Source: Ignavibacteriales bacterium
GTDB lineage: Bacteria; Bacteroidota; Ignavibacteria; Ignavibacteriales; Ignavibacteriaceae
Assembly: GCA_015709675.1 (NCBI GenBank)
Contig: CP054182.1
Coordinates: 1,653,448-1,717,447 of the forward strand
Direction of reading: 5' to 3'
DNA length: 64,000 nt
This document shows positions 1-64,000 of the stretch, piece after piece. Under the pieces are notes generated by a model. That model searched no databases and was not told the DNA's origin. It was given only the letters and a program-made list of their open reading frames with translations. The position numbers were made by a program, and so were the translations under genes. Numbering within the stretch: the stretch's first letter is position 1; every line of letters begins with the position of its first letter.

Positions 1-558
1 TTGCTTTGGAGGCGGTTCCTGAATTTTTCCGTTTTTCAGGACACCTGTCAGTGCAGCTGAGAGCAAAAAGAGGACTATCAGTTCGGCGGTGGGAAAAAGT
101 CCGAGCCACGATATATACCCGCCGAGTGCAAGCCCCAGTACACCCGGAGAGGAGAATAAACCGATATAACCGGATTTATGATCATCCGCCGTTATAGACA
201 GGGAGCCGCCTCCGACATGGAACACTGAAGACCCCAACCCGCTCAGAATGATTGCAGTCCATGGAGAAAAAGTGAAAACAATAAGCCCGCCAATAGCAGA
301 GAGAATACCTGCATACACATATACTCTGCTCAGCTGATATTTGTCCGAGAGCAGCCCGGCAAGCGGCTGCGAACCAAATGCAAGTACATTATATACAAGC
401 ACCATCATGCTCAGGTCTTTCCCGGTCGCTGCGGAGGCAGCGGTTCCTATTAACATTCCCGCGGTCAGATCGTTCAGCAGGTGAATAAAGCCAAGCAGTG
501 CCGGCAGATGCCATACTGACTGCTTAAACCTGATACCGGGGAATGTCGCACTATTCAT
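1..558 (-). CDS. MFS transporter, 3' end cut off by window edge
   Basis: The minus strand from the ATG at 558 reads without a stop to the first base, giving 186 residues. The translation is very hydrophobic, with several membrane spans and short polar loops. An LLSDKY-type stretch between early helices resembles the loop-2/3 signature of the major facilitator superfamily, and a glycine-rich FHVGGG segment follows in a later helix. The family moves small solutes across the inner membrane by proton coupling or uniport; the substrate cannot be told here. The start overlaps the stop of the upstream gene by four bases (ATGA at 555-558), so it is the last visible gene of a three-gene minus-strand operon (1579 to 1). 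The C-terminal half lies outside the window. Family assignment is by eye. Confidence 0.75.
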   Translation of the reverse strand, partial: MNSATFPGIRFKQSVWHLPALLGFIHLLNDLTAGMLIGTAASAATGKDLSMMVLVYNVLAFGSQPLAGLLSDKYQLSRVYVYAGILSAIGGLIVFTFSPWTAIILSGLGSSVFHVGGGSLSITADDHKSGYIGLFSSPGVLGLALGGYISWLGLFPTAELIVLFLLSAALTGVLKNGKIQEPPPKQ

Positions 559-899
559 AAAAGCATCTCATAGATAAGCAATCCCGCCCCTGCAGAAAAG
601 ATATTAGCAAGAAGGGAAATCCTCAGCGCTTCCCTGTAATCACTTCTCAGGAGAAAGCGGAGCAGAAACATCTCAGCTGTTATGACAAGAAGTTCAACCG
701 CAGTGAAGAATGGAAAAAACCCCAGACTTTCGTAATAAGATGAGTAATAAAATTTATAAAACGCAAGCTGGGCAAGCGGCTGTGTTATTATATTGACTAT
801 TACAGCGTATCCGGCTGATTGCATCAAAGGGCGTTTAACGGCAAAGATATATACTGCAAATTCAAGCAGCAGAGTAAGCAGCAGTGTGCCGATATTCAT
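555..899 (-). CDS. Small integral membrane protein, unknown function
   Basis: This 114-residue protein has about four hydrophobic segments, starting directly after the initiator Met, separated by short charged turns. No motif I recognise is present. It overlaps its neighbours on both sides by four bases (ATGA junctions at 896-899 and 555-558), so it is translationally coupled to the exported protein upstream and the MFS transporter downstream. That placement suggests a membrane protein acting with the transporter, but this is inference from context only. Confidence 0.7.
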   Translation of the reverse strand: MNIGTLLLTLLLEFAVYIFAVKRPLMQSAGYAVIVNIITQPLAQLAFYKFYYSSYYESLGFFPFFTAVELLVITAEMFLLRFLLRSDYREALRISLLANIFSAGAGLLIYEMLL

Positions 900-1579
900 T
901 CGTTTTTCTTTGCCCGTCTTCTGCGAATAATGATGATCAGTAGTGCGGTAACTCCGGCAAGCGGCAGCAGGAAGTAAAAGATATCACCGGCAAACAACCC
1001 CTCCGGTTCCGGTGCTACATCACCAAGGAGTAAATTTTCTGAATGAAAAAGCCCTGCTTCCGGCTTAAAAGGCATTTCCTTGATTAACTCAGAATCTTCA
1101 TAGATCTTAACGGCTGTTATCGCTGCTTCAAAGCTGCTGTCTTTTAACATGGTAAAAGAAACCGTAAAATACACCTCATCAAAACTGCCGTATTTTTTCT
1201 TAAACACTTTACTTATATCAAGTTCTGTTTTGTGATAACTTATCCCTGATTTTTTAAGCCTGCTGAGAACAGCACTGAGTTCTTCACCTGTTAAGATAAA
1301 ATCACTGACGAGGCTGTCCCTGTTAAATACATATATCACGGGCTTTGCTGAGTTCTTTTTTATCTGAATGTATCTCTGATCAAACAGATTAGTGATTTCA
1401 TCTGCTGATGTATAGTACTCCCTGAATAAATTTGATAATAGAAATATTTTACCGGGGAAAGAATCAACGGCGGAAAAATCAAGAAAATATCTTTTTTCTT
1501 CCGGCTCCCGGGGACGGATGATCACATCCGGCAGCAGAGTGGCGGAAATGAGCAGAAAAAGAAGGATAAATCTGGGCAT
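896..1579 (-). CDS. Membrane-anchored extracytoplasmic protein, unknown function
   Basis: This 227-residue protein begins with a signal-peptide-like hydrophobic stretch (about residues 4-20). A soluble middle region rich in Lys and Asp follows. It ends with one strongly hydrophobic helix (about 198-218) followed by an RRRR cluster, the positive-inside stop-transfer pattern. The middle part should therefore lie outside the cytoplasm, with a short cytoplasmic tail. I do not recognise the fold. It is the first gene of a three-gene operon whose later members are a small membrane protein and an MFS transporter, joined by four-base overlaps. Confidence 0.7.
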   Translation of the reverse strand: MPRFILLFLLISATLLPDVIIRPREPEEKRYFLDFSAVDSFPGKIFLLSNLFREYYTSADEITNLFDQRYIQIKKNSAKPVIYVFNRDSLVSDFILTGEELSAVLSRLKKSGISYHKTELDISKVFKKKYGSFDEVYFTVSFTMLKDSSFEAAITAVKIYEDSELIKEMPFKPEAGLFHSENLLLGDVAPEPEGLFAGDIFYFLLPLAGVTALLIIIIRRRRAKKNE

Positions 1580-1703
1580 ACAAATCTCAGGATTATGATG
1601 AAGTTTATACCCTATGTTAAGGAAAAAGTTTCAAATAGAATAAGGGGAATGCCGCAGGGGAAACAATTTCCGGCTATTGATCAGCGGGAATGGCGTACTT
1701 TTT

Positions 1704-2000
1704 TTAGTTCAGAGAAATCTGAGGGAACGCTGTGGTTATGGTGTTATGGAAGGCCAGTTCAACAATTTTGGCATCCATAAACCGGCGCATGGGGAAAGTG
1801 GCAAGCAAACGGAAAACATCACCGTCAGATTTGGCGCTCAGAATAATCCAGAGCTTAGTACGGTCCATTGACAACGTATAGCTGTTAATCTTCCCTTCGA
1901 GCATCAGTTTATTTACCTGTTCACGCTGCTGCGGGATAAGAGTCATAAATTCTTCCGTGATGGTGTCCGGCAGATCTATGTCAACCATGTATTGTTTCAT
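1704..2000 (-). CDS. Muconolactone-isomerase-like small protein
   Basis: The 98-residue product starts MKQYMVDIDLP. It has the alpha/beta ferredoxin-like pattern of the muconolactone delta-isomerase family: a first strand, a helix with the QQREQVNKLMLEGKI stretch, two strands around SYTLS and KLWIILSA, then a helix and a last strand. Family members are about 90-100 residues and form oligomers; many have no known substrate. No aromatic-degradation genes lie beside it, so a catabolic role is not supported. The reading frame is open 30 codons further upstream, but the start at 2000 fits the family length. No good Shine-Dalgarno sequence is visible. The call rests on pattern similarity. Confidence 0.6.
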   Translation of the reverse strand: MKQYMVDIDLPDTITEEFMTLIPQQREQVNKLMLEGKINSYTLSMDRTKLWIILSAKSDGDVFRLLATFPMRRFMDAKIVELAFHNTITTAFPQISLN

Positions 2001-2116
2001 CAGACTGAGTATGTTTCCTTTATTGAGAAATTTTGCTTTGTTTCTGAAACAATTTACAGCGAATAATGATTCCCTCAAAATCAGAGACAAAAAAAAGCCC
2101 TGAGAAAACCGCTTCT

Positions 2117-3154
2117 TTATTCAAAAAGCCATTCAAAAAAGGATTTTCTTTCCTTTTTATTTGCTTTCCAGTAGTCCTGATATCGTTTCTGGGTGATCAG
2201 CCCGACAGGGCCGTCATAAATTCCGCCATCCTGAAATCCGTCATAAACCCTTACAGCAACCACATTTTCTCCCGGCTTAAGGACTCCTGCCGGGATGTAA
2301 TAACCTCTGAGCTGCTGCCACTCCTGGTCAATTGAGCTGGAGGAAGGATTATTATTGATTAAACCGGTACTGCCAACTTTTACACCGTTTATGAAAGCTT
2401 CATCAAGATCATCTATTCTGCCAAGAAGCAGCACAAGCGAGCTGCCCTGGAGTTTTTCCGGTAAGGTAAATCTCTTTCTGTACCACGCCATTCCATTGTA
2501 TTCAGCGTAACCCTGAGACTCCCATTTAGCGGGAACAACAATCTGCTTCCAGCCGGCTTCGCGGAACGAGGGGGCTGCCCATTCGGGCTGATCTCCGGTT
2601 GTGAATGACCAGTATCCTTCAAGACTGTATTCAGGTAGCAGGGCGCCTTCAAGAATGGTAACCCGAAGAGGCCCTTCAATAATCCCGCCGGAAAGCTGTG
2701 CGTCATACACTCGTACCGCAATCACGTTCTTACCATTATAATTAAGAAAGTGGCCGGGTATCTTGTAAGTTCTGAACTGGTCATAGGCGGTTTGATATTC
2801 AGGAGGAAAAAACCCTGTTGCCCCTATCAGCCGGCCGTTGCAATAAACCTGGTCAGCATCATCAATTCTCCCAAGTTCAATATAAACCGGACGCCCTTTG
2901 GCATCCTGGGGTATGGTGAAACTCTTTCTGTACCATGCGTAGCCGTTGTATCCGTGAAATCCCTCGTCTTCCCAGGAAGCCGGAGCATAAATTGATTCCC
3001 ACTGGCTGTCATCAAAAGAGGGCTGTGCCCAGGTCTGATCATCACCGATGGAGAATTTCCAGCTGCCCTTCAGGTCAAGTGACAAGAATTTCTTCTGAGG
3101 GTAAACTGCGGTGCAGATGAGAAGGAAGAGAACAACAATTTGCAATTTTTTCAT
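2117..3154 (-). CDS. Exported protein with two tandem galactose-binding-like (GH2 sugar-binding) domains
   Basis: A signal peptide (residues 1-19, ending VYPQ) is followed by two copies of the same jelly-roll unit, roughly residues 25-170 and 175-325. Each copy contains the series G-W-F, W..PSF, P..WE..G, YNG.AWYR..F, LGRIDD.D and a late AVRVYD. This is the N-terminal sugar-binding domain of glycoside hydrolase family 2 and related enzymes. No catalytic TIM barrel follows, so the protein is 345 residues of binding modules alone. It probably binds a carbohydrate in the periplasm or at the cell surface, but the ligand is unknown. It reads on the minus strand and appears monocistronic. Domain recognition is confident, function is not. 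Confidence 0.75.
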   Translation of the reverse strand: MKKLQIVVLFLLICTAVYPQKKFLSLDLKGSWKFSIGDDQTWAQPSFDDSQWESIYAPASWEDEGFHGYNGYAWYRKSFTIPQDAKGRPVYIELGRIDDADQVYCNGRLIGATGFFPPEYQTAYDQFRTYKIPGHFLNYNGKNVIAVRVYDAQLSGGIIEGPLRVTILEGALLPEYSLEGYWSFTTGDQPEWAAPSFREAGWKQIVVPAKWESQGYAEYNGMAWYRKRFTLPEKLQGSSLVLLLGRIDDLDEAFINGVKVGSTGLINNNPSSSSIDQEWQQLRGYYIPAGVLKPGENVVAVRVYDGFQDGGIYDGPVGLITQKRYQDYWKANKKERKSFFEWLFE

Positions 3155-3191
3155 GGCGTAAAATACTTCAGGACGTAATTCAAATTAAGTT

Positions 3192-3224
3192 AAAAAGAAA
3201 GCCGGAGGGGATTAATCCTCCGGT
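3192..3224 (-). terminator. Rho-independent terminator
   Basis: On the minus strand, a CCGGAGG/CCTCCGG stem of 7 bp closes a short AT-rich loop (3202-3208 with 3217-3223) and is followed by a T-rich run (complement of 3192-3200). It lies about 20 bases after the stop at 3245 and would end the 3847-3245 unit. Confidence 0.7.
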
Positions 3225-3244
3225 TCTGTTCTGCAGATTACCGG

Positions 3245-3652
3245 TCAGAAGGTATTCTGAGCCGCAATGTGGTTTTTATAGTCCTGATAAATGTTGATGA
3301 ACATTCTCTTTGCTTTAGGATCTTTCTCATTGTGAGAGAAGTTCAGGATTGCTTCCATTCCGGAAGGTTCGCCTATGTTGCAGATTGAGAGCGCGATCAG
3401 AATTCTGGTAGAAGGATCTTTTTCTGATTTCATAACTTCAATAAGGACATCATTTACTTCCGTGATCCGATATTTTCCTGCCATATAAACTGAGCTTCTT
3501 CTGAGGCCGCAATTTTCTGAACGGATACCTTCAATAAGATTCTGCACATAAAGTTTTTCGCTGAAGTAGCGGATTCTGCTGGTGTCCTGTGCCAGGGTGA
3601 AAGCTGACTGAAGCAGAAGGACTGCGAGGGTAACAATGCTTAACGATTTCAT
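3245..3652 (-). CDS. Exported HEAT-repeat-like protein
   Basis: This 135-residue protein has a clear signal peptide (MKSLSIVTLAVLLLQSAF, cleavage near LAQD). About three helical pairs follow with the spacing of HEAT/PBS-lyase repeats: SENCGLRRSSVYMAGKY, DPSTRILIALSICNIG and DPKAKRMFINIYQDY. Such repeats form a small protein-binding solenoid, so a periplasmic scaffold role is likely; no enzyme motif is seen. A good AAAGGAG ribosome site precedes the start at 3652. It follows the 55-residue membrane protein by 27 bases and is followed by a terminator. Confidence 0.65.
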   Translation of the reverse strand: MKSLSIVTLAVLLLQSAFTLAQDTSRIRYFSEKLYVQNLIEGIRSENCGLRRSSVYMAGKYRITEVNDVLIEVMKSEKDPSTRILIALSICNIGEPSGMEAILNFSHNEKDPKAKRMFINIYQDYKNHIAAQNTF

Positions 3653-3679
3653 GACGGACTCCTTTTGTGATGCTGGTTA

Positions 3680-3847
3680 TTACTGATTACTAATTTTTAC
3701 GGTGTTATATGAAACAGCCGGTGAAGCGGGAAGCTCGGCTTTTGGGTTCTGCCCGCCGGATATTTTCAGCCCTGCTATTGCGGCGACTGTTGTTACGATC
3801 CATACCGCGATGACCGGGTAGAGCTGTTGTTTTTTCTGCTGTTTCAT
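3680..3847 (-). CDS. Small single-span membrane protein, hypothetical
   Basis: The 55-residue product begins with a Lys/Gln-rich tip. One transmembrane helix follows (about residues 11-28), then a short polar tail. The frame is open 24 codons further upstream, but the start at 3847 is preferred because it puts a charged tip directly before the helix. It lies 27 bases upstream of the HEAT-like gene in the same direction and probably shares its transcript. I do not recognise a family, and a chance ORF is possible. Confidence 0.4.
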   Translation of the reverse strand: MKQQKKQQLYPVIAVWIVTTVAAIAGLKISGGQNPKAELPASPAVSYNTVKISNQ

Positions 3848-4196
3848 TTTGTTTTCACTTACCGTGTTGTTGTTAATTTCTGATTCAAAACTATGGGGAA
3901 TGATTGTAAAGGGTGTCACGGATTTGTAACGAATTGTAAAAGTTTTGTAAAGGATTTGGGGGATACAAATCGGCGGCCGGCAGCCGGGTTTTCGGCTCTC
4001 AGGGGTGGTCCGGAGGGGGAGGGATGAAATTGTTCCGGTAAAGCCGCCGCCGCGTCATATATACACGTTTTTCAAATCGTATATATAGCTGCTCCGTGGA
4101 GAGAATGCTGCCCTCTAAACATGGTTTTCCCCTGTCTGCCGCGGAGGTCAGGATTGGTGGATTTTTATTTTGGAGGGACTTTTGCAGATTTGTACC
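3848..4196. other. Intergenic region between divergent genes
   Basis: This 349-base region separates the minus-strand small-gene unit from the plus-strand dioxygenase gene and must hold both promoters. I cannot assign promoter boxes with confidence. It contains a GC-rich stretch (3970-4030) and an AT-rich inverted repeat (4057-4086) listed separately. Confidence 0.5.
4057..4086. promoter_or_regulatory. AT-rich inverted repeat upstream of dioxygenase gene
   Basis: ATATATAC at 4057-4064 is the exact reverse complement of GTATATAT at 4079-4086, with a 14-base spacer; a nearby CG on each side lengthens the match if one base is skipped. It sits about 110 bases before the start at 4197 and could be an operator or a weak hairpin. 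No regulator is known, and AT-rich matches of this size can arise by chance. Confidence 0.3.
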
Positions 4197-5066
4197 ATGA
4201 AAAGAAAAGATTTTTTACTTACAATTGCAGGAGCGGGTATAATGGCCGGATTAGGCAGTCTCAGAACATTTGCGGAAGATTTCAAGGAACGGGACAAAAA
4301 GATGCCGGTTTATTTTTTCGGGCACGGCTCCCCGATGAACGGTATTGAAGATAATGAATTCAGCCGGGGATGGCGTGAGGTTGGTAAATCCTTGGATTAC
4401 CCTTCGGCTGTATTGTGTATTTCGGCTCACTGGCTGACCCATGGTACACACGTAACAGCGATGAACAAGCCAAGAACCATTCATGATTTTGGCGGATTTC
4501 CCAAGGCATTGTATGAAATTCAGTACCCTGCTCCGGGCTACCCTGAACTTGCCGAAGAGGTTGGCAAAACAATCACTTCTGTTAAGGTGGGAATGGATCA
4601 CGAATGGGGTCTCGACCACGGCTGCTGGGTTGTGGTGAAAGAGATGTTTCCTGATGCAAATATTCCTGTCCTGCAGTTAAGCATTGATTACAATAAACCG
4701 GCGGAATATCATTATAAACTTGCCAAAGAACTTGCTTCCCTCAGAAAAAAAGGGGTTCTGATTATGGGAAGCGGTAATATGGTGCATAATCTCAGGATGA
4801 TCGGCTGGGATATGCCGGATAGCGGGTTTGACTGGGCTGAAGAGATGAATCAGATATTTAAGAAGAAGATCGCATCCAGAGAGCATTCCTCCCTGATAAA
4901 CTATGACTCGTTAAATCCTGCTGCCAGACTGGCAATTCCGACTCCGGATCACTATTACCCTCTCCTCTATTCACTCGGCTTGCAGGAGGAAAAAGAGGAA
5001 ACTGAATTCTTTAATGATAAGGCAGTGATGGGGTCGGTGACCATGACATCAGTAAAAATCAGCTGA
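4197..5066 (+). CDS. ygiD: 4,5-DOPA dioxygenase extradiol-type protein (LigB family)
   Basis: The 289-residue protein contains the class III extradiol dioxygenase fold. The HGSP motif (His43) opens the domain, SAHW follows, and DHGCWVV comes later; these carry the histidines that bind the active-site metal in the YgiD/DODA family. The family opens an aromatic ring between catechol carbons, and the physiological substrate in bacteria is mostly unclear. The N-terminus is extended compared with E. coli YgiD: MKRKDFLLTIAGAG and the following hydrophobic run look like a Tat-type signal with KR in place of RR. The start at 4197 was chosen because it puts this signal at the very N-terminus; an earlier in-frame Met exists nine codons upstream. 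It stands alone, with a long gap after it. Confidence 0.85.
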   Translation: MKRKDFLLTIAGAGIMAGLGSLRTFAEDFKERDKKMPVYFFGHGSPMNGIEDNEFSRGWREVGKSLDYPSAVLCISAHWLTHGTHVTAMNKPRTIHDFGGFPKALYEIQYPAPGYPELAEEVGKTITSVKVGMDHEWGLDHGCWVVVKEMFPDANIPVLQLSIDYNKPAEYHYKLAKELASLRKKGVLIMGSGNMVHNLRMIGWDMPDSGFDWAEEMNQIFKKKIASREHSSLINYDSLNPAARLAIPTPDHYYPLLYSLGLQEEKEETEFFNDKAVMGSVTMTSVKIS

Positions 5067-5593
5067 GGGGATGTTGTTTCTCCCTACATCCTGAATTGAA
5101 TGCCGGACCCGGAGTTCTCTCCTACCGGAGAATAATCGAAGATTGCATAGGTAAACTCATTGTAGTTTAACCGCTTTATTTATTGTTAATCCCGTGTTTT
5201 CTGCGTAAGTTTTGCAATAACTTAGCAGAAATATGGATGTAACGAATTCTGCAGAAATTTTCAGGGGCACAAGTATAAGGTTTACGACCCTCCCTATTTT
5301 TATGCCTTTTGCTGTTACAGCATGGGACGATTTTTTGTTCAGATTATTCACCCACTCAGGTATTCAGTTTACAGCAGATAACTGCAATTTCAGACAGCGG
5401 AAAAGAGGTTGGGGATAATTATGCAGCGGGGATTCATGGAAATTTGCTGTTCTGAAAAAGGAAGTAATGTCCTAAGGGAAATATACTTACGATTCTTAAT
5501 TCCGTTTGAAGTTTCTGTATTCTTGCCCAGGTGTTCCGGTCTCCTTCCGATAGTTCTCTCAATCCTTTGGTTTAACCTGGTTTACAAAATACC
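5067..5593. other. Intergenic region, no gene seen
   Basis: In 527 bases I see only a short stem TCTCC/GGAGA around 5118-5131 without a T tract, and no convincing ORF; the short ORFs here lack family features or ribosome sites. The promoter of the large sensor kinase should lie in its right part, but no box could be picked reliably. Confidence 0.5.
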
Positions 5594-8500
5594 ATGAACA
5601 TAAAGATTAAAAGCATACGCTCCAAACTGCTGCTCTCAATAATACCGGTTATAGTAATTCTCTCCCTTCTTACCGGATATATAACCAACCGCTTTGTCAT
5701 AGAATCACAGAAAGAATCAATTGACCGCTTTATGAGCGTCTATTGCGAGGATTATGCCCGGCAGATAGAAGATAATATCACTCAGATTGCCTTAATTGCT
5801 GAATATACTGCCGAGTTTGTCAGCCACTCTGACAGGCTCTCCGAGCAGGATGCATATTTATATCTGGAAGGAAATATCGGGAAAAATTATCTGCTTCTGG
5901 GTTCAAGGATTACGCTTGAGCCATCCGCCAATGGCGGGATAAAGCGGCTCTATTCTGTCAGCCAGATTGACGGAAAGTTTGTCAGGAGCGAGCTCTCCTC
6001 AGAGATTGATTATACACAGTCGGAGGAAACCTGGTATCAGGTGCCTAAAAAGGAGGGGAGGGCAATCTGGGGAGAACCTTTCGTTGACCGGGAAACCGGC
6101 AAACTTTGTTCAAGGTATTCTGTCCCCATATACAAAAATGGAAAGTTTTTTGGCGTCGCTTCAACAAGAATAGACCTGACACACTTCAGGGATTTTACCA
6201 GAGAAACATTTTACAAGACAACGAACTTTGTCATTATATCGCAGAAGGGGCAGTTTATCTATCATCCAAGTCTGAAACGGATTCTCAAGGATAATATGCT
6301 CACCGTTCAGGGGAGTTCTGTTAATCCGGGCCAGCTTCATGCGCAGGCAGAAAAGATGATCAGAGGAGAGAAAGGCAAGGTATTGCTTGATATTGATGAT
6401 GAGGTCGATCAGCGGCTTTGGGCATATTACCATCCCATTGTAATCGGAAAAGACCAGCACTGGAGCATATCCATTTCGGTGCGTGAGGATGAAATTCTTA
6501 AGGAAATCCGTAAAAACAGCAGAAATATCCTGATTGCAAATCTGGCTTTTTCTGTGCTTATGTTTATTATTGTCCTGTATATCTCCTCTGGCATAACGCG
6601 GCCGGTCAATCTTTTTATACAAGGCGTGAACAAAATACGGGCAAGCAGAATTAAAAGGCCGGTTGAGATCAAATCCAATGACGAAATCGGGGAACTTGCT
6701 TCTGCCTTTAATGAAATGATAACGGATGTTGCGCATAAAGAACAGGAGCTTGCAGAGCTTACCCACCGGTTTAATTTTGCGTTTCAGGCAACAAATGAAG
6801 GGATATATGACTGGGATATTCATACTGGCCAGATATACTTTAGTGACCGGATGTATGCAATGTACGGATATGAGCCGGGTGAATTTCAACCGACGGTCGA
6901 GCGCTGGAAGTCCCTGAGCCATCCTTCCTCTGTTGATGTGGTTCAGAAAGCGATTCATGATGCACTTGACGGCTCTGGTACATTTGAGGTTGAATATCAG
7001 GCCGTTAAGAAAAGCGGAGAACTGTTCTGGGTTTTAATCAGAGGAATGGTTGTCGAAACAAATGAAATTGGAAAAGCCAGAAGAATTGTCGGAACACATG
7101 CAGATATCACTGCAAGAAAAAAAGCTGAAATTGAACTGCTCGCTCTTAATACATCCCTTGAGCAGAGGATAGCTGAAAGAACAAGATCGCTGGAAGAAAC
7201 TCTGCGAAGTCTTAATGACAGTACCGCAAGTCTGCATTCAGTAAATATCGCACTCAACGACGCTGCAATAGTTTCAAAGTCTGATCTTAAAGGAACCATC
7301 ATTGATGTAAATGATGAGTTTTGCAGAGTCTCATTATACACCCGCGATGAACTTATTGGCAAAAATCATAATATCATTAATTCAGGATATCATCCGTCTG
7401 AATTCTTCAAAGAGATGTGGGCGACTATCGGAAGAGGACAGGTTTGGAGAGGCCAAATCCGTAACAAGCGCAAAGACGGAACATTCTACTGGGTTGACTC
7501 GGTGATTTCGCCGATTCTGGGCGAAAATGGAAAACCAGAGAGTTATCTCGGAATCCGTTTTGATATAACGGAAATTAAACTGGCAGAGATGGCCCTCTTT
7601 GAGGCTGAAGCTAAAAGCCGTTCTCTTCTGACCTCAGCAAGTGAGGGAATTTTCGGCTGCGATATATATGGAAATGTCACCTTTATCAATCCTTCCGCCC
7701 TGAAAATGCTGGGTTATGCTGAGGATGAGGTAATGGGAAAAAGTATTCATGAACTGGCGCATCATTCTTACAGTGACGGTTCAAAATACTTTAAGGAACA
7801 TTGTCCTATGCATAAGTCATTTACTGAGGGATTGGCATCCAAAGTTGATGATGAGGTGCTGTGGCGAAAGGATGGTTCAAAGTTCTTTGCTGCATATACC
7901 AGCACTCCTCTCCGTAAAGGGGAAGAAATAGCCGGATCGGTTGTTATTTTTAATGATATAACTGCGAAAAAGGAACTTGATAAAAAACTGAAGCTGATTC
8001 AGTACGGAATTGACAATGCTAAGGACAGTATCTGTTTCATTGATCCCAGCACAGGTATAATTCTGGATGCCAATATTCATGCCTATGGATCACTTGGTTT
8101 CAGCAGGGAAGAAATTATCGGAAGGAAGTTCTGGTATTTTGATATCAACTTTGTCAGGGAAAATTGGCATGCGTTCATTGACAGGCTTAAGTCGGGTGAA
8201 AAGATTACCTATGAATCATCACTCTGCAGCAAAGATGAAGTTATCATTCCCGTTGAAATAAATTGCTCCTATTTTGAGTTTGAGGGATCAGGATATTTTG
8301 TTGCCTTCACTCATGATATCACAGAAAGGAAAAAAGCTGAACTGCTGCTGAGGAGTTCAAAAGAAGCCGCCGACAGAATTGTTGATGCAATTCCTATCCC
8401 GACGGCGGTTACCCGGATAGCTGACGGAGCTATTCAGCGTGCAAATACAGCAATGGCGGAGTTCCATAAAGTGAAGCCTGAGGACTTTGAAGGTATGAAG

Positions 8501-10975
8501 TCCATTTCATGGTATGTTAATCCTGATGCGCGCAAGATGCTTGTGGCAAAGCTTCTGGCAGACGGATATCTTGAGAACTATGAGGTTACTTTCAAGAGGT
8601 ATGGAACAGGTGAACCACGGGAATGCCTGGTATCGTTTATTCCGATAATGTATAATGATCAGGATTGTCTTGTCGGATCAATCATTGATATCACCGATCT
8701 GAAACGCATTCAGGAAGAACTTGCGGTAGCAAAGCAGAATGCCGAAGCCGCAACGGTGGCAAAGAGCCAGTTCCTTGCAACCATGTCCCATGAAATCAGA
8801 ACTCCGATGAATGCTATCATCGGACTTTCACATCTCGCACTGAAAACCAGCCTGAATCCAAAACAGCTTGACTACCTTATTAAAATTGAGAGATCAGCTC
8901 AGGCACTGCTTGGTATTATTAATGATATCCTTGATTTCTCAAAAATTGAAGCAGGCCGTCTTTCTATTGAACACGCGGACTTTGATCTTGAACACGTCAT
9001 GGACTCAGTTGCAAACCTTGTTTCGCAGAAGGCACAGGAAAAAGGGCTTGAGTTCAGTATTCATATCGCCAATGAGGTACCGCTCAATCTTGTTGGTGAC
9101 TCGCTGCGCATAGGACAAATAATTACCAACTATTGCAGCAACGCTGTCAAATTTACACCGGCGGGAGATATCATCGTCTCCGCGGAAGTGCATGAATGGA
9201 TTGATGAGGAAACAGTCAAACTGAAATTCTTTGTAAAAGATACCGGAATCGGCATGACGCCGGATCAGAAGGCAAAGATGTTTCAGAAGTTTTCTCAGGC
9301 GGACAGTTCAACAACCAGGAAATTTGGCGGAACGGGTCTTGGACTTGCGATTTCAAAATCGCTTGCCGAACTGATGGGGGGTGAGGTCTGGCTTGAAAGT
9401 GAATTCGGTGGCGGCAGCACTTTTTACTTTACCGCTGTGCTCGGTGTCCAGAAAGAACAGAAGCGTGATGAATATATACCATCAGTTGACCTGAGAGGCT
9501 TAAATGTTCTTGTTGTGGATGATAATCAGACATCACGCGAAATTCTGTACGAAGCTCTTGAATCGTTCTCTTTCAAAGTGACGCTTGCTACTTCCGGAAA
9601 AGAAGCGCTCGGGCTTATTGCTGCAAACAGACAGCATCCTTTTGATCTCGTTATTATGGACTGGATTATGCCTGAGATGGACGGACTTGAAACCTCTAAG
9701 GCAATTTTTGAACATGCATCAACCAAGATTCCTACCATTATTATGGTGACCGCATTTGGCAGGGAAGAGGTTGCTGAGAAAGCTCACCAGATTGGCATCA
9801 AAGGATTTCTTAATAAGCCGGTAAGCCATTCACACCTGTTCGATACTATTATGGAGGTATTTGGCAAGGAAGTTCGCACAACGCGTAAACGTTCTGAAAA
9901 AGGAATGAAGCACAAAGAAGCGCTTGAAAAGATCAAGGGTGCGCTTATTCTGCTTACGGAGGACAATGAAATTAATCAGCAGGTGGCTGTTGAACTGTTC
10001 GAGCAGGCAGGACTCCGCGTTGATATTGCCAACAATGGCAGGGAGGCACTGGAGAAAATCTCAGAGTCAGGCAGTCCGTCAAAATATGATATTGTTCTGA
10101 TGGATCTCCAGATGCCTGTTATGGATGGATATACAGCAACAACCGAAATAAGAAAGCTTAATGGCTATAAAGATCTTCCTATTGTTGCCATGACGGCTGA
10201 TGCAATGGTAGGCATCAGGGAAAAATGCCTTGATGTTGGGATGATGGATTTTGTTACAAAACCAATTGATCCCGATGAGGTATTTGGCTGTCTGGTTAAA
10301 TGGATAAAACCCGGTGAGCGCGATGTTTCAGATCTGCCGGACATGACAAAGCGGCAAGATGTATATCTGGAAATTCCTGACTTTAAGAACATCAATATTG
10401 TAAACGGTCTGCACCGCGTTGGAGGAAACAGAAAATTATACATTGAACTGCTGGAGAAATTCTTTAATAACAACAGTAATGTAGTTGTTCAGATTACTGA
10501 AGCGATACAACAGGGCAACCAGGAACTTGCTGTAAGGCTTGCGCACACGGTGAAGGGTGTTGCCGGTAATCTTGGAGCTGAAAAACTGCAGCAGAGAGCA
10601 ATGGAACTGGAATCTTCACTGAAGCGTGAACTGAATGGAAGCCAGGAGATTCTGCAGGCTTTTGAGCAGGAACTCCGGCCTGTGCTGGCTGAACTGAACG
10701 AATGGATTTCGGGTAAGGCAAGTGAAGTCCAGGAAGATGACACCATTCAGCTTGATATGAGCAAACTGACTGAAAAGCTCAGAGAGCTAAAATCGCTTCT
10801 TGATGACAATGAGGTTCTGGCAAAGGATAAGATAGATGAAATCAACCATATTTCCGGAGCGGGCCATATCCGCAAGCAGCTTGATGCGATGACAGCAAAT
10901 ATTAAAAACTATGATTTTGATGAGGCGGTTTCACAGTTTGACTCCCTGACTAAGGAATTACAAATCACATTGTAA
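5594..10975 (+). CDS. Large hybrid sensor histidine kinase (Cache, HAMP, 5 PAS, HisKA, HATPase, 2 receivers, HPt)
   Basis: This is a complete phosphorelay in one chain of 1,793 residues. Order: membrane helix (about 12-30); extracytoplasmic Cache-like sensor (35-300); second helix (309-332); HAMP; five PAS domains starting near 396, 551, 677, 802 and 928, with a coiled coil between the first two; HisKA with [14 protein letters not shown] (His1066); HATPase with DTGIGM and GTGLGL boxes; first receiver (acidic pair Asp1309-1310, phosphoacceptor Asp1356); second receiver (Asp1504); and HPt with LAHTVKG (His1651). All key residues are present, so it should autophosphorylate and pass phosphate through receiver and HPt to an outside receiver. 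The extracytoplasmic part senses a ligand and the PAS domains may sense redox or small molecules. A bacteriohemerythrin and a receiver-phosphatase follow directly and are likely partners. Confidence 0.93.
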
Positions 10976-11027
10976 AAAACCCGGTAACACATATATACAT
11001 TACAAGAACAAAATAAGGATAACGATC

Positions 11028-11435
11028 ATGGCACTGGTAGAATGGAAGAATGCATACTCAACGAATATTGAGGTTGTGGATAATCAGCATAAGCGGCTGG
11101 TTGGATTTGTGAATGAAATGCATGAAGCGATTCTCATGGGTAAAGGGCAGGCGGTTATGGGGACAATTCTTAATAACCTGGTTGAATATACCGTCTATCA
11201 TTTCTCAACAGAAGAAAAATTCTTTGATGAGTACAATTATCCGGATGCTGAGCTTCATAAGAAGCAGCACAGAGATCTTGTTGAACAGGTGAGCGCTATC
11301 AAAGCAAAGTTTGACGCAGGAGAAAAAGTGCTTACTCTTGATGTTATGAATTTTCTGCGTGACTGGCTTCATGACCACATTCTTGGTTCGGATGTTCATT
11401 TCGGACCTTTTTTAAATAGCAAAGGCGTTCATTAA
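11028..11435 (+). CDS. Bacteriohemerythrin
   Basis: This 135-residue single-domain protein binds O2 at a non-haem di-iron centre. All expected ligands are visible: His21 (DNQH), His58 and Glu62 (YHFSTEE), His77 and His81 (LHKKQH), and His117 and Asp122 (DWLHDHILGSD). The length is normal for the family. The start at 11028 follows an AAGGAT ribosome site. It lies 52 bases after the multi-PAS kinase and before the receiver-phosphatase, so it may deliver or sense oxygen for that system. The oxygen-signalling role is inferred from context. Confidence 0.93.
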   Translation: MALVEWKNAYSTNIEVVDNQHKRLVGFVNEMHEAILMGKGQAVMGTILNNLVEYTVYHFSTEEKFFDEYNYPDAELHKKQHRDLVEQVSAIKAKFDAGEKVLTLDVMNFLRDWLHDHILGSDVHFGPFLNSKGVH

Positions 11436-11440
11436 TTTTA

Positions 11441-11458
11441 GCCGGAGGGTAATCCGGC
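11441..11458 (+). terminator. Hairpin after bacteriohemerythrin gene
   Basis: GCCGGA (11441-11446) and TCCGGC (11453-11458) form a perfect 6-bp stem just past the stop at 11435. No T tract follows, so it may be an attenuating or RNA-stabilising hairpin and not a full terminator. Confidence 0.35.
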
Positions 11459-11549
11459 GTTCTCAATGTAATTAGCAGACGATTAATATCAGCCCAGGAG
11501 ATATTCATCGGTGGCTTAACATATTTTTTAAGCAGAAGGTGAAAGAGTT

Positions 11550-12725
11550 ATGTCTGATATTTCCGGTTCCAGAATTCTCATTGTTGATGATGCTCCAGAG
11601 AATATTGATATTCTCAGCAACGCGCTTCAGAGCTTTAAATGTATTGCTGCCCTGAACGGGGAAAAGGCTCTAAAAATCGCGAAGGGAAGCAATCCGCCTG
11701 ATCTGATCCTGCTGGACATCATGATGCCGGGCATGGATGGTTTTGAGGTTTGCCGCCAGCTAAAGGAGAATCCTGATACACAGGATATACCGGTGATCTT
11801 CATTACTGGGAAGACGGATGTTGAAGATGAGACCCGGGGGCTGGATCTTGGTGCCACCGATTTCATTCCAAAGCCGATCAGCACGCCGGTTGTCTATGCA
11901 CGGGTAAAGAACCATCTTGAGTTTTCCCAGGCGAAAAAGAAGCTCAAAATTCAGTATGAAGAATCAGTTCTGCAGAATAAATTCATTACTGACAGCATCA
12001 ACTATGCAAAAAGAATTCAGACTGCCATACTTCCCAGCGCGGGGGATTTCCAGAATCTTTTTCCTGACAGTTTTCTTCTCTTTCTGCCGAAAGATATCGT
12101 CAGCGGTGATTTCTACTGGTGCGGCGAGCATGAGGGGAAAAAGATTGTAGCGGTTGCTGACTGTACCGGGCATGGCGTGCCGGGGGCGTTCATGTCCATG
12201 ATCGGCAACACCCTCCTGAATGATATTGTATATGCCAAACAAATCTCCAAGCCTGACAGTATCCTGGCAGAGCTTGATTCCGGAATTATTGATGAACTCA
12301 ATAAAGATTTACATGAAGGAACGCTGGACGGCATGGATATATCCGTATGTATGATAGACCAGCAGACTGAAAAAATATATTTTGCCGGTGCTTACCGTCC
12401 CTTGTATTATCAGTATAATGGTGAACTCTTCGAAGTTAAAGGAACAAAAAAATCAATCGGTGATAACAGAAAATCGGTGGTTTTTGAACTGCATGAAATT
12501 CCGTTTCAGAAGAATTTGTTGTTATATCTCTTTTCGGATGGATTTACGGACCAGAATGACTCAGAAGGAAAAAAATTCGGTTCAGGAAAGCTAAAGCAGA
12601 TTCTTTCAGAGCATGCCGATAAAGCTATTCAGGAGCAATTTCAGATTCTGCATAAGGCATTTCTTGAACATAAGAGTTCTGAAGCTCAGAGGGATGATGT
12701 GACCTTTCTCGGAATTCGTATATAA
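11550..12725 (+). CDS. Response regulator with PP2C/SpoIIE-type phosphatase output (RsbU-like)
   Basis: Residues 1-125 are a receiver domain: acidic pair Asp13-14, phosphoacceptor Asp56 in LLLDIMMPGMDG, and KPI near 113. A short helical linker (about 125-160) leads into a PP2C-like serine phosphatase domain with DFYWCGE, VADCTGHGVPGAF and FSDGFTDQ, which carry the metal-binding aspartates. This architecture is known from partner-switching control, where phosphorylation of the receiver turns on dephosphorylation of an anti-sigma-factor antagonist. No antagonist or anti-sigma gene is visible here. It is the third gene of the kinase/hemerythrin group, 114 bases after the hemerythrin, and is a natural receiver for the kinase's HPt. 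Confidence 0.9.
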   Translation: MSDISGSRILIVDDAPENIDILSNALQSFKCIAALNGEKALKIAKGSNPPDLILLDIMMPGMDGFEVCRQLKENPDTQDIPVIFITGKTDVEDETRGLDLGATDFIPKPISTPVVYARVKNHLEFSQAKKKLKIQYEESVLQNKFITDSINYAKRIQTAILPSAGDFQNLFPDSFLLFLPKDIVSGDFYWCGEHEGKKIVAVADCTGHGVPGAFMSMIGNTLLNDIVYAKQISKPDSILAELDSGIIDELNKDLHEGTLDGMDISVCMIDQQTEKIYFAGAYRPLYYQYNGELFEVKGTKKSIGDNRKSVVFELHEIPFQKNLLLYLFSDGFTDQNDSEGKKFGSGKLKQILSEHADKAIQEQFQILHKAFLEHKSSEAQRDDVTFLGIRI

Positions 12726-12737
12726 GTCTTCCGGCAG

Positions 12738-13973
12738 TTACGGGATTGGTGCCTCGCTCGCGGCGGCATTTCCCGCAATCCAGCCGGTAGTCCAGCATGC
12801 CTGGAAGTTGAATCCTCCGGTAACCGCGTCTATATCAAGCAGTTCGCCCGTGAAATAGATATTCTTGTGAAGTCTGCTTTCCATAGTTGAAAAGTTGATC
12901 TGTTTTAAGGAAACTCCGCCGCAGGTTACAAACTCTTCCTTAAAGGTGCTTTTGCCGTTTGCCTGCAGTTTCTGGCAGCAGAGCAGACCGGAAAGAACAT
13001 GCAGTTTTTTCTGTGATATATCTTTCAGCTGCAGCGATTCGGAAATCTCCGCACTTTCAAGAAACCGTTTCCAGAGTTTTATCGCCAGTCCGTAAGGTGA
13101 CCTGGCGGAGAGCTTTTGCACCGGCTGATCCTCTTTCAGCTTAAGCAGTTCAGAATATACCTGATCCTGGTTTCTTCCGCTGAGCCAGTTTACGGAAAGA
13201 GTGAACTGGTAATTTATTTCATTCAGAATTCTTGCACCCCAGGCAGAAAGTTTAAGAACGGCCGGTCCGCTTAAGCCCCAGTGAGTGATTAGCAGCGGTC
13301 CGGATTGTTTCAGTCTGGTTCCCTCGACCGAGACGACTGCATCTGGCACAGAAATACCCTGAAGTCCTTCAAGGAATGGAGCGGTAATGTTAAAGGTGAA
13401 TAATGAAGGAACCGGGGGTTCAATTTGATAACCAATCTCAGCCAGAATTACCATCAGACCGGAAGAACTTCCGGCTGACAAAATTACCCGGTCTGCTGAA
13501 AATTTTTTACCGCCGGTAAACTCTAATTCCCAGCCCGATTTTCCTCCGTCCAGCGGGGTTAGGCATGATAACTCCTGTTGTGTTTGAACTGGTACGGACA
13601 AATTTTCTGTTCTTTCCAAAAAACAATTGATAATCTCTGCCGAAGTGTTTCCGGATGGAAACATTCTGCCGTCGGATTCGGCAACGATCTTTACCCCAAA
13701 CCTGCCAAACCATTCGATGGTGTCTTTGGGCTGAAACCGGGTAAAGGGGGAGAGCAGCTCTTTACCGCCTCTGGGGTAGAATCCGGTCAGCTGGCGCGGG
13801 TCAAAACAGGCATGGGTTACATTGCATCTGCCTCCTCCTGAAATCCTCACTTTTGAGAGCAGTTTGGTGGTTTTTTCGAATAGTGCTACCTCGCTAGCCG
13901 GACTGGCCTCTTTTGCGGTAATTGCCGCAAAAAAGCCTGAAGCTCCTCCTCCGATGACGGCTATTTTTGGCAT
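12738..13973 (-). CDS. NAD(P)/FAD-dependent oxidoreductase, HI0933/YhiN family
   Basis: The 411-residue protein begins with a Rossmann FAD-binding motif (AVIGGGASGFFAA). RISGGGRCNVTH and the later SDGRMFP segment follow, which are signatures of the HI0933-like flavoprotein family. A C-terminal AGE-type stretch (YFTGELLDIDAVTGGFN) closes the FAD site. Characterised members are few; some reduce bile-acid or conjugated double-bond substrates (BaiN), and most have unknown substrates. It is cytoplasmic, with no signal peptide. It converges with the phosphatase gene, the two stops being about 12 bases apart. Confidence 0.9.
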   Translation of the reverse strand: MPKIAVIGGGASGFFAAITAKEASPASEVALFEKTTKLLSKVRISGGGRCNVTHACFDPRQLTGFYPRGGKELLSPFTRFQPKDTIEWFGRFGVKIVAESDGRMFPSGNTSAEIINCFLERTENLSVPVQTQQELSCLTPLDGGKSGWELEFTGGKKFSADRVILSAGSSSGLMVILAEIGYQIEPPVPSLFTFNITAPFLEGLQGISVPDAVVSVEGTRLKQSGPLLITHWGLSGPAVLKLSAWGARILNEINYQFTLSVNWLSGRNQDQVYSELLKLKEDQPVQKLSARSPYGLAIKLWKRFLESAEISESLQLKDISQKKLHVLSGLLCCQKLQANGKSTFKEEFVTCGGVSLKQINFSTMESRLHKNIYFTGELLDIDAVTGGFNFQACWTTGWIAGNAAASEAPIP

Positions 13974-14142
13974 ACTCTGCTCAACACGGAAAAACCTGAA
14001 ATTTCATGCAACAAATATAACCCCGCCAATCAGGAATTGAATCCGGATGCCGGAGGATAACGGATTGAGTTTTTATGTAATTTAGAGTATTAGAAATAAT
14101 CTGCTTTGGCAGTCTGTCACCTTTATGAAAAGGAGAATAATC

Positions 14143-16542
14143 ATGAAAAAAGTTTTCCTGTTCCTGCTATTAACCGGAGCCTTGTTTGCACAAAACACAC
14201 TTACCGGACAAATCCATGGTAAAGTTATTGCGGGCAATTCATATGTCTCCGGTGCTTTGGTGGAAGCATTCGGGCTCAGCCCTGCTTCGGGGGACTCTAT
14301 GCTGTTTACTGCAACTTCGGGAAACACCGGTGATTATAGTTTCCCGGCACTTCCTTCGGGTATATATTATCTGAAGGCAAGATATAACGGCGCATCTTCC
14401 CAGCAGGCCGGACCTTTTGCCATTCAGCCTGGTATAATACTTCAGAATATAAATCTCTATCTCTCCTCAACCGGAGTAATCACCAATTCCGTTTCAGGTA
14501 TCATCTTTGATGCTGTTACAAATACCCCAATACCGGGTGCGGCTGTTACCTTAACCGGTAATGCTGCAGGTATTATATATAGAACGCAGGCAAATATTTC
14601 AGGGGAATACAAATTTCAGAACATCACCCCGGGAAGCTATCTGCTTGAAGCTTCAGCGCCTGGATATCAGACAACTTCACTTCTTGCCTACCTGAATATC
14701 CAGAACGGCACGTTTCTGACCGGTGTTAATATGGCCCTGATGCCTGTTACTACAACAGGTGTTTTTTTCGGAGGGCATGTAAGAGAAGGCGGGATGATTA
14801 CTGTGGTTATTCCTATTCCCGGTGCACACATCTCTCTCATGCGGCTGAGCACAACGCCCGACTCAATTACCTTCCATGCTGTATCTGATTCAACCGGCAG
14901 ATTCAGATTTCCGGTAGTTCCGACAGGGACCTACCGCTTGGTTGCTGAGAAGTCGGGGTATCTGAGGAAAGTGGTTGAAAATCTGCAGATAACACAGAAT
15001 ACTGATAATTATATCATTCCTCTGGAACCGCAGGGAACCAATACCGGCGGAAAAGTTAAAGGAACGGTTTCTTTTGACGGCACTAACCTTCCGGTCGCAC
15101 AGGCAAAAATTGAATTTCTTCCTCTGAACATGCCTCCGGCCGCAACGAATTTTGTTGCCTTTACAGGACCTGAGGGAAGATATGAAAAACAGCTTCCTGC
15201 AGGAGCGTATGTTGTCTCCTGTTCATATATCAACTCTGCGGGGGTTGTATATAAAGAGTATTTCGACAATAAACTGCAGGTAACCGAAGCTGATATTGTA
15301 AGTGTTCTCCCGGGGCAGGTGAAGGAAAACATCAATTTCGGAATTCCGGGTGTTCAGAATCCGCCAATGGTTGTTCTGAAAGGTACTGTGCGTGACACGG
15401 TAAATAATCCTGTTCCTCAGGCAATGGTTACTCTCTGGATACTTAATGATTCTCTGCGTCTGACTACCATGAGCGGACCTGACGGCAATTATCATTTTTC
15501 ACTGACTAATCACCCCGCAATGAATGTCGGCTACAGAGTTTCCGCGCAGAAAGAAGGATTCAAAGCAGAGTTTTATAATAACAAGCCAACTTTTGCTCTG
15601 GCCGATGTTATTGTCATTCATGGCGATACCGTTGTTGCCGGAATAGACTTCTCACTTGAGCCGCTTCTGAGTCCTGGCCCATCATCAATAAGCGGATTTG
15701 TTTATCAGGAGGACGGAACAACCCCGATTGCAAATGCTTTTGTGATTGCATCAAAACGCCCGACAGGCGAAATTCTGTTTACCTTCTCAGGCGGAAACGG
15801 TTCATACAGTTTTGCCAATGTAAGCCCGGGAGGATATTATATACTCTTTGCCGCGACAGGATTTGTTCCCGAGTTTTATAATAATGCACAGATGTGGGAA
15901 CAGGCAGCCCTTATACCGGCATCAGGTGCTGTTACAGGAATTAACGGAACACTCGCGGCTATTGTTTCGAATAATAACCCTGGTATTGTTGCCGGCACGA
16001 TCACTACAGCTGAGGGGCAGCCTCTTTCTGAAGTCTATGTCTCAGTCGTGAATGAAACCGGACAAGTGATCGGATACGCATTCAGTGATGCTTCCGGAAA
16101 TTATTCTGTGACCGGACTTGCTCAGGGTACCTATACGGTTCAGGCAAGCAAGGTACAGTTTAACAGTTTCAGCCAGAATATGGTATATAATCCTGATGCA
16201 GGTCTGACCCATCTTATGAATATATCACTGAGCTCTTCACCGGCAGATATTGGTTCAGATGATGGTGATATTCCGGAGAAATTCACTCTGCTCAGCAACT
16301 ATCCGAATCCCTTCAATCCGTCAACGGTAATTGAGTTCACGCTTGCCGGGAGGAGTGATATTACCCTTACGGTATATGATCTTTTTGGAAGAGAAATCGC
16401 AGTACTCGCTTCAGGCAGTTATTCAGCAGGCAGACATACTGTTTCATTTGACGGCAGCAATCTTTCAAGCGGAGTATATATCTATAAGCTTAGCAATGGC
16501 AAGGGACAGAATATAACGAGAAAGATGACACTGCTGAAATAA
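14143..16542 (+). CDS. Secreted multi-domain protein of carboxypeptidase-regulatory-like repeats with T9SS sorting domain
   Basis: The start at 14143 directly follows an AGGAGAA ribosome site and gives a normal signal peptide (MKKVFLFLLLTGALFA). About seven beta-sandwich repeats of roughly 90-100 residues follow. Each carries the G.V.D...PIPGA.V.L pattern and the GSY.F..I.PG.Y.L.A...GY pattern of carboxypeptidase-regulatory-like (CNA-B/prealbumin-like) domains. No peptidase or glycosidase domain is present. The last 80 residues open with NYPNPFNPSTVIEFTL and end GVYIYKLSNG.....KMTLLK, a type A T9SS C-terminal domain. The protein should cross the outer membrane through T9SS and be anchored at the cell surface or released. 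It may be an adhesin or a stalk for other proteins; its ligand is unknown. Confidence 0.85.
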   Translation: MKKVFLFLLLTGALFAQNTLTGQIHGKVIAGNSYVSGALVEAFGLSPASGDSMLFTATSGNTGDYSFPALPSGIYYLKARYNGASSQQAGPFAIQPGIILQNINLYLSSTGVITNSVSGIIFDAVTNTPIPGAAVTLTGNAAGIIYRTQANISGEYKFQNITPGSYLLEASAPGYQTTSLLAYLNIQNGTFLTGVNMALMPVTTTGVFFGGHVREGGMITVVIPIPGAHISLMRLSTTPDSITFHAVSDSTGRFRFPVVPTGTYRLVAEKSGYLRKVVENLQITQNTDNYIIPLEPQGTNTGGKVKGTVSFDGTNLPVAQAKIEFLPLNMPPAATNFVAFTGPEGRYEKQLPAGAYVVSCSYINSAGVVYKEYFDNKLQVTEADIVSVLPGQVKENINFGIPGVQNPPMVVLKGTVRDTVNNPVPQAMVTLWILNDSLRLTTMSGPDGNYHFSLTNHPAMNVGYRVSAQKEGFKAEFYNNKPTFALADVIVIHGDTVVAGIDFSLEPLLSPGPSSISGFVYQEDGTTPIANAFVIASKRPTGEILFTFSGGNGSYSFANVSPGGYYILFAATGFVPEFYNNAQMWEQAALIPASGAVTGINGTLAAIVSNNNPGIVAGTITTAEGQPLSEVYVSVVNETGQVIGYAFSDASGNYSVTGLAQGTYTVQASKVQFNSFSQNMVYNPDAGLTHLMNISLSSSPADIGSDDGDIPEKFTLLSNYPNPFNPSTVIEFTLAGRSDITLTVYDLFGREIAVLASGSYSAGRHTVSFDGSNLSSGVYIYKLSNGKGQNITRKMTLLK

Positions 16543-16544
16543 TT

Positions 16545-16565
16545 ATGAATTATTAAGTATTAGAT
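16545..16565. repeat. Degenerate heptanucleotide array, left border of ORF island
   Basis: Three successive 7-base units read ATGAATT, ATTAAGT and ATTAGAT. The first equals the unit repeated at 18220-18233 on the other side of the 506-residue ORF, and its complement is repeated at 18794-18821. Low complexity keeps this call modest. Confidence 0.4.
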
Positions 16566-16580
16566 AACGAGTTAAATTCT

Positions 16581-16589
16581 TTGCAAAAG
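16581..16589. repeat. 9-bp inverted repeat flanking the 506-residue ORF (left copy)
   Basis: TTGCAAAAG here is the exact reverse complement of CTTTTGCAA at 18139-18147. The two lie 22 bases past the stop and 8 bases before the start of the enclosed ORF. They may be short terminal repeats, but the right copy overlaps the ribosome site and nine bases is near chance. Confidence 0.25.
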
Positions 16590-16610
16590 TGAAAGAAAAA
16601 TTATATGAGT

Positions 16611-18131
16611 TTAGGCAACCTTACTGAGAATAGCCGGTAACTCTAATTCCCGTATATAAAGACCACAAGGAATCGTGCTGAGTCCCAGTTTTGTTATATG
16701 GTAACAATGGGTATTCGGCACTTTTTCTATAAGGTTGTGTTTTCTCAGACGAGTTAGTATACGTGATACTTTTGCAGAACTGTAGTTATCACCGAGATTC
16801 TCACGCAAGGTTTTGTTTCTGATTCCATTGAGGGCATTACTACCACAATGAACAGCAATAAGCACATCCTGTTCCTGCTTGTCAAAGAAGTTTATCCCTT
16901 TAACTGAGCGGCCATTATCTTTGAGGGGATTGCTGAGTTGTTCTAAATTCATTCTCCCGGCTGAGGTATCATCGAAGGAGGCAAGAAAATCAAGGTATCT
17001 GCTGTTTACCGCTGTACACTCTTTCCTGAGCGGATGGATACTGTAAATACTCTTTTTCATCTCTGCTTTTTTCCAGGTGATTGTTCCCTGACGGGTTTTC
17101 ACCATGCGATAGATTCTAAATGCTTTGATATTATTCACCGTCGTCTCAATGCGGAGAACTCCTGGAGCTTTATCATACATTTTAACACTATTTGCACCAA
17201 TAGCGTGCTTAACGCGAGTTCCATGAATCATTTTATTATAATGAGTAGTGACTTCCTGTTCATAATGAGCAGCAAGCGACCGGTTAAAAAAGGTAGCTAT
17301 GTTACCTGGTTTGACCAAATGAATACATCTGAGGATTAATTCGTCGTAAAGATGTTTCATTCGATGCTTGTCCTTGAAGACAATATCGGTGGCATATTCT
17401 GCCTGAGTAAAAGTCCACTCCGGCCACTGGCGATATTCGGCAAAAACCGGGAGATATCGCCGCATAAATGCTTTCAGCCCGGAGTGTAAATTACCTGCAC
17501 TGATTTTATCACTGAGTTTTTGTGCTTTCTGAAAATCACTTAGGTAGGTAAAGACATTATCCTGAAGAATATACATGATCCGGTTCTTACGGAGTTTATA
17601 AGCCAGAAGATTATGACCGTTAAAATACAACTGAACTTTGCAAGGCAGCCAGGTAGGAATACGAATAAAGCAAAGTCCAAGATATTTATCTAAGAAATAC
17701 AAATAATAATGCAGGCATTTTGAGGATCGCGCACGAACATCTCCGGTATGAGTGATCTTGTTCCAGGTGGTCTGATATCCGTCGCAAGATTCCATAATTG
17801 AGAAAATCGCAACAATGCCTTGCTTGAGGTTCTTTTCAGAAATGATTTTTTTGACTGTATTTTCTTTGTTGACCAGTCTCGGACTCCTGATATAGACAAT
17901 AGGAACCCGGGTTTTTGCACTAAGAGTCTCCATTTGTGCATTAATTTTATCACGGACGGATTTAGCAAATTTCGTATAGTCCACAAACTTGATCTTGTGT
18001 TTGAGCAAAAAAAATTTCATTGCTCCCGGATATCTCCAGCCTGGCATTGTTCCACTGATAATAATCCGGTCAAAACAACTTACAACACCGAGAATATTGT
18101 CTTTATATTTTTCCAGAAAAGCCGAGAACAT
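16611..18131 (-). CDS. Uncharacterised 506-residue protein with C-terminal winged-helix-like region; possible multicopy/mobile family
   Basis: The protein starts at 18131 after an AAAGGA ribosome site. Its opening (FLEKYKDNILGVVSCFDRI) and internal stretches (KCLHYYLYFLDKYLGL, PTWLPCKVQLYFNGHN, QAEYATDIVFKD, VKMYDKAPGVLRIETTVNN) match my memory of a widespread family of about 400-550 residues. That family is usually annotated only as hypothetical and is often multicopy. The last 90 residues (about 415-500) look like a winged helix with an AKVSRILTRLRKHNLIEK recognition segment. I find no DDE, HUH or serine/tyrosine recombinase motif. It is bordered by heptamer arrays and lies beside two palindromic repeat elements, which suggests an accessory or mobile origin. 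Family identity is from memory; mobility is inference. Confidence 0.5.
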   Translation of the reverse strand: MFSAFLEKYKDNILGVVSCFDRIIISGTMPGWRYPGAMKFFLLKHKIKFVDYTKFAKSVRDKINAQMETLSAKTRVPIVYIRSPRLVNKENTVKKIISEKNLKQGIVAIFSIMESCDGYQTTWNKITHTGDVRARSSKCLHYYLYFLDKYLGLCFIRIPTWLPCKVQLYFNGHNLLAYKLRKNRIMYILQDNVFTYLSDFQKAQKLSDKISAGNLHSGLKAFMRRYLPVFAEYRQWPEWTFTQAEYATDIVFKDKHRMKHLYDELILRCIHLVKPGNIATFFNRSLAAHYEQEVTTHYNKMIHGTRVKHAIGANSVKMYDKAPGVLRIETTVNNIKAFRIYRMVKTRQGTITWKKAEMKKSIYSIHPLRKECTAVNSRYLDFLASFDDTSAGRMNLEQLSNPLKDNGRSVKGINFFDKQEQDVLIAVHCGSNALNGIRNKTLRENLGDNYSSAKVSRILTRLRKHNLIEKVPNTHCYHITKLGLSTIPCGLYIRELELPAILSKVA

Positions 18132-18219
18132 GAGAATCCTTTTGCAATTGAGTTCTCTATATTACGAAAATTACCGTGAATTTACGTGCTTACCATTTTG
18201 GTTCTGGCTACGCCAGCGT

Positions 18220-18233
18220 ATGAATTATGAATT
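18220..18233. repeat. Two ATGAATT heptamers, right border of ORF island
   Basis: The unit ATGAATT occurs twice in direct succession. Together with 16545-16565 and 18794-18821 it brackets the 506-residue ORF and the palindromic elements. Confidence 0.4.
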
Positions 18234-18257
18234 GCTCTAATCGGTAATTTCTAATTC

Positions 18258-18295
18258 AAAAAAAGCCCTGGCTTTGCAGCCGGGGCTTTTTGTTT
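18258..18295. terminator. Strong hairpin terminator, usable in both directions
   Basis: An AAAAAGCCC.GGCT arm and an AGCC.GGGCTTTTT arm form a stem of about 13 pairs with one mismatch around a four-base loop, with A and T tracts on the two sides. On the minus strand it would stop reading from the dehydrogenase gene that ends at 18818. It lies 520 bases beyond that stop, with the two palindromic elements in between. Confidence 0.7.
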
Positions 18296-18309
18296 TGCTT
18301 AATTTAAGA

Positions 18310-18489
18310 TAAAGACGATGCAAATACTGACCGGATGTTTTACTGGCCGCAGATTTTTTGCATTTGCGTCGTCTCAGGGGGCTAAGGGGAAAGCGGCTTT
18401 TGGGTTTTACGCAGGTACTCGCTTAGACGACGCAATGGCATGAACTTCGATAAAAATAAGAGTTGCGTTAAGCGATTGCATCGTCTTTA
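18310..18489. mobile_element. Palindromic element copy 1 (MITE/REPIN-like), 180 bp
   Basis: The ends are TAAAGACGATGCAA (18310-18323) and its exact reverse complement (18476-18489), a 14-bp terminal inverted repeat whose outermost bases are TA. Inside are two hairpins: 18313-18374 and 18425-18486, each closed by an AGACGAYGCAAT-type arm, with a 50-base linker. No ORF is present. This is the structure expected of a small non-autonomous element or a REPIN-type repeat; the TA ends would suit a mariner/IS630-type target. Confidence 0.65.
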
Positions 18490-18512
18490 CTTTTATACTC
18501 AGCAACCTTCTG

Positions 18513-18728
18513 TAAAGACGATGCAAATGCTAACCGGATGTTTTACTGGCCGCAGATTTTTTGCATTTGCGTCGTCTCAGGGAAGAGCGCGGAAGGGGGC
18601 TTTTGATGCATCTCAGGGAAGAATGAGAGGAGCTGCTTTTTAATGGTTGACACGTACGCGCGTAGACGACGCAATCGCATGAACTACAATAAAAATAAGA
18701 GTTGCGTTAAGCGATTGCATCGTCTTTA
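18513..18728. mobile_element. Palindromic element copy 2 (MITE/REPIN-like), 216 bp
   Basis: It has the same 14-bp inverted ends (18513-18526 and 18715-18728) and the same two internal hairpins as copy 1, in the same orientation, 23 bases further on. The first and last 60 bases are nearly identical to copy 1, while the central linker is about 36 bases longer and unrelated over part of its length. Inner arms of the second hairpin pair over 15 bases with one mismatch. Confidence 0.65.
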
Positions 18729-18793
18729 CAATTTATTACAGGTATTCTATGAAACACCGATGAATATGAAATGAGTAATCTCTTTAAATCTGC

Positions 18794-18821
18794 AATTCAT
18801 AATTCATACTTCATAATTCAT
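18794..18821. repeat. Heptanucleotide array, 4 units of AATTCAT
   Basis: Units AATTCAT, AATTCAT, ACTTCAT and AATTCAT follow without spacing. The last unit runs into the stop codon of the dehydrogenase gene on the minus strand. The unit is the complement of ATGAATT at 18220-18233. Confidence 0.6.
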
Positions 18822-19936
18822 TTGTCGTATGTAATCCGGTATATTTTATTAGCGTAATCATCGGAAACCAGGATAGAGCCATCCGGCAGCTGTTGAATAT
18901 CAACCGGCCGTCCGGTTGTTTTTTCATTCTGCATCCAGCCGTCAGCAAATGTTGTATATCCCGTGGATTTGTTCCCATCCAGAGTTACTAAAGTAACCCT
19001 ATAGCCAATCTTTTTGCTCCGGTTCCATGAGCCATGTTCAGCAATAAATATCTGATTCCTGTATTTTGCCGGGAACATGCTGCCTGTATAAAAACGCATG
19101 CCAAGAGCCGCCACATGAGGACCGAGCTCCTGCGCTGGTCTTATGAAGGAGTCAAAATCAGCGTTTTTCCCAAAATCAGGATCAATTATGTTGCTGCCAT
19201 GCAAAAAGGGAAACCCGAAGTGCATTCCTTTTTTGGGCGCGTGGTTAAGTTCATCCGGCGGTATATCATCACCGAGCATATCTCGTCCGTTATCAGTAAA
19301 CCATAGTTCGTTAGTTTCCGGGTGCCAGGAAAAACCCACGGTATTTCTTACGCCATGGGCAAAAACTTCCAGTTCGCTTCCATCCGGATTCATTCTCATA
19401 ATGGAGGAATAGCGTTCATCCTCTTCAAGGCAGACATTACACGGAGCGCCTACTGGTATATACAGTTTACCGTCCGGTCCGAAAGCGATAAATTTCCAGC
19501 CGTGATGGGTTTCTTTAGGGAAATCGTCCCGGATGACCACAGGTTTATGCGGGGAGGAGAGTTTGTTTTCAATATCATCATACCGAAGGATTCTGTTCAC
19601 CTCAGCCACATAGAGAGAGCCGTTCCTGAACGCCACACCGTTGGGCATAAAGAGACCGGAAGCAATCGTATATACTTTGTCTGCTTTATAATCCTTGTCT
19701 TCATCCACAAGCGCATAAACACTGCCGCCGGAACGGTTTCCCACAAAGAGCACACCCGAGGGGGAAAGTGTCATAGAGCGGGCGTTTTTTATGTTATCAG
19801 CATAGACGGAAATGGAGAATCCCTCCGGAAGTTTTATGTGGCTCAGTTCATTACCGGAGTCCACCCGGGGCTCTTCACCCCTGCAGTTAAGTGAGAGGAA
19901 CATCATTAACGGAATCAGTAATCGTATCATATTCAT
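18818..19936 (-). CDS. PQQ-dependent sugar (sorbosone-type) dehydrogenase family protein, exported lipoprotein candidate
   Basis: The 372-residue protein has a signal peptide ending in a Cys (LSLNC), a plausible though non-classical lipobox. A six-bladed propeller follows with the family's LPEGFSISVYA opening, HHGWKFIAFGPDGKLYIPVG, WFTDNGRD, DELNH, FGFPFLHG and IFIAEHGSWNR. This is the soluble glucose/L-sorbosone dehydrogenase fold, which oxidises sugars with PQQ in the periplasm and passes electrons onward. Many family members are untested, and no PQQ synthesis gene is nearby. The gene is divergent from the haem-motif outer-membrane protein at 20041, sharing about 104 bases of upstream sequence. 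Confidence 0.8.
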   Translation of the reverse strand: MNMIRLLIPLMMFLSLNCRGEEPRVDSGNELSHIKLPEGFSISVYADNIKNARSMTLSPSGVLFVGNRSGGSVYALVDEDKDYKADKVYTIASGLFMPNGVAFRNGSLYVAEVNRILRYDDIENKLSSPHKPVVIRDDFPKETHHGWKFIAFGPDGKLYIPVGAPCNVCLEEDERYSSIMRMNPDGSELEVFAHGVRNTVGFSWHPETNELWFTDNGRDMLGDDIPPDELNHAPKKGMHFGFPFLHGSNIIDPDFGKNADFDSFIRPAQELGPHVAALGMRFYTGSMFPAKYRNQIFIAEHGSWNRSKKIGYRVTLVTLDGNKSTGYTTFADGWMQNEKTTGRPVDIQQLPDGSILVSDDYANKIYRITYDK

Positions 19937-20040
19937 GGCGCATCCTTACATGAGAGTTGGAAAACAGTATTTGTAAGTTATGCAATGTTTCTCTAATTTG
20001 CCAGACCAACAAACTATCAGTTAACTAAAAAGAGGCCCAA

Positions 20041-21153
20041 ATGAGAACCGTTCTTTCGTTGTTCGTGCTGTTTGTTTTTCTGAGCGGAGAGATTTTTTCG
20101 CTGCCAAGATTTTCTGTAAGATCCGGGGGTAAGTGTATTGACTGTCATGTGAACCCGACAGGGGGTACCATGCGTAATGAGTCCGGCTGGAAATGGGGAA
20201 AAAACAATCTGGTAATGTGGAAATCTGACGGTGAGGAATCCTCCCAGGCAAGCAACATGATCGGGGAGAATGTTTCTTACGGACTCGATTTCCGTACTCA
20301 GTATCTCTACTCACAGGAGCAGGGGAAATCTGATTTTCAGAATATGACCGGTTCCCTTTACTTTAATGCCGAGCTGAATGATAAGATCAGTCTTTTCGCG
20401 CGGAATGATTTTGTATGGGGCATCTGGGAGGCCTACGGTATAGCGAATATATTCAAAAGCGGATATATCAAAGCAGGCGTGTTTACCCCTAATTACGGCA
20501 TCCGGCTGGATGACCACACCGCCTACACCAGAGGCGGTGATCTGGGACTTACTCACACCAGTTCCGGTGGTCTTATATATGACCCGCGTTACCTTGAGAC
20601 TGGTGTTGAATTTGGTTATAACTTCGGCGAACTGGCTTTCGCAACCATGAGCATCGGAAGACAGGGGGGATTTGCTTCAGCCGCTCCTTTTTCTAAAGAC
20701 CCCAGTTATACTGCCCGCGTGGAATTTACTCCTGAAGTAAGTGATAACTTTACCTTTATGGCAGGGGCGAATTATGCCTCGCACAAGCAGACTCTGTTCC
20801 CGGGGTGGAGAGATTACAGTTATGCCGGCGGATTCCTCGGATTCGGCGCTGCAGGATTCACTCTGCTGGCTGAGTATGATATCGCAAGCAACTACCGCGC
20901 TGCAGATACCACATCAAATGTAATGATGGTGGAGCTCAGTTACAAAATAAAACGCGGACTTGATGCGGTTGTCCGTTATGACCGCTACGACAGAAATACA
21001 GACGGAGAGGGAGATGTTACCTCACACCTGATTGTGGGTCTGGAATATTTTCCTGTCAGTTTTATGGAGATCCGTCCGCAGTTCCGTCTCTTTACGGCGG
21101 ATGACCCGACAAAAAAGAATTCAGTTGTGCTGCAGTTTCATTTTTGGTACTAA
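20041..21153 (+). CDS. Outer-membrane beta-barrel protein with a single N-terminal haem c motif
   Basis: A signal peptide (about 1-20) is followed at once by a CIDCH motif (Cys32, Cys35, His36), the covalent haem c attachment signature, then NPTGG. From about residue 75 to the end the sequence alternates polar and hydrophobic residues with many aromatics at strand ends, and it stops in Phe-Trp-Tyr. This is typical of an outer-membrane barrel of roughly 16 strands. The arrangement looks like a porin with a cytochrome plug in its N-terminal segment, which could move electrons across or to the outer membrane. An AAGAGG ribosome site precedes the start. The electron-transfer role is inferred from the motif alone; a redox-inactive disulfide is an alternative. 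Confidence 0.75.
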   Translation: MRTVLSLFVLFVFLSGEIFSLPRFSVRSGGKCIDCHVNPTGGTMRNESGWKWGKNNLVMWKSDGEESSQASNMIGENVSYGLDFRTQYLYSQEQGKSDFQNMTGSLYFNAELNDKISLFARNDFVWGIWEAYGIANIFKSGYIKAGVFTPNYGIRLDDHTAYTRGGDLGLTHTSSGGLIYDPRYLETGVEFGYNFGELAFATMSIGRQGGFASAAPFSKDPSYTARVEFTPEVSDNFTFMAGANYASHKQTLFPGWRDYSYAGGFLGFGAAGFTLLAEYDIASNYRAADTTSNVMMVELSYKIKRGLDAVVRYDRYDRNTDGEGDVTSHLIVGLEYFPVSFMEIRPQFRLFTADDPTKKNSVVLQFHFWY

Positions 21154-21160
21154 AATTAAT

Positions 21161-21188
21161 TAGTAGTTAGTAATTAGTAATTAGTAAT
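21161..21188. repeat. Heptanucleotide array, 4 units of TAGTAAT
   Basis: Units TAGTAGT, TAGTAAT, TAGTAAT and TAGTAAT run in direct succession just after the barrel gene. The period matches the other heptamer arrays in this window although the unit differs. Confidence 0.55.
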
Positions 21189-21284
21189 CAAAGTGATTTG
21201 AAATATATTTTATATCGTTTTGAAAATATCAATAACTAACATCTGCCGGCGTTATCCGGAGAGAAATAATTTTAAAGGATATAT

Positions 21285-21659
21285 ATGAGTGACAGAAATT
21301 TGATTAACTGGTTCGAAATTCCCGCGGTGGGTTTTGAACGCGCGTGTGGTTTTTATTCAAAGGTTTTAGGTGTTGAAATTGAAAGAACCAGCATGGGAGA
21401 GTTCAAGATGGGTATGTTCCCTATGTCCATGAGCACGGTATCAGGAGCCATAGTAACCGGCGAGGGTTATATTCCTTCGACGGAGGGTTCGTATATTTAC
21501 CTGAATGCTAACCCTGATCTTAATGATGCTCTCGGACGCGTTGAGGCTGCCGGGGGCAAAATTCTGGTTCCGAAAACCCTGATTACTCCGGAACATGGAT
21601 TTTTTGCCATCATTATGGATACTGAAGGGAATAAAATCCACCTCCATTCAAGCAGTTAA
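21285..21659 (+). CDS. VOC (glyoxalase/dioxygenase superfamily) protein
   Basis: This 124-residue protein shows two beta-alpha-beta-beta-beta modules of the vicinal oxygen chelate fold. The first is NLINWFEIPAVGFERACGFY.KVLG; the second has the AAGGKILVP segment and ends FFAIIMDTEGNKIHLH. Such small VOC proteins bind metal or small molecules and include glyoxalases and antibiotic-binding proteins; the substrate cannot be named. The start follows AAAGGA by a short AT stretch. A hairpin terminator follows at 21674. Confidence 0.85.
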   Translation: MSDRNLINWFEIPAVGFERACGFYSKVLGVEIERTSMGEFKMGMFPMSMSTVSGAIVTGEGYIPSTEGSYIYLNANPDLNDALGRVEAAGGKILVPKTLITPEHGFFAIIMDTEGNKIHLHSSS

Positions 21660-21673
21660 TTTCCGTGATGCCA

Positions 21674-21701
21674 GGCCCCCTGTGGTTATTCCGGGGGGCT
21701 T
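21674..21701 (+). terminator. Rho-independent terminator
   Basis: GCCCCC and GGGGGC pair around a loop of about a dozen bases, followed by TTTGCTATTTTT. It lies 15 bases after the stop of the VOC gene. Confidence 0.7.
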
Positions 21702-21745
21702 TGCTATTTTTGCACGTTAGTTTTTGCTCACAATACAGGAATCAG

Positions 21746-22300
21746 ATGGAACCCCGACAGTACATTCAGGGGATACTGAAAAGATTACATACAATTAAAT
21801 CAGAAATTACTGAACTTGCCGCACCCCTCACCGCAGAGCAGTTAAACTTTAAACCTAATCCTAAAAGCTGGAGCATAGCCGAAGTTATGGAGCATATCAT
21901 AACCGCTAATGCCACTTATTTTTCAGGAATTGCAGAGCTTATTTCCTCAAATCCCTCATCAAAAGCTTCCGGAACCTATTCCCATAATCTGATGGCAAGG
22001 ATGATGGTTTATTTCCTTCGCCCGGATGGAATGAAACTCCCTGCTCCGCCTGTATTTGAGCCGGAAAGCAGTCACCTCGACCAGCATATAATCCAGCGAC
22101 TCGAGCAGAATTTCAGGGAGATTGAATCATTCATCGAGGATGCAAAAGAGATGGATCTGGTCCGGCTGAAGATGCCTTCCCCGGCGCTTAGTCTTCTCTA
22201 TTTTAATCTTGGCGGGGTATTCGATATTCTGGTTACCCATGCTGAAAGACACTATAAACAGATGAAGCGCGTTCTGGCTGCGGAGGGATTCCCCCGTTGA
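21746..22300 (+). CDS. DinB-family four-helix protein
   Basis: The 184-residue product (start at 21746 after an AGGA site) carries the DinB/YfiT helical-bundle pattern. It has LTAEQLNFKPNPKSWSIAEV with MEHI (first metal His), and THAERHYKQMKRVL near the end (further His ligands). Bacterial DinB-like proteins are metal-binding and often act as thiol-dependent transferases; E. coli-type DNA polymerase IV is unrelated. The frame is open 27 codons upstream, but that extension runs across the preceding terminator. The gene is coupled to the next membrane protein by a TTGA overlap. Confidence 0.85.
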   Translation: MEPRQYIQGILKRLHTIKSEITELAAPLTAEQLNFKPNPKSWSIAEVMEHIITANATYFSGIAELISSNPSSKASGTYSHNLMARMMVYFLRPDGMKLPAPPVFEPESSHLDQHIIQRLEQNFREIESFIEDAKEMDLVRLKMPSPALSLLYFNLGGVFDILVTHAERHYKQMKRVLAAEGFPR

Positions 22301-22695
22301 ATGACCTGAATTCAAAGCTTCTATTAAATGTTACCCTGCCGGGAATGATCGCGGGAATCCTCGAACTGACAGGATATTTTGATGACTTTATCTGGCTTTT
22401 CTGGATTGCCTACTGGGTTTTTGCGGGGTATGTTATAAGCCGCCGCCTTAAAAAAGGGCAGTTCCTTCACGGTATGATTGCGGGGGCAGGGGCGTATGCT
22501 CTTGCTGTTGCAATTAAATTGCTTGGTTACGAGATGTATATCGAAAACTCCTCTGCCGCAATGGCGCTAATCAGTGCCCTGCCTGAGGATGTTAACCCCA
22601 GGATTTATATTGCTTCCATGGGGCTTATTGTATCAGTAATCAGCGGAACCGTTACAGGCTTTTTGACTTTAGCAGTTTCAAAATTGAAAGGCTGA
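22297..22695 (+). CDS. Four-span membrane protein, hypothetical
   Basis: The frame opens with TTG at 22297, overlapping the stop of the DinB gene (TTGA). No ATG is available near it in this frame, and the first in-frame ATG would remove 16 residues. The 132 residues contain about four hydrophobic segments with a short RRLKKGQ loop between the second and third. I recognise no family motif. Translational coupling to DinB suggests they are expressed together. Confidence 0.6.
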   Translation: MNDLNSKLLLNVTLPGMIAGILELTGYFDDFIWLFWIAYWVFAGYVISRRLKKGQFLHGMIAGAGAYALAVAIKLLGYEMYIENSSAAMALISALPEDVNPRIYIASMGLIVSVISGTVTGFLTLAVSKLKG

Positions 22696-23075
22696 ACTTT
22701 CCCCTTAACTTGGATATCAGATAAGTGGTATAATATTCTGACAGTTTTCGAAATCACTCCTGTTTTCCGACTGTCACAAGGGTCCAAATGGCAGAGAGAG
22801 TTGCTTTTATTGGTATTCATAGGGTGTAATCATACATTCTGACATTAGTTAATCAGGCAGCGCTTACACCTGCCTGACCGGGCAGGAATTCTTCATTGTT
22901 CCTTCTTCATTTGTCGAATCATTTTGAAAACAAGATTTAAAACTCTCTTTCTGATAGATACCTGTATCCTTTCCGCATTCCACCCATCACTTTTACCCTG
23001 TTCTGAGCCCTTTTTACTTCTCAAAAACCACAAATTTGGGTAATTTTTGAGTTCATTTTCCGGCAAAATTAACTG
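22696..23075. other. Intergenic region, no gene seen
   Basis: These 380 bases include a small CCTGCC/GGCAGG hairpin (22869-22886) without a T tract. A short minus-strand ORF at 22893-23102 overlaps the next gene's start and has no family features, so I leave it out. The promoter for the efflux operon should be here. Confidence 0.45.
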
Positions 23076-24452
23076 ATGACTGAAAACCAGGATAACACAC
23101 AACGAAAAGTTTCGTTCCTTAAAAACATCCCCTTCCTTTCAAACCTGACACAACTTTTCTCCGGTGAAAACGGATCACGATGGCCATTTTCCAAAAGGGT
23201 GACCCTTGTGATTTCCGGAGTGCTTCTGACAGGGCTCATCCTGCTCACGGTATATATCATCTTCCCCGGAGTTGATCCCTCAGTGCCTTTATATAAGGTG
23301 AAGAAGGATAAATTCCTTGTGACGATTACCGAGAGCGGGGAACTGATCGCAAAGAATGCTGTGTCGGTTTCATCTCCCCGTGTGAGGGGAAATCTGAAAA
23401 TCGTGTATCTGATTCCTGAGGGCTCGTATGTGCAGCCCGGTGATACCATTGTACAATTTGATCCTACCGAAGCGCTTAACAATCTTAGGGAGGCGGAATC
23501 ACGGCTTGAGGTTGCAATTTCCAATAAGGATAAACTGGTTGCCAATCAGCTCAGTCAGATGACACGTCTGGAGTCTGACCTGAAGAGCGCTGAGCTTTCT
23601 TACGAACTCTCAAAACTGAATCTTGAGCAGCTGAAATTTGAAGCTGAGATTAAGCAGCAGGAAGGACAACTTCAGTTAAAGCGGAATGAACTCTCTTTTC
23701 TGAAAGCAAAGCAGGATCTCGCGTCGCAGAAGATTGTTCAGAAATCCGAACTGAATAATGTGGAGATTGATGTTCAGCAGAAACGCACCGATCTGCAGCG
23801 TGCTGAACGTGATCTCGCAATGCTTACTCTTACTGCACCCAAGGAAGGCCTGGTCGTATATGAAAATAACTGGGCTACAGGAAGGAAAATAGCCATCGGT
23901 GATACACCCTGGCAGGGAATGACTCTTATAACCCTGCCTGACCTGAGCGAAATGCAGAGTGTCACCTATGTAAATGAGGTTGATGTGAGCAGAATCCGAA
24001 AAGAGCTTAATGTTGAAGTGCGGCTTGATGCATTCAGGGATAGTTCATTCCCGGGATATATCGGCTCTGTTGCGGCACTCGGCAAGGCTAAAGACGGCAA
24101 TTCAGCGATTAAAGTATTTGAAATTGCAGTTAATATCAGAACTCAGTCAGAAATTCTGAAGCCCGGAATGACCACATCCAACCGGATTATTATCAGTGAA
24201 GTACCTGATGTGCTATATATACCGCAGGAAGCAGTCTTCCAGAAACACGGCGGCCACGTGGTTTATCTGAAAAGAGCAACGGGATTTCTTGAGCAGGAGG
24301 TAACGCTTGGTGAACGGAATGAAGATTATATCATCGTTACAAAGGGGGTCAGGTCAGGAGATGAAGTAGCTCTCAGAGACCCGACCATAAAAGAGGATGA
24401 ACCGCTTCAGCCGGCTGACGGAAAGACCTCCGCTTCAAACGGGAATGAATAG
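23076..24452 (+). CDS. HlyD/MacA-type efflux periplasmic adaptor
   Basis: The 458-residue protein has an unusually long cytoplasmic N-terminus (about 45 residues), one membrane helix (about 46-66), then the adaptor pattern. A lipoyl half motif lies near VSVSSPRVRG.LKIVYLIPEGSYVQPGD. A long alpha-helical hairpin (about 145-245), rich in Glu, Lys and Gln, comes next, and a second lipoyl half at LTLTAPKEGLVVY. Beta-barrel and membrane-proximal parts end near 440. Adaptors of this type link an inner-membrane transporter to a TolC-like channel. The next two genes encode exactly those partners; the stop at 24452 touches the next start. Confidence 0.9.
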   Translation: MTENQDNTQRKVSFLKNIPFLSNLTQLFSGENGSRWPFSKRVTLVISGVLLTGLILLTVYIIFPGVDPSVPLYKVKKDKFLVTITESGELIAKNAVSVSSPRVRGNLKIVYLIPEGSYVQPGDTIVQFDPTEALNNLREAESRLEVAISNKDKLVANQLSQMTRLESDLKSAELSYELSKLNLEQLKFEAEIKQQEGQLQLKRNELSFLKAKQDLASQKIVQKSELNNVEIDVQQKRTDLQRAERDLAMLTLTAPKEGLVVYENNWATGRKIAIGDTPWQGMTLITLPDLSEMQSVTYVNEVDVSRIRKELNVEVRLDAFRDSSFPGYIGSVAALGKAKDGNSAIKVFEIAVNIRTQSEILKPGMTTSNRIIISEVPDVLYIPQEAVFQKHGGHVVYLKRATGFLEQEVTLGERNEDYIIVTKGVRSGDEVALRDPTIKEDEPLQPADGKTSASNGNE

Positions 24453-25760
24453 ATGAACCGGACTGAACTGCTTAAACTGGGGCTCGCGGGGCTTCTTGCC
24501 AATAAAACCCGCGCGGGACTCACCATGCTTGGCATCATCTTCGGTGTTGCTTCCGTGATAGCAATGATGTCAATAGGCGAAGGTGCACGCGTTGAAACTC
24601 TGCAGCAGATTGAAATGCTCGGGACGAACAACATCATCATTAACAGAATTGACAATCCTCGGAGAACTCCGGGTGCCACAGTTGCTTATTCACCCGGACT
24701 GGTAATTAAGGATGCTGAATCAATTCAGGATATCAACCCCTTTGTTGAATCTGTAACTCCCGCACGTTTTCTTATGCTTCGTGTGCAATACGGCTCCTTT
24801 GCTGATGAGATGCAGATTATCGGCACAACAGAGGAATATCCCAATACCTTTAACACGCGATTGCTGGCAGGCAGTTTTTTCAAGGATTATGATCTTGAAT
24901 CCGCTGCCAATGTCTGCGTGATCGGAAGCGGCATCAAAGAAGAAATTTTCCGGTTTGAAGACCCGCTCAAAAAAAAGATAAAAATTGCCAACTCATGGTT
25001 TACCATAATCGGAGTGGCTGCCCCAAAGAATATATCCTCAGCGGGGATGAAGAGTTTCGGACTTCGTGATTTCAATAAAGATATATATATACCCTTCAGC
25101 AGCATGGCCAGCAAACTGGAAGAGCCCGCCGAGTCAGGAGGAAGAAGCATTACCATTACGCGCGGGAGGGGACGGATGAATAATGAACAGGAAGCACCAA
25201 AAATTGACAAAAATTCAGTTGATCAGCTTACAGTTAAGGTAAAGAACTCCGATCAGCTCACCTCAGCCGCTGATCTTATCAGAAGGCAGCTTGAGCGCAG
25301 GCATTATGGAGTGCGGGATTTTGAGATGATACTTCCCGAGCAGCTCCTTGCCCAGAAGCAGAAAACCCAGCGGATATTTAATATCGTCATGGGTGCCATC
25401 GCGGGTATATCATTGCTTGTCGGGGGAATCGGCATTATGAATATCATGCTTGCGAACATCCTTGAAAGAACCAAAGAGATAGGAATCCGGCGGGCGATTG
25501 GTGCAACCAGGGATGATGTGCTGTATCAGTTCCTGTTTGAAGCTTTGCTGATCAGCATAACGGGGGGAATAGCGGGAATTGTTCTGGGTTTTGTGCTGAC
25601 CAGTCTTATATCCACGTATGCTGAGTGGAAAACGGTCATATCCATGCTTTCTGTTATTATTGCTTTTATTGTATCAGCGGCAACCGGTGTGATTTTTGGT
25701 ATATACCCGGCTAAAAAAGCTGCTGATAAAGATCCGATCGAGGCCCTCCGTTATGAATAA
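24453..25760 (+). CDS. MacB/FtsX-type ABC permease without ATPase domain
   Basis: The 435 residues contain the MacB-type permease core. The N-terminal helix includes NKTRAGLTMLGIIFGVASVIAMMSIGEGA. A large periplasmic domain (about 60-300) follows, then three C-terminal helices with the FtsX motif ERTKEIGIRRAIGATR. In MacB the ATPase is fused in front; here the chain starts directly at the first helix, so an ATPase must come from elsewhere. The gene starts with no gap after the adaptor and overlaps the TolC-like gene by eight bases. The trio probably exports a peptide, lipid or drug. Confidence 0.9.
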   Translation: MNRTELLKLGLAGLLANKTRAGLTMLGIIFGVASVIAMMSIGEGARVETLQQIEMLGTNNIIINRIDNPRRTPGATVAYSPGLVIKDAESIQDINPFVESVTPARFLMLRVQYGSFADEMQIIGTTEEYPNTFNTRLLAGSFFKDYDLESAANVCVIGSGIKEEIFRFEDPLKKKIKIANSWFTIIGVAAPKNISSAGMKSFGLRDFNKDIYIPFSSMASKLEEPAESGGRSITITRGRGRMNNEQEAPKIDKNSVDQLTVKVKNSDQLTSAADLIRRQLERRHYGVRDFEMILPEQLLAQKQKTQRIFNIVMGAIAGISLLVGGIGIMNIMLANILERTKEIGIRRAIGATRDDVLYQFLFEALLISITGGIAGIVLGFVLTSLISTYAEWKTVISMLSVIIAFIVSAATGVIFGIYPAKKAADKDPIEALRYE

Positions 25761-27219
25761 GTTTCCCCTTCCAGATATGTTCAGTTTTTCAGCCGCAAGA
25801 GTTTTATCTCTTATTGTGGTTTTTGCAGTTACTTCCGGTGCACAAACTCTGCTCACACTTGAAAAATCAATAGAAATTGCTCTTTCTCAGAGTTATGCAA
25901 TCCGCTCAGCCGGGCTTTCGCTGCAGAGTTCAAAAAAGAACCTGGAAGCTATTGAGATGGGGATGATGACTTCGGTAAATCTGGAATTTGATCTGCCGCG
26001 ATATTCCAATAATCTGAAAAGCCAGTTTAACTCCGTTACCGGAGCAGAGCAGTTTTATGAAGTCGGCAATACACAGCTTGAAGGACGGCTTTATTTTAAT
26101 CAGCCGATTGTTTTTTCCAACGGTACATTCTCACTTATTGGTTCAATCTTCGGACGCGATCAGTTCAGCGGTGATAATCCTGTAACCCGGGATTATTATT
26201 CCAATTTTTCCCTCCGTCTGCGGCAGCCGTTATTCGGGTTTAATACACTCAGCTCTAATCTTGAGAAAGCCCAAATCAACCTTGAGAAATCAGAGCGGAA
26301 TTACAACCGTTCCAAATCAGAAATCGTTTACAGTGTAACATCTGCTTTCTTTAATCTGTACCAGGCAAAAAAGCAGCTTGAAATTGCGGCTGAGAATGTA
26401 AACCAGAGCAGTGTTTCTTACACAACTGCGGAAAATAAATTCAAAGCGGGACTAATTGCAGAAGTAGAAAAACTGCAACTTGAAGTTGATCTCGCATCAG
26501 CGAAAAATGATATGCTGAGTGCTGAGAACAGTTATTCTGAACTTAAGGATAATTTCAAGTTACTGATAGGCCTTCCCCTGGATGAAGATATAGAGCCGGA
26601 AGGTGAAATTACGTACACGGAAATTCTGGTTGATGAAGAACTTGCTGTGAATTCAGCGCTCAAGAACCGCTCTGAAATCAGAAACTCTCAGCTTGATATT
26701 GAACTCAGCCGGCTTTCGGTTGAAGAAACAGAAGCACGAGGAAGAATATCCGGGCTTCTGGTTGCCAATTACGGGATAAATAAAAATGATGAGAAGTTTA
26801 ATGCAATCTTCCGAAATCCGGCTGAAGACCGGGGCGTGACTTTCACTCTGTCAATACCGGTGTGGGACTGGAATCAGAATAATTTGCAAAGTGAGGCGGC
26901 TCAGGCAAATCTTGAACTTTCACGCCTAACCGCTTCAAATCAGGAGCAGTCCGTACGCAAAGAAATCACAACAGTGCTCAGTAAAATTAAAGCTGCCAAA
27001 GCCAGGGTTGAAGTTCTCAGCAGAAGCGTGGAAGTAGCTCAAAAGGGTTTTGACATTTCCATGGAGAGGTTTAAATCAGGAAATATAACCAGTTTTGATC
27101 TCTCACAGCAGCAGCTCCGTCTTACCAATGCAAAGCTGAACTCCCTGCGTGCACTGATTGACTATAAACTGACGCTGGCAGATCTGAACCGGAAGACACT
27201 GTACGATTTCGGAAAATAA
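25753..27219 (+). CDS. TolC-like outer-membrane efflux protein
   Basis: Starting at the ATG inside the end of the permease gene (25753), the 488-residue product has a signal peptide (cleavage near TSGAQT). Two homologous halves follow, rich in long amphipathic helices with heptad Leu/Ala and Asn/Gln. LEKSIEIALSQSYAIRSA is the typical opening of the outer-membrane efflux family, and ALKNRSEIRNSQLDIELS opens the second half. Three copies form the trans-periplasmic channel of a type I-like exporter. An upstream in-frame start is possible but would remove the signal peptide's clean N-terminus. Confidence 0.9.
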   Translation: MNKFPLPDMFSFSAARVLSLIVVFAVTSGAQTLLTLEKSIEIALSQSYAIRSAGLSLQSSKKNLEAIEMGMMTSVNLEFDLPRYSNNLKSQFNSVTGAEQFYEVGNTQLEGRLYFNQPIVFSNGTFSLIGSIFGRDQFSGDNPVTRDYYSNFSLRLRQPLFGFNTLSSNLEKAQINLEKSERNYNRSKSEIVYSVTSAFFNLYQAKKQLEIAAENVNQSSVSYTTAENKFKAGLIAEVEKLQLEVDLASAKNDMLSAENSYSELKDNFKLLIGLPLDEDIEPEGEITYTEILVDEELAVNSALKNRSEIRNSQLDIELSRLSVEETEARGRISGLLVANYGINKNDEKFNAIFRNPAEDRGVTFTLSIPVWDWNQNNLQSEAAQANLELSRLTASNQEQSVRKEITTVLSKIKAAKARVEVLSRSVEVAQKGFDISMERFKSGNITSFDLSQQQLRLTNAKLNSLRALIDYKLTLADLNRKTLYDFGK

Positions 27220-27380
27220 ACGGTTTTTCCTCCGGCATTGGTATAAATTCCTCATTTTAAGCTGTTTACACACCCCTCTGCCAGGAATCGCGTGACCGAT
27301 TCAATTGGAATTCACCCCCTGCATCGCTATTTTTACGGGTTAAATTAGACTTATTATCCCCGAACTAAACGGAAATTCAA

Positions 27381-28784
27381 ATGCTGGAACTGCAGAGAAC
27401 AATTAAACATCCTGTTTCGATGGCGGGTGTTGGGCTCCATACCGGAACCAACTGCCACATGACATTTAAACCCGCTCCAATTAATTACGGAATCCGGTTT
27501 GTCAGAACCGACCTGGGAGGTAATCCGGAAATTCCTGCTCTCGCGGATCATGTTGTTGATATTTCCCGGGGCACAACGCTTGCAGTCGGGGAGGCAAAAG
27601 TTTTTACTGTGGAGCATGTTTTAGCCGCAATCGTGGGTCTGCAGATTGACAATATTATCATTGAACTTGACGGCATTGAACCTCCCATAGGAGATGGCAG
27701 TGCTCTTCCTTATGTGAACCTCCTGCAGAAAGCTGAATTTGTTGTCCAGGATGCCCCCAAGGATTATCTCATCATTGATCAGACTGTTGTATATAAAGAC
27801 GAAAACAACCAGGTTGATATTGTGGGACTTCCGTTGGATGGTTACCGGCTTACCGTAATGGTTGACTATCAGAACCCCGCGCTCGGAAGTCAGCACACCG
27901 GTCTTTTTGATCTTGAAAAGGAATTCGTCAATGAATTTGCACCGGCAAGAACTTTCTGCTTCCTCAGTGAAGTTGAGTCTCTCTCAAAAGTCGGCTTAAT
28001 CAAAGGCGGAGATATTGATAATGCAGTAGTGATTGTTGATAAACAGCTTAATAACAGTGAGCTGCAGGATCTTGGCAAAAAACTTGGCATTGAGCAGGAA
28101 ATCTCACTTGGTGATAATGGTATCCTTAATAATAAAGCGCTCAGATTCAGAAATGAACCCGCCCGTCATAAACTGCTTGATTTGATGGGTGATCTTGCAC
28201 TGATAGGTGTTCCCTTTAAGGCACAGATACTTGCCGCGCGCCCGGGACACAAATCTAACGTTGAATTTGCAAAGCAGGTCAGAAAACTTTATCAGCAGAA
28301 AAAATTAGTAAAGAAATATCAGCATGTCCGTCAGGAGGGTGTTGTATTCGATATCAACGCGATTCAGAGAATACTTCCGCATCGTTATCCTTTTCTGATG
28401 GTTGATAAAATAACCTCACTTGATCTTGATCAGAAAGTTACCGGAGTAAAATCCGTCACCGTAAATGAGCCGTTCTTTCAGGGACACTTTCCTGGAAGAC
28501 CGATCATGCCGGGAGTAATGATTATAGAAGCAATGGCTCAGGTTGGCGGTATTCTTCTGCTGAACTCATTCCCGAATCCTGAAGAAAAGCTGGTTCTTTT
28601 TATGCAGATTAATAATGCAAAGTTCAGAAAGCCGGTTGTGCCCGGTGATCAGCTTGTGCTTGAAGTTGAAATGGTTCAGAAGCGAACCCGTTATGTGGTA
28701 ATGGCAGGCAAGGCGATAGTTGATACAAATCTTGTTGCAGAAGCGGAGTTTGTTGCTGCAATAGTTGACAGAAATCAGGCATAA
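27381..28784 (+). CDS. lpxC-fabZ: Bifunctional UDP-3-O-acyl-N-acetylglucosamine deacetylase / 3-hydroxyacyl-ACP dehydratase
   Basis: Residues 1-300 are LpxC, the zinc enzyme for the committed step of lipid A synthesis. The family pattern includes GVGLHTG, VEHVLAAI with a zinc His, and the late GHKSNVEFAKQ. Residues 315-467 are FabZ, with ILPHRYPFLMVDK (catalytic His) and GHFPGRPIMPGVMIIEAMAQ. FabZ removes water from 3-hydroxyacyl-ACP, the shared precursor pool of membrane lipids and lipid A. The fusion links the two branches and is characteristic of the Bacteroidota/Chlorobiota lineage. Both active-site sets appear intact. lpxA follows directly. Confidence 0.97.
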   Translation: MLELQRTIKHPVSMAGVGLHTGTNCHMTFKPAPINYGIRFVRTDLGGNPEIPALADHVVDISRGTTLAVGEAKVFTVEHVLAAIVGLQIDNIIIELDGIEPPIGDGSALPYVNLLQKAEFVVQDAPKDYLIIDQTVVYKDENNQVDIVGLPLDGYRLTVMVDYQNPALGSQHTGLFDLEKEFVNEFAPARTFCFLSEVESLSKVGLIKGGDIDNAVVIVDKQLNNSELQDLGKKLGIEQEISLGDNGILNNKALRFRNEPARHKLLDLMGDLALIGVPFKAQILAARPGHKSNVEFAKQVRKLYQQKKLVKKYQHVRQEGVVFDINAIQRILPHRYPFLMVDKITSLDLDQKVTGVKSVTVNEPFFQGHFPGRPIMPGVMIIEAMAQVGGILLLNSFPNPEEKLVLFMQINNAKFRKPVVPGDQLVLEVEMVQKRTRYVVMAGKAIVDTNLVAEAEFVAAIVDRNQA

Positions 28785-28797
28785 GGAGCAAAGCATC

Positions 28798-29595
28798 ATG
28801 GCAGAGATTCATCCGTCTGCAATCGTCTCATCAGAGGCAAAACTTGGCGAAGGTGTGGTAGTTTCCCCGTTCGCTATTATTCACGGAGATGTTGAAATAG
28901 GAGACGGAACATTTATCGGTCCCGGAGTTAATATATATGACGGCGCAAGGATCGGCAGGAATGTAAAAATCTATCAGAATGCCTCCATTGCCCACAGGCC
29001 TCAGGATCTGAAGTTTGCCAATGAAGAAACGTATTTATATATAGGCGATCAAACCGTCATTCATGAATTCGTAACACTTCACCGGGGAACAAAAGAAACC
29101 GGCAAAACGGTCATAGGGAGCAATGTTCTGCTTATGGCCTACTCACATGTCGCGCATGACTGTCACATCGGCAACCGCTGCATTCTGGCAAACGGTGTGC
29201 AGATTGCCGGACATGTGCATATTGATGACTGGACGATTATCGGCGGTCTTACTCCGGTGCATCAGTTCTGCAAGGTGGGTTCACACGTAATGATCGGCGG
29301 AGGTTTCCGTGCAGTTCAGGATGTGCCGCCATTCATTCTTGCCGCAGAAGAACCGCTCAGATATGAAGGCATTAATATCGTTGGTTTAAGAAGAAGAGGA
29401 TTTACCGCGAAAGATATTGAGGATATTAAAAAAATGTATGCTATTATCTATGATCCGCACAATAATGTTACTCAGGCTGTGGATATGATTAAAGAAATGT
29501 TCCCCGGCAATCAGCACGCAAAATTGATAACGGACTTTATCGCCTCAAGCACGCGCGGACTTGTCGGTAAAAAAACAGGCCGTGAAAGAAGATAA
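28798..29595 (+). CDS. lpxA: Acyl-ACP:UDP-N-acetylglucosamine O-acyltransferase
   Basis: The start at 28798 follows an AAGGAG site in the 13-base gap after lpxC-fabZ. The 265 residues begin MAEIHPSAIV and run through a left-handed beta-helix of hexapeptide repeats. The conserved block AYSHVAHDCHIGN holds the catalytic His. The C-terminal helical part starts with GLRRRGF. Length matches the family (about 260). It acylates UDP-GlcNAc in the first step of lipid A assembly, so the order lpxC-fabZ-lpxA makes one biosynthetic unit. Confidence 0.96.
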   Translation: MAEIHPSAIVSSEAKLGEGVVVSPFAIIHGDVEIGDGTFIGPGVNIYDGARIGRNVKIYQNASIAHRPQDLKFANEETYLYIGDQTVIHEFVTLHRGTKETGKTVIGSNVLLMAYSHVAHDCHIGNRCILANGVQIAGHVHIDDWTIIGGLTPVHQFCKVGSHVMIGGGFRAVQDVPPFILAAEEPLRYEGINIVGLRRRGFTAKDIEDIKKMYAIIYDPHNNVTQAVDMIKEMFPGNQHAKLITDFIASSTRGLVGKKTGRERR

Positions 29596-30361
29596 CAGAC
29601 TGCTTTCCCGTTTTACCTGGGCGATTTCAGATTCTCCGGCGCAGACCGGAAGAAAAAATATGGAGGAGGATGAAATTCTTTTTGCTTCAGTTAAACCGGG
29701 CGAAGCATTCCTGCGCTTGTATACGTGGACTCCCTACTGTATATCACTCGGTTATAATCAGTCTGAAGCTATACTTGATCATGAGCAGCTTGCCAAAGAC
29801 GGCATCGAATATATACACCGCCCGACCGGCGGAAAAGCTGTCCTGCACGCTGAAGAACTGACCTACGCAGTGGTGCTTGGCCTGACCGAACGGATTCAGC
29901 CGGGGCTTATCTATGAAGAGATTAATCATGTGCTCGCAAGTGGACTTGCCGGTTATGATGACCGGCTGCAGGAGTGCGGGCTTGAGGAAATTCAGCCGGA
30001 TCTGAGAACTCATGCACTGCTGCCCGAAGGGGATGCCTGTTTTTCTGTTCCGGCAAAAAGTGAACTGAAATTCCGCGGAAAAAAAATTTGCGGCAGTGCC
30101 CAGCGGTACGGCAGATATGCAGTGCTTCAGCATGGTTCTTTGCTGACCGGCGGATTTCATCTGCGGCTCCCGCAATACCTTAACACCTCAGATGAAGTAA
30201 AAACAAAAATATACAGCAGTCTTACGGCATCCGCTTCCGATCTTGGAACCATAATCGGAGAGGAGATAGACATGAAGCGCCTGCGTAAGGCAATTATCCA
30301 AAGTTTTATGAATGCAACGGAGCCGGCGGTTACCCGGCTGCAGGAAATAACAGAAAGTTAA
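29582..30361 (+). CDS. Lipoate-protein ligase A / BPL-LplA-LipB superfamily protein
   Basis: The frame opens at TTG 29561; I prefer GTG at 29582, inside the last codons of lpxA, giving about 259 residues. The protein has the cofactor-transferase fold: MEEDEILF..., [14 protein letters not shown], the hallmark [21 protein letters not shown], and [30 protein letters not shown] with the conserved lysine. These enzymes attach lipoate or an octanoyl group to carrier proteins, or move acyl groups between them. The exact reaction cannot be told. Its place between lpxA and panB looks like shared transcription and not a shared pathway. Confidence 0.85.
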
Positions 30362-30362
30362 T

Positions 30363-31181
30363 ATGAGCAGCACCTCAGGACAGTTCAGAAAAGTCACAAC
30401 AAAAACCTTTACCCTCATGAAAAAGAAGGGTATTAAGATTTCAGCTCTTACTGCTTATGATTTTATCACGGCAAAACTACTGGACAGTGCAGGCATTGAT
30501 CTTTTGCTTGTTGGTGATTCCCTCGGAAACGTATTTCAGGGGAATGAAACCACACTCCCCGTAACCATGGATGAGATGATATATCATACCAAAGCAGTGG
30601 CAAAGGGAGTGCAGCGCGCAATGGTTATTACGGATATGCCTTTCATGTCGTATCAGCTCAGTGTGGATGAAGCATTCAGAAACGCAGGCCGCATCATGAA
30701 AGAAACTCCTGCCGGCGGTGTTAAAATTGAAGGGGGAGAGCGTGTTGCAGAAACGGTAAGAAAAATCACCGAAGCGGGAATCCCGGTCATGGGACATATT
30801 GGCCTCACTCCCCAGAGTATACATCAGTTCGGAAGTTACCGTGAGCGCGGTACTTCGCAGGAGGAAGCAGATGAGATTATCAGTGATGCAAAAATCCTGG
30901 AACAGGCAGGCGCTTTCTGCATCGTGATTGAAAAGATTCCCGCAATGCTTGCTCAGAAGATATCTGAATCCATACAGATTCCTACTATCGGAATCGGGGC
31001 AGGGCCTTATTGCGACGGACAGATACTTGTTACACCGGACATGCTGGGACTGAATAAGGACTTTAAGCCGCGTTTTGTCAGGCATTATCTGCATATGGCT
31101 GACCAGATTGACGAGGCAATAAAGCAGTATATCACTGACGTGCGCGCGAAAGAATTTCCTTCGGAGTCGGAAAGCTACTGA
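30363..31181 (+). CDS. panB: 3-methyl-2-oxobutanoate hydroxymethyltransferase (ketopantoate hydroxymethyltransferase)
   Basis: The 272-residue TIM-barrel protein shows the PanB signatures [54 protein letters not shown] and the late [15 protein letters not shown]. It transfers a hydroxymethyl group from methylene-tetrahydrofolate to 2-oxoisovalerate in pantothenate/CoA synthesis, using Mg2+ bound by the Asp and Glu of these motifs. No other pantothenate gene is visible. It starts one base after the previous stop and its own TGA overlaps the next ATG. Confidence 0.96.
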
Positions 31182-32314
31182 TGAAATTGTTTTTCCTCCG
31201 CTTCGCAAATCTGGCAGCAATGCTTCTTCTTTTTCTTTCCTTGCCTGTGCAGGGGAAAGAAACATTGTATGAAATTTACCGTCAGGCGGGTGAAGTCACC
31301 TCCATTGTGCAGTATGGTGACGAGATATGGATCAGCTCCTATGGAAAAGGGATTCACTACTATAATCTGAAAACAAAAGTATGGAACTCATTTTCAACCG
31401 AACAGAAAAATATTGATAATGATTTCTTCTACTGCGTGGCAGTCAGCGAATTATATATCTGGGGTGGTACCAGCGACGGGCTGATGATTTACGACCGTAA
31501 GCGGAAGGCCTGGCGTAAAAGAAAATTTGCTTCAGGGGGCGAATATGGAAACTGGATACGTTCTCTTCACTATGATAAAGAACAGGGGATTCTCTGGATC
31601 GGCAGATTCGTGAATCTGACACGTTTTGATGAGAAGAAAAACAAGTTTGACGATTTTGATCTTACGCAGAACAAACTTGCCGGTTCTAATAATATTAAAG
31701 TAATAAAACCCGAGGGGGAGAAATATCTCTGGATCGGGACGGAATCAGGTGTATTTCTCTACAATAAAGCTCTTGAACCATCCGACCGTTCAGCATTGAC
31801 CTTTTATTCAAACAAGGGGAATGGTTTCAGAGGGGAGGGGGAGTCAGTCTCCATTGCTGATATACTTCCGGAAGATAAGTATGTATGGTTTGCTACCGAG
31901 GAGTTTATCACTCCGGACCAGCCCGATTTTAATCTTGGCGGTATATACCGCTTTAACCGGAGGGCAACCTGGGATAAGTTTGACAAAAGGACAGGTCTGA
32001 AAGCAAACGGTATAAGTGCGATTGCCCGGATGGGAAGAAATATGTTTGCGGCACAGTACGTCTTTGACAGTAATTCAAAACAGGGAGTGGGAAGGGGAGT
32101 TACCATGTTTGACCGGATAACCGGAAAACCGCTTCAGTTTGACCCTGAAGAAATTAAGCTTGAGACCAATGATGTTTCACATCTCTACTTTGATGGTGAA
32201 CATCTCTGGATCGGAACAAAAATCGGACTGTGGAAAGTAAAGATGAACAATGCTTTTGCCAATCCCGAATTCCGTTCAGGCAGACAGATAAGCAATAATA
32301 AGAAAAATAACTGA
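31181..32314 (+). CDS. Exported beta-propeller protein, unknown function
   Basis: The 377-residue product has a signal peptide ([25 protein letters not shown]). Repeated blades follow with the two-component-regulator-propeller pattern: DEIWISSYGKGIHYYN, YIWGGTSDGLMIYDRK, LWIGRFVNLTRFDEKKNKF, LWIGTESGVFLYNK, VWFATEEF..., and HLWIGTKIGLWKV. No kinase or other effector domain is fused to it. It probably acts in the periplasm as a binding or sensing module. It overlaps panB by one base (TGATG) and precedes rfaE1 by seven bases, so it belongs to the same transcript. Confidence 0.75.
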   Translation: MKLFFLRFANLAAMLLLFLSLPVQGKETLYEIYRQAGEVTSIVQYGDEIWISSYGKGIHYYNLKTKVWNSFSTEQKNIDNDFFYCVAVSELYIWGGTSDGLMIYDRKRKAWRKRKFASGGEYGNWIRSLHYDKEQGILWIGRFVNLTRFDEKKNKFDDFDLTQNKLAGSNNIKVIKPEGEKYLWIGTESGVFLYNKALEPSDRSALTFYSNKGNGFRGEGESVSIADILPEDKYVWFATEEFITPDQPDFNLGGIYRFNRRATWDKFDKRTGLKANGISAIARMGRNMFAAQYVFDSNSKQGVGRGVTMFDRITGKPLQFDPEEIKLETNDVSHLYFDGEHLWIGTKIGLWKVKMNNAFANPEFRSGRQISNNKKNN

Positions 32315-32320
32315 TCAGGT

Positions 32321-33313
32321 ATGATAAAAAAAATAGAAACAAGCCGTCTGGAAGAATTACGCAAAGCATTTGACGGAAAAAAAATTGCAGTCATCGGGGA
32401 TATGATGCTGGACTGTTATATAACAGGAACCACAAAAAGGATTTCTCCGGAAGCTCCCGTTCCTGTTGTTGAAATTGAAAATGAATTCAGCCGGTTCGGC
32501 GGTGCGGCAAACGTAGCGCTGAATATTGTTAAACTCGGCGGTATTGCGCTCCCGTTTGGCGTTATCGGTGAGGATACCTACGCTGATATGTTCTCGGATC
32601 TGCTTTATGCTTCAAATATCAGTTCAGACGGACTGATAAGAACCAAAAGCCGGCCGACTACTGCAAAGACCCGTATCATTGCGCATCATCAGCATGTTGT
32701 GCGCATTGATAAGGAAAGCACGGAGCCGATTGACGCGGAAACAGAAAGCCGTCTGCTTAAAGCATTTGAACAGATTGTGGCAGATGTTGACGGCGTGATT
32801 CTTCAGGATTACAACAAGGGAGTTCTTAATGAGTCGTTCATCACAAATGCAATATCGCTTGCCAGAAAACACAAAAAACTGATAACCGTTGACCCAAAGT
32901 TCAACAACTTTTTCGCTTATAAAGATGTGACCGTATTCAAGCCAAACAGAAAAGAAGCTTCGGACGTTCTTAAAATGAAAATAAAGAACCCGGAAGATGT
33001 GGAGAAAGCATGCTCGCTGCTTATGCAGAAGCTTAATGCTGAATATATACTCCTGACGCTTGGTGAAGAAGGTGTTGCAGTATTTAACAAGGAAGGTGTT
33101 GTGAAACGCATGCCGACCAAAGCAAGAAAAGTGGCAGATGTATCAGGCGCCGGTGACACGGTAATATCAACCCTTACCATGGCACTCAGTGCAGGAGCAA
33201 CCATTGAAGAAGCCTGTTATCTTGCCAATTATGCCGGCGGACTGGTCTGCGAAGAGGTTGGTATCATCCCCATTGAAAAAGATAAACTATTTACCGCGGT
33301 GGAGGAAGACTGA
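32321..33313 (+). CDS. rfaE1: D-glycero-beta-D-manno-heptose-7-phosphate kinase
   Basis: The 330-residue protein is a PfkB/ribokinase-family sugar kinase of the RfaE type. Motifs: IAVIGDMMLDCYITG, ISPEAPVPVVEIE, FGGAANVALNI, the C-terminal VADVSGAGDTVIS with the catalytic Asp, and NYAGGLVCEEVG. In most enterobacteria this domain is fused to the nucleotidyltransferase (HldE); here the two halves are separate neighbouring genes. It phosphorylates heptose-7-phosphate for the inner core of lipopolysaccharide. The next gene encodes the second half one base after the stop. Confidence 0.95.
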   Translation: MIKKIETSRLEELRKAFDGKKIAVIGDMMLDCYITGTTKRISPEAPVPVVEIENEFSRFGGAANVALNIVKLGGIALPFGVIGEDTYADMFSDLLYASNISSDGLIRTKSRPTTAKTRIIAHHQHVVRIDKESTEPIDAETESRLLKAFEQIVADVDGVILQDYNKGVLNESFITNAISLARKHKKLITVDPKFNNFFAYKDVTVFKPNRKEASDVLKMKIKNPEDVEKACSLLMQKLNAEYILLTLGEEGVAVFNKEGVVKRMPTKARKVADVSGAGDTVISTLTMALSAGATIEEACYLANYAGGLVCEEVGIIPIEKDKLFTAVEED

Positions 33314-33314
33314 G

Positions 33315-33794
33315 ATGTCAGTACTGCTCAGCCGTGATGAAATTAAAAAGGTGAGGGAGGGGCTTAAGGAACAAAATAAGAAAGTTGTGTTTACCAACGG
33401 TGTGTTTGATATCCTGCACGCCGGTCATGTGGACTACCTCTCCAAGGCCAGGAAGTTCGGAGATGCACTCATCCTGGGACTGAATTCAGATGCCTCAGTA
33501 AAACGGATTAAAGGTGAGAAGCGGCCAATTGTGACGCAGGAAGAAAGGGCATTTATTCTGGCTAATCTTCGTGCGGTAGATTTTGTAACTTTGTTTGAAG
33601 AAGATACGCCGTATGAACTCATCAGTGAAATTGTCCCCGATATTCTGGTGAAGGGTGCCGACTGGGACATCTCGAAAATTGCCGGCAGGGATATAGTTGA
33701 GGCCAACGGCGGTGAGGTTAAAACGATACCTTTTATCAATTTTACCTCCACTTCGAATATTATTAAGACGATACTGGATAAATACAAGAGTTGA
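33315..33794 (+). CDS. rfaE2: D-glycero-beta-D-manno-heptose 1-phosphate adenylyltransferase
   Basis: The start at 33315 gives 159 residues, the usual length. The nucleotidyltransferase motifs are clear: FTNGVFDILHAGHVDYL (with HAGH), LILGLNSDASVKRIKG, RPIVTQEERAFIL and VKGADWD. It makes ADP-heptose from heptose-1-phosphate and ATP in the cytoplasm, completing the step begun by RfaE1. An in-frame upstream start would overlap rfaE1 by 125 bases and is unlikely. The gene overlaps the TamB-like gene by TTGA at 33791-33794. Confidence 0.95.
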   Translation: MSVLLSRDEIKKVREGLKEQNKKVVFTNGVFDILHAGHVDYLSKARKFGDALILGLNSDASVKRIKGEKRPIVTQEERAFILANLRAVDFVTLFEEDTPYELISEIVPDILVKGADWDISKIAGRDIVEANGGEVKTIPFINFTSTSNIIKTILDKYKS

Positions 33795-36700
33795 GTGATC
33801 ATAAGATTGCCGATGATATTAAAAATACCGTTAAAGAAGGTATTGAAAAAATTGAACGGATAAGAAGCCGCTTTCATAAAAGCGTAAACTTCTTTATCGG
33901 CATCTTTGTTTTCTTTTTTACCGTTTTCCTCATACTCCTCTCAGCCAGCCAGACCTCAACGTTCAGAGAAATACTCCTCGGATATATCGTTGACGCGGTT
34001 AATGAATCCGCTAACGGAAAGCTGAGCGTGGGCAGTCTTGAGGGTTCACTGTTTACATCAATTGAACTCCGTGACGTGCTGCTGACGGAGAAAACTGATA
34101 CTGCTGCTTATGCCGGGCTTGTGGCAGTCCGCATTTCTCCTTTCAGGATATTTCAGAAAAGAATTGCAATAAAAGAAATAACCGTTCAGAATGCTGATAT
34201 CAGAATGAGCACTGATTCCTCTGGCACCCTGAATTTCGCGAGAATTTTTCCTCCTGCCAGCGAAGAAGATACAACAGAATCAGATTTTCCCTTCACAATC
34301 GTTCTTGAAAGACTTGATCTGAGCGGAGTGGATTTTACCTATACCGACTTCCGCTCCGGAAAATTCAGTTCAGAGTATGATACTCTCAACCTGAATGATG
34401 TAAAGATCAGGGATCTTGAGCTCTCCTTAAACAGTAAAGTTGATATTGACAGGAACTCATACGAGGCAGAAATAAAAAATCTGGCTTTCCGTTCGAACAT
34501 TGCCGGACTGGATGTAGAGCATATGAGTGTGCGGGCGCGTATTGATACCAATGGCGCGGTACTGAGTGATTTCAATTTGCGGACAACCCGTTCAGATCTT
34601 TCACTTAACATGATACTTGCGGATTTTAATTTCTTTGGTGAGTTTGAACTTCCGGTATTTTCAGCGGCACCGATATATCTCGGTCTCTATGCTTCCAAAT
34701 TTAACTTTGATGATCTGAGAGCCTTTCTCCCGTCCGTGGATATGCTTAAAGGGGAATTAGCCGGCGACATCATGGCTAAAGGCACACTTGACCAGCTTGA
34801 AGTAAAAAAGCTTGATCTTTCCTACCGGAATACCCTGCTTAAAACTCAGGGAATGCTTTATAACCTTACCAATCCCGATCTGCTTACCATAGATGCTGCG
34901 ATAACGAATTCGTTTATCTCTGAAACGGATGTCCCTTATCTACTGCCGCTCTACCCTATCCCGAAAATGGAGTACTTTGATAACGTAGGTATTGATACCA
35001 TTTCCTATAAAGGAACTCCCTGGGATTTTAAAACGTATGCGTCATTGCGGGTAAAAAAGGGAAAAGTGCGTGCTAATTTTGATCTTAATATCAACGGCCC
35101 GCAGCCAGTCTACGCGGTGAAAACAGAACTCCGTGATATGAATATTACTCCTCTGACGGGCTATCCGCTGATTTTGAATGTGAATTTGAAAGGGAATGGA
35201 AGTTCGTTTGATCCCGACTCCATGGCCGCGGCGATGGAGGGGGAATTGTTCTCATCGGTTATTGGCAGAAAGAGGTTTGAGCAGATTACTCTCAGGGGAA
35301 GCATTAAGGATCAGAGTCTTCTGATTGAAACCTCGGGCAGTGCGGATCCTGATTCGTTTAAGCTGACTCTGGGTACTTATTTTCCGGAGGATGAGGAACC
35401 CTACTACAATCTGAATCTTGATTATAAGAATCTGGATATTGCGGGATATATACCTGACTCAAGCGCGCTCTCATCCGATCTTACCTTTCAGATAGATGCC
35501 GAGGGGAGCAGTTTTGATCTGGAAAAACTTAACGGAAGTTTAAAGGTTAATCTGCAGGAGTCCGAATTCATGGATGACACGCTGCAGAATATCTATGCTT
35601 CTCTAAAGATTACTTCCAAGGAGGATTCTTACAAGAAATTAGAGCTGTTATCATCAGTCGGCAAGGTAGTGATTGAGGGGAAAGTAAACATTGCTGATGC
35701 GGGTATGGAAATTGTCAGGCATGTTGACACTCTGGTCGCAACGTTTAAGGGACTTGCTCTCCGCTATTTCCCAGATGAATTCGCGGAGATTGTTGAACAG
35801 GCAGGCACGGATATAAAGAAGAATTTTCAAAAACGGCTGACCAAACCCGATGCTGCCCCTCCTGCTGAGTACCCGGTTTTTGATGTGAAATACACCATTA
35901 ATTCTGTTGACCTTCGTCCGATTGCGATATTTCTCCGAAACCGTGATGCTACCTTTGAAGGGGAAGTAACCGGGTCGATAAAAAATGAAAAGGAAGGATT
36001 CGAACTCACCTCCCGGGTTGCTCTTCCGTTCTTCAGAATGTGGAACGGAGATGAGGTTAATTTTGTATCTGATGCCGAAATTGATTTCGCCTTTAAACAG
36101 GATAACGCAAAAAGCGGAATCAGCGCGGTAAAAGCTTCGCTCGACGCCAGCGCGGGAAGAGTATATATCGGCACCGAATACAATAATCTGTTCGTAAAAG
36201 CGGGAATCAAAGATGAGAAGCTTTCTCTGGCAGCGGGTCTGCAGTCAAAGGCGCCAAAACTCTCAGCAGGGTTAGAGTCAGAAGTTGATCTTACCAATTC
36301 TATCATCAAATTTGACATCAGCCGGCTTGAATTTTCATACAATGATTTTGAAGTCCGGAATCAGCAGCCGATGAGTATCGGTATTCAGAAAAGCTCTGTG
36401 CGGTTTAATAACTTTAATCTGAGCAGAGGATATACCCGTCTCTTTGTTAACGGTCTGATGCAGATGGATGGTTATCAGGATTTAGATCTGCTTATCTCAA
36501 ATTTTCGCGGTTATGACCTGAGCAACGCTATTCTGGGACTGCCGCCTGAAGAGGGAGTGGATTTTGACATGAATCTGCGCGGTTCCATTGAAGGAAGCTT
36601 TAATAATCCGCGCGCGCAGTTTACCGTAACAGCGGACAGCGTGACTTATCAGGGAAGAAATTTTGGCTCTCTCAAGTCACTCTTTGATTACTCAAATAAA

Positions 36701-38365
36701 CTGTTAAAGGCCGATCTGCGGTTTATTGATCTGAAGAATACTTTTGAAAATGCCCGGTTAAAGATAAGCGCTTTCCTCCCGCTTGATCTGGCGCTTAATG
36801 CGGAAGGGGACCGTCTGCCAGAAAATAAACCGGTGCGCCTCCGTCTGCTTGCCGATGAGTTTAATCTTGCCGCGTTTGGTAATTCGCTGCCGTTTCTGAA
36901 TGAACTGCGCGGTATCCTGAATGCTGATGTATCCATTGCCGGCAATTATGCCAATCTGGAAAAAACCGGATATTTTAATGTATCAGAAGGGTATTTCGTT
37001 CTCCAGAATAATAATCTTCCTTATGAAGCAACCGTTAAGATGAAGCTTGACGGAAATTATATATTGCTGGACAGGTTTACCCTTACCAATGCAGGAAGAG
37101 TTAAAAACAAAGGGACCATGGAAGGAAGCGGCAGGATCAATATAGATGGATACAGTGTTGACTCAATGCTGTTTACCTTTAACGGAAATCTTTCCGTCCT
37201 TTCCGAAGATTCACGTGCCGTGCTTCCTGCTGTTTACGGAGATTTATTCCTCGAGACCAAAGGGCCGGTTACCTTCACCCGCGCCGCGGGAGTATCTGCA
37301 TTGTCTGCTTCCATTCTGGTGACCGAAGGAAATCTGATTTTCCCTCCAACGCAGTCAGCGTATTCAAGCTCGGCGGATAATTTTATATATAAATATTTTG
37401 ATAATAACCCTGAAATCACCAGACGCGATCAGGAAATTCAGGATCTTCTTAATACACAGCGTATCAGGCGCAGAAGCACGGGTACGGTACAGCAGGCGGC
37501 GGCTGATTTTGATTTTAATGTCGGCATAGAAATTAAAACCGAGGCATCAATCAATTTCGTTTTTTCAGCGGAAGCAAACCAGAGTCTGCTTGCGCGGCTG
37601 GGCGGCGGTCTCATTATTGAACGAAGAAAAGGAATACAGAGCATTCAGGGAGAACTTGAACTGCAGGACGGCTCTAATCTGAAACTGATTAAAACCTTTA
37701 ACGCAGAAGGTAAACTCAGATTCGAAAGTGAAATTACCAATCCGTATTTAGATATCACTGCGTTATATAAAGATTACTATACTCCTCCCGATACAGCATC
37801 GGCAACGGTTAAGGAGGAAGAAGTTGCGGTAAAAGTTATACTGAAGGGCCCGCTCAGTGATCTTTCTAAAACCTTCACCCAGATGGAAAATAACATAGCC
37901 GTCTACAAGGGGAAGACTAATATTGACAATAATACCCCGTCACCGGAGTATGATAAAGCTGATGCAATCTGGTTTATTGTTACCGGAAAGTTTAAGAACG
38001 ATCTTACGGCGCAGGAAAAAACCAAAACAACGCAGTTTCTGGGAGTTGATGCTACCTCTGTTGCCGGCTCACTTCTTGGCGGATTGCTTACGGCTTATTT
38101 GGGGGACTATGTCCGTTCTTTTGAATTCAGAAACGTAGGAGCTGCAACTAAATTTAACCTCAGCGGAAAATACAAAGACCTGAGATATACTATTGGCGGA
38201 TCAACAAATGTTTTCCAGGATTTCTCTACAGCCAATGTCCGGATCGAATACCCGATCATTCAGAATTTTCTGATACGGATAGAACGAAGGGAATCATCAA
38301 CGGAAACCAATTACACAAATGAAATGATCAACGAGCTTGGTCTGAAATACAGGTTTGAATTTTAA
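33791..38365 (+). CDS. tamB: TamB-like translocation/assembly protein
   Basis: This 1,524-residue protein has one N-terminal membrane helix (about 31-53). A very long run of short amphipathic beta strands rich in Asp, Asn, Ser and Leu follows, typical of the beta-taco groove of AsmA/TamB-type proteins. The last 400 residues resemble the DUF490 TamB domain: FLETKGPVTFTR, GGGLIIERRKGIQSIQGELELQDGS, and a final barrel-like tail ending in LKYRFEF. Such proteins bridge the inner and outer membranes and take part in outer-membrane protein or lipid transport. TTG is the probable start, overlapping rfaE2. The ORF is intact, and no TamA partner is adjacent. Confidence 0.85.
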   Translation: MSDHKIADDIKNTVKEGIEKIERIRSRFHKSVNFFIGIFVFFFTVFLILLSASQTSTFREILLGYIVDAVNESANGKLSVGSLEGSLFTSIELRDVLLTEKTDTAAYAGLVAVRISPFRIFQKRIAIKEITVQNADIRMSTDSSGTLNFARIFPPASEEDTTESDFPFTIVLERLDLSGVDFTYTDFRSGKFSSEYDTLNLNDVKIRDLELSLNSKVDIDRNSYEAEIKNLAFRSNIAGLDVEHMSVRARIDTNGAVLSDFNLRTTRSDLSLNMILADFNFFGEFELPVFSAAPIYLGLYASKFNFDDLRAFLPSVDMLKGELAGDIMAKGTLDQLEVKKLDLSYRNTLLKTQGMLYNLTNPDLLTIDAAITNSFISETDVPYLLPLYPIPKMEYFDNVGIDTISYKGTPWDFKTYASLRVKKGKVRANFDLNINGPQPVYAVKTELRDMNITPLTGYPLILNVNLKGNGSSFDPDSMAAAMEGELFSSVIGRKRFEQITLRGSIKDQSLLIETSGSADPDSFKLTLGTYFPEDEEPYYNLNLDYKNLDIAGYIPDSSALSSDLTFQIDAEGSSFDLEKLNGSLKVNLQESEFMDDTLQNIYASLKITSKEDSYKKLELLSSVGKVVIEGKVNIADAGMEIVRHVDTLVATFKGLALRYFPDEFAEIVEQAGTDIKKNFQKRLTKPDAAPPAEYPVFDVKYTINSVDLRPIAIFLRNRDATFEGEVTGSIKNEKEGFELTSRVALPFFRMWNGDEVNFVSDAEIDFAFKQDNAKSGISAVKASLDASAGRVYIGTEYNNLFVKAGIKDEKLSLAAGLQSKAPKLSAGLESEVDLTNSIIKFDISRLEFSYNDFEVRNQQPMSIGIQKSSVRFNNFNLSRGYTRLFVNGLMQMDGYQDLDLLISNFRGYDLSNAILGLPPEEGVDFDMNLRGSIEGSFNNPRAQFTVTADSVTYQGRNFGSLKSLFDYSNKLLKADLRFIDLKNTFENARLKISAFLPLDLALNAEGDRLPENKPVRLRLLADEFNLAAFGNSLPFLNELRGILNADVSIAGNYANLEKTGYFNVSEGYFVLQNNNLPYEATVKMKLDGNYILLDRFTLTNAGRVKNKGTMEGSGRINIDGYSVDSMLFTFNGNLSVLSEDSRAVLPAVYGDLFLETKGPVTFTRAAGVSALSASILVTEGNLIFPPTQSAYSSSADNFIYKYFDNNPEITRRDQEIQDLLNTQRIRRRSTGTVQQAAADFDFNVGIEIKTEASINFVFSAEANQSLLARLGGGLIIERRKGIQSIQGELELQDGSNLKLIKTFNAEGKLRFESEITNPYLDITALYKDYYTPPDTASATVKEEEVAVKVILKGPLSDLSKTFTQMENNIAVYKGKTNIDNNTPSPEYDKADAIWFIVTGKFKNDLTAQEKTKTTQFLGVDATSVAGSLLGGLLTAYLGDYVRSFEFRNVGAATKFNLSGKYKDLRYTIGGSTNVFQDFSTANVRIEYPIIQNFLIRIERRESSTETNYTNEMINELGLKYRFEF

Positions 38366-40482
38366 TGAAAAAACGTCTGATCGCCTTTTTTAACAGTAAT
38401 CCTGGCAGGTCAATTAAAGCCAGGCAGCTTGCTGATGAACTGCATCTGCATGAAGAGCATGAATACCAGCATCTGAAAGAAGTTTTACACACTATGACAA
38501 CTGAAGGGTATCTGCTCAGGGAGGGGAAACGTTTCCGCCTGAACAGAGGGGTGATTACGAACCGGCTAACAGGAACCCTTGAAATAAACCGGAGCGGTTT
38601 TGGATTTGTCATACCGGATGATAAAAATATCAAAGGTGATATTTTTATAGCCGAAAGAAATCTCCATACCGCCTTTTTTGGTGATAAGGTTGAGGTTCAG
38701 ATATTGGCCCGGCAGAAGGGGAGCAGAAAAAATGTAGAGGGGGAGATTATCCGGGTAGTTAAAAGAAAGTGGCAGGAGATTGCCGGAACGCTGCATGCCG
38801 AGGGAGCTTACTTTTATGTGGTTCCGGAAATATCGCAGATAACCAGGAATATATACGTCAGCCCGGAACATCTGAACGGAGCAGCACCGGGCAGCAGAGT
38901 GGTGCTGCATGAAATCGTATGGGAAAACCCGAAGCTTAATCCGCATGGCAAAGTCCGCAGTGTTGCCACAGGAAAAGAGATCTTTCGCAGAGAACTGGAG
39001 ATGGTTGCCGAGGAGTTCGGAATCCCTCATGTGTTTCCGAAATCAGTGATCTCAGAGGCGGAAGGATATCAGCCGCCAATAACGGGAGACCGGTATGAAG
39101 GGAGAGAAGATTTCCGCGATCATCTGGTACTCACCATTGACCCGGATGACGCAAAGGACTTTGATGATGCACTATCAGTGCGGCTGCTTGAAAACGGCAA
39201 CTATGAAGTCGGGATCCACATTGCGGATGTGTCGCACTATGTGAATCAGGGAACTGAACTTGATAAGGAAGCTGAAAAACGGGGCAACAGCACCTATCTG
39301 GCTTCAGGAGTGATCCCGATGCTGCCGGAAAACCTCTCCAACAGCATCTGCTCACTGGTTCCTGATGAAGACCGTCTGACATTTTCAGTTGTGGTGGAAA
39401 TGACCGCCTCTGCACGTCTGGTGAACTACTTCATCTCTAAATCGGTTATCAGGAGCAAGCGCCGTTTTGCATACGAGGAGGTTCAGCAAATCCTTGAAGG
39501 TGCCGAAGGAGACTGCAAAGAGGAACTGCTCATCCTGCACAAACTCGCTTCACAGATGCGGAAAAAGAGGATGAAAAACGGCAGTATTGATTTTTCCAGT
39601 ACCGAAGTGAAATTCCGGCTTGACGATCAGGGGAAACCGGTTGAGGTGCTGTTGAAGGAGAGCAAGGAAAGCCATAAACTTGTTGAGGAATTTATGCTCC
39701 TTGCCAATAAACTGGTGGCGGAGTATATAAAAAAGAAAACCGGCAGGGGCAAAAAACTCCCCTTTATATACCGGGTACACGATAAGCCGAATGAAGAAAA
39801 GCTGAAAGATTTCGTGAATCTGCTTAAGGGGCTGGGTTTTAAGGTGCCCCCGTATTCTTCAGTGACTCCGAAGCTGCTGAACGAAATGATTGCTTCAGCC
39901 AAAGGAAAGCCGGAGGAAAGTCTGATTAATGAGGTTGGTATCCGTTCCATGGCCAAGGCCGAATATTCCGCTCAGAATATCGGGCATTTTGGTCTTGGAT
40001 TTCAGCACTATTCGCATTTTACCTCTCCGATCAGAAGGTACTCTGACCTTGTGGCGCACAGGATGCTTTTTGATTATCTTCATGATCAGAAACCGCAGAT
40101 TATGGAAAAGCGGCTTGAATCAATTTGTGAGCATATTTCCGGTACCGAGAGAACTTCTGCCGAGGCCGAGCGTCATTCAGTGAAGATCAAGCAGGTGGAA
40201 TTCATGAAGGAAAAAGTCGGAATGGATTTTACTGGAATAATTTCCGGTGTTACCAATTACGGTATGTTTATTAAATTGGAAGAAACCTTCGCTGAAGGAC
40301 TGCTCCGGCTCCGGGATCTTGAGGATGACCGGTATTTTTATGACGAAAAGAAATTCGCCCTGATAGGCAGGTTTAGCAAGAGGCAGTACCGCCTTGGGGA
40401 CAGGGTGCAGGTTAAACTGGTGCGTGTGGATACAGAACGGATGGAAATGGATTTCCTTCCGGTAAGCAAGTTGCAGAATTAA
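38365..40482 (+). CDS. rnr: Ribonuclease R
   Basis: The 705-residue exoribonuclease has the RNase II/R order. An N-terminal helix-turn-helix-like part comes first, then cold-shock domains with RLTGTLEINRSGFGFV. The RNB catalytic domain has DPDDAKDFDDALSV (metal-binding aspartates), IHIADVSHYV and HYSHFTSPIRRYSDL. A C-terminal S1 domain ends the chain (GIISGVTNYGMFIKLEE). It degrades structured RNA 3' to 5'. The start at 38365 overlaps the tamB stop by one base. Only the basic tail seen in some proteobacterial RNase R proteins is missing. Confidence 0.96.
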   Translation: MKKRLIAFFNSNPGRSIKARQLADELHLHEEHEYQHLKEVLHTMTTEGYLLREGKRFRLNRGVITNRLTGTLEINRSGFGFVIPDDKNIKGDIFIAERNLHTAFFGDKVEVQILARQKGSRKNVEGEIIRVVKRKWQEIAGTLHAEGAYFYVVPEISQITRNIYVSPEHLNGAAPGSRVVLHEIVWENPKLNPHGKVRSVATGKEIFRRELEMVAEEFGIPHVFPKSVISEAEGYQPPITGDRYEGREDFRDHLVLTIDPDDAKDFDDALSVRLLENGNYEVGIHIADVSHYVNQGTELDKEAEKRGNSTYLASGVIPMLPENLSNSICSLVPDEDRLTFSVVVEMTASARLVNYFISKSVIRSKRRFAYEEVQQILEGAEGDCKEELLILHKLASQMRKKRMKNGSIDFSSTEVKFRLDDQGKPVEVLLKESKESHKLVEEFMLLANKLVAEYIKKKTGRGKKLPFIYRVHDKPNEEKLKDFVNLLKGLGFKVPPYSSVTPKLLNEMIASAKGKPEESLINEVGIRSMAKAEYSAQNIGHFGLGFQHYSHFTSPIRRYSDLVAHRMLFDYLHDQKPQIMEKRLESICEHISGTERTSAEAERHSVKIKQVEFMKEKVGMDFTGIISGVTNYGMFIKLEETFAEGLLRLRDLEDDRYFYDEKKFALIGRFSKRQYRLGDRVQVKLVRVDTERMEMDFLPVSKLQN

Positions 40483-40501
40483 AAGAATAAATTACTGTTA
40501 T

Positions 40502-43500
40502 ATGATGAAGATACTCCATATTAAACAGGGACTGCTTTTAAGCATTCTCTTTCATTCTCTGCTTTTCGGGCAGTTCGGCCAGAACAAAGTCCAGTATAAG
40601 GAATTTGAGTGGATATATATCCAGTCTCAGCATTTTGACGTCTATTTTTCCCCTGAAGGGGCAAAGATAGCGGAGTTTGCAGCCAAAGCTGCTGAGGATG
40701 CTCTGGCTCAGATTGAATCCAAACTCAACTTTAAGATCAATAACCGGATTACCTTTATTCTGTATAACTCACAGAATGATTTCCAGGAGACCAATGTTAC
40801 TGATGAGTATCTGAGTGAAGGCATCGGCGGATTCACCGAACTTTTTAAGAATCGTGTTGTTGTGCCGTTTACCGGTTCATATAAACAGTTCCGTCATGTG
40901 ATCCATCACGAACTGGTGCATGCTGTTATTAATGATATGTTCTACGGCGGTTCAATTCAGAATATTATATCAAACAATATCAGCATACGTCTGCCCCTCT
41001 GGTTTAATGAAGGACTTGCTGAATATCTCTCCCTCGGATGGGATACTGATACCGATATGTTCATCCGTGATGCAGCCAATAGTGAATATCTGCCGAATAT
41101 ACCTCAGCTCGACGGATATTTTGCCTACCGCGGAGGACAGAGTGTGTTTAATTATATCGCCCGGAAATATGGGGAAGAAAAAGTAGGGGAGCTGGTTAAC
41201 CGTGTTAAGAGCAAAGGCAGTTTTGAAGAAGGGCTTCAGGCAACGCTCGGGCTGAAGTTCGAAGAGTTTAATGAACGGTGGCGCAAGGATGTGAAGCGTG
41301 AGTTCTGGCCGGATATCGCAAAGTATAAGGATCCGGATGAATTCGCGAAGAGGCTTACCGACCCGAGAAAAGACGGAGGCTTTTATAATACCAGTCCGGC
41401 TATTTCTCCCGACGGCAGGCAGATTGCGTTTATTTCCAACCGTGATTTCTTTTTTGATGTTTATCTGATGGAAGTCAGTGATCCGAAGAATGTAAGAAGA
41501 ATCGTTAAGGGAAACCGTTCCGCTGATTTTGAAGAGCTGAATATCCTTACTCCGGGCCTTACCTGGTCGCCGGATAATAAAAGCATCGCTCTCGGCGCAA
41601 AGAGCAGCGGATATGATGTAATATATATCATTGACGCAGAGACCGGTGATACCGAGGTTCTGCCTCATAAGTTTGCTGGTGTAGCCAGCATACACTGGTC
41701 GCCGGATTCCGTTCATCTGGCTATTTCAGCTCATTCTGCTGATCAGTCTGATATTTACCTCTATAATCTGAATACGAACCAGTTAACAAATCTTACTTCT
41801 GATATTTATACGGACAACGATCCTCACTGGAGCTCGGACGGCAGGTATGTCTTCTTTGTTTCTGACCGGGGGAATGATGTTAGCACAGGCAACGGAAACT
41901 CCCTGAAGGAAAGAACCGGCTTCCAGAATGATGTTTATGCAATCGAAGTAAGCAGCAAACAGATATTCAGATTAACCGGGTACACGCTGAGCGATGAATC
42001 AAGCCCGGTTCCCTCACCCGACGGAACCCATCTTCTGTATGTTTCCGATAAAAACGGCATCAATAATATATATAAGAAAAAAGTCGCGTTCACCAATGAT
42101 TCCTCCTACGTCAGTGAGGAGGGTTCGCCCCTGACCAATTCCATGAACGGTATTTATCAGCTTTCCCTTTCTGCGGACTCAAAAAAGCTGGTGTTCAGTT
42201 CCATGTATCAGGCATCGTACAATATTTTTTCAATGAATAATCCTTTTGAACTGCAGACCGATCTGACAAAACTTGAGCCGACCAATTATATGGCTGAACT
42301 CAAAGGCATACGAGTGCGTCCGGCAGAAAAAGAAAAGATTGAATTTGAAGATTCATCTGAAATAAAAAAAGATGATGTGAAAATCGTGACCGGCCAGGTG
42401 GTGGATTCAACCACGGCAGGAGACTCTCTCCGGATAGATACCAGCAGTATCATTTTTGGTGAGAATACCTATTTTAAACCGGATTCAGTTCAGAAGGAGA
42501 ATAAAAATTTTCAGCTTACTGATAATCTGGATGCTGACGGTAATTACCGGGTGAATAAATATAAAATTACTTTCTCTCCTGATATAGTTTATGCAAACGC
42601 CGGTTACAGTACCTTCTACGGTTTGCTGGGAACAACGGTAATATCATTCAGTGATGTTCTGGGTAATCATCGCCTTATCGGGCAGACAAGCCTTCAGATT
42701 GATCTGAAAAACAGCGACTATGGACTTGCCTATTATTATCTTCCGAACAGGATGGATATAGGCATTGAAGCATTCCATACAGCGCGGTTTGTATATCTTG
42801 AGCGGTTCGGAACGGCGCTGAATCTTTTCCGGTTCAGAAACTATGGAATGTCAACATCATTCAGTTATCCGTTAAGCCGTTATTACCGCTTTGACGGCGG
42901 CCTGAGTCTGCTGAATGTTACGTCTGAAAACCTTGATAATCTTTTTGAGGAAAGCCAGAAACGCACATTTCTGATTCCATCATTCAGCTTTGTTCATGAT
43001 AACACCATTTTCGGATATACAGCTCCAATTGAAGGAACCAGATACCGTTTTGAGACTTTCGGGAATGCACTATCTCTAGATAAATATTCATTCTTCTCTG
43101 TTACCGCTGATTACCGTAACTATATCAGATTCTGGACGGATTATTCAATTGCGCTCCGTTTTTCAGGCGCCTACTCGGATGGTAAAAATCCGCAGAGATT
43201 TTTCCTTGGGGGACTGGAAAACTGGATAAACCGTCAGTTTGCAACGGGTGAACTTCCTGTTGAGTCACCGTCAGATTTTGCTTTTCTGACCGGTGCACTT
43301 CCGCTCCGAGGATATAATTATGCTGAAAAAATAGGTACACGTTATACCCTGTTTAATTTTGAGTACCGGTTCCCTCTTATCCGCTATCTGCTGACCGGAG
43401 CGCTGCCAATACTTTTCAGAAACGTGCAGGGTGTGGCATTCTTTGATGCCGGTACTGCATGGAGCAAGGAACGGAATCTCCAATTATTTACCAAGGATGC

Positions 43501-43660
43501 AGGCGGGGAGACGATCACAAAAGACCTGCTCATGGGAACGGGAGTTGGTGCCAGGATGTATTTCCTTTACTTCCTTACCCGGTTTGACGTGGCCTGGGCT
43601 TATGACGTGAAGGGCTTTTCTGAGCCAAAGTTCTATTTCTCCCTGGGCGCGGATTTCTGA
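40502..43660 (+). CDS. Outer-membrane protein combining a gluzincin-type peptidase, a TolB-like propeller and an Omp85-like barrel
   Basis: The 1,052 residues begin with a signal peptide. A zinc peptidase domain of the MA clan follows: HHELVH at residues 135-140 (His136, Glu137, His140) and WFNEGLAEY with Glu170 as the likely third ligand. Residues about 290-620 carry TolB/PD40 propeller blades (SPDGRQIAFISNRD, WSPDNKSIALGAKSSG, WSPDSVHLAISA, WSSDGRYVFFVSDRG, PSPDGTHLLYVSDKNG). An acidic Asp/Glu-rich linker (about 620-690) leads into a C-terminal barrel of the surface-antigen/Omp85 kind (LRGYNY, FDAGTAW, ending in Phe). A role in outer-membrane protein or peptidoglycan quality control is plausible, but the substrate is not known. 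It starts 19 bases after rnr and is followed by a strong terminator. Confidence 0.8.
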   Translation: MMKILHIKQGLLLSILFHSLLFGQFGQNKVQYKEFEWIYIQSQHFDVYFSPEGAKIAEFAAKAAEDALAQIESKLNFKINNRITFILYNSQNDFQETNVTDEYLSEGIGGFTELFKNRVVVPFTGSYKQFRHVIHHELVHAVINDMFYGGSIQNIISNNISIRLPLWFNEGLAEYLSLGWDTDTDMFIRDAANSEYLPNIPQLDGYFAYRGGQSVFNYIARKYGEEKVGELVNRVKSKGSFEEGLQATLGLKFEEFNERWRKDVKREFWPDIAKYKDPDEFAKRLTDPRKDGGFYNTSPAISPDGRQIAFISNRDFFFDVYLMEVSDPKNVRRIVKGNRSADFEELNILTPGLTWSPDNKSIALGAKSSGYDVIYIIDAETGDTEVLPHKFAGVASIHWSPDSVHLAISAHSADQSDIYLYNLNTNQLTNLTSDIYTDNDPHWSSDGRYVFFVSDRGNDVSTGNGNSLKERTGFQNDVYAIEVSSKQIFRLTGYTLSDESSPVPSPDGTHLLYVSDKNGINNIYKKKVAFTNDSSYVSEEGSPLTNSMNGIYQLSLSADSKKLVFSSMYQASYNIFSMNNPFELQTDLTKLEPTNYMAELKGIRVRPAEKEKIEFEDSSEIKKDDVKIVTGQVVDSTTAGDSLRIDTSSIIFGENTYFKPDSVQKENKNFQLTDNLDADGNYRVNKYKITFSPDIVYANAGYSTFYGLLGTTVISFSDVLGNHRLIGQTSLQIDLKNSDYGLAYYYLPNRMDIGIEAFHTARFVYLERFGTALNLFRFRNYGMSTSFSYPLSRYYRFDGGLSLLNVTSENLDNLFEESQKRTFLIPSFSFVHDNTIFGYTAPIEGTRYRFETFGNALSLDKYSFFSVTADYRNYIRFWTDYSIALRFSGAYSDGKNPQRFFLGGLENWINRQFATGELPVESPSDFAFLTGALPLRGYNYAEKIGTRYTLFNFEYRFPLIRYLLTGALPILFRNVQGVAFFDAGTAWSKERNLQLFTKDAGGETITKDLLMGTGVGARMYFLYFLTRFDVAWAYDVKGFSEPKFYFSLGADF

Positions 43661-43678
43661 TCTGAGCTAAAGAATTTC

Positions 43679-43719
43679 AGCCCCCGGCCGCCTGAAAACG
43701 GAGCAGCCGGGGGCTTTTT
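43679..43719 (+). terminator. Strong Rho-independent terminator
   Basis: A perfect 10-bp stem AGCCCCCGGC/GCCGGGGGCT (43679-43688 with 43706-43715) is followed by a T tract. It ends the long envelope transcript that may begin at lpxC-fabZ. Confidence 0.9.
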
Positions 43720-43909
43720 CTTTTTGTCAGAGGCATCACCTGACTCCTCCCTCTTTATTTGTATTTCGCCTTGTTATTATGCGATTTACCTCATTTATTC
43801 TTTAAAATACCCCCCGGCTTTCAGTTCTTATGAGTTAATATTGGCGGATTTTTTTATTTTCTATTATAAGGTAAAATATTTTTATTTTAATTTTTAAGAA
43901 TGACAATCA

Positions 43910-46594
43910 ATGTCTGTTGTCGCTAAAATCCTTCTTTTTGACGACGATCTCCGGTCGTTGAGCCTTCTAACAGATGGCCTGGCCGAGCGTGGTCTGATAC
44001 CGGAAATTAAGCCGGTTAAAACCCTTACGGATTTCGTTAATGCGCTTGACGAGTTTAAACCGGAGGCGGTTTTAATCAATTACCGTCAGAGTTCTTATGA
44101 GAGCCTGACAGCCCTGGCTCTTACGCGGAAAAAGAACCCTCTTTATCCGTTTGTATTCATATTTGCGGATGAACCTGTTCATTACCATCTCAAACACCGT
44201 ATATCTTCACAGCTGGCCAACGAAGAATTCCGTACCCTGAGTGAATCAGTTAAAGGCATATTCGATGACATCAGTCAGAGAAAGTCAATGGAACAGCGGC
44301 AGCATCTCGCGGATACCGAACTGGCTCTTGAAAAGGAAAAGGAAGAAGCAGCCCGCGGAATCCTGAAAAGCTCCCCTTCTCTGATTCTTCTTTACGATAA
44401 GGAGGGGAATTATATCGAACGTTATCTTTCCCCCGATTCTCCATTTGCTTATCCTGCGCCGGAATTTTTCGAAAAGAACCTGAATGATATCCTGAACAGC
44501 GGCGATGTCGTAAAAATAAAAGAATTAACAGGCAAAGGTTTTGAGTTCTATGAATTCACAACCGGATCAGGTGCTGATAAACGGGTGCTCATGCTTCAGG
44601 TGCTTACCACCAGCCAGGAGCAGCTGATTCTTTATGTAGCGGATATAACCCGTGAAAGAGCACTTGCAGGTGAACTCCGGAATCTGAAGCAGCTTATCAG
44701 CAGTTCGGCCAGTCAGTATATACTCCTGAACGGATCATGGGGCATTGAGCTGGTTTCACAGGGAATCGAGCAATTCCTTGGATGGGGAGAGGGGATTAAA
44801 AGCAGAAGTATTGATGACCTCCTTCCCGATCTGGTTCCGGGGCTGACCGCCCAGCAGGTCGCTATAGGGCTTGAACTTGATTCATCCTGGACTGAAGTGT
44901 ATCAGTACCGGAGTGAAGATAAAAAAGAAAAGATGGCTGCAGTTTCAGCAAACAAAGTTGAGTCCGGCGGTAACCTTGCGGCAATCCTCATCTCTATAAC
45001 CGATCTTTCGGAGTGGAAAGAACGGGAAAATGAGTTCAGGCTTGATTCCGCCAAGTACCGCGCAATTACGGAAAATCTCAATCTGGGCATTATTGCCCTG
45101 CGCGATCATCGTATATATTACGCGAATGAGTTCTTTTGCAGTCTTCTTGAGATGAAAGCAGAGGCGGTGATAGGATCCGACTTTAACGAAATACTGGTAA
45201 AGGAAGACCGCAAGCTTTTTGAAGATACCGTTCGCACTCTTCTGGCTGAAGAGAGAACCCATTCAGCGGCAGAACTCCGGCTGATGCATGCAAACGGCAT
45301 TAGTGTGGTAAATACGGAAATCTCACTGAAGCTTTCAAAGTTTGACGGTGCATTTACGATATTCTGCGTCATCAAAGATCAGAGTGAAGCTAAGCTTCAC
45401 GCCATGATTGTTGAAAATCAGATTTCCACATCATCCAATCTCAGCCAGACTTCAAGCACTCCTAAAGAGCATGATCTGAGAACTTCCCTTAACGGTATTA
45501 TCGGATTTGCTGAAATTATCAGAGAACATTTTAAGGATAAAAGCGAAGAGGAGTTCCTCAATATCGCTGATCAGATACTGAATAACGGCAAACATCTGAT
45601 GGAGGTGCTGGAACTTGGTCCTTCGCTTGAAACAGCAAAAGGCCAGCCAATGGCACTGGAGATCAACACCGTTCTTCTTTCTGAACTGCTCTCCAAAACT
45701 CTTGAAAGCGTGAAAGGGGGTAGCAGCAAAAAAGAAATCCGGCTGAACTTCCTTTACAGCACAAAAATTGAAGTTCTCGCTGATGAGAAAAAACTGTATC
45801 AGCTGATCCTTGCACTGATAAAGAATTCTTACGACAGTCCGGTTGAAAGCACCATTAACGTTGAGACGGGTTATGACGGGGCTAAAGGAAAAGCGTATAT
45901 ACGTATTAAGGATTCCGGAATCAGGATAGATGAAAAGTTAGTTCCGCTTCTGTTTAAGCCGATGGCAGGTGAAACTTCCAAAAGATATCCTGAACTGTAC
46001 AAACTCGGTGTTATCGTATATCCCGCTCAGCATCTCATCCAGCAGATGAACGGTGAACTTTCAGTACTTTCAAAGGCGGAGACGGGTGTATCGGTCACGG
46101 TCTATCTGCCGGTCCCTGAAAAGAAGGAATCGGCCAAGGTTAATCTGGGCAATTCACTTGTTGCGGTTTCTACCGAGCTGGTGATGCTCACGGAGCTCAA
46201 TCCTGTGATTCTGATCGTGGAAGATGATCCCGGATGCGCAAAGATGCTCCAGATAACATTCAGAAATCTGACAAAAACCGATATTGCGGTTAACGGTGAT
46301 GAAGCTTTGGATTTTATTGCAGGCCGGGCGGCCACCGGGCAGACCTACGATCTGCTCCTGCTTGATATCGGGCTTCCTCCGCCATGGGACGGCATTCTGC
46401 TCAGGAAGGAAATTCTGACACGGTATCCTCAGTATGAGAATGTGCCGATTCTGGCTGAAACCGCTTTTGCTATGAAGGCGGATGTGAGCAGAATCACCGC
46501 GGCTGGTTTTGACGCATATATTGCAAAGCCGATAGACCGGCGCTATCTTATTAAAACGATGGTTGCCGCTCTCAAGAAATATAACCGGCTCTGA
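43910..46594 (+). CDS. PAS-containing hybrid sensor with degenerate receiver and degenerate ATPase domain
   Basis: The 894-residue cytoplasmic protein starts with a receiver-like domain (acidic Asp11-13), but the phosphoacceptor position is Asn57 (VLINYRQSS). Three PAS-like regions follow (about 145-245, 255-365, 375-500). A HisKA-type H-box with His521 (EHDLRTSLNGIIGF) comes next, then a HATPase-like domain. This has an Asn-box (ALIKNSYDS) but only DSGIRID in place of DxGxG, and no GLGL box (LGVIVYPAQH instead). The chain ends in a normal receiver with Asp819 (LLLLDIGLP) and KPID. It may therefore take phosphate from another kinase more than make it. It stands alone behind the terminator, and no membrane helix is present. 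Confidence 0.8.
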   Translation: MSVVAKILLFDDDLRSLSLLTDGLAERGLIPEIKPVKTLTDFVNALDEFKPEAVLINYRQSSYESLTALALTRKKNPLYPFVFIFADEPVHYHLKHRISSQLANEEFRTLSESVKGIFDDISQRKSMEQRQHLADTELALEKEKEEAARGILKSSPSLILLYDKEGNYIERYLSPDSPFAYPAPEFFEKNLNDILNSGDVVKIKELTGKGFEFYEFTTGSGADKRVLMLQVLTTSQEQLILYVADITRERALAGELRNLKQLISSSASQYILLNGSWGIELVSQGIEQFLGWGEGIKSRSIDDLLPDLVPGLTAQQVAIGLELDSSWTEVYQYRSEDKKEKMAAVSANKVESGGNLAAILISITDLSEWKERENEFRLDSAKYRAITENLNLGIIALRDHRIYYANEFFCSLLEMKAEAVIGSDFNEILVKEDRKLFEDTVRTLLAEERTHSAAELRLMHANGISVVNTEISLKLSKFDGAFTIFCVIKDQSEAKLHAMIVENQISTSSNLSQTSSTPKEHDLRTSLNGIIGFAEIIREHFKDKSEEEFLNIADQILNNGKHLMEVLELGPSLETAKGQPMALEINTVLLSELLSKTLESVKGGSSKKEIRLNFLYSTKIEVLADEKKLYQLILALIKNSYDSPVESTINVETGYDGAKGKAYIRIKDSGIRIDEKLVPLLFKPMAGETSKRYPELYKLGVIVYPAQHLIQQMNGELSVLSKAETGVSVTVYLPVPEKKESAKVNLGNSLVAVSTELVMLTELNPVILIVEDDPGCAKMLQITFRNLTKTDIAVNGDEALDFIAGRAATGQTYDLLLLDIGLPPPWDGILLRKEILTRYPQYENVPILAETAFAMKADVSRITAAGFDAYIAKPIDRRYLIKTMVAALKKYNRL

Positions 46595-46683
46595 TTGATT
46601 ATATATCAGGTAAGGGCCGCTATTTCTTTTTCCCGGGGTTAGAAAAAAGGTTAGTGTTTAATTTTAGGTAACGGAACACAGTT

Positions 46684-49600
46684 ATGATTAAGCGATTTTT
46701 AGTTATCGTGCTGATGATGGTGCTCTCCATCTCATGTAATGAAGACACCACCGTCGGGCCGGAAACCCCCGGGGGGGGGACAACCGTCAGTATTATCCTC
46801 CTTGCTCCTGCCGGAGGGGAATCCTATAAGGCTGGTGAATCGAGACCAATCCGCTGGACAAGCAATACCACGAATAATATAAAAATTGAGTTCAGCTCAG
46901 ACGGCGGAACCACTTTTCAGACCATTGCCGCTTCAGTGGCGAATCTTGGTATATATAACTGGACCGTTCCGAACACTCCCTCAGCAATCTGCCTTATCCG
47001 TGTTTCCGATGCCTCAAATGCTTCCGTTAACGACGTAACCGATAATTTTTTCTCGATAGTTACCAATGTTCAGAAAACCCTTACGCTCATCCGGCCAAAC
47101 GGCGGCGATACCCTGATTGCAGGAAGCAGTTATCAGGTACAGTGGACCTCAGCCAATGTTGCAAATGTATCCCTTTCCTGGTCTTCTGATAACGGGGTTT
47201 CCTGGAATGTTATTGCAAACAGTTACCCCGCAGACTCAGCTAAGTACACCTGGTCACCGGTGCCTAATATTATTTCCTCTGACTGCAGATTTAAGATTAC
47301 TGAAACCGGAACCGATACCGTTGCCGATGTAAGTGAAAACCGGTTCACCATACGTAACTCACAGGCGGTTACGGTGCTCTCTCCCAATTCCGGTGAGACT
47401 CTCATTAAAGGTTCATCTCATATTATTTCATGGACCGCGACCGATATCAGCAGTGTTAAGATTGAATACTCAACCAATGACGGCAGTACCTGGAGCACGA
47501 TAACTGCTTCGACAACCAATGACGGAAGTTTTGACTGGAATCCGATTCCGAATATATCAACAGATCAGGCAAGAATCAGAATTTCCGATGCCGCTGACGG
47601 AACGCCATTTGATTTATCAGACGGTCCTTTTTCTATTGCTGACCAGCCGTCAATTTCAGTGCTTACTCCGGGCAATGGTGAGACTCTTACCGCCGGATCA
47701 AGGGTAAGCATTACCTGGAGTTCAACCGGAAAATCTTCCCGGGGTGAGGACGAAGTACGCGTGAATAAACAGGGAAATCAGTCTCTGGTTAATAACGTAT
47801 CAATTGCATATTCAACCAATAACGGAGTTTCCTGGATAAGTATCGTCTCCAGTATTCCGAATACCGGAAGTTATTCATGGGATCCGGTGCCAAATACCGT
47901 TACATCAACCGGCAAGATTCGTGTACGTGATGTATCAGACTCAACAGTATTCGGACTGTCACCCGGCAGCTTTTCCATTGTTCCGGCTCCGGTGAAATCT
48001 GTTACGGTACTTACACCAAACGGAGGTGAAGTCTGGGGTGCAGGTACAGATCAGTTTATCACGTGGAATAGTTCAAACATTACCTACGTAAGAATCGAAT
48101 TAAGCACAAACGGCGGACAATCATGGTCCACGCTTGCCAGCAATATTGAGGCATCAAACGGTTCGTATGCCTGGCTCGGAATTCCGAGTACCCCTTCTCA
48201 AAACTGCAAAATCAGAATCAGCGAAAGTCCGGTTGCATCGGTAACAGATCAGAGCGATAATGCGTTTACCATCGCACCGCAGCAGTATATAACGCTTACG
48301 GCTCCAGACGGCGGTGAGGTTCTTACCACGGGAGGCAGTTCCAATATAACCTGGGTTTCAGAGAATATTGAAAATGTAAAATTAGAATACACAACCAATA
48401 ACGGTTTTACCTGGAGTGTTATTACCAACTCAACCGAAAGTGACGGATTCTTTACCTGGACACCGGTACCGGAAGTGTTTTCCACGAACTGCAGAGTAAG
48501 AATCAGTGACGCTTCAGACGGAGTGCCCTCTGACGTGAGCAATGGTATATTCAGCATTCTTGCAGAACCGGAGATAAAGGTTACTGCTCCGAACGGCGGC
48601 GAGAGAATTCAGTCCGGCTCAGTATATGAAATTAAGTGGGTTACCAGCACTCCCGGCGGCAGCGCGAGAAGCAGCAGAAGAAACACCGTAAAGGAAAATG
48701 ATAATCCGGGCGTGCAGAATGTCCGTATAGAGTTTTCAACCGACGGCGGCGCTGTATGGAGCAATATCACTGCATCCGTGCCGAACAACGGCGTATATAT
48801 CTGGAATCCGGTCCCGAATATCAGTTCAGCCCTCTGTAAAATCAGAATCAGTGATGCTGCTGACGGATATCCGACCGATCAGTCTGACTCGGCATTTGTT
48901 GTGTTTAATCAGAGCGTACAGCAAATTACTATCACCGCGCCAAACGGCGGCGAACAGTTAACAGCCGGAGGAGTGACCGGTATATCCTGGACTTCAACCG
49001 GTGTATCTGCCGTTAACATTGAGTTTACCACTAATAACGGCGTGAACTGGTCATCAGTTGCTGCCAATATCCCAAGCACCGGTTTTTATTCATGGAATCC
49101 GGTTCCTGTTGTTTCATCCAATAACTGCCGTATCCGCATCAGTGATGCAGTTGACAGCATACCTTCGGTCACAAGCGCATCAACATTCACCATACTGCCG
49201 CAGCCGACCGTATCAGTTCTTTCTCCAGCGGGCGGTGAGGTTTTATACAGCGGAACAACACATACCATACGCTGGACAAGTGAAGGGCTGCCTAAGGTAA
49301 AACTTGAACTCACTACCAATAATGGTTCTGCATGGACGGTGATTACAGACAGCACCGAAAGTGACGGTTCCTATGAATGGACCGTTCCTTCTCTGGCTTC
49401 ATCACTTTGTAAAATCCGTGTGAGCGCCCCTCAGGGAGGAATACCCTCATCAGTTTCCAATGCGGTATTTACCATCACGAATACCCTGCCTCAGAGCATT
49501 CAGGTAGTAAAGCCGAATGGCGGCGAAACATTTTATGCCGGTGTTCCTAATCAGATAACCTGGAATAGTTCAGGTGTTGATACCGTAAAGATTGAATATT

Positions 49601-52600
49601 CAACCAATAACGGCGTAAACTGGCTGACTGTAGTTAATAAAACCGCGAGCAGCGGATCATATATATGGTCAAATCTGCCTGCACTTACCTCCGCAAACGC
49701 GAAAATCCGCATCAGTGATGCCGCAGACGCCACTCCTTCAGATGAAAGTGATGCAGTATTCACCATAGCTGTTGAGCCTCAGTTACAGGTGACCTCGCCA
49801 AACGGCGGAGAAAGTATTCTGGCCGGTTCGGCTTATGCCATTACCTGGAGTACCATTCTTTCTAAATCAGCTGAAACGATCACTGCGGTAAATATTGAAT
49901 TTTCGACTGATGCCGGGCTGAACTGGTCGCAGCTTGCCCAGTCAGTTCCGAATACAGGAACGTATAGCTGGAACCCGGTTCCGAATATCTCTAGCACAAC
50001 CTGCCGTATTAAAATCAGTGATGCGGCTGACGGAGTGCCGGCGGATATGTCAGACAGCAATTTTACCGTATATAACGTATCCCTGCAGAGTATTACTGTT
50101 ACCGCGCCAAACGGCGGTGAAGTTCTTCAGCCGGGTTCAAGTTTTAATATTACCTGGAACAGTTCAGGTATCTCATTTGTCAATATCGAGCTGACAACCA
50201 ACAACGGACTCAACTGGAGTACAATTGCAGCCAATACAGAAAGTGACGGATTCTTCCAGTGGGTTCCTGCTTCAACTATTGCCTCAACAAACTGTAAAGT
50301 GAGAATTTATGACGCTGTTGACAGTCTACCGGTTGATGAGAGCAATGCAACGTTTACGATACTGCAGTCACCAACCGTAACGGTGCTTTCTCCAAACGGC
50401 GGTGAGCAGCTTACAGCAGGAGCTCCCTATCTGATTCAGTGGAACTCTCAGAATATCGGCGCCGTAAAGATTGCATTCTCCTCCAATAACGGTGCAACGT
50501 GGAATTCCATAATTGACAGTACCGAGAGTGACGGCCAGTATATATGGACGGTTCCGAATGTAAGTTCAGCACTCTGCAAGATCAGAATCAGCAATCAGAC
50601 AGACGGATTCCCGCAGGATGAGTCGGATAACAGTTTCTCCATAACTACGGCTTCACCTCAGAGTATTACGGTCACCTCTCCGAATGGCGGTGAGAACTAT
50701 TCCGCCGGTTCGGCACAGGTGATTAACTGGACCAGTTCCGGAGTTGATTCTGTCAAAATAGAATATACAACGAACAACGGTGTTAACTGGACAGTCATAG
50801 CCGGAAGTACCGAAAGTGACGGTTCGTATTTGTGGAGTCCTCTCCCTTCTGTTACATCTGCTAATATGAAGGTAAGAATCAGCGATGCATCAGACGGAGT
50901 TCCTTCAGATGAGAGTGACGCAGTATTCAGTATAGCGCCTGATCCGGTCATTGCCGTACTTTCACCGAACGGAAGTGAAATCTGGAGGACCGGTTCAGTT
51001 GAAAATATAACCTGGAATTCCTCGAATCTTGACAGTGTCAGGATAGAGTTTACCACCAATAACGGAGCAACCTGGACTCTTATTGCCGCAAAAGCTCCTT
51101 CTTCAGGTATATATCAGTGGACTATTCCGAATCTGAACTCACAGCTCTGCAAAGTGAGAATCAGTGATCCTGCTGACGGCGTACCGTCAGACATCTCTGA
51201 TGATAATTTTATCATTACATCTGCAGTTCTTCAGAGTATCTCCGTAACAAAACCAAACGGCAGTGAGATAATCACCTCAGGTGTGCCTTACGAGATTACC
51301 TGGAACAACAGCGGACTTGACAGCGTAAAGATTGAGTACACCACGAACAACGGCCAGACCTGGTCAACCATAGTGAGCGGTACTCAGCCGGACGGTTCAT
51401 ATTTCTGGACAACTGTTCCTGCAATCAACTCATCAAACGCAAAGATCAGGGTATCTGACGCGTTTGACGGAACTCCGGTTGACGAAAGTGATGCGGTATT
51501 CACCATCCGAACAGAGCCTACCCTGACCCTTACTGCTCCGAACGGAGGAGACAGCATTCTTGCCGGGTCAGTATATACCATCACCTGGTCAACACTGCTT
51601 AATAGAAACATTGAATCAGTTACCGCGGTAAAGCTTGAGTTCTCAACTGATGCAGGCCTGACCTGGAGTCAGATAGCCGCTTCTGCTCCGAACACGGGCA
51701 GCTATAGCTGGAATCCGGTACCGAATGTATCAAGCACCACCTGCCGGATCAAGATCAGCGATGCACAGGACGGAGTGCCTGCGGATATGTCTGATAACAA
51801 TTTTACGGTGTATAACGTCTCGCTACAGACCATAACGGTCAATACGCCCAACGGCGGAGAAATTATCCAGCCGGGCAGCACATTCAATATTACCTGGTCG
51901 AGCAGCGGAATTGCAAATGTAACAATCGAACTGACCACCAATAATGGACTCACCTGGTCATCCATCGTGAGCAATACCCCAAGTGACGGACTGCATCCCT
52001 GGACCCCTGCTTCGGGTATCTCTTCCACAAACTGCAAAATCAGGATTTATGATGCAGCCGACAGCATTCCTTCAGATGCAAGCAATGCCGCGTTTACAAT
52101 TATCTCCTCACCAGCATTGAATATTCTTTCCCCGAATGGCGGAGAAGTATATACATCAGGAAGCCAGCAGACGGTAACCTGGACATCGCAAAATGTCGCG
52201 AATGTTAAGATTGAGTTTACTTCAAATAACGGTGCAACCTGGGATGAAGTGATTGCCTCGACACCGAGTGACGGAGTGCATCAGTGGACCGTTCCTGCCG
52301 GAATCAGTTCTGTGCTTTGCAAAATCCGGGTCACTGATGCGGTGAACGGCAGTCCCTCTGATGTTTCTGAAGAGGTGTTCACTGTTGTTCCTGCTCAGAG
52401 CGTAACAGTTACCTCGCCAAACGGAGGGGAAACGCTGATTACCGGAACCAATCAGGTAATTACCTGGACCAGCACAGAGATTGACTTTGTAAAGATTGAA
52501 TATACAACCAACAACGGAGTCAACTGGACTGCCATCTCGGCAAGCACGGAAAGCGACGGATCCTATCTGTGGAGTCCGGTGCCATCAGTGATAACGACTA

Positions 52601-55600
52601 ATGCGAAGATCAGGATTAGTGATGCCTCTGATGGAACACCAGCTGATCAGAGCGATGCTGTGTTCAGTATATCAGCAGATCCGGTGGTAGAAGTAATTTC
52701 ACCAAACGGGGGTGAAACCCTTCTGACCGGAGCGGTGCAGAATATCCTCTGGAGTTCATCAAATCTTGATAATGTTAAGATTGAGTTCACCACCAACAAC
52801 GGTTCAAGCTGGACGGTCATCGCTGCAACCACACCTTCAACCGGTACCTATGCATGGACCGTACCAAATGTAAACTCACTGCTCTGTAAAGTAAGAATAA
52901 GCGATCCTGCAGACGGAGAGCCGTTTGATATATCCAACGGCAGCTTTACGATAAGCAATGTTCCGGTTCAGACGGTAAGAGTAAGTTCACCAAACGGCGG
53001 TGAAACTGTTACATCAGGCATTCCATACGAGATTACCTGGAACAACAGCGGATTGGACAGCGTAAAGATAGAATACAGCACAAACAATGGCCAGACCTGG
53101 TCAACCATCGTGAGCGGAACACAGCCGGATGGTTCATACTTCTGGACAACTGTTCCAACAATCAACTCATCAAACGCAAAGATCAGAGTATCTGACGCAT
53201 TTGACGGAACTCCGGTTGACGAAAGTGACGCAGTGTTCAGCATTACAACTGAACCAACACTGCAGCTGACAGCGCCAAATGGCGGTGAAAGTATTTCAGC
53301 CGGTTCTGTCTATACCATAACCTGGACAACTCTGCTCAGCAGGATGACGGAAAATGTAACAGCCGTGAAACTTGAATTCTCAACTGATGCAGGCCTGACC
53401 TGGAGCCAGATAGCTGCATCCGTACCTAATACCGGCAGCTATAGCTGGAATCCGGTACCAAATGTATCAAGCACCGCATGCCGGATTAAAATCAGTGATG
53501 CTGTTGACGGATCACCGGCGGATATGTCCGATAATAATTTTACCGTATATAATGTAGCGCAGCAGTCAGTAACCGTTACGGCACCAAACGGCGGTGAAAT
53601 TATTCAGCCGGGAAGCACCTATAACATTACCTGGTCAAGCAGTGGTATATCATCGGTCGGAATACAGCTCACCACGAATAATGGTCTGACATGGAGCACC
53701 ATAATTAGCAGTACCGAAAGCGACGGTTTCTATCAGTGGGTTCCGGCATCCAGCATTGCATCCACCAACTGCAAGGTTCGGATTTATGATGCTACGGACA
53801 GTCTGCCGGTAGATGAAAGCAATGCATCCTTTACTATACTTGCTTCACCTGCAGTTACGGTTCTCACCCCAAATGGCGGTGAAGCGCTGAACTCCGGTTC
53901 ACAATATGCTATAACCTGGAACTCTCAGAGCATCGAAAAGGTGAAGATTGAATTTACCTCGAATAACGGTGCATCGTGGACTTTCATTGATTCTGTAACC
54001 AGCAACGGTCAGTATCTCTGGACGGTACCTGCTGTTACTTCAGTTCTTTGTAAAATACGGGTGAGCGATCTTGCCAACGGCTTCCCGCAGGATGTTTCGG
54101 ATGAAGTGTTCTCCGTAACCACTGCGGCTCCGCAAAGTATTGCAATAACTTCACCAAACGGCGGAGAGGTTCTCGCTTCAGGAGCGAACCGCCTGATAAG
54201 CTGGACAAGCAGCGGTGTGGATTTCGTAGAAATCGAATATACTACAAACAATGGTGTGGACTGGAATACGATTACCGCTATAACCGAGAGTGACGGTGCT
54301 TATTTATGGAGTCCGGTACCTTCAGTTGTAACTAATAATGCACGCATCAGAATTTCTGACGCTGCTGACGGAACACCGGAAGATCTGAGTGATGCAGTAT
54401 TCAGCATAGCACCTGATCCGGTGGTAGAAGTAATTTCACCAAACGGAGGTGAGACGCTTCTGACCGGAGCGGTGCAGAATATACTTTGGAGTTCCTCAAA
54501 TCTTGATAATGTTAAGATTGAGTTCACCACCAACAATGGTTCAAGCTGGACTGTTATAGCAGCAACCACACCTTCAACCGGTACATACGCATGGACCATA
54601 CCGAATGTTAACTCACTGTTGTGCAAGATCCGCATCAGCGATCCGGCCGATGGAGAGCCATTTGATATATCCAACGCTACATTTACGATCAGTAATGTAC
54701 CTGTTCAGACAGTAAGAGTTTCCTCACCCAATGGCGGAGAGACAGTAACTTCCGGTATTCCTTATGAGATTACCTGGAACAACAGCGGCCTTGACAGCGT
54801 AAAGATTGAGTACACCACGAACAACGGCCAGACCTGGTCAACCATCGTGAGCGGAACTCAGCCGGATGGTTCCTACTTCTGGACGAACGTTCCTGCAACT
54901 AATTCTTCAAATGCAAAAATCCGCATTAGCGACGCAGCGGACGGCACACCAACCGATGAGTCTGATGCAGTATTCACCATCAGAACCGAACCGACACTTA
55001 CCCTGACTGCACCAAACGGTGGTGACAGTATCCTTGCAGGATCTGTATATACTATCACCTGGTCAACAGCCCTGAGCAGAATGACCGAAAGCGTAACTGC
55101 GGTTAAGCTTGAGTTCTCTACAAACTCAGGACTGACGTGGAGCCAGATTACAAACTCAGCACCAAATACCGGCAGTTACAGCTGGAACCCGGTGCCTAAT
55201 GTCTCCAGCACAACCTGCCGCATCAAGATCAGTGATGCCGAGGACGGAACACCTGCTGATATGTCCGATAATAACTTTACGGTGTATAATGCAGTCCAGC
55301 AGTCAGTAACGGTTACTGCTCCGAACGGCGGAGAGATTATTCAGCCGGGCAGTACCTTTAACATCACCTGGTCAGGCAGCAATATATCAAATGTCGCAAT
55401 TCAGCTGACCACAAATAATGGCCTGAACTGGAGCACTATAGTAAGTTCAACTGAAAGTGACGGCTTCTATCAGTGGGTTCCTGCTTCTAACATAGCATCA
55501 ACAAACTGTAAGATCAGAATCTATGATGCAACCGACAGTCTGCCTGTTGATGAGAGTGATGCATCATTCACAATACTTTCTTCACCTGCGGTTACGGTTA

Positions 55601-58600
55601 TTTCACCAAACGGGGGAGAATCGCTAAACTCCGGATCTCAGTACACAATTAACTGGAATTCCCAGAGTATTGAAAAAGTAAAAATCGAGTTCACTTCTAA
55701 TAATGGAGCATCATGGAGTTTTGTTGATTCTGTGACCAGCAGCGGCCAGTATCTCTGGACCGTTCCGGCAGTAAGTTCTGTTCTCTGCAAGATCAGAGTA
55801 AGTGATCTGACTGACGGATTCCCCGTGGATGTCTCAGATGAAGTATTCTCTGTTTCTACGGCCGCTCCTCAGAGCATTGCTGTTACATCACCGAACGGCG
55901 GAGAAGTTCTCTCCTCTGGTGCAAACCGACTGATAAGCTGGACCAGCAGCGGAATTGATTTTGTTCAGTTAGAATATACAACTAACAACGGTGTTGACTG
56001 GACAACGATCACCGCAAGCACTGAGAGTGACGGTGCTTATTTGTGGAGTCCTGTGCCTTCAGTTGTAACGAATAACGCACGCATCAGAATTTCTGACGCA
56101 GCGGATGGTTCGCCTGAAGATCTCAGTGATGCAGTATTCAGCATTGCTCCTGACCCGGCTGTTGAAGTTCTCTATCCTGACGGCGGTGAAACTTTCCTGT
56201 CCGGATCAGTGCAGAATATTTTATGGAGTTCATCAAATCTTGATAATGTTAAGATTGAGTTCACCACCAACAACGGTTCAAGCTGGACGGTCATTGCGGC
56301 AACCACACCATCAACCGGTACCTACGCATGGACCGTACCGAATGTAAATTCACTGCTCTGTAAGATCCGCATCAGCGATCCTGCAGACGGCGAACCGTTT
56401 GATATATCTAACGGCAGCTTTACGATAAGCAATGTTCCGGTTCAGACGGTAAGAGTAAGTTCACCAAACGGCGGTGAAACTGTTACATCAGGCATTCCAT
56501 ACGAGATTACCTGGAATAACAGTGGACTTGACAGCGTAAAGATTGAGTACACCACAAACAACGGCCAGACCTGGTCAACCATCGTGAGCGGTACTCAGCC
56601 GGACGGTTCATACTTCTGGACAACTGTTCCTGCAATCAACTCATCAAACGCAAAGATCAGAGTATCTGACGCGTTTGACGGAACTCCGGTTGACGAAAGT
56701 GATGAGGTATTCACCATCAGAACAGAGCCTACCCTGACCCTTACTGCTCCGAACGGAGGAGACAGCATTCTTGCCGGGTCAGTATATACCATCACCTGGT
56801 CAACACTGCTTAATAGAAACATTGAATCTGTTACCGCGGTAAAGCTTGAGTTCTCAACTGATGCAGGCTTGACCTGGAGTCAGATAGCCGCTTCTGCTCC
56901 GAACACGGGCAGCTATAGCTGGAATCCGGTGCCGAATGTATCAAGCACCACCTGCCGGATCAAGATCAGCGATGCACAGGACGGAGTTCCTGCGGATATG
57001 TCTGATAACAACTTTACGGTGTATAACGTCTCCCTTCAGACCATAACGGTTAATACACCCAACGGCGGAGAAATTATCCAGCCGGGCAGCACATTCAATA
57101 TTACCTGGTCGAGCAGCGGAATTGCAAATGTAACAATCGAGCTGACCACCAATAATGGTCTCACCTGGTCATCCATCGTGAGCAATACCCCAAGTGACGG
57201 ACTGCATCAGTGGGTTCCTGCTTCAGGTATTTCCTCAACAAACTGCAAGATCCGTATATATGACGCGTCTGATAATACACCGGTTGATGAAAGTAACGCG
57301 GCATTTACCATTATCTCTGCACCGGCAGTATCAGTTCTTTCACCTAACGGCGGAGAGCAATACAGCGCGGGATCAAGCCAGCTGATTACCTGGAACTCTC
57401 AGGGCATTGAAAAGGTGAAGATTGAATTCACCTCCAACAACGGTGCATCCTGGACCTTTGTGGATTCTGTTACCAGCAATGGCCAGTATCTCTGGACCGT
57501 GTCATCCGTAACTTCGTCACTTTGCAAAATCAGAATAAGCGATCTGACAAACGGATTCCCGGTTGATGAATCAGACGAGGTATTCTCCATCGCTACCTCA
57601 TCACCGCAGAGCGTTACGGTAACATCTCCAAACGGTGGTGAGACCTATGCTTCCGGTTCAAATCAATTTATCGCATGGACCAGTTCCGGAGTTGATTCCG
57701 TAAAGATTGAATATACAACCAATAACGGAGTAGACTGGACAACCATTTCAGCAGGAACCGAAAGTGACGGCTCCTACCTCTGGACCCCGGTGCCGTCTGT
57801 TCAGACTAACAACGCGAAGATCAGAATTTCTGATAAATCAGACGGCGCTCCTTCTGATGAAAGTGATGCTGTCTTTAGTATAGCCCCGAATCCGTTTGTA
57901 ACCGTCACCGCGCCGAATGGTGCTGAATCACTTATAGGCGGAAGTGATTATATCATCAGATGGACATCCGGTAATCTTGCAAATGTGAGAATTGAGTTTA
58001 CTTCTGATAACGGAGCTTCCTGGAATACTGTTATCGCATCAACCGCCTCTACCGGCAGTTATGTCTGGACAGTGCCAAATGTGACCTCTGAACTCTGTAA
58101 AATCAGGATAAGCGATCCGGCAGACGGTGAACCCCAGGATATATCTGACAATATGTTCAGTATATCAGTAACATCACCGCAGACAATTACGGTAACCGCG
58201 CCCGATGGCGGTGAATCATTCCCGACCGGCTCAAGTCAGGTTATTACCTGGACGAGCACCGGTGTAAGCAATGTGGAGATTGAATACACTACCAATAACG
58301 GTGTAAGCTGGACAACTATTACCGCTTCTACCGAAAGTGACGGATACTACGTATGGAACTCAATTCCTGCTGTTACTTCGAATAACTGCAAAATCCGTAT
58401 ATCCGATGCCGCAGACGGAACTCCATCCGATGAGAGTGATGCGGTCTTCAGTATTGCGCCGGAACCAGCCATCACCGTCTTCACGCCAAATGGCGGTGAA
58501 TTATGGTCGTTCGGTACATCGCAGGCTATTACCTGGTCGTCTGAGAATCTTGAGAAAGTGAAGATTGAATTCACCACCAATAACGGATTCACCTGGACGA

Positions 58601-60735
58601 CAATCGTTGACAGCTTAGCTTCGACAGGCACCTATAGCTGGAGTATTCCGAATCTGAATTCATCACTCTGCCGTGTCAGAATCAGTGATTATGCGGACGG
58701 TGTACCTTTTGATATATCAAACAATAACTTTACGCTCACTAATCAGATTCAGCAGACGCTTACGGTTACCTCACCAAACGGCGGTGAAAGCTTTGAGTCC
58801 ACCTCATCGCAGAGTATAACCTGGCTGAGCGCTGCAGTGAATAAAGTAAAAATCGAATATACCACCAATAACGGCCTGACGTGGCTGGTGATAGTTGACA
58901 GTACTGAGAGCGACGGACTTTATGAATGGAATCCGCTGCCTTCTGTAACTTCAACCCTCTGCAAAGTAAGAATCAGTGATCTTGCTGACGGTTCGCCAGT
59001 TGATGAAAGTGATGCTGCTTTCTCTATTACTCCGGTTAAGTCAATTACCGTAACATATCCTAACGGCGGTGAAAACCTTATTGCCGGAACGCTCTATAAT
59101 ATTACCTGGACTTCGCAGGGTGTCAGCAATGTGCGCATCGAATACCGTATAGGCAATACCGGTGATTATGAAGCGATTGTTGAAAGCACGCCAAGTGACG
59201 GAAGTTATGAATGGAGTCCGTCTATACCGGCATCGTTCTATAAACTGCGCATCAGCAATGCAGAAGGTACCATTCCTTCAGATGAGTCAAACGGTACATT
59301 CACTGTCCTTGATGAACCGTCAATTAATCTTCTGACTCCTGACGGCGGACAGTCACTGATTGCCGGTGAGCAGTATAATATAACGTGGATATCAGAAGGC
59401 CTCAGTAATGTTAGCATCGAACTAACTACCAATAACGGTGCATCATGGACTGTTATCGTTGACAGCACCGAGAGTGATGGTATATACACATGGACGGTAG
59501 ATACCGTTAACTCGGCACTGTGTAAAATCAGAATAAGTGATGAAGCAGACGGCCTGCCTGCTGACCAGTCAGCAGCGGTATTCCAGATTTCACCTGCTAT
59601 AACACAAAGTGTAACAGTGACCTATCCAAACGGCGGTGAAGCGCTGCCGGCGGGAAGTGCCGCGAATATTACCTGGATCAGCACCGGTATTGATTCTGTT
59701 AAGATAGAATACTCAACCAATAACGGCCAGAACTGGATTACCGTCAGTTCAGGAGTCTCAGCCAGCGGTATCTATAGCTGGAATCCTGTGCCTGCAACCA
59801 TTTCTGGTAACTGCCTTATCAGAATCAGCGATAAGAATGACGGATTCCCGTTTGATATGAGTGACGGTGTGTTTAGCATTACTTCCGAGTCAGCAATCAG
59901 AGTACTTTCGCCGAACGGAGGAAATAACTTCCTTGCCGGAACCTCACAGCAGGTTCGCTGGACTTCACAGAATGTGACTAATGTGGATCTCCACTATACC
60001 ACGAATAACGGCGCCTCATGGGATACGATCAGAACCGGCATCCCGAGTTCAGGTGTATATATCTGGAGCATTCCTGCCGGACTGAATACCGAGCAGGGCA
60101 GAGTTCGCGTCCGTGATGCTGCAGACGGCAGCCCGTTTGACGAATCCGACTCGAACTTTACGATTGCTTCTGATCCGTATATCAGGGTAACATTCCCGAA
60201 TGGCGGGGAGTTTATCGTCTCTGATACGGTTATTACGTGGATATCCGTTGGAGTGCAGAATGTTAACATTGAGTATTCGCTGGATAACGGCGTAACCGGA
60301 TGGAATACAATTGTGGCCAATACCCCATCAACCGGCGCTTACCGCTGGACATATATTGGCCAGCTTTCTGCCAATGCTCGAATAAGGATTACTTCAACGG
60401 CTGATGCTTCTATCAGTGATATGAATGATGCTCCTTTTAATATCGGATTTGACTACGGCAGACCGGTTATCCTGAATTCAGCAAGCGAAGTCTGGAATCA
60501 GAATGAATCATATAATCTGCGCTGGATGTCTGAAACCGCCGGCGCGGTGAAGATTGAATACTCATCCGATAACGGAATGAACTGGAATGTTCTTGCTGAA
60601 CGCTATGACTCCAAGTCAGGCGAGAACAGCTTTGCAGCAGAGCACCGTTCGTTCAGCAGCAGGCGCGTTCTCTTCAGGATTACCAATCTTGAAAGAGGCC
60701 TTACATCAGTTAGTCCGCCTGTTGAGTTAAAATAG
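46684..60735 (+). CDS. Giant repeat lipoprotein of about 48 Ig-like (Kre9/KNH-type) domains
   Basis: A single uninterrupted ORF of 4,683 residues. A lipoprotein signal (LSISC, Cys18) is followed by a short Gly/Thr linker and about 48 repeats of 90-110 residues. Each repeat has SPNGGE, ITW, VKIEYTTNNG..W, SDG.Y.W and KIRISDA.DG.P.DESD. This pattern matches the Ser-Thr-rich Kre9/KNH-type beta-sandwich. Domains of residues 933-3828 form five super-repeats of six domains (DNA periods 1,740, 1,737, 1,737, 1,737 and 1,737). Many domains keep one Cys at the same strand position. Three positions carry charged inserts (domains 4 and 7, and a shorter one in each B-type domain). The last domain is divergent and may be a cap. 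No T9SS domain is present, so export to the surface probably uses the lipoprotein route. A stalk or adhesin role is inferred. Confidence 0.9.
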   Translation: MIKRFLVIVLMMVLSISCNEDTTVGPETPGGGTTVSIILLAPAGGESYKAGESRPIRWTSNTTNNIKIEFSSDGGTTFQTIAASVANLGIYNWTVPNTPSAICLIRVSDASNASVNDVTDNFFSIVTNVQKTLTLIRPNGGDTLIAGSSYQVQWTSANVANVSLSWSSDNGVSWNVIANSYPADSAKYTWSPVPNIISSDCRFKITETGTDTVADVSENRFTIRNSQAVTVLSPNSGETLIKGSSHIISWTATDISSVKIEYSTNDGSTWSTITASTTNDGSFDWNPIPNISTDQARIRISDAADGTPFDLSDGPFSIADQPSISVLTPGNGETLTAGSRVSITWSSTGKSSRGEDEVRVNKQGNQSLVNNVSIAYSTNNGVSWISIVSSIPNTGSYSWDPVPNTVTSTGKIRVRDVSDSTVFGLSPGSFSIVPAPVKSVTVLTPNGGEVWGAGTDQFITWNSSNITYVRIELSTNGGQSWSTLASNIEASNGSYAWLGIPSTPSQNCKIRISESPVASVTDQSDNAFTIAPQQYITLTAPDGGEVLTTGGSSNITWVSENIENVKLEYTTNNGFTWSVITNSTESDGFFTWTPVPEVFSTNCRVRISDASDGVPSDVSNGIFSILAEPEIKVTAPNGGERIQSGSVYEIKWVTSTPGGSARSSRRNTVKENDNPGVQNVRIEFSTDGGAVWSNITASVPNNGVYIWNPVPNISSALCKIRISDAADGYPTDQSDSAFVVFNQSVQQITITAPNGGEQLTAGGVTGISWTSTGVSAVNIEFTTNNGVNWSSVAANIPSTGFYSWNPVPVVSSNNCRIRISDAVDSIPSVTSASTFTILPQPTVSVLSPAGGEVLYSGTTHTIRWTSEGLPKVKLELTTNNGSAWTVITDSTESDGSYEWTVPSLASSLCKIRVSAPQGGIPSSVSNAVFTITNTLPQSIQVVKPNGGETFYAGVPNQITWNSSGVDTVKIEYSTNNGVNWLTVVNKTASSGSYIWSNLPALTSANAKIRISDAADATPSDESDAVFTIAVEPQLQVTSPNGGESILAGSAYAITWSTILSKSAETITAVNIEFSTDAGLNWSQLAQSVPNTGTYSWNPVPNISSTTCRIKISDAADGVPADMSDSNFTVYNVSLQSITVTAPNGGEVLQPGSSFNITWNSSGISFVNIELTTNNGLNWSTIAANTESDGFFQWVPASTIASTNCKVRIYDAVDSLPVDESNATFTILQSPTVTVLSPNGGEQLTAGAPYLIQWNSQNIGAVKIAFSSNNGATWNSIIDSTESDGQYIWTVPNVSSALCKIRISNQTDGFPQDESDNSFSITTASPQSITVTSPNGGENYSAGSAQVINWTSSGVDSVKIEYTTNNGVNWTVIAGSTESDGSYLWSPLPSVTSANMKVRISDASDGVPSDESDAVFSIAPDPVIAVLSPNGSEIWRTGSVENITWNSSNLDSVRIEFTTNNGATWTLIAAKAPSSGIYQWTIPNLNSQLCKVRISDPADGVPSDISDDNFIITSAVLQSISVTKPNGSEIITSGVPYEITWNNSGLDSVKIEYTTNNGQTWSTIVSGTQPDGSYFWTTVPAINSSNAKIRVSDAFDGTPVDESDAVFTIRTEPTLTLTAPNGGDSILAGSVYTITWSTLLNRNIESVTAVKLEFSTDAGLTWSQIAASAPNTGSYSWNPVPNVSSTTCRIKISDAQDGVPADMSDNNFTVYNVSLQTITVNTPNGGEIIQPGSTFNITWSSSGIANVTIELTTNNGLTWSSIVSNTPSDGLHPWTPASGISSTNCKIRIYDAADSIPSDASNAAFTIISSPALNILSPNGGEVYTSGSQQTVTWTSQNVANVKIEFTSNNGATWDEVIASTPSDGVHQWTVPAGISSVLCKIRVTDAVNGSPSDVSEEVFTVVPAQSVTVTSPNGGETLITGTNQVITWTSTEIDFVKIEYTTNNGVNWTAISASTESDGSYLWSPVPSVITTNAKIRISDASDGTPADQSDAVFSISADPVVEVISPNGGETLLTGAVQNILWSSSNLDNVKIEFTTNNGSSWTVIAATTPSTGTYAWTVPNVNSLLCKVRISDPADGEPFDISNGSFTISNVPVQTVRVSSPNGGETVTSGIPYEITWNNSGLDSVKIEYSTNNGQTWSTIVSGTQPDGSYFWTTVPTINSSNAKIRVSDAFDGTPVDESDAVFSITTEPTLQLTAPNGGESISAGSVYTITWTTLLSRMTENVTAVKLEFSTDAGLTWSQIAASVPNTGSYSWNPVPNVSSTACRIKISDAVDGSPADMSDNNFTVYNVAQQSVTVTAPNGGEIIQPGSTYNITWSSSGISSVGIQLTTNNGLTWSTIISSTESDGFYQWVPASSIASTNCKVRIYDATDSLPVDESNASFTILASPAVTVLTPNGGEALNSGSQYAITWNSQSIEKVKIEFTSNNGASWTFIDSVTSNGQYLWTVPAVTSVLCKIRVSDLANGFPQDVSDEVFSVTTAAPQSIAITSPNGGEVLASGANRLISWTSSGVDFVEIEYTTNNGVDWNTITAITESDGAYLWSPVPSVVTNNARIRISDAADGTPEDLSDAVFSIAPDPVVEVISPNGGETLLTGAVQNILWSSSNLDNVKIEFTTNNGSSWTVIAATTPSTGTYAWTIPNVNSLLCKIRISDPADGEPFDISNATFTISNVPVQTVRVSSPNGGETVTSGIPYEITWNNSGLDSVKIEYTTNNGQTWSTIVSGTQPDGSYFWTNVPATNSSNAKIRISDAADGTPTDESDAVFTIRTEPTLTLTAPNGGDSILAGSVYTITWSTALSRMTESVTAVKLEFSTNSGLTWSQITNSAPNTGSYSWNPVPNVSSTTCRIKISDAEDGTPADMSDNNFTVYNAVQQSVTVTAPNGGEIIQPGSTFNITWSGSNISNVAIQLTTNNGLNWSTIVSSTESDGFYQWVPASNIASTNCKIRIYDATDSLPVDESDASFTILSSPAVTVISPNGGESLNSGSQYTINWNSQSIEKVKIEFTSNNGASWSFVDSVTSSGQYLWTVPAVSSVLCKIRVSDLTDGFPVDVSDEVFSVSTAAPQSIAVTSPNGGEVLSSGANRLISWTSSGIDFVQLEYTTNNGVDWTTITASTESDGAYLWSPVPSVVTNNARIRISDAADGSPEDLSDAVFSIAPDPAVEVLYPDGGETFLSGSVQNILWSSSNLDNVKIEFTTNNGSSWTVIAATTPSTGTYAWTVPNVNSLLCKIRISDPADGEPFDISNGSFTISNVPVQTVRVSSPNGGETVTSGIPYEITWNNSGLDSVKIEYTTNNGQTWSTIVSGTQPDGSYFWTTVPAINSSNAKIRVSDAFDGTPVDESDEVFTIRTEPTLTLTAPNGGDSILAGSVYTITWSTLLNRNIESVTAVKLEFSTDAGLTWSQIAASAPNTGSYSWNPVPNVSSTTCRIKISDAQDGVPADMSDNNFTVYNVSLQTITVNTPNGGEIIQPGSTFNITWSSSGIANVTIELTTNNGLTWSSIVSNTPSDGLHQWVPASGISSTNCKIRIYDASDNTPVDESNAAFTIISAPAVSVLSPNGGEQYSAGSSQLITWNSQGIEKVKIEFTSNNGASWTFVDSVTSNGQYLWTVSSVTSSLCKIRISDLTNGFPVDESDEVFSIATSSPQSVTVTSPNGGETYASGSNQFIAWTSSGVDSVKIEYTTNNGVDWTTISAGTESDGSYLWTPVPSVQTNNAKIRISDKSDGAPSDESDAVFSIAPNPFVTVTAPNGAESLIGGSDYIIRWTSGNLANVRIEFTSDNGASWNTVIASTASTGSYVWTVPNVTSELCKIRISDPADGEPQDISDNMFSISVTSPQTITVTAPDGGESFPTGSSQVITWTSTGVSNVEIEYTTNNGVSWTTITASTESDGYYVWNSIPAVTSNNCKIRISDAADGTPSDESDAVFSIAPEPAITVFTPNGGELWSFGTSQAITWSSENLEKVKIEFTTNNGFTWTTIVDSLASTGTYSWSIPNLNSSLCRVRISDYADGVPFDISNNNFTLTNQIQQTLTVTSPNGGESFESTSSQSITWLSAAVNKVKIEYTTNNGLTWLVIVDSTESDGLYEWNPLPSVTSTLCKVRISDLADGSPVDESDAAFSITPVKSITVTYPNGGENLIAGTLYNITWTSQGVSNVRIEYRIGNTGDYEAIVESTPSDGSYEWSPSIPASFYKLRISNAEGTIPSDESNGTFTVLDEPSINLLTPDGGQSLIAGEQYNITWISEGLSNVSIELTTNNGASWTVIVDSTESDGIYTWTVDTVNSALCKIRISDEADGLPADQSAAVFQISPAITQSVTVTYPNGGEALPAGSAANITWISTGIDSVKIEYSTNNGQNWITVSSGVSASGIYSWNPVPATISGNCLIRISDKNDGFPFDMSDGVFSITSESAIRVLSPNGGNNFLAGTSQQVRWTSQNVTNVDLHYTTNNGASWDTIRTGIPSSGVYIWSIPAGLNTEQGRVRVRDAADGSPFDESDSNFTIASDPYIRVTFPNGGEFIVSDTVITWISVGVQNVNIEYSLDNGVTGWNTIVANTPSTGAYRWTYIGQLSANARIRITSTADASISDMNDAPFNIGFDYGRPVILNSASEVWNQNESYNLRWMSETAGAVKIEYSSDNGMNWNVLAERYDSKSGENSFAAEHRSFSSRRVLFRITNLERGLTSVSPPVELK
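46771..46779 (+). repeat. Homopolymeric G9 tract inside the giant lipoprotein gene
   Basis: Nine G follow five C directly (46766-46779) and encode Gly30-Gly32, twelve residues after the lipobox Cys. Loss or gain of one base would shift the frame at the very start of a 14-kb gene. Such tracts are typical sites of slipped-strand switching. Confidence 0.6.
49480..58167 (+). repeat. Five tandem six-domain super-repeats within the giant gene
   Basis: Units start at 49480, 51220, 52957, 54694 and 56431 and end at 58167. They are 1,740 bp and then four times 1,737 bp. In each unit the six domains appear in the same order: WNNSGLD-type; B-type with a short insert before VKLEF; IIQPGS-type; a SPAVTVL-type ending in DVSDEVF or similar; VTSPNGG-type; and a DP-x-V type ending in SNGSFTI or similar. 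Similarity between matching domains of different units is far higher than between neighbours. Confidence 0.9.
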
Positions 60736-60745
60736 CCCGGCACTT

Positions 60746-60777
60746 AAAAAAGGGAAGACAAAGTCTTCCCTTTTTTT
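60746..60777 (+). terminator. Strong Rho-independent terminator, symmetrical
   Basis: A perfect 14-bp stem (60746-60759 with 60763-60776) around a three-base loop has an A tract before and a T tract after. It ends the giant lipoprotein transcript. Confidence 0.95.
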
Positions 60778-60830
60778 ATTCAGAATGAGCATTCAGATTT
60801 GGATATGGTGAAAGAAAGAAGAGGAAATAG

Positions 60831-61250
60831 ATGAAAATACACACCGAGATACTTTCCGTTAAGTCAAAAGGGGAGACACAGCTGACAGATATTACATCCG
60901 GGGTACGGCAGATTTTACAGAAGTCCGGCCTGAGGGAAGGCATCATTACGGTAAGTGTGAAGGGCTCCACGGCGGGCATTACCTCCATTGAATATGAACC
61001 AGGACTGCTTAAGGATTACCCGGAATTCTGGGAAAAGATTGTACCTGAGAAAAACCGGTACCACCATGACGATACCTGGCATGACGGCAACGGACACAGT
61101 CATGTAAGGGCATCGCTTCAGGGATCATCCTTTCAGACGTCTGTGATCAATGGTGAACTCTTCACGGGAACCTGGCAGCAGATTGTTTTGGTTGACTTTG
61201 ATAACCGGCCGCGGCAACGAGAAATTGCAGTGACCCTCATCGGTGAGTGA
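60831..61250 (+). CDS. yjbQ: YjbQ family protein (UPF0047)
   Basis: The 139-residue protein matches the YjbQ/UPF0047 family. It has the DITSGVRQIL opening, a strand with ITVSVKGSTAGITSIEYEPG, YHHDDTWHDGNGHSHVRASL with clustered His, the GTWQQIVLVDFDNRPR block and the C-terminal REIAVTLIGE. E. coli YjbQ is known to bind metal and has weak thiamine-phosphate-synthase activity, but the physiological reaction is unsettled. It starts about 95 bases after the giant gene and is separated from it by a terminator, so it has its own promoter. Confidence 0.95.
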   Translation: MKIHTEILSVKSKGETQLTDITSGVRQILQKSGLREGIITVSVKGSTAGITSIEYEPGLLKDYPEFWEKIVPEKNRYHHDDTWHDGNGHSHVRASLQGSSFQTSVINGELFTGTWQQIVLVDFDNRPRQREIAVTLIGE

Positions 61251-61359
61251 TGAATAGAAGGGAAATTAACTTGAAAAAATTATCCTCTATGGGTAACTTA
61301 GAGGTCATTTTAGAAAATATGTACAATCCCCCTGAGGGTTTAATAGTAAAGGACAAACG

Positions 61360-64000
61360 ATGAAATTTATAAGAAATATGGCAGCACTATTCCTGTTTCT
61401 GCCTTTTTTTCTTTCTGCTCAGATTACCTGGACTCCTTATTTTGCTTCCCATTCAGATTCGGTAACGGTTATTTTTGACGCCTCTCAGGGGAATGCCGGA
61501 CTGCTCGGTTATACCGGAGATGTTTATGCCCATACAGGAGTTATTACCAGCGCCAGTACATCAAACTCTGACTGGAAATATGTAAAAACCAACTGGGGAG
61601 TGAATACCCCTGAAACAAAACTAACCCGCATCGGCACGGATTTATACCAGTTTAAGATTAAACCTTCCGTGCGAGCTTTTTACGGTGTGCCGGCCAATGA
61701 AGCCATTCAGAAAATCGCATTTGTTTTCAGAAGCGCGGCATCTCCATACCGCGAGGGGAAAACTGCTGAAGGGGGAGACATTTTTGTTAATCTCTCAACA
61801 GGAGGTCTGGATGTTGCAATCACGCTGCCTGAATCTGACCCGACAATACTTGCCCTGAACGGCTCTCTTCCCATTCAGGCGCTCTCGACCGGCTCAACTA
61901 ATCTTGCCCTCTATATAGACGGCAATCAGGTCAGCACAACGGCATCCTTTACCATCAATTATAACTATACCGGCTCAACCGCAGGAAAGAAATGGGTAAA
62001 AGCCGTTGCCACCTCCTCAACCGGAAGCACCAAGGCAGACTCCTTATATGTCGTTGTCCGCCCTCCGGTCACCGTGCAGGCATTACCCGCAAATATGAAG
62101 GACGGTGTTAACTATACCTCGGTTACATCGGCAACACTTTCACTCTACGCTCCTCACAAAGAGTATGTATATATCATCGGCGACTTCACCAACTGGCAGG
62201 TTGATCCGAATCTCTATATGAAGAAAACCCCTGACGGCAACCGCTTCTGGGCGGAGATTCCCGGACTTTCCCCCGGTGTAGAATACGGCTTCCAGTATCT
62301 GGTTGACGGCACACTCCGTGTTACCGATCCCTATGTTGATAAAGTGCTTGACCCCTGGAATGACCGGTATATAAGCAACGCAGTCTATCCCGGTCTTAAA
62401 CAATATCCGGCTGGCAAAACATCGGGTATCGTTGGAGTATTACAGACTGCACAGAGCGCGTATCAGTGGCAGAATACCAGTTTTACCCGTCCTGCTAAAA
62501 CCGACCTTGTTATATACGAACTGCTTATCCGTGATTTCACCACGGCGAGAACGTACCAGTCGGTTATTGATACCCTCTCCTATCTGAAACGCCTTGGAAT
62601 CAATGCAATTCAGCTTATGCCGGTGATGGAATTTGAAGGAAACGAAAGCTGGGGATATAACCCGATGTTTATGTTTGCTCCTGATAAATACTACGGCCCC
62701 AAGAATAAACTGAAAGAACTTATTGATAAAGCCCACGGCATGGGTATGGCAGTGATTCTTGATATCGTTCTTAACCATCAGTTCGGACTGTCACCGCTGG
62801 TGCGCCTCTGGTGGGATTCTGCAAATAATCAGCCCGCTGCAAACAGCCCCTATTTTAATCAGGTTGCGCGTCATCCGTTTAATGTCGGCTATGATTTTAA
62901 CCATGAAAGCCAGGCAACCAAAGATTTTGTTGACCGCGTTAATACCTACTGGCTCACTGAATATAAAGTTGACGGATTCCGTTATGACCTGAGCAAAGGA
63001 TTCACCCAGACCAACAGCGGAAGCAATGTTGGTCAGTGGGGGCAGTATGATCAGTCGCGCATTAATCTGCTCAAGAGAATGGCGGATGTGGTGTGGCAGA
63101 CCGATCCTGGTGCGTATGTAATCCTTGAGCATTTTGCTGATAACAGCGAAGAAACCGTGCTTGCCAATTACGGAATGATGCTCTGGTCAAACCATAATCA
63201 TTCCTATAACGAAGCAACCATGGGTTGGCTTGCTAATTCAGACTTCTCCTGGATTTCCTGGAAAAATAAAGGATGGCAGCAGCCCCACGGCATAGGATAT
63301 ATGGAAAGCCATGACGAAGAACGGCTGATGTATAAAAATCTTCAGTACGGGAATGCCTCCGGCACATATAACATAAAAAATCTTGCTGTCGCACTGAACC
63401 GTCAGAAACTTGCGGCGGCATTTTTCTTCACTGTTCCCGGTCCCAAGATGCTCTGGCAGTTTGGTGAACTGGGCTTTGATTTGTCTATCAACTATCCATG
63501 CGGAACCGATGCCTGCCGCCTGAGCAACAAACCCCCGAAGTGGGATTATCTGCAGATACCGGAGCGGGTAAAACTGAACAAGGTATATTCAGCGCTGGCG
63601 AATCTGAAGGTGAATTATCCGGCATTCAGGACAAATGATTTCACCATAGCAGGAAGCGGCGCGGTTAAAAAGATTCATCTCTATCATTCCTCAATGAATG
63701 TTGTGGTGATTGGAAACTTTGATGTGACAACACAGTCAGGAATTCCCGTATTCCCGAATGCAGGCACCTGGTATAATTATTTTGACGGCACTTCGATGAA
63801 TGTGACTGACCCGAATATGTCAGTACAGCTTCAGCCGGGGGAGTTCCGTATATATACTTCTGTCCAGCTTCCTGCTCCTGAACCCGGGCTGCTTACCAGT
63901 GCGGAAGAAATTGCAGGAGAGATTCCTTCCGAGTATGGTTTATCGCAGAATTATCCGAACCCTTTTAATCCGGAAACAACCATCCGTTTCGCGGTGAAGC
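61360..64000 (+). CDS. Secreted GH13 alpha-amylase with T9SS C-terminal domain, cut off by window edge
   Basis: The ATG at 61360 follows an AAAGGA site, and the frame is open to the last base (880 codons, no stop seen). A signal peptide (MKFIRNMAALFLFLPFFLSA) is followed by beta-sandwich modules, including a CBM48-like one (VYIIGDFTNWQVDP). The GH13 barrel spans about residues 380-740. Its catalytic residues are Asp543 (GFRYDLS, nucleophile), Glu590 (LEHFAD, acid/base) and Asp652 (ESHDEER), all present. At the right edge NYPNPFNPETTIRF begins a T9SS sorting domain. The enzyme should hydrolyse alpha-1,4-glucans outside the cell or at its surface. It may be free-standing or part of a starch-use locus to the right. 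Confidence 0.9.
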   Translation, partial: MKFIRNMAALFLFLPFFLSAQITWTPYFASHSDSVTVIFDASQGNAGLLGYTGDVYAHTGVITSASTSNSDWKYVKTNWGVNTPETKLTRIGTDLYQFKIKPSVRAFYGVPANEAIQKIAFVFRSAASPYREGKTAEGGDIFVNLSTGGLDVAITLPESDPTILALNGSLPIQALSTGSTNLALYIDGNQVSTTASFTINYNYTGSTAGKKWVKAVATSSTGSTKADSLYVVVRPPVTVQALPANMKDGVNYTSVTSATLSLYAPHKEYVYIIGDFTNWQVDPNLYMKKTPDGNRFWAEIPGLSPGVEYGFQYLVDGTLRVTDPYVDKVLDPWNDRYISNAVYPGLKQYPAGKTSGIVGVLQTAQSAYQWQNTSFTRPAKTDLVIYELLIRDFTTARTYQSVIDTLSYLKRLGINAIQLMPVMEFEGNESWGYNPMFMFAPDKYYGPKNKLKELIDKAHGMGMAVILDIVLNHQFGLSPLVRLWWDSANNQPAANSPYFNQVARHPFNVGYDFNHESQATKDFVDRVNTYWLTEYKVDGFRYDLSKGFTQTNSGSNVGQWGQYDQSRINLLKRMADVVWQTDPGAYVILEHFADNSEETVLANYGMMLWSNHNHSYNEATMGWLANSDFSWISWKNKGWQQPHGIGYMESHDEERLMYKNLQYGNASGTYNIKNLAVALNRQKLAAAFFFTVPGPKMLWQFGELGFDLSINYPCGTDACRLSNKPPKWDYLQIPERVKLNKVYSALANLKVNYPAFRTNDFTIAGSGAVKKIHLYHSSMNVVVIGNFDVTTQSGIPVFPNAGTWYNYFDGTSMNVTDPNMSVQLQPGEFRIYTSVQLPAPEPGLLTSAEEIAGEIPSEYGLSQNYPNPFNPETTIRFAVK

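Follow-up and report, generated by a model that had tools for sequence, protein, structure and literature searches.

The window analysed here, a 64,000-nt stretch covering positions 1,653,448–1,717,447 of the forward strand of contig CP054182.1 (Ignavibacteriales bacterium, GCA_015709675.1), contains an intact gene for a 4,683-aa protein that consists almost entirely of Ig-like domains of the Kre9/KNH type (PF10342; Table 1). The whole protein scores 320.9 bits against this family, where the cut-off is 24.6, and all 19 single PF10342 places listed in the genome fall within this one gene, 12 of them above the cut-off (two of these with neighbours). We divided the protein into 48 domains (d01–d48), 45 via a motif and three by hand. 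Residues 1–18 fit the prokaryotic lipoprotein pattern, as do the starts of 21 of the 42 arrays of the family with an intact 5' end (a count in which two records are entered twice, one fitting and one not). An NCBIfam search returned three families, each far under its cut-off, and a check for fibrillar-adhesin features found the stalk-like array and, in the list of six Pfam families, none that is adhesive.

The AlphaFold model of a domain pair contains strands only (mean pLDDT 96.4) and predicts a beta-sandwich fold with confidence (best Foldseek E 2.5e-8). Its best solved matches are FnIII-like, namely 3pdd and the titin A-band pair A77-A78, which tie at Z 10.2 (for titin, rmsd 4.0, 174 aligned), a level of resemblance that does not demonstrate common descent. 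Searching solved structures by sequence produced no convincing match: seven sequences came back up to E 10, the best being Reelin at 0.011. The six-domain model, built from a seven-row alignment, reached a pTM of 0.33, so prediction lends no support to the hexamer as a stiff rod. We also considered and discarded d48 as a conserved C-terminal cap, since its best terminal relative scores 43 bits against up to 39.7 for internal domains; d48 is highly divergent, with a terminal branch of 9.78 in the domain tree.

Table 1. Coordinates of the gene and its features within the window
Feature	Position	Strand	Basis
Gene, 4,683-aa protein of 48 Kre9/KNH-like Ig domains	46684..60735	+	intact ORF, ATG start; PF10342
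Signal peptide, lipobox-type end, residues 1–18, Cys at 18	46684..46737	+	lipoprotein pattern
N-terminal flank, d01–d09, without six-fold order	46786..49491	+	lag identity; d01–d07 collinear with G032/G007
d07–d10, read as remnant of an earlier four-domain unit (B-like, C-like, D/F-like, A/E-like)	48568..49776	+	nearest relatives
Unit 1, d10–d15, 1,740 bp, most divergent	49492..51231	+	66–67% DNA identity to units 2–5
Unit 2, d16–d21, 1,737 bp	51232..52968	+	unit comparison
Unit 3, d22–d27, 1,737 bp	52969..54705	+	unit comparison
Unit 4, d28–d33, 1,737 bp	54706..56442	+	unit comparison
Unit 5, d34–d39, 1,737 bp, last domain d39 divergent	56443..58179	+	unit comparison
Homogenised tract 1, unit 2 copy, domains A to C	51274..52020	+	716/747 identical, partner 5,211 bp downstream
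Homogenised tract 1, unit 5 copy	56485..57231	+	96% identity to unit 2 copy
Homogenised tract 2, unit 2/3 junction, F into A	52720..53230 (ends approximate)	+	473/511 identical
Homogenised tract 2, unit 4/5 junction	56194..56704 (ends approximate)	+	93% identity, 3,474 bp apart
C-terminal flank, d40–d48	58180..60732	+	d40–d45 collinear as set with G032/G007 domains

Six-domain order within the gene

The central 30 domains, d10–d39, form five tandem units (U1–U5) of six domains each, designated A to F. The preliminary description had proposed such units, as a second level of periodicity inside a coding gene, at 49480–58167; this is the same array four codons out of phase with ours, which begins with d10 at residue 937, and the periodicity is real. 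Mean protein identity between domains six apart is 0.78 within d10–d39, against 0.45–0.50 at lags of one to five (neighbouring domains average about 46%). When the 30 array domains were shuffled 5,000 times, the best lag mean was at most 0.633 (z 14.3), and shuffling all 48 domains gave a maximum of 0.522 against an observed 0.633 (z 17.4; 5,000 shuffles). The nearest relative lies at a multiple of six for 28 of the 30 array domains, the exceptions being d10 and d39, and for one of the 18 flanking domains; none of the 48 is nearest to an adjacent domain, whereas grouping with immediate neighbours would have spoken against a higher-order unit. Domains are closer to those one unit away than to their neighbours, as in multi-domain super-repeats of the titin and nebulin type. 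Tandem Repeats Finder reported nothing, although with a longest period of 500 it tests for repeats of single domains only.

In the domain tree, class A (support 96/75) and classes B and C (100/97) each form one clade, class E does so only at a support of 40/0, and classes D and F need two changes each, with d19 and d39 straying and d41 joining F. The array decays at its edges, divergence being greatest in unit 1 and in the final F domain. Just upstream of and into unit 1, the nearest relatives of d07, d08 and d10 lie four domains further on, and in two related genomes, G032 and G007, B-slot domains likewise stand at index 7 and 11, and again at 15, which is tetramer spacing.

Divergence and mosaic tracts among the units

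The units are old. They are 66–79% identical in DNA, so that 21–34% of bases differ, and across the ten unit pairs dN is 0.07–0.27 and dS 0.81–2.69; in almost all pairs the silent sites approach or exceed saturation, while the protein has been conserved under purifying selection (dN/dS well under 1). The closest pair, U3-U4, is adjacent (78.8% DNA identity and the lowest dN, 0.07), with the distant pair U2-U5 barely behind it at 77.7%. With the U3 hexamer as reference, U4 is 88% identical, U2 79%, U5 78% and U1 69%. The longest exact repeat measures 109 nt anywhere in the gene and 41 nt at a lag of one unit.

Against this background, two sub-unit tracts stand out, both joining units that are not adjacent, and it is in such tracts that recent exchange is visible. 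Inside tract 1, third positions of U2 and U5 agree at 216 of 230 codons for the same residue, compared with 102 of 205 downstream and 12 of 18 upstream; by the same measure U1 agrees with the other units at between 188/383 and 202/389. Tract 2 is bordered by 60-nt windows of 0.63–0.72 identity before it and 0.65–0.70 after it. A longest-run test was matched in none of 5,000 shuffles for three of the ten pairs (U2-U5, U2-U4 and U3-U5), a result that conversion and local duplication would produce alike. The tracts look like gene conversion or rearranged duplication, and not like current gain or loss of 1.7-kb units.

This bears on the possibility, which we regard as unlikely, that the gene is a satellite-like array whose whole 1.7-kb units are being gained and lost today by unequal crossing over, with strains differing in length. 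Five units in register, an adjacent closest pair and array lengths that differ among genera would all suit it, and F(U4)-A-B-C(U5) resembles F(U2)-A(U3) plus A-B-C(U2), as a single crossover in the A domains of U2 and U3 would produce. At the same time, the low identity of the units, their saturated silent sites, the shortness of the exact tracts and the linking of non-adjacent units by recent similarity all argue against it. The growth by unequal exchange of about 1.7 kb put forward in the preliminary description is not borne out in that form: pairwise dS values of 0.8–2.7 place whole-unit growth in the distant past, and it is not a continuing process. The likeness to alpha-satellite organisation drawn there holds for pattern (a multimer unit, edge decay, homogenisation) and fails for identity: higher-order units of the alpha-satellite type are near-identical, and these are not.

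It is far less probable still that each domain arose by a duplication of its own and that selection, by requiring six domain types in set positions, produced the six-fold order. Strong purifying selection and the extra length of the domain in each B position of the array (103 aa) could be read that way, but the silent-site tracts continue in register from one domain into the next (F into A; A to C). Duplication of DNA spanning several domains accounts for this and selection at the protein level does not, and on this ground we reject single-domain duplication.

Corresponding proteins in related genera

We surveyed ORFs of at least 500 aa with at least seven domain hits at loci L021–L044 and L055–L094, in a set of one genome per species, leaving out L030 (the same gene as L093), L078 (a 100-base piece), L091 and L092. 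This yielded 51 arrays including that of the window, or 49 after removal of the duplicate records L073 and L083; L115–L117 were examined apart. The window array has the strongest order among the 49. Nineteen of them touch a locus end, which is a true contig end in 16 cases and only a locus border in L034, L035 and L093. Copy numbers in L021, L025, L027, L040, L115 and L116 are lower bounds, since these arrays run off contig ends. Assembly error, in which the assembler would have multiplied or reordered units, is the least credible explanation of all: the 16 truncated arrays show that such genes do give assemblers trouble, yet the window units differ at hundreds of positions (21–34% of bases) in a frame open throughout, exact repeats do not exceed 109 nt, the genome is a single contig, and order of this kind, built on different unit sizes, occurs in other genomes.

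Corresponding proteins within the Ignavibacteriales have similar flanks and other units, with tetramers in G032 and G007 and pentamer blocks elsewhere; dimers occur in further arrays of the family. Both unit size and the choice of repeated block vary between genera. G032 and G007 share d01–d07 with the window protein as a set (set tests, p 0.0001–0.0005), within which d04 and d05 are poorly ranked (32 and 19 of 48 in L021; 37 and 21 in L025) and d07 is middling (ranks 9 and 12, respectively). For d40–d45, set tests gave p ≤0.0017 with domains 18–23 of L021 and 3–8 of L027, and p up to 0.008 with a second copy in L027; L024 domains 9–16 match d40–d47 (0/10,000 in both set tests). Matches were borderline for L021 24–28 with d41–d45 (p about 0.05), weak for L027 14–16 with d46–d48 (p 0.03, 0.16), weak at best for L039 with d01–d05 (p 0.34, 0.04) and absent for L040 and L029 with d01–d05 (p 0.46–0.88). 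Fragments from G095 carry tetramer-spaced domains followed by d40–d44, plus a duplicated pentamer resembling d05–d09.

Before a joint tree was computed, long-branch and flank rows were removed (8 of 48 window, 5 of 28 L021 and 5 of 18 L025 domains). In this tree, the window B and C copies form clades of their own (SH-aLRT 99 and 96) nested among the same-slot domains of G032 and G007, the window E and A domains group with the relatives' E slot (84), and four of the five window F domains group with W41 and L021_19 (85).

Over the stretches read, neither G007 nor G032 shares the gene order around the array, and orthology is therefore argued from domain collinearity alone. A conserved pairing with the upstream histidine kinase was considered and set aside: in a search of 10 genomes, with 4.4–5.1 kb read around the kinase relatives (L052–L054), the best of these (in G007, G032 and G027) have no such domain nearby, though the G007 and G032 contigs end about 230–260 bases past the kinase, so that a pairing may still exist there. 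By eye, the G007 stretch after the kinase contains a tRNA-like sequence. The single same-genus genome, G001 (88% complete), yielded no array; its contig ends inside the upstream gene, and close relatives of the kinase and the downstream amylase gene did not turn up there either, so that the absence may be only apparent.

Proposed origin and comparison with known systems

From the observed periodicity, its age, the mosaic tracts and the relatives' differing unit sizes, we consider the following account likely as a whole. The gene would encode a lipoprotein of great length that is probably exposed at the cell surface, where its Ig-like domains would form a bead-chain stalk, perhaps with a role in adhesion. 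The middle part of the protein expanded in frame as blocks of several domains were duplicated in tandem, presumably through homologous recombination. The hexamer looks like an ancestral tetramer (B C D E) to which a dimer was added (F resembling d41, A resembling E), the insertion step resting on the joint-tree branches of 84–85, and in the order of duplications that we infer, the six-domain block would then have been copied to five units. The units have long since drifted apart at silent sites, with purifying selection acting on the protein, while gene conversion or a later rearrangement would have carried sub-unit tracts between units that lie far apart. In relatives, different parts of the corresponding protein were expanded, as tetramers and pentamers. 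A point against this account is that U3-U4, the closest pair, is adjacent, as simple neighbour duplication would predict.

Among the closest known systems, titin is likewise a giant chain of Ig/FnIII-type beta-sandwiches with a fixed multi-domain pattern in tandem (seven domains in the D-zone and 11 in the C-zone; PMC5648799), whereas the window protein is a bacterial lipoprotein with one domain family in five hexamers. Nebulin has seven-domain units, and multi-domain duplication is known generally from a survey of ten eukaryotes, seven bacteria and seven archaea (Bjorklund et al. 2006, PMC1553488), in which such repeats are mostly eukaryotic and bacterial Ig-like repeats are named as grown through internal duplication. 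In those cases, as here, several domains are added at once in mid-array and unit sizes vary within a family; different here are the other unit sizes repeated by related genera and the re-copied tracts visible at silent sites. Periscope Proteins, sought by at least 80% identity between repeats over 50 residues, are also bacterial surface proteins with a stalk of repeated domains, in their case of changeable length (PMC8201768). Here, unlike there, neighbouring domains are 46% identical and units 66–79% identical in DNA, and of the hexamers compared with U3 only U4 (88%) would pass. The surface proteins Giant1–5 of Apilactobacillus kunkeei are also extracellular and very large, and intragenic recombination has shaped them too, but exchange here is among units within one gene, and the authors of that study saw no sign of recent conversion between the giant genes (PMC12863079).

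The array is a clean bacterial case, in a giant Ig-like protein, of the multi-domain duplication known from titin and nebulin. No title on these Ignavibacteria proteins appeared among the matches listed from the open-licence literature (the best 3–15 of up to 1,031 per listing), which is weak evidence that none exists. One of the matches listed, PMC12419801, contains both 'ignavibacteri' and 'giant protein'.

Related genera with matching proteins of other unit sizes make it possible to study what determines unit size, what keeps a long repeat gene from collapsing, and whether a neighbour identity of about 46% protects both folding and genetic stability. By analogy with titin, it is conceivable, if doubtful, that the six-domain block with its longer B domain serves as a ruler, a selected spacing unit, with genus-specific blocks of four, five or six domains that arose as each genus re-duplicated its own portion of a single ancestral chain and that gene conversion keeps alike; we know of no partner filament with a matching repeat. 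If that were true, the matched flanks would make unit size and number readable as an evolving length code for a surface fibre.

Six-domain order in the giant protein

The genome holding the giant gene is a single contig of 4.21 Mb. The encoded protein begins with a lipoprotein-type signal whose cysteine is at residue 18 (residues 1-18 fit the prokaryotic lipoprotein pattern), followed by 48 domains (d01-d48), mostly of 95 or 96 residues, of the Pfam family Kre9_KNH (PF10342). Domains d10-d39 run through six classes (A-F) five times over, giving units U1-U5 of 1,740, 1,737, 1,737, 1,737 and 1,737 bp. The second-level, six-domain periodicity claimed in the preliminary description is borne out: mean identity between domains six places apart (lag 6) is 0.78 vs 0.45-0.50 for lags 1-5, with a maximum of 0.633 among domain-order shuffles. 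The closest relative lies at a multiple of six for 28 of the 30 array domains, while grouping with immediate neighbours was looked for and not seen, an adjacent domain being the closest relative in 0 of 48 cases. The domain tree resolves A, B and C each as one clade, E as one only at support 40/0, and D and F as not quite clades. At the same time, lags 2 and 4 are a little high (0.49-0.50), and between-class identity is highest for A-E (mean 0.57), then A-C and D-F (0.51), which suggests a fainter two-domain layer beneath the six-domain one.

Features of the window, with positions and particulars
Feature	Position	Particulars
Giant gene	46684-60735 (+)	ORF, 4,683 aa
Tract 1, U2 and U5 copies	51274-52020 and 56485-57231	identical at 716/747
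Tract 2	U2/U3 junction vs U4/U5 junction	identical at 473/511
Hybrid histidine kinase	43910-46594	PAS and receiver domains; same strand as the giant gene, ends 89 bases before it
Repeat protein	14125-16542	seven carboxypeptidase-regulatory-like repeats; type IX secretion C-terminal signal (Por_Secre_tail)

A modelled pair of domains is all beta (mean pLDDT 96.4), and its top solved-structure matches are FnIII/Ig-like domain pairs, titin A77-A78 included; matches of a predicted structure at such similarity tell fold, not function. In a six-domain model the domains are confident (mean pLDDT 87.7) and their overall arrangement is undefined (pTM 0.33). Matches to 2-hydroxyacid dehydrogenase and chitobiase C-terminal families were set aside, no stretch passing alone. 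With a lipid anchor at its N-terminus, a body of chained Ig-like domains and no credible catalytic family, the protein may be a surface stalk or adhesin-like fibre. Only on the boldest reading would the near-constant spacing, with a longer domain every sixth place, point to a ruler or to a surface that binds periodically.

Old units and re-copied tracts

Across the ten unit pairs DNA identity is 66-79%, dN 0.07-0.27 and dS 0.81-2.69, indicating old units maintained by purifying selection. Adjacent U3 and U4 form the closest pair overall (78.8%), with the distant U2-U5 just behind (77.7%). Two stretches of the array, tracts 1 and 2, are not old. At same-residue codons, third positions within tract 1 agree at 216 of 230, while outside it U2 and U5 agree at 102 of 205 downstream and 12 of 18 upstream; U1 compared with the other units gives 188/383 to 202/389. 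Silent-site run tests returned 0/5,000 for U2-U5, U2-U4 and U3-U5, were marginal, given ten tests, for U4-U5 (best segment p 0.007), U2-U3 (0.02) and U1-U5 (0.02), and gave no signal in U3-U4 (0.11) or the other three U1 pairs (0.17 or more). The tracts would be directly accounted for by gene conversion acting on units far apart. Alternatively, they may derive from crossing over in the A domains of U2 and U3, with the product then transferred; the stretch F(U4)-A-B-C(U5) does resemble such a product.

That arrays can grow by several domains at a time is established (PMC1553488); well-known cases are nebulin, with a seven-domain pattern, and titin, with patterns of 7 and 11 domains (PMC5648799). 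Periscope Proteins (PMC8201768) were sought by repeats of at least 80% identity, whereas the window's array falls below 80% at the domain level. We therefore class the array with the multi-domain expansions already known; what is distinctive is its unusually clear order and visible re-copying.

Arrays in relatives and the gene neighbourhood

Relatives of unit 3 lie at four loci of named genomes, three in Ignavibacteriaceae/Ignavibacteriales MAGs and one in a Bacteroidetes MAG. A unit-length query had matches in 56 of 59 genomes, and among 80 genomes of the family a two-unit query matched 17 strongly (E up to 1e-100); both counts include the window's own genome. Among 49 distinct arrays, 16 of which reach a contig end, order is far stronger in the window's than in any other (z 17.3). 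Twelve others, five reaching a contig end, attain the lowest p available (1/501); their best lags are 2, 4, 5 or 8, and some are only faintly ordered. Three very long arrays of 44-52 domains (L026, L031 and L032, the last outside the twelve) have best-lag vs overall means of 0.42 vs 0.39, 0.39 vs 0.35 and 0.33 vs 0.29, so length alone brings no strong higher-order repeats.

These three loci (genomes G007, G053 and G037), only faintly periodic, fail to match the lipobox pattern; their C-terminal stretch resembles a type IX secretion signal by eye. Although the rest of the L032 array has diverged, its domains 25 and 27, two positions from each other, have the same protein sequence; they are separate stretches, not a single hit counted twice. 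At L070 (G008:C43) near-identical single domains stand in a run (0.91 over five neighbouring pairs), a style of growth opposite to that by multi-domain blocks, within the same family.

The closest relatives of the histidine kinase in the other searched genomes have only about 30% identity, and no such Ig-like domain was found in the DNA stretches examined around them. No array was recovered from the same-genus genome G001, but its completeness is 88%, the contig stops inside the upstream gene, and the neighbouring genes are missing as well.

Corresponding proteins and the size of the amplified block

Proteins of G032 and G007, two genomes of one other genus (g7), match d01-d07 and d40-d45 of the window as sets; that of G032 (L021) runs for 28 domains up to the contig end, and that of G007 is L025, with L027 its probable other end. 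In the loci read, the window's gene order is not shared with either genome, and the genes that flank the giant gene (peptidase and RNase R upstream, UPF0047 and amylase downstream) are present there with no array beside them; the corresponding proteins may therefore be old paralogues that moved.

Longer domains at index 4 and 7, and one of 103 residues at index 11, are common to all three proteins. The B-slot domain that follows, however, stands at index 15 in G032 and G007 vs 17 in the window, making the g7 unit a tetramer. In a combined tree the B copies and the C copies of the window each form a clade nested in one with g7 same-slot domains; E and A both fall beside the E slot of g7, and four of the five F domains beside d41 and L021_19 (branch values 84-85 for both placements). 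Because of these A/E and F placements we read the hexamer as tetramer B C D E plus dimer F A, that is, as a tetramer that would have been enlarged by a dimer.

Other blocks are seen elsewhere. In the C-terminal piece of G007 a block like d40-d45 recurs at lag 5; in G033 (L040, G033:C11) a pentamer matching d40-d44 makes up domains 5-19 as three units (mean identity 0.70 at lag 5) before a contig end interrupts the array; and G095 has a d05-d09-like pentamer in duplicate, plus tetramer spacing. Unit size can vary inside one family, according to PMC1553488. With tetramers in g7 and pentamers in G033 and G095, the amplified block thus differs between genera, and this difference is the chief addition to the earlier account of the array.
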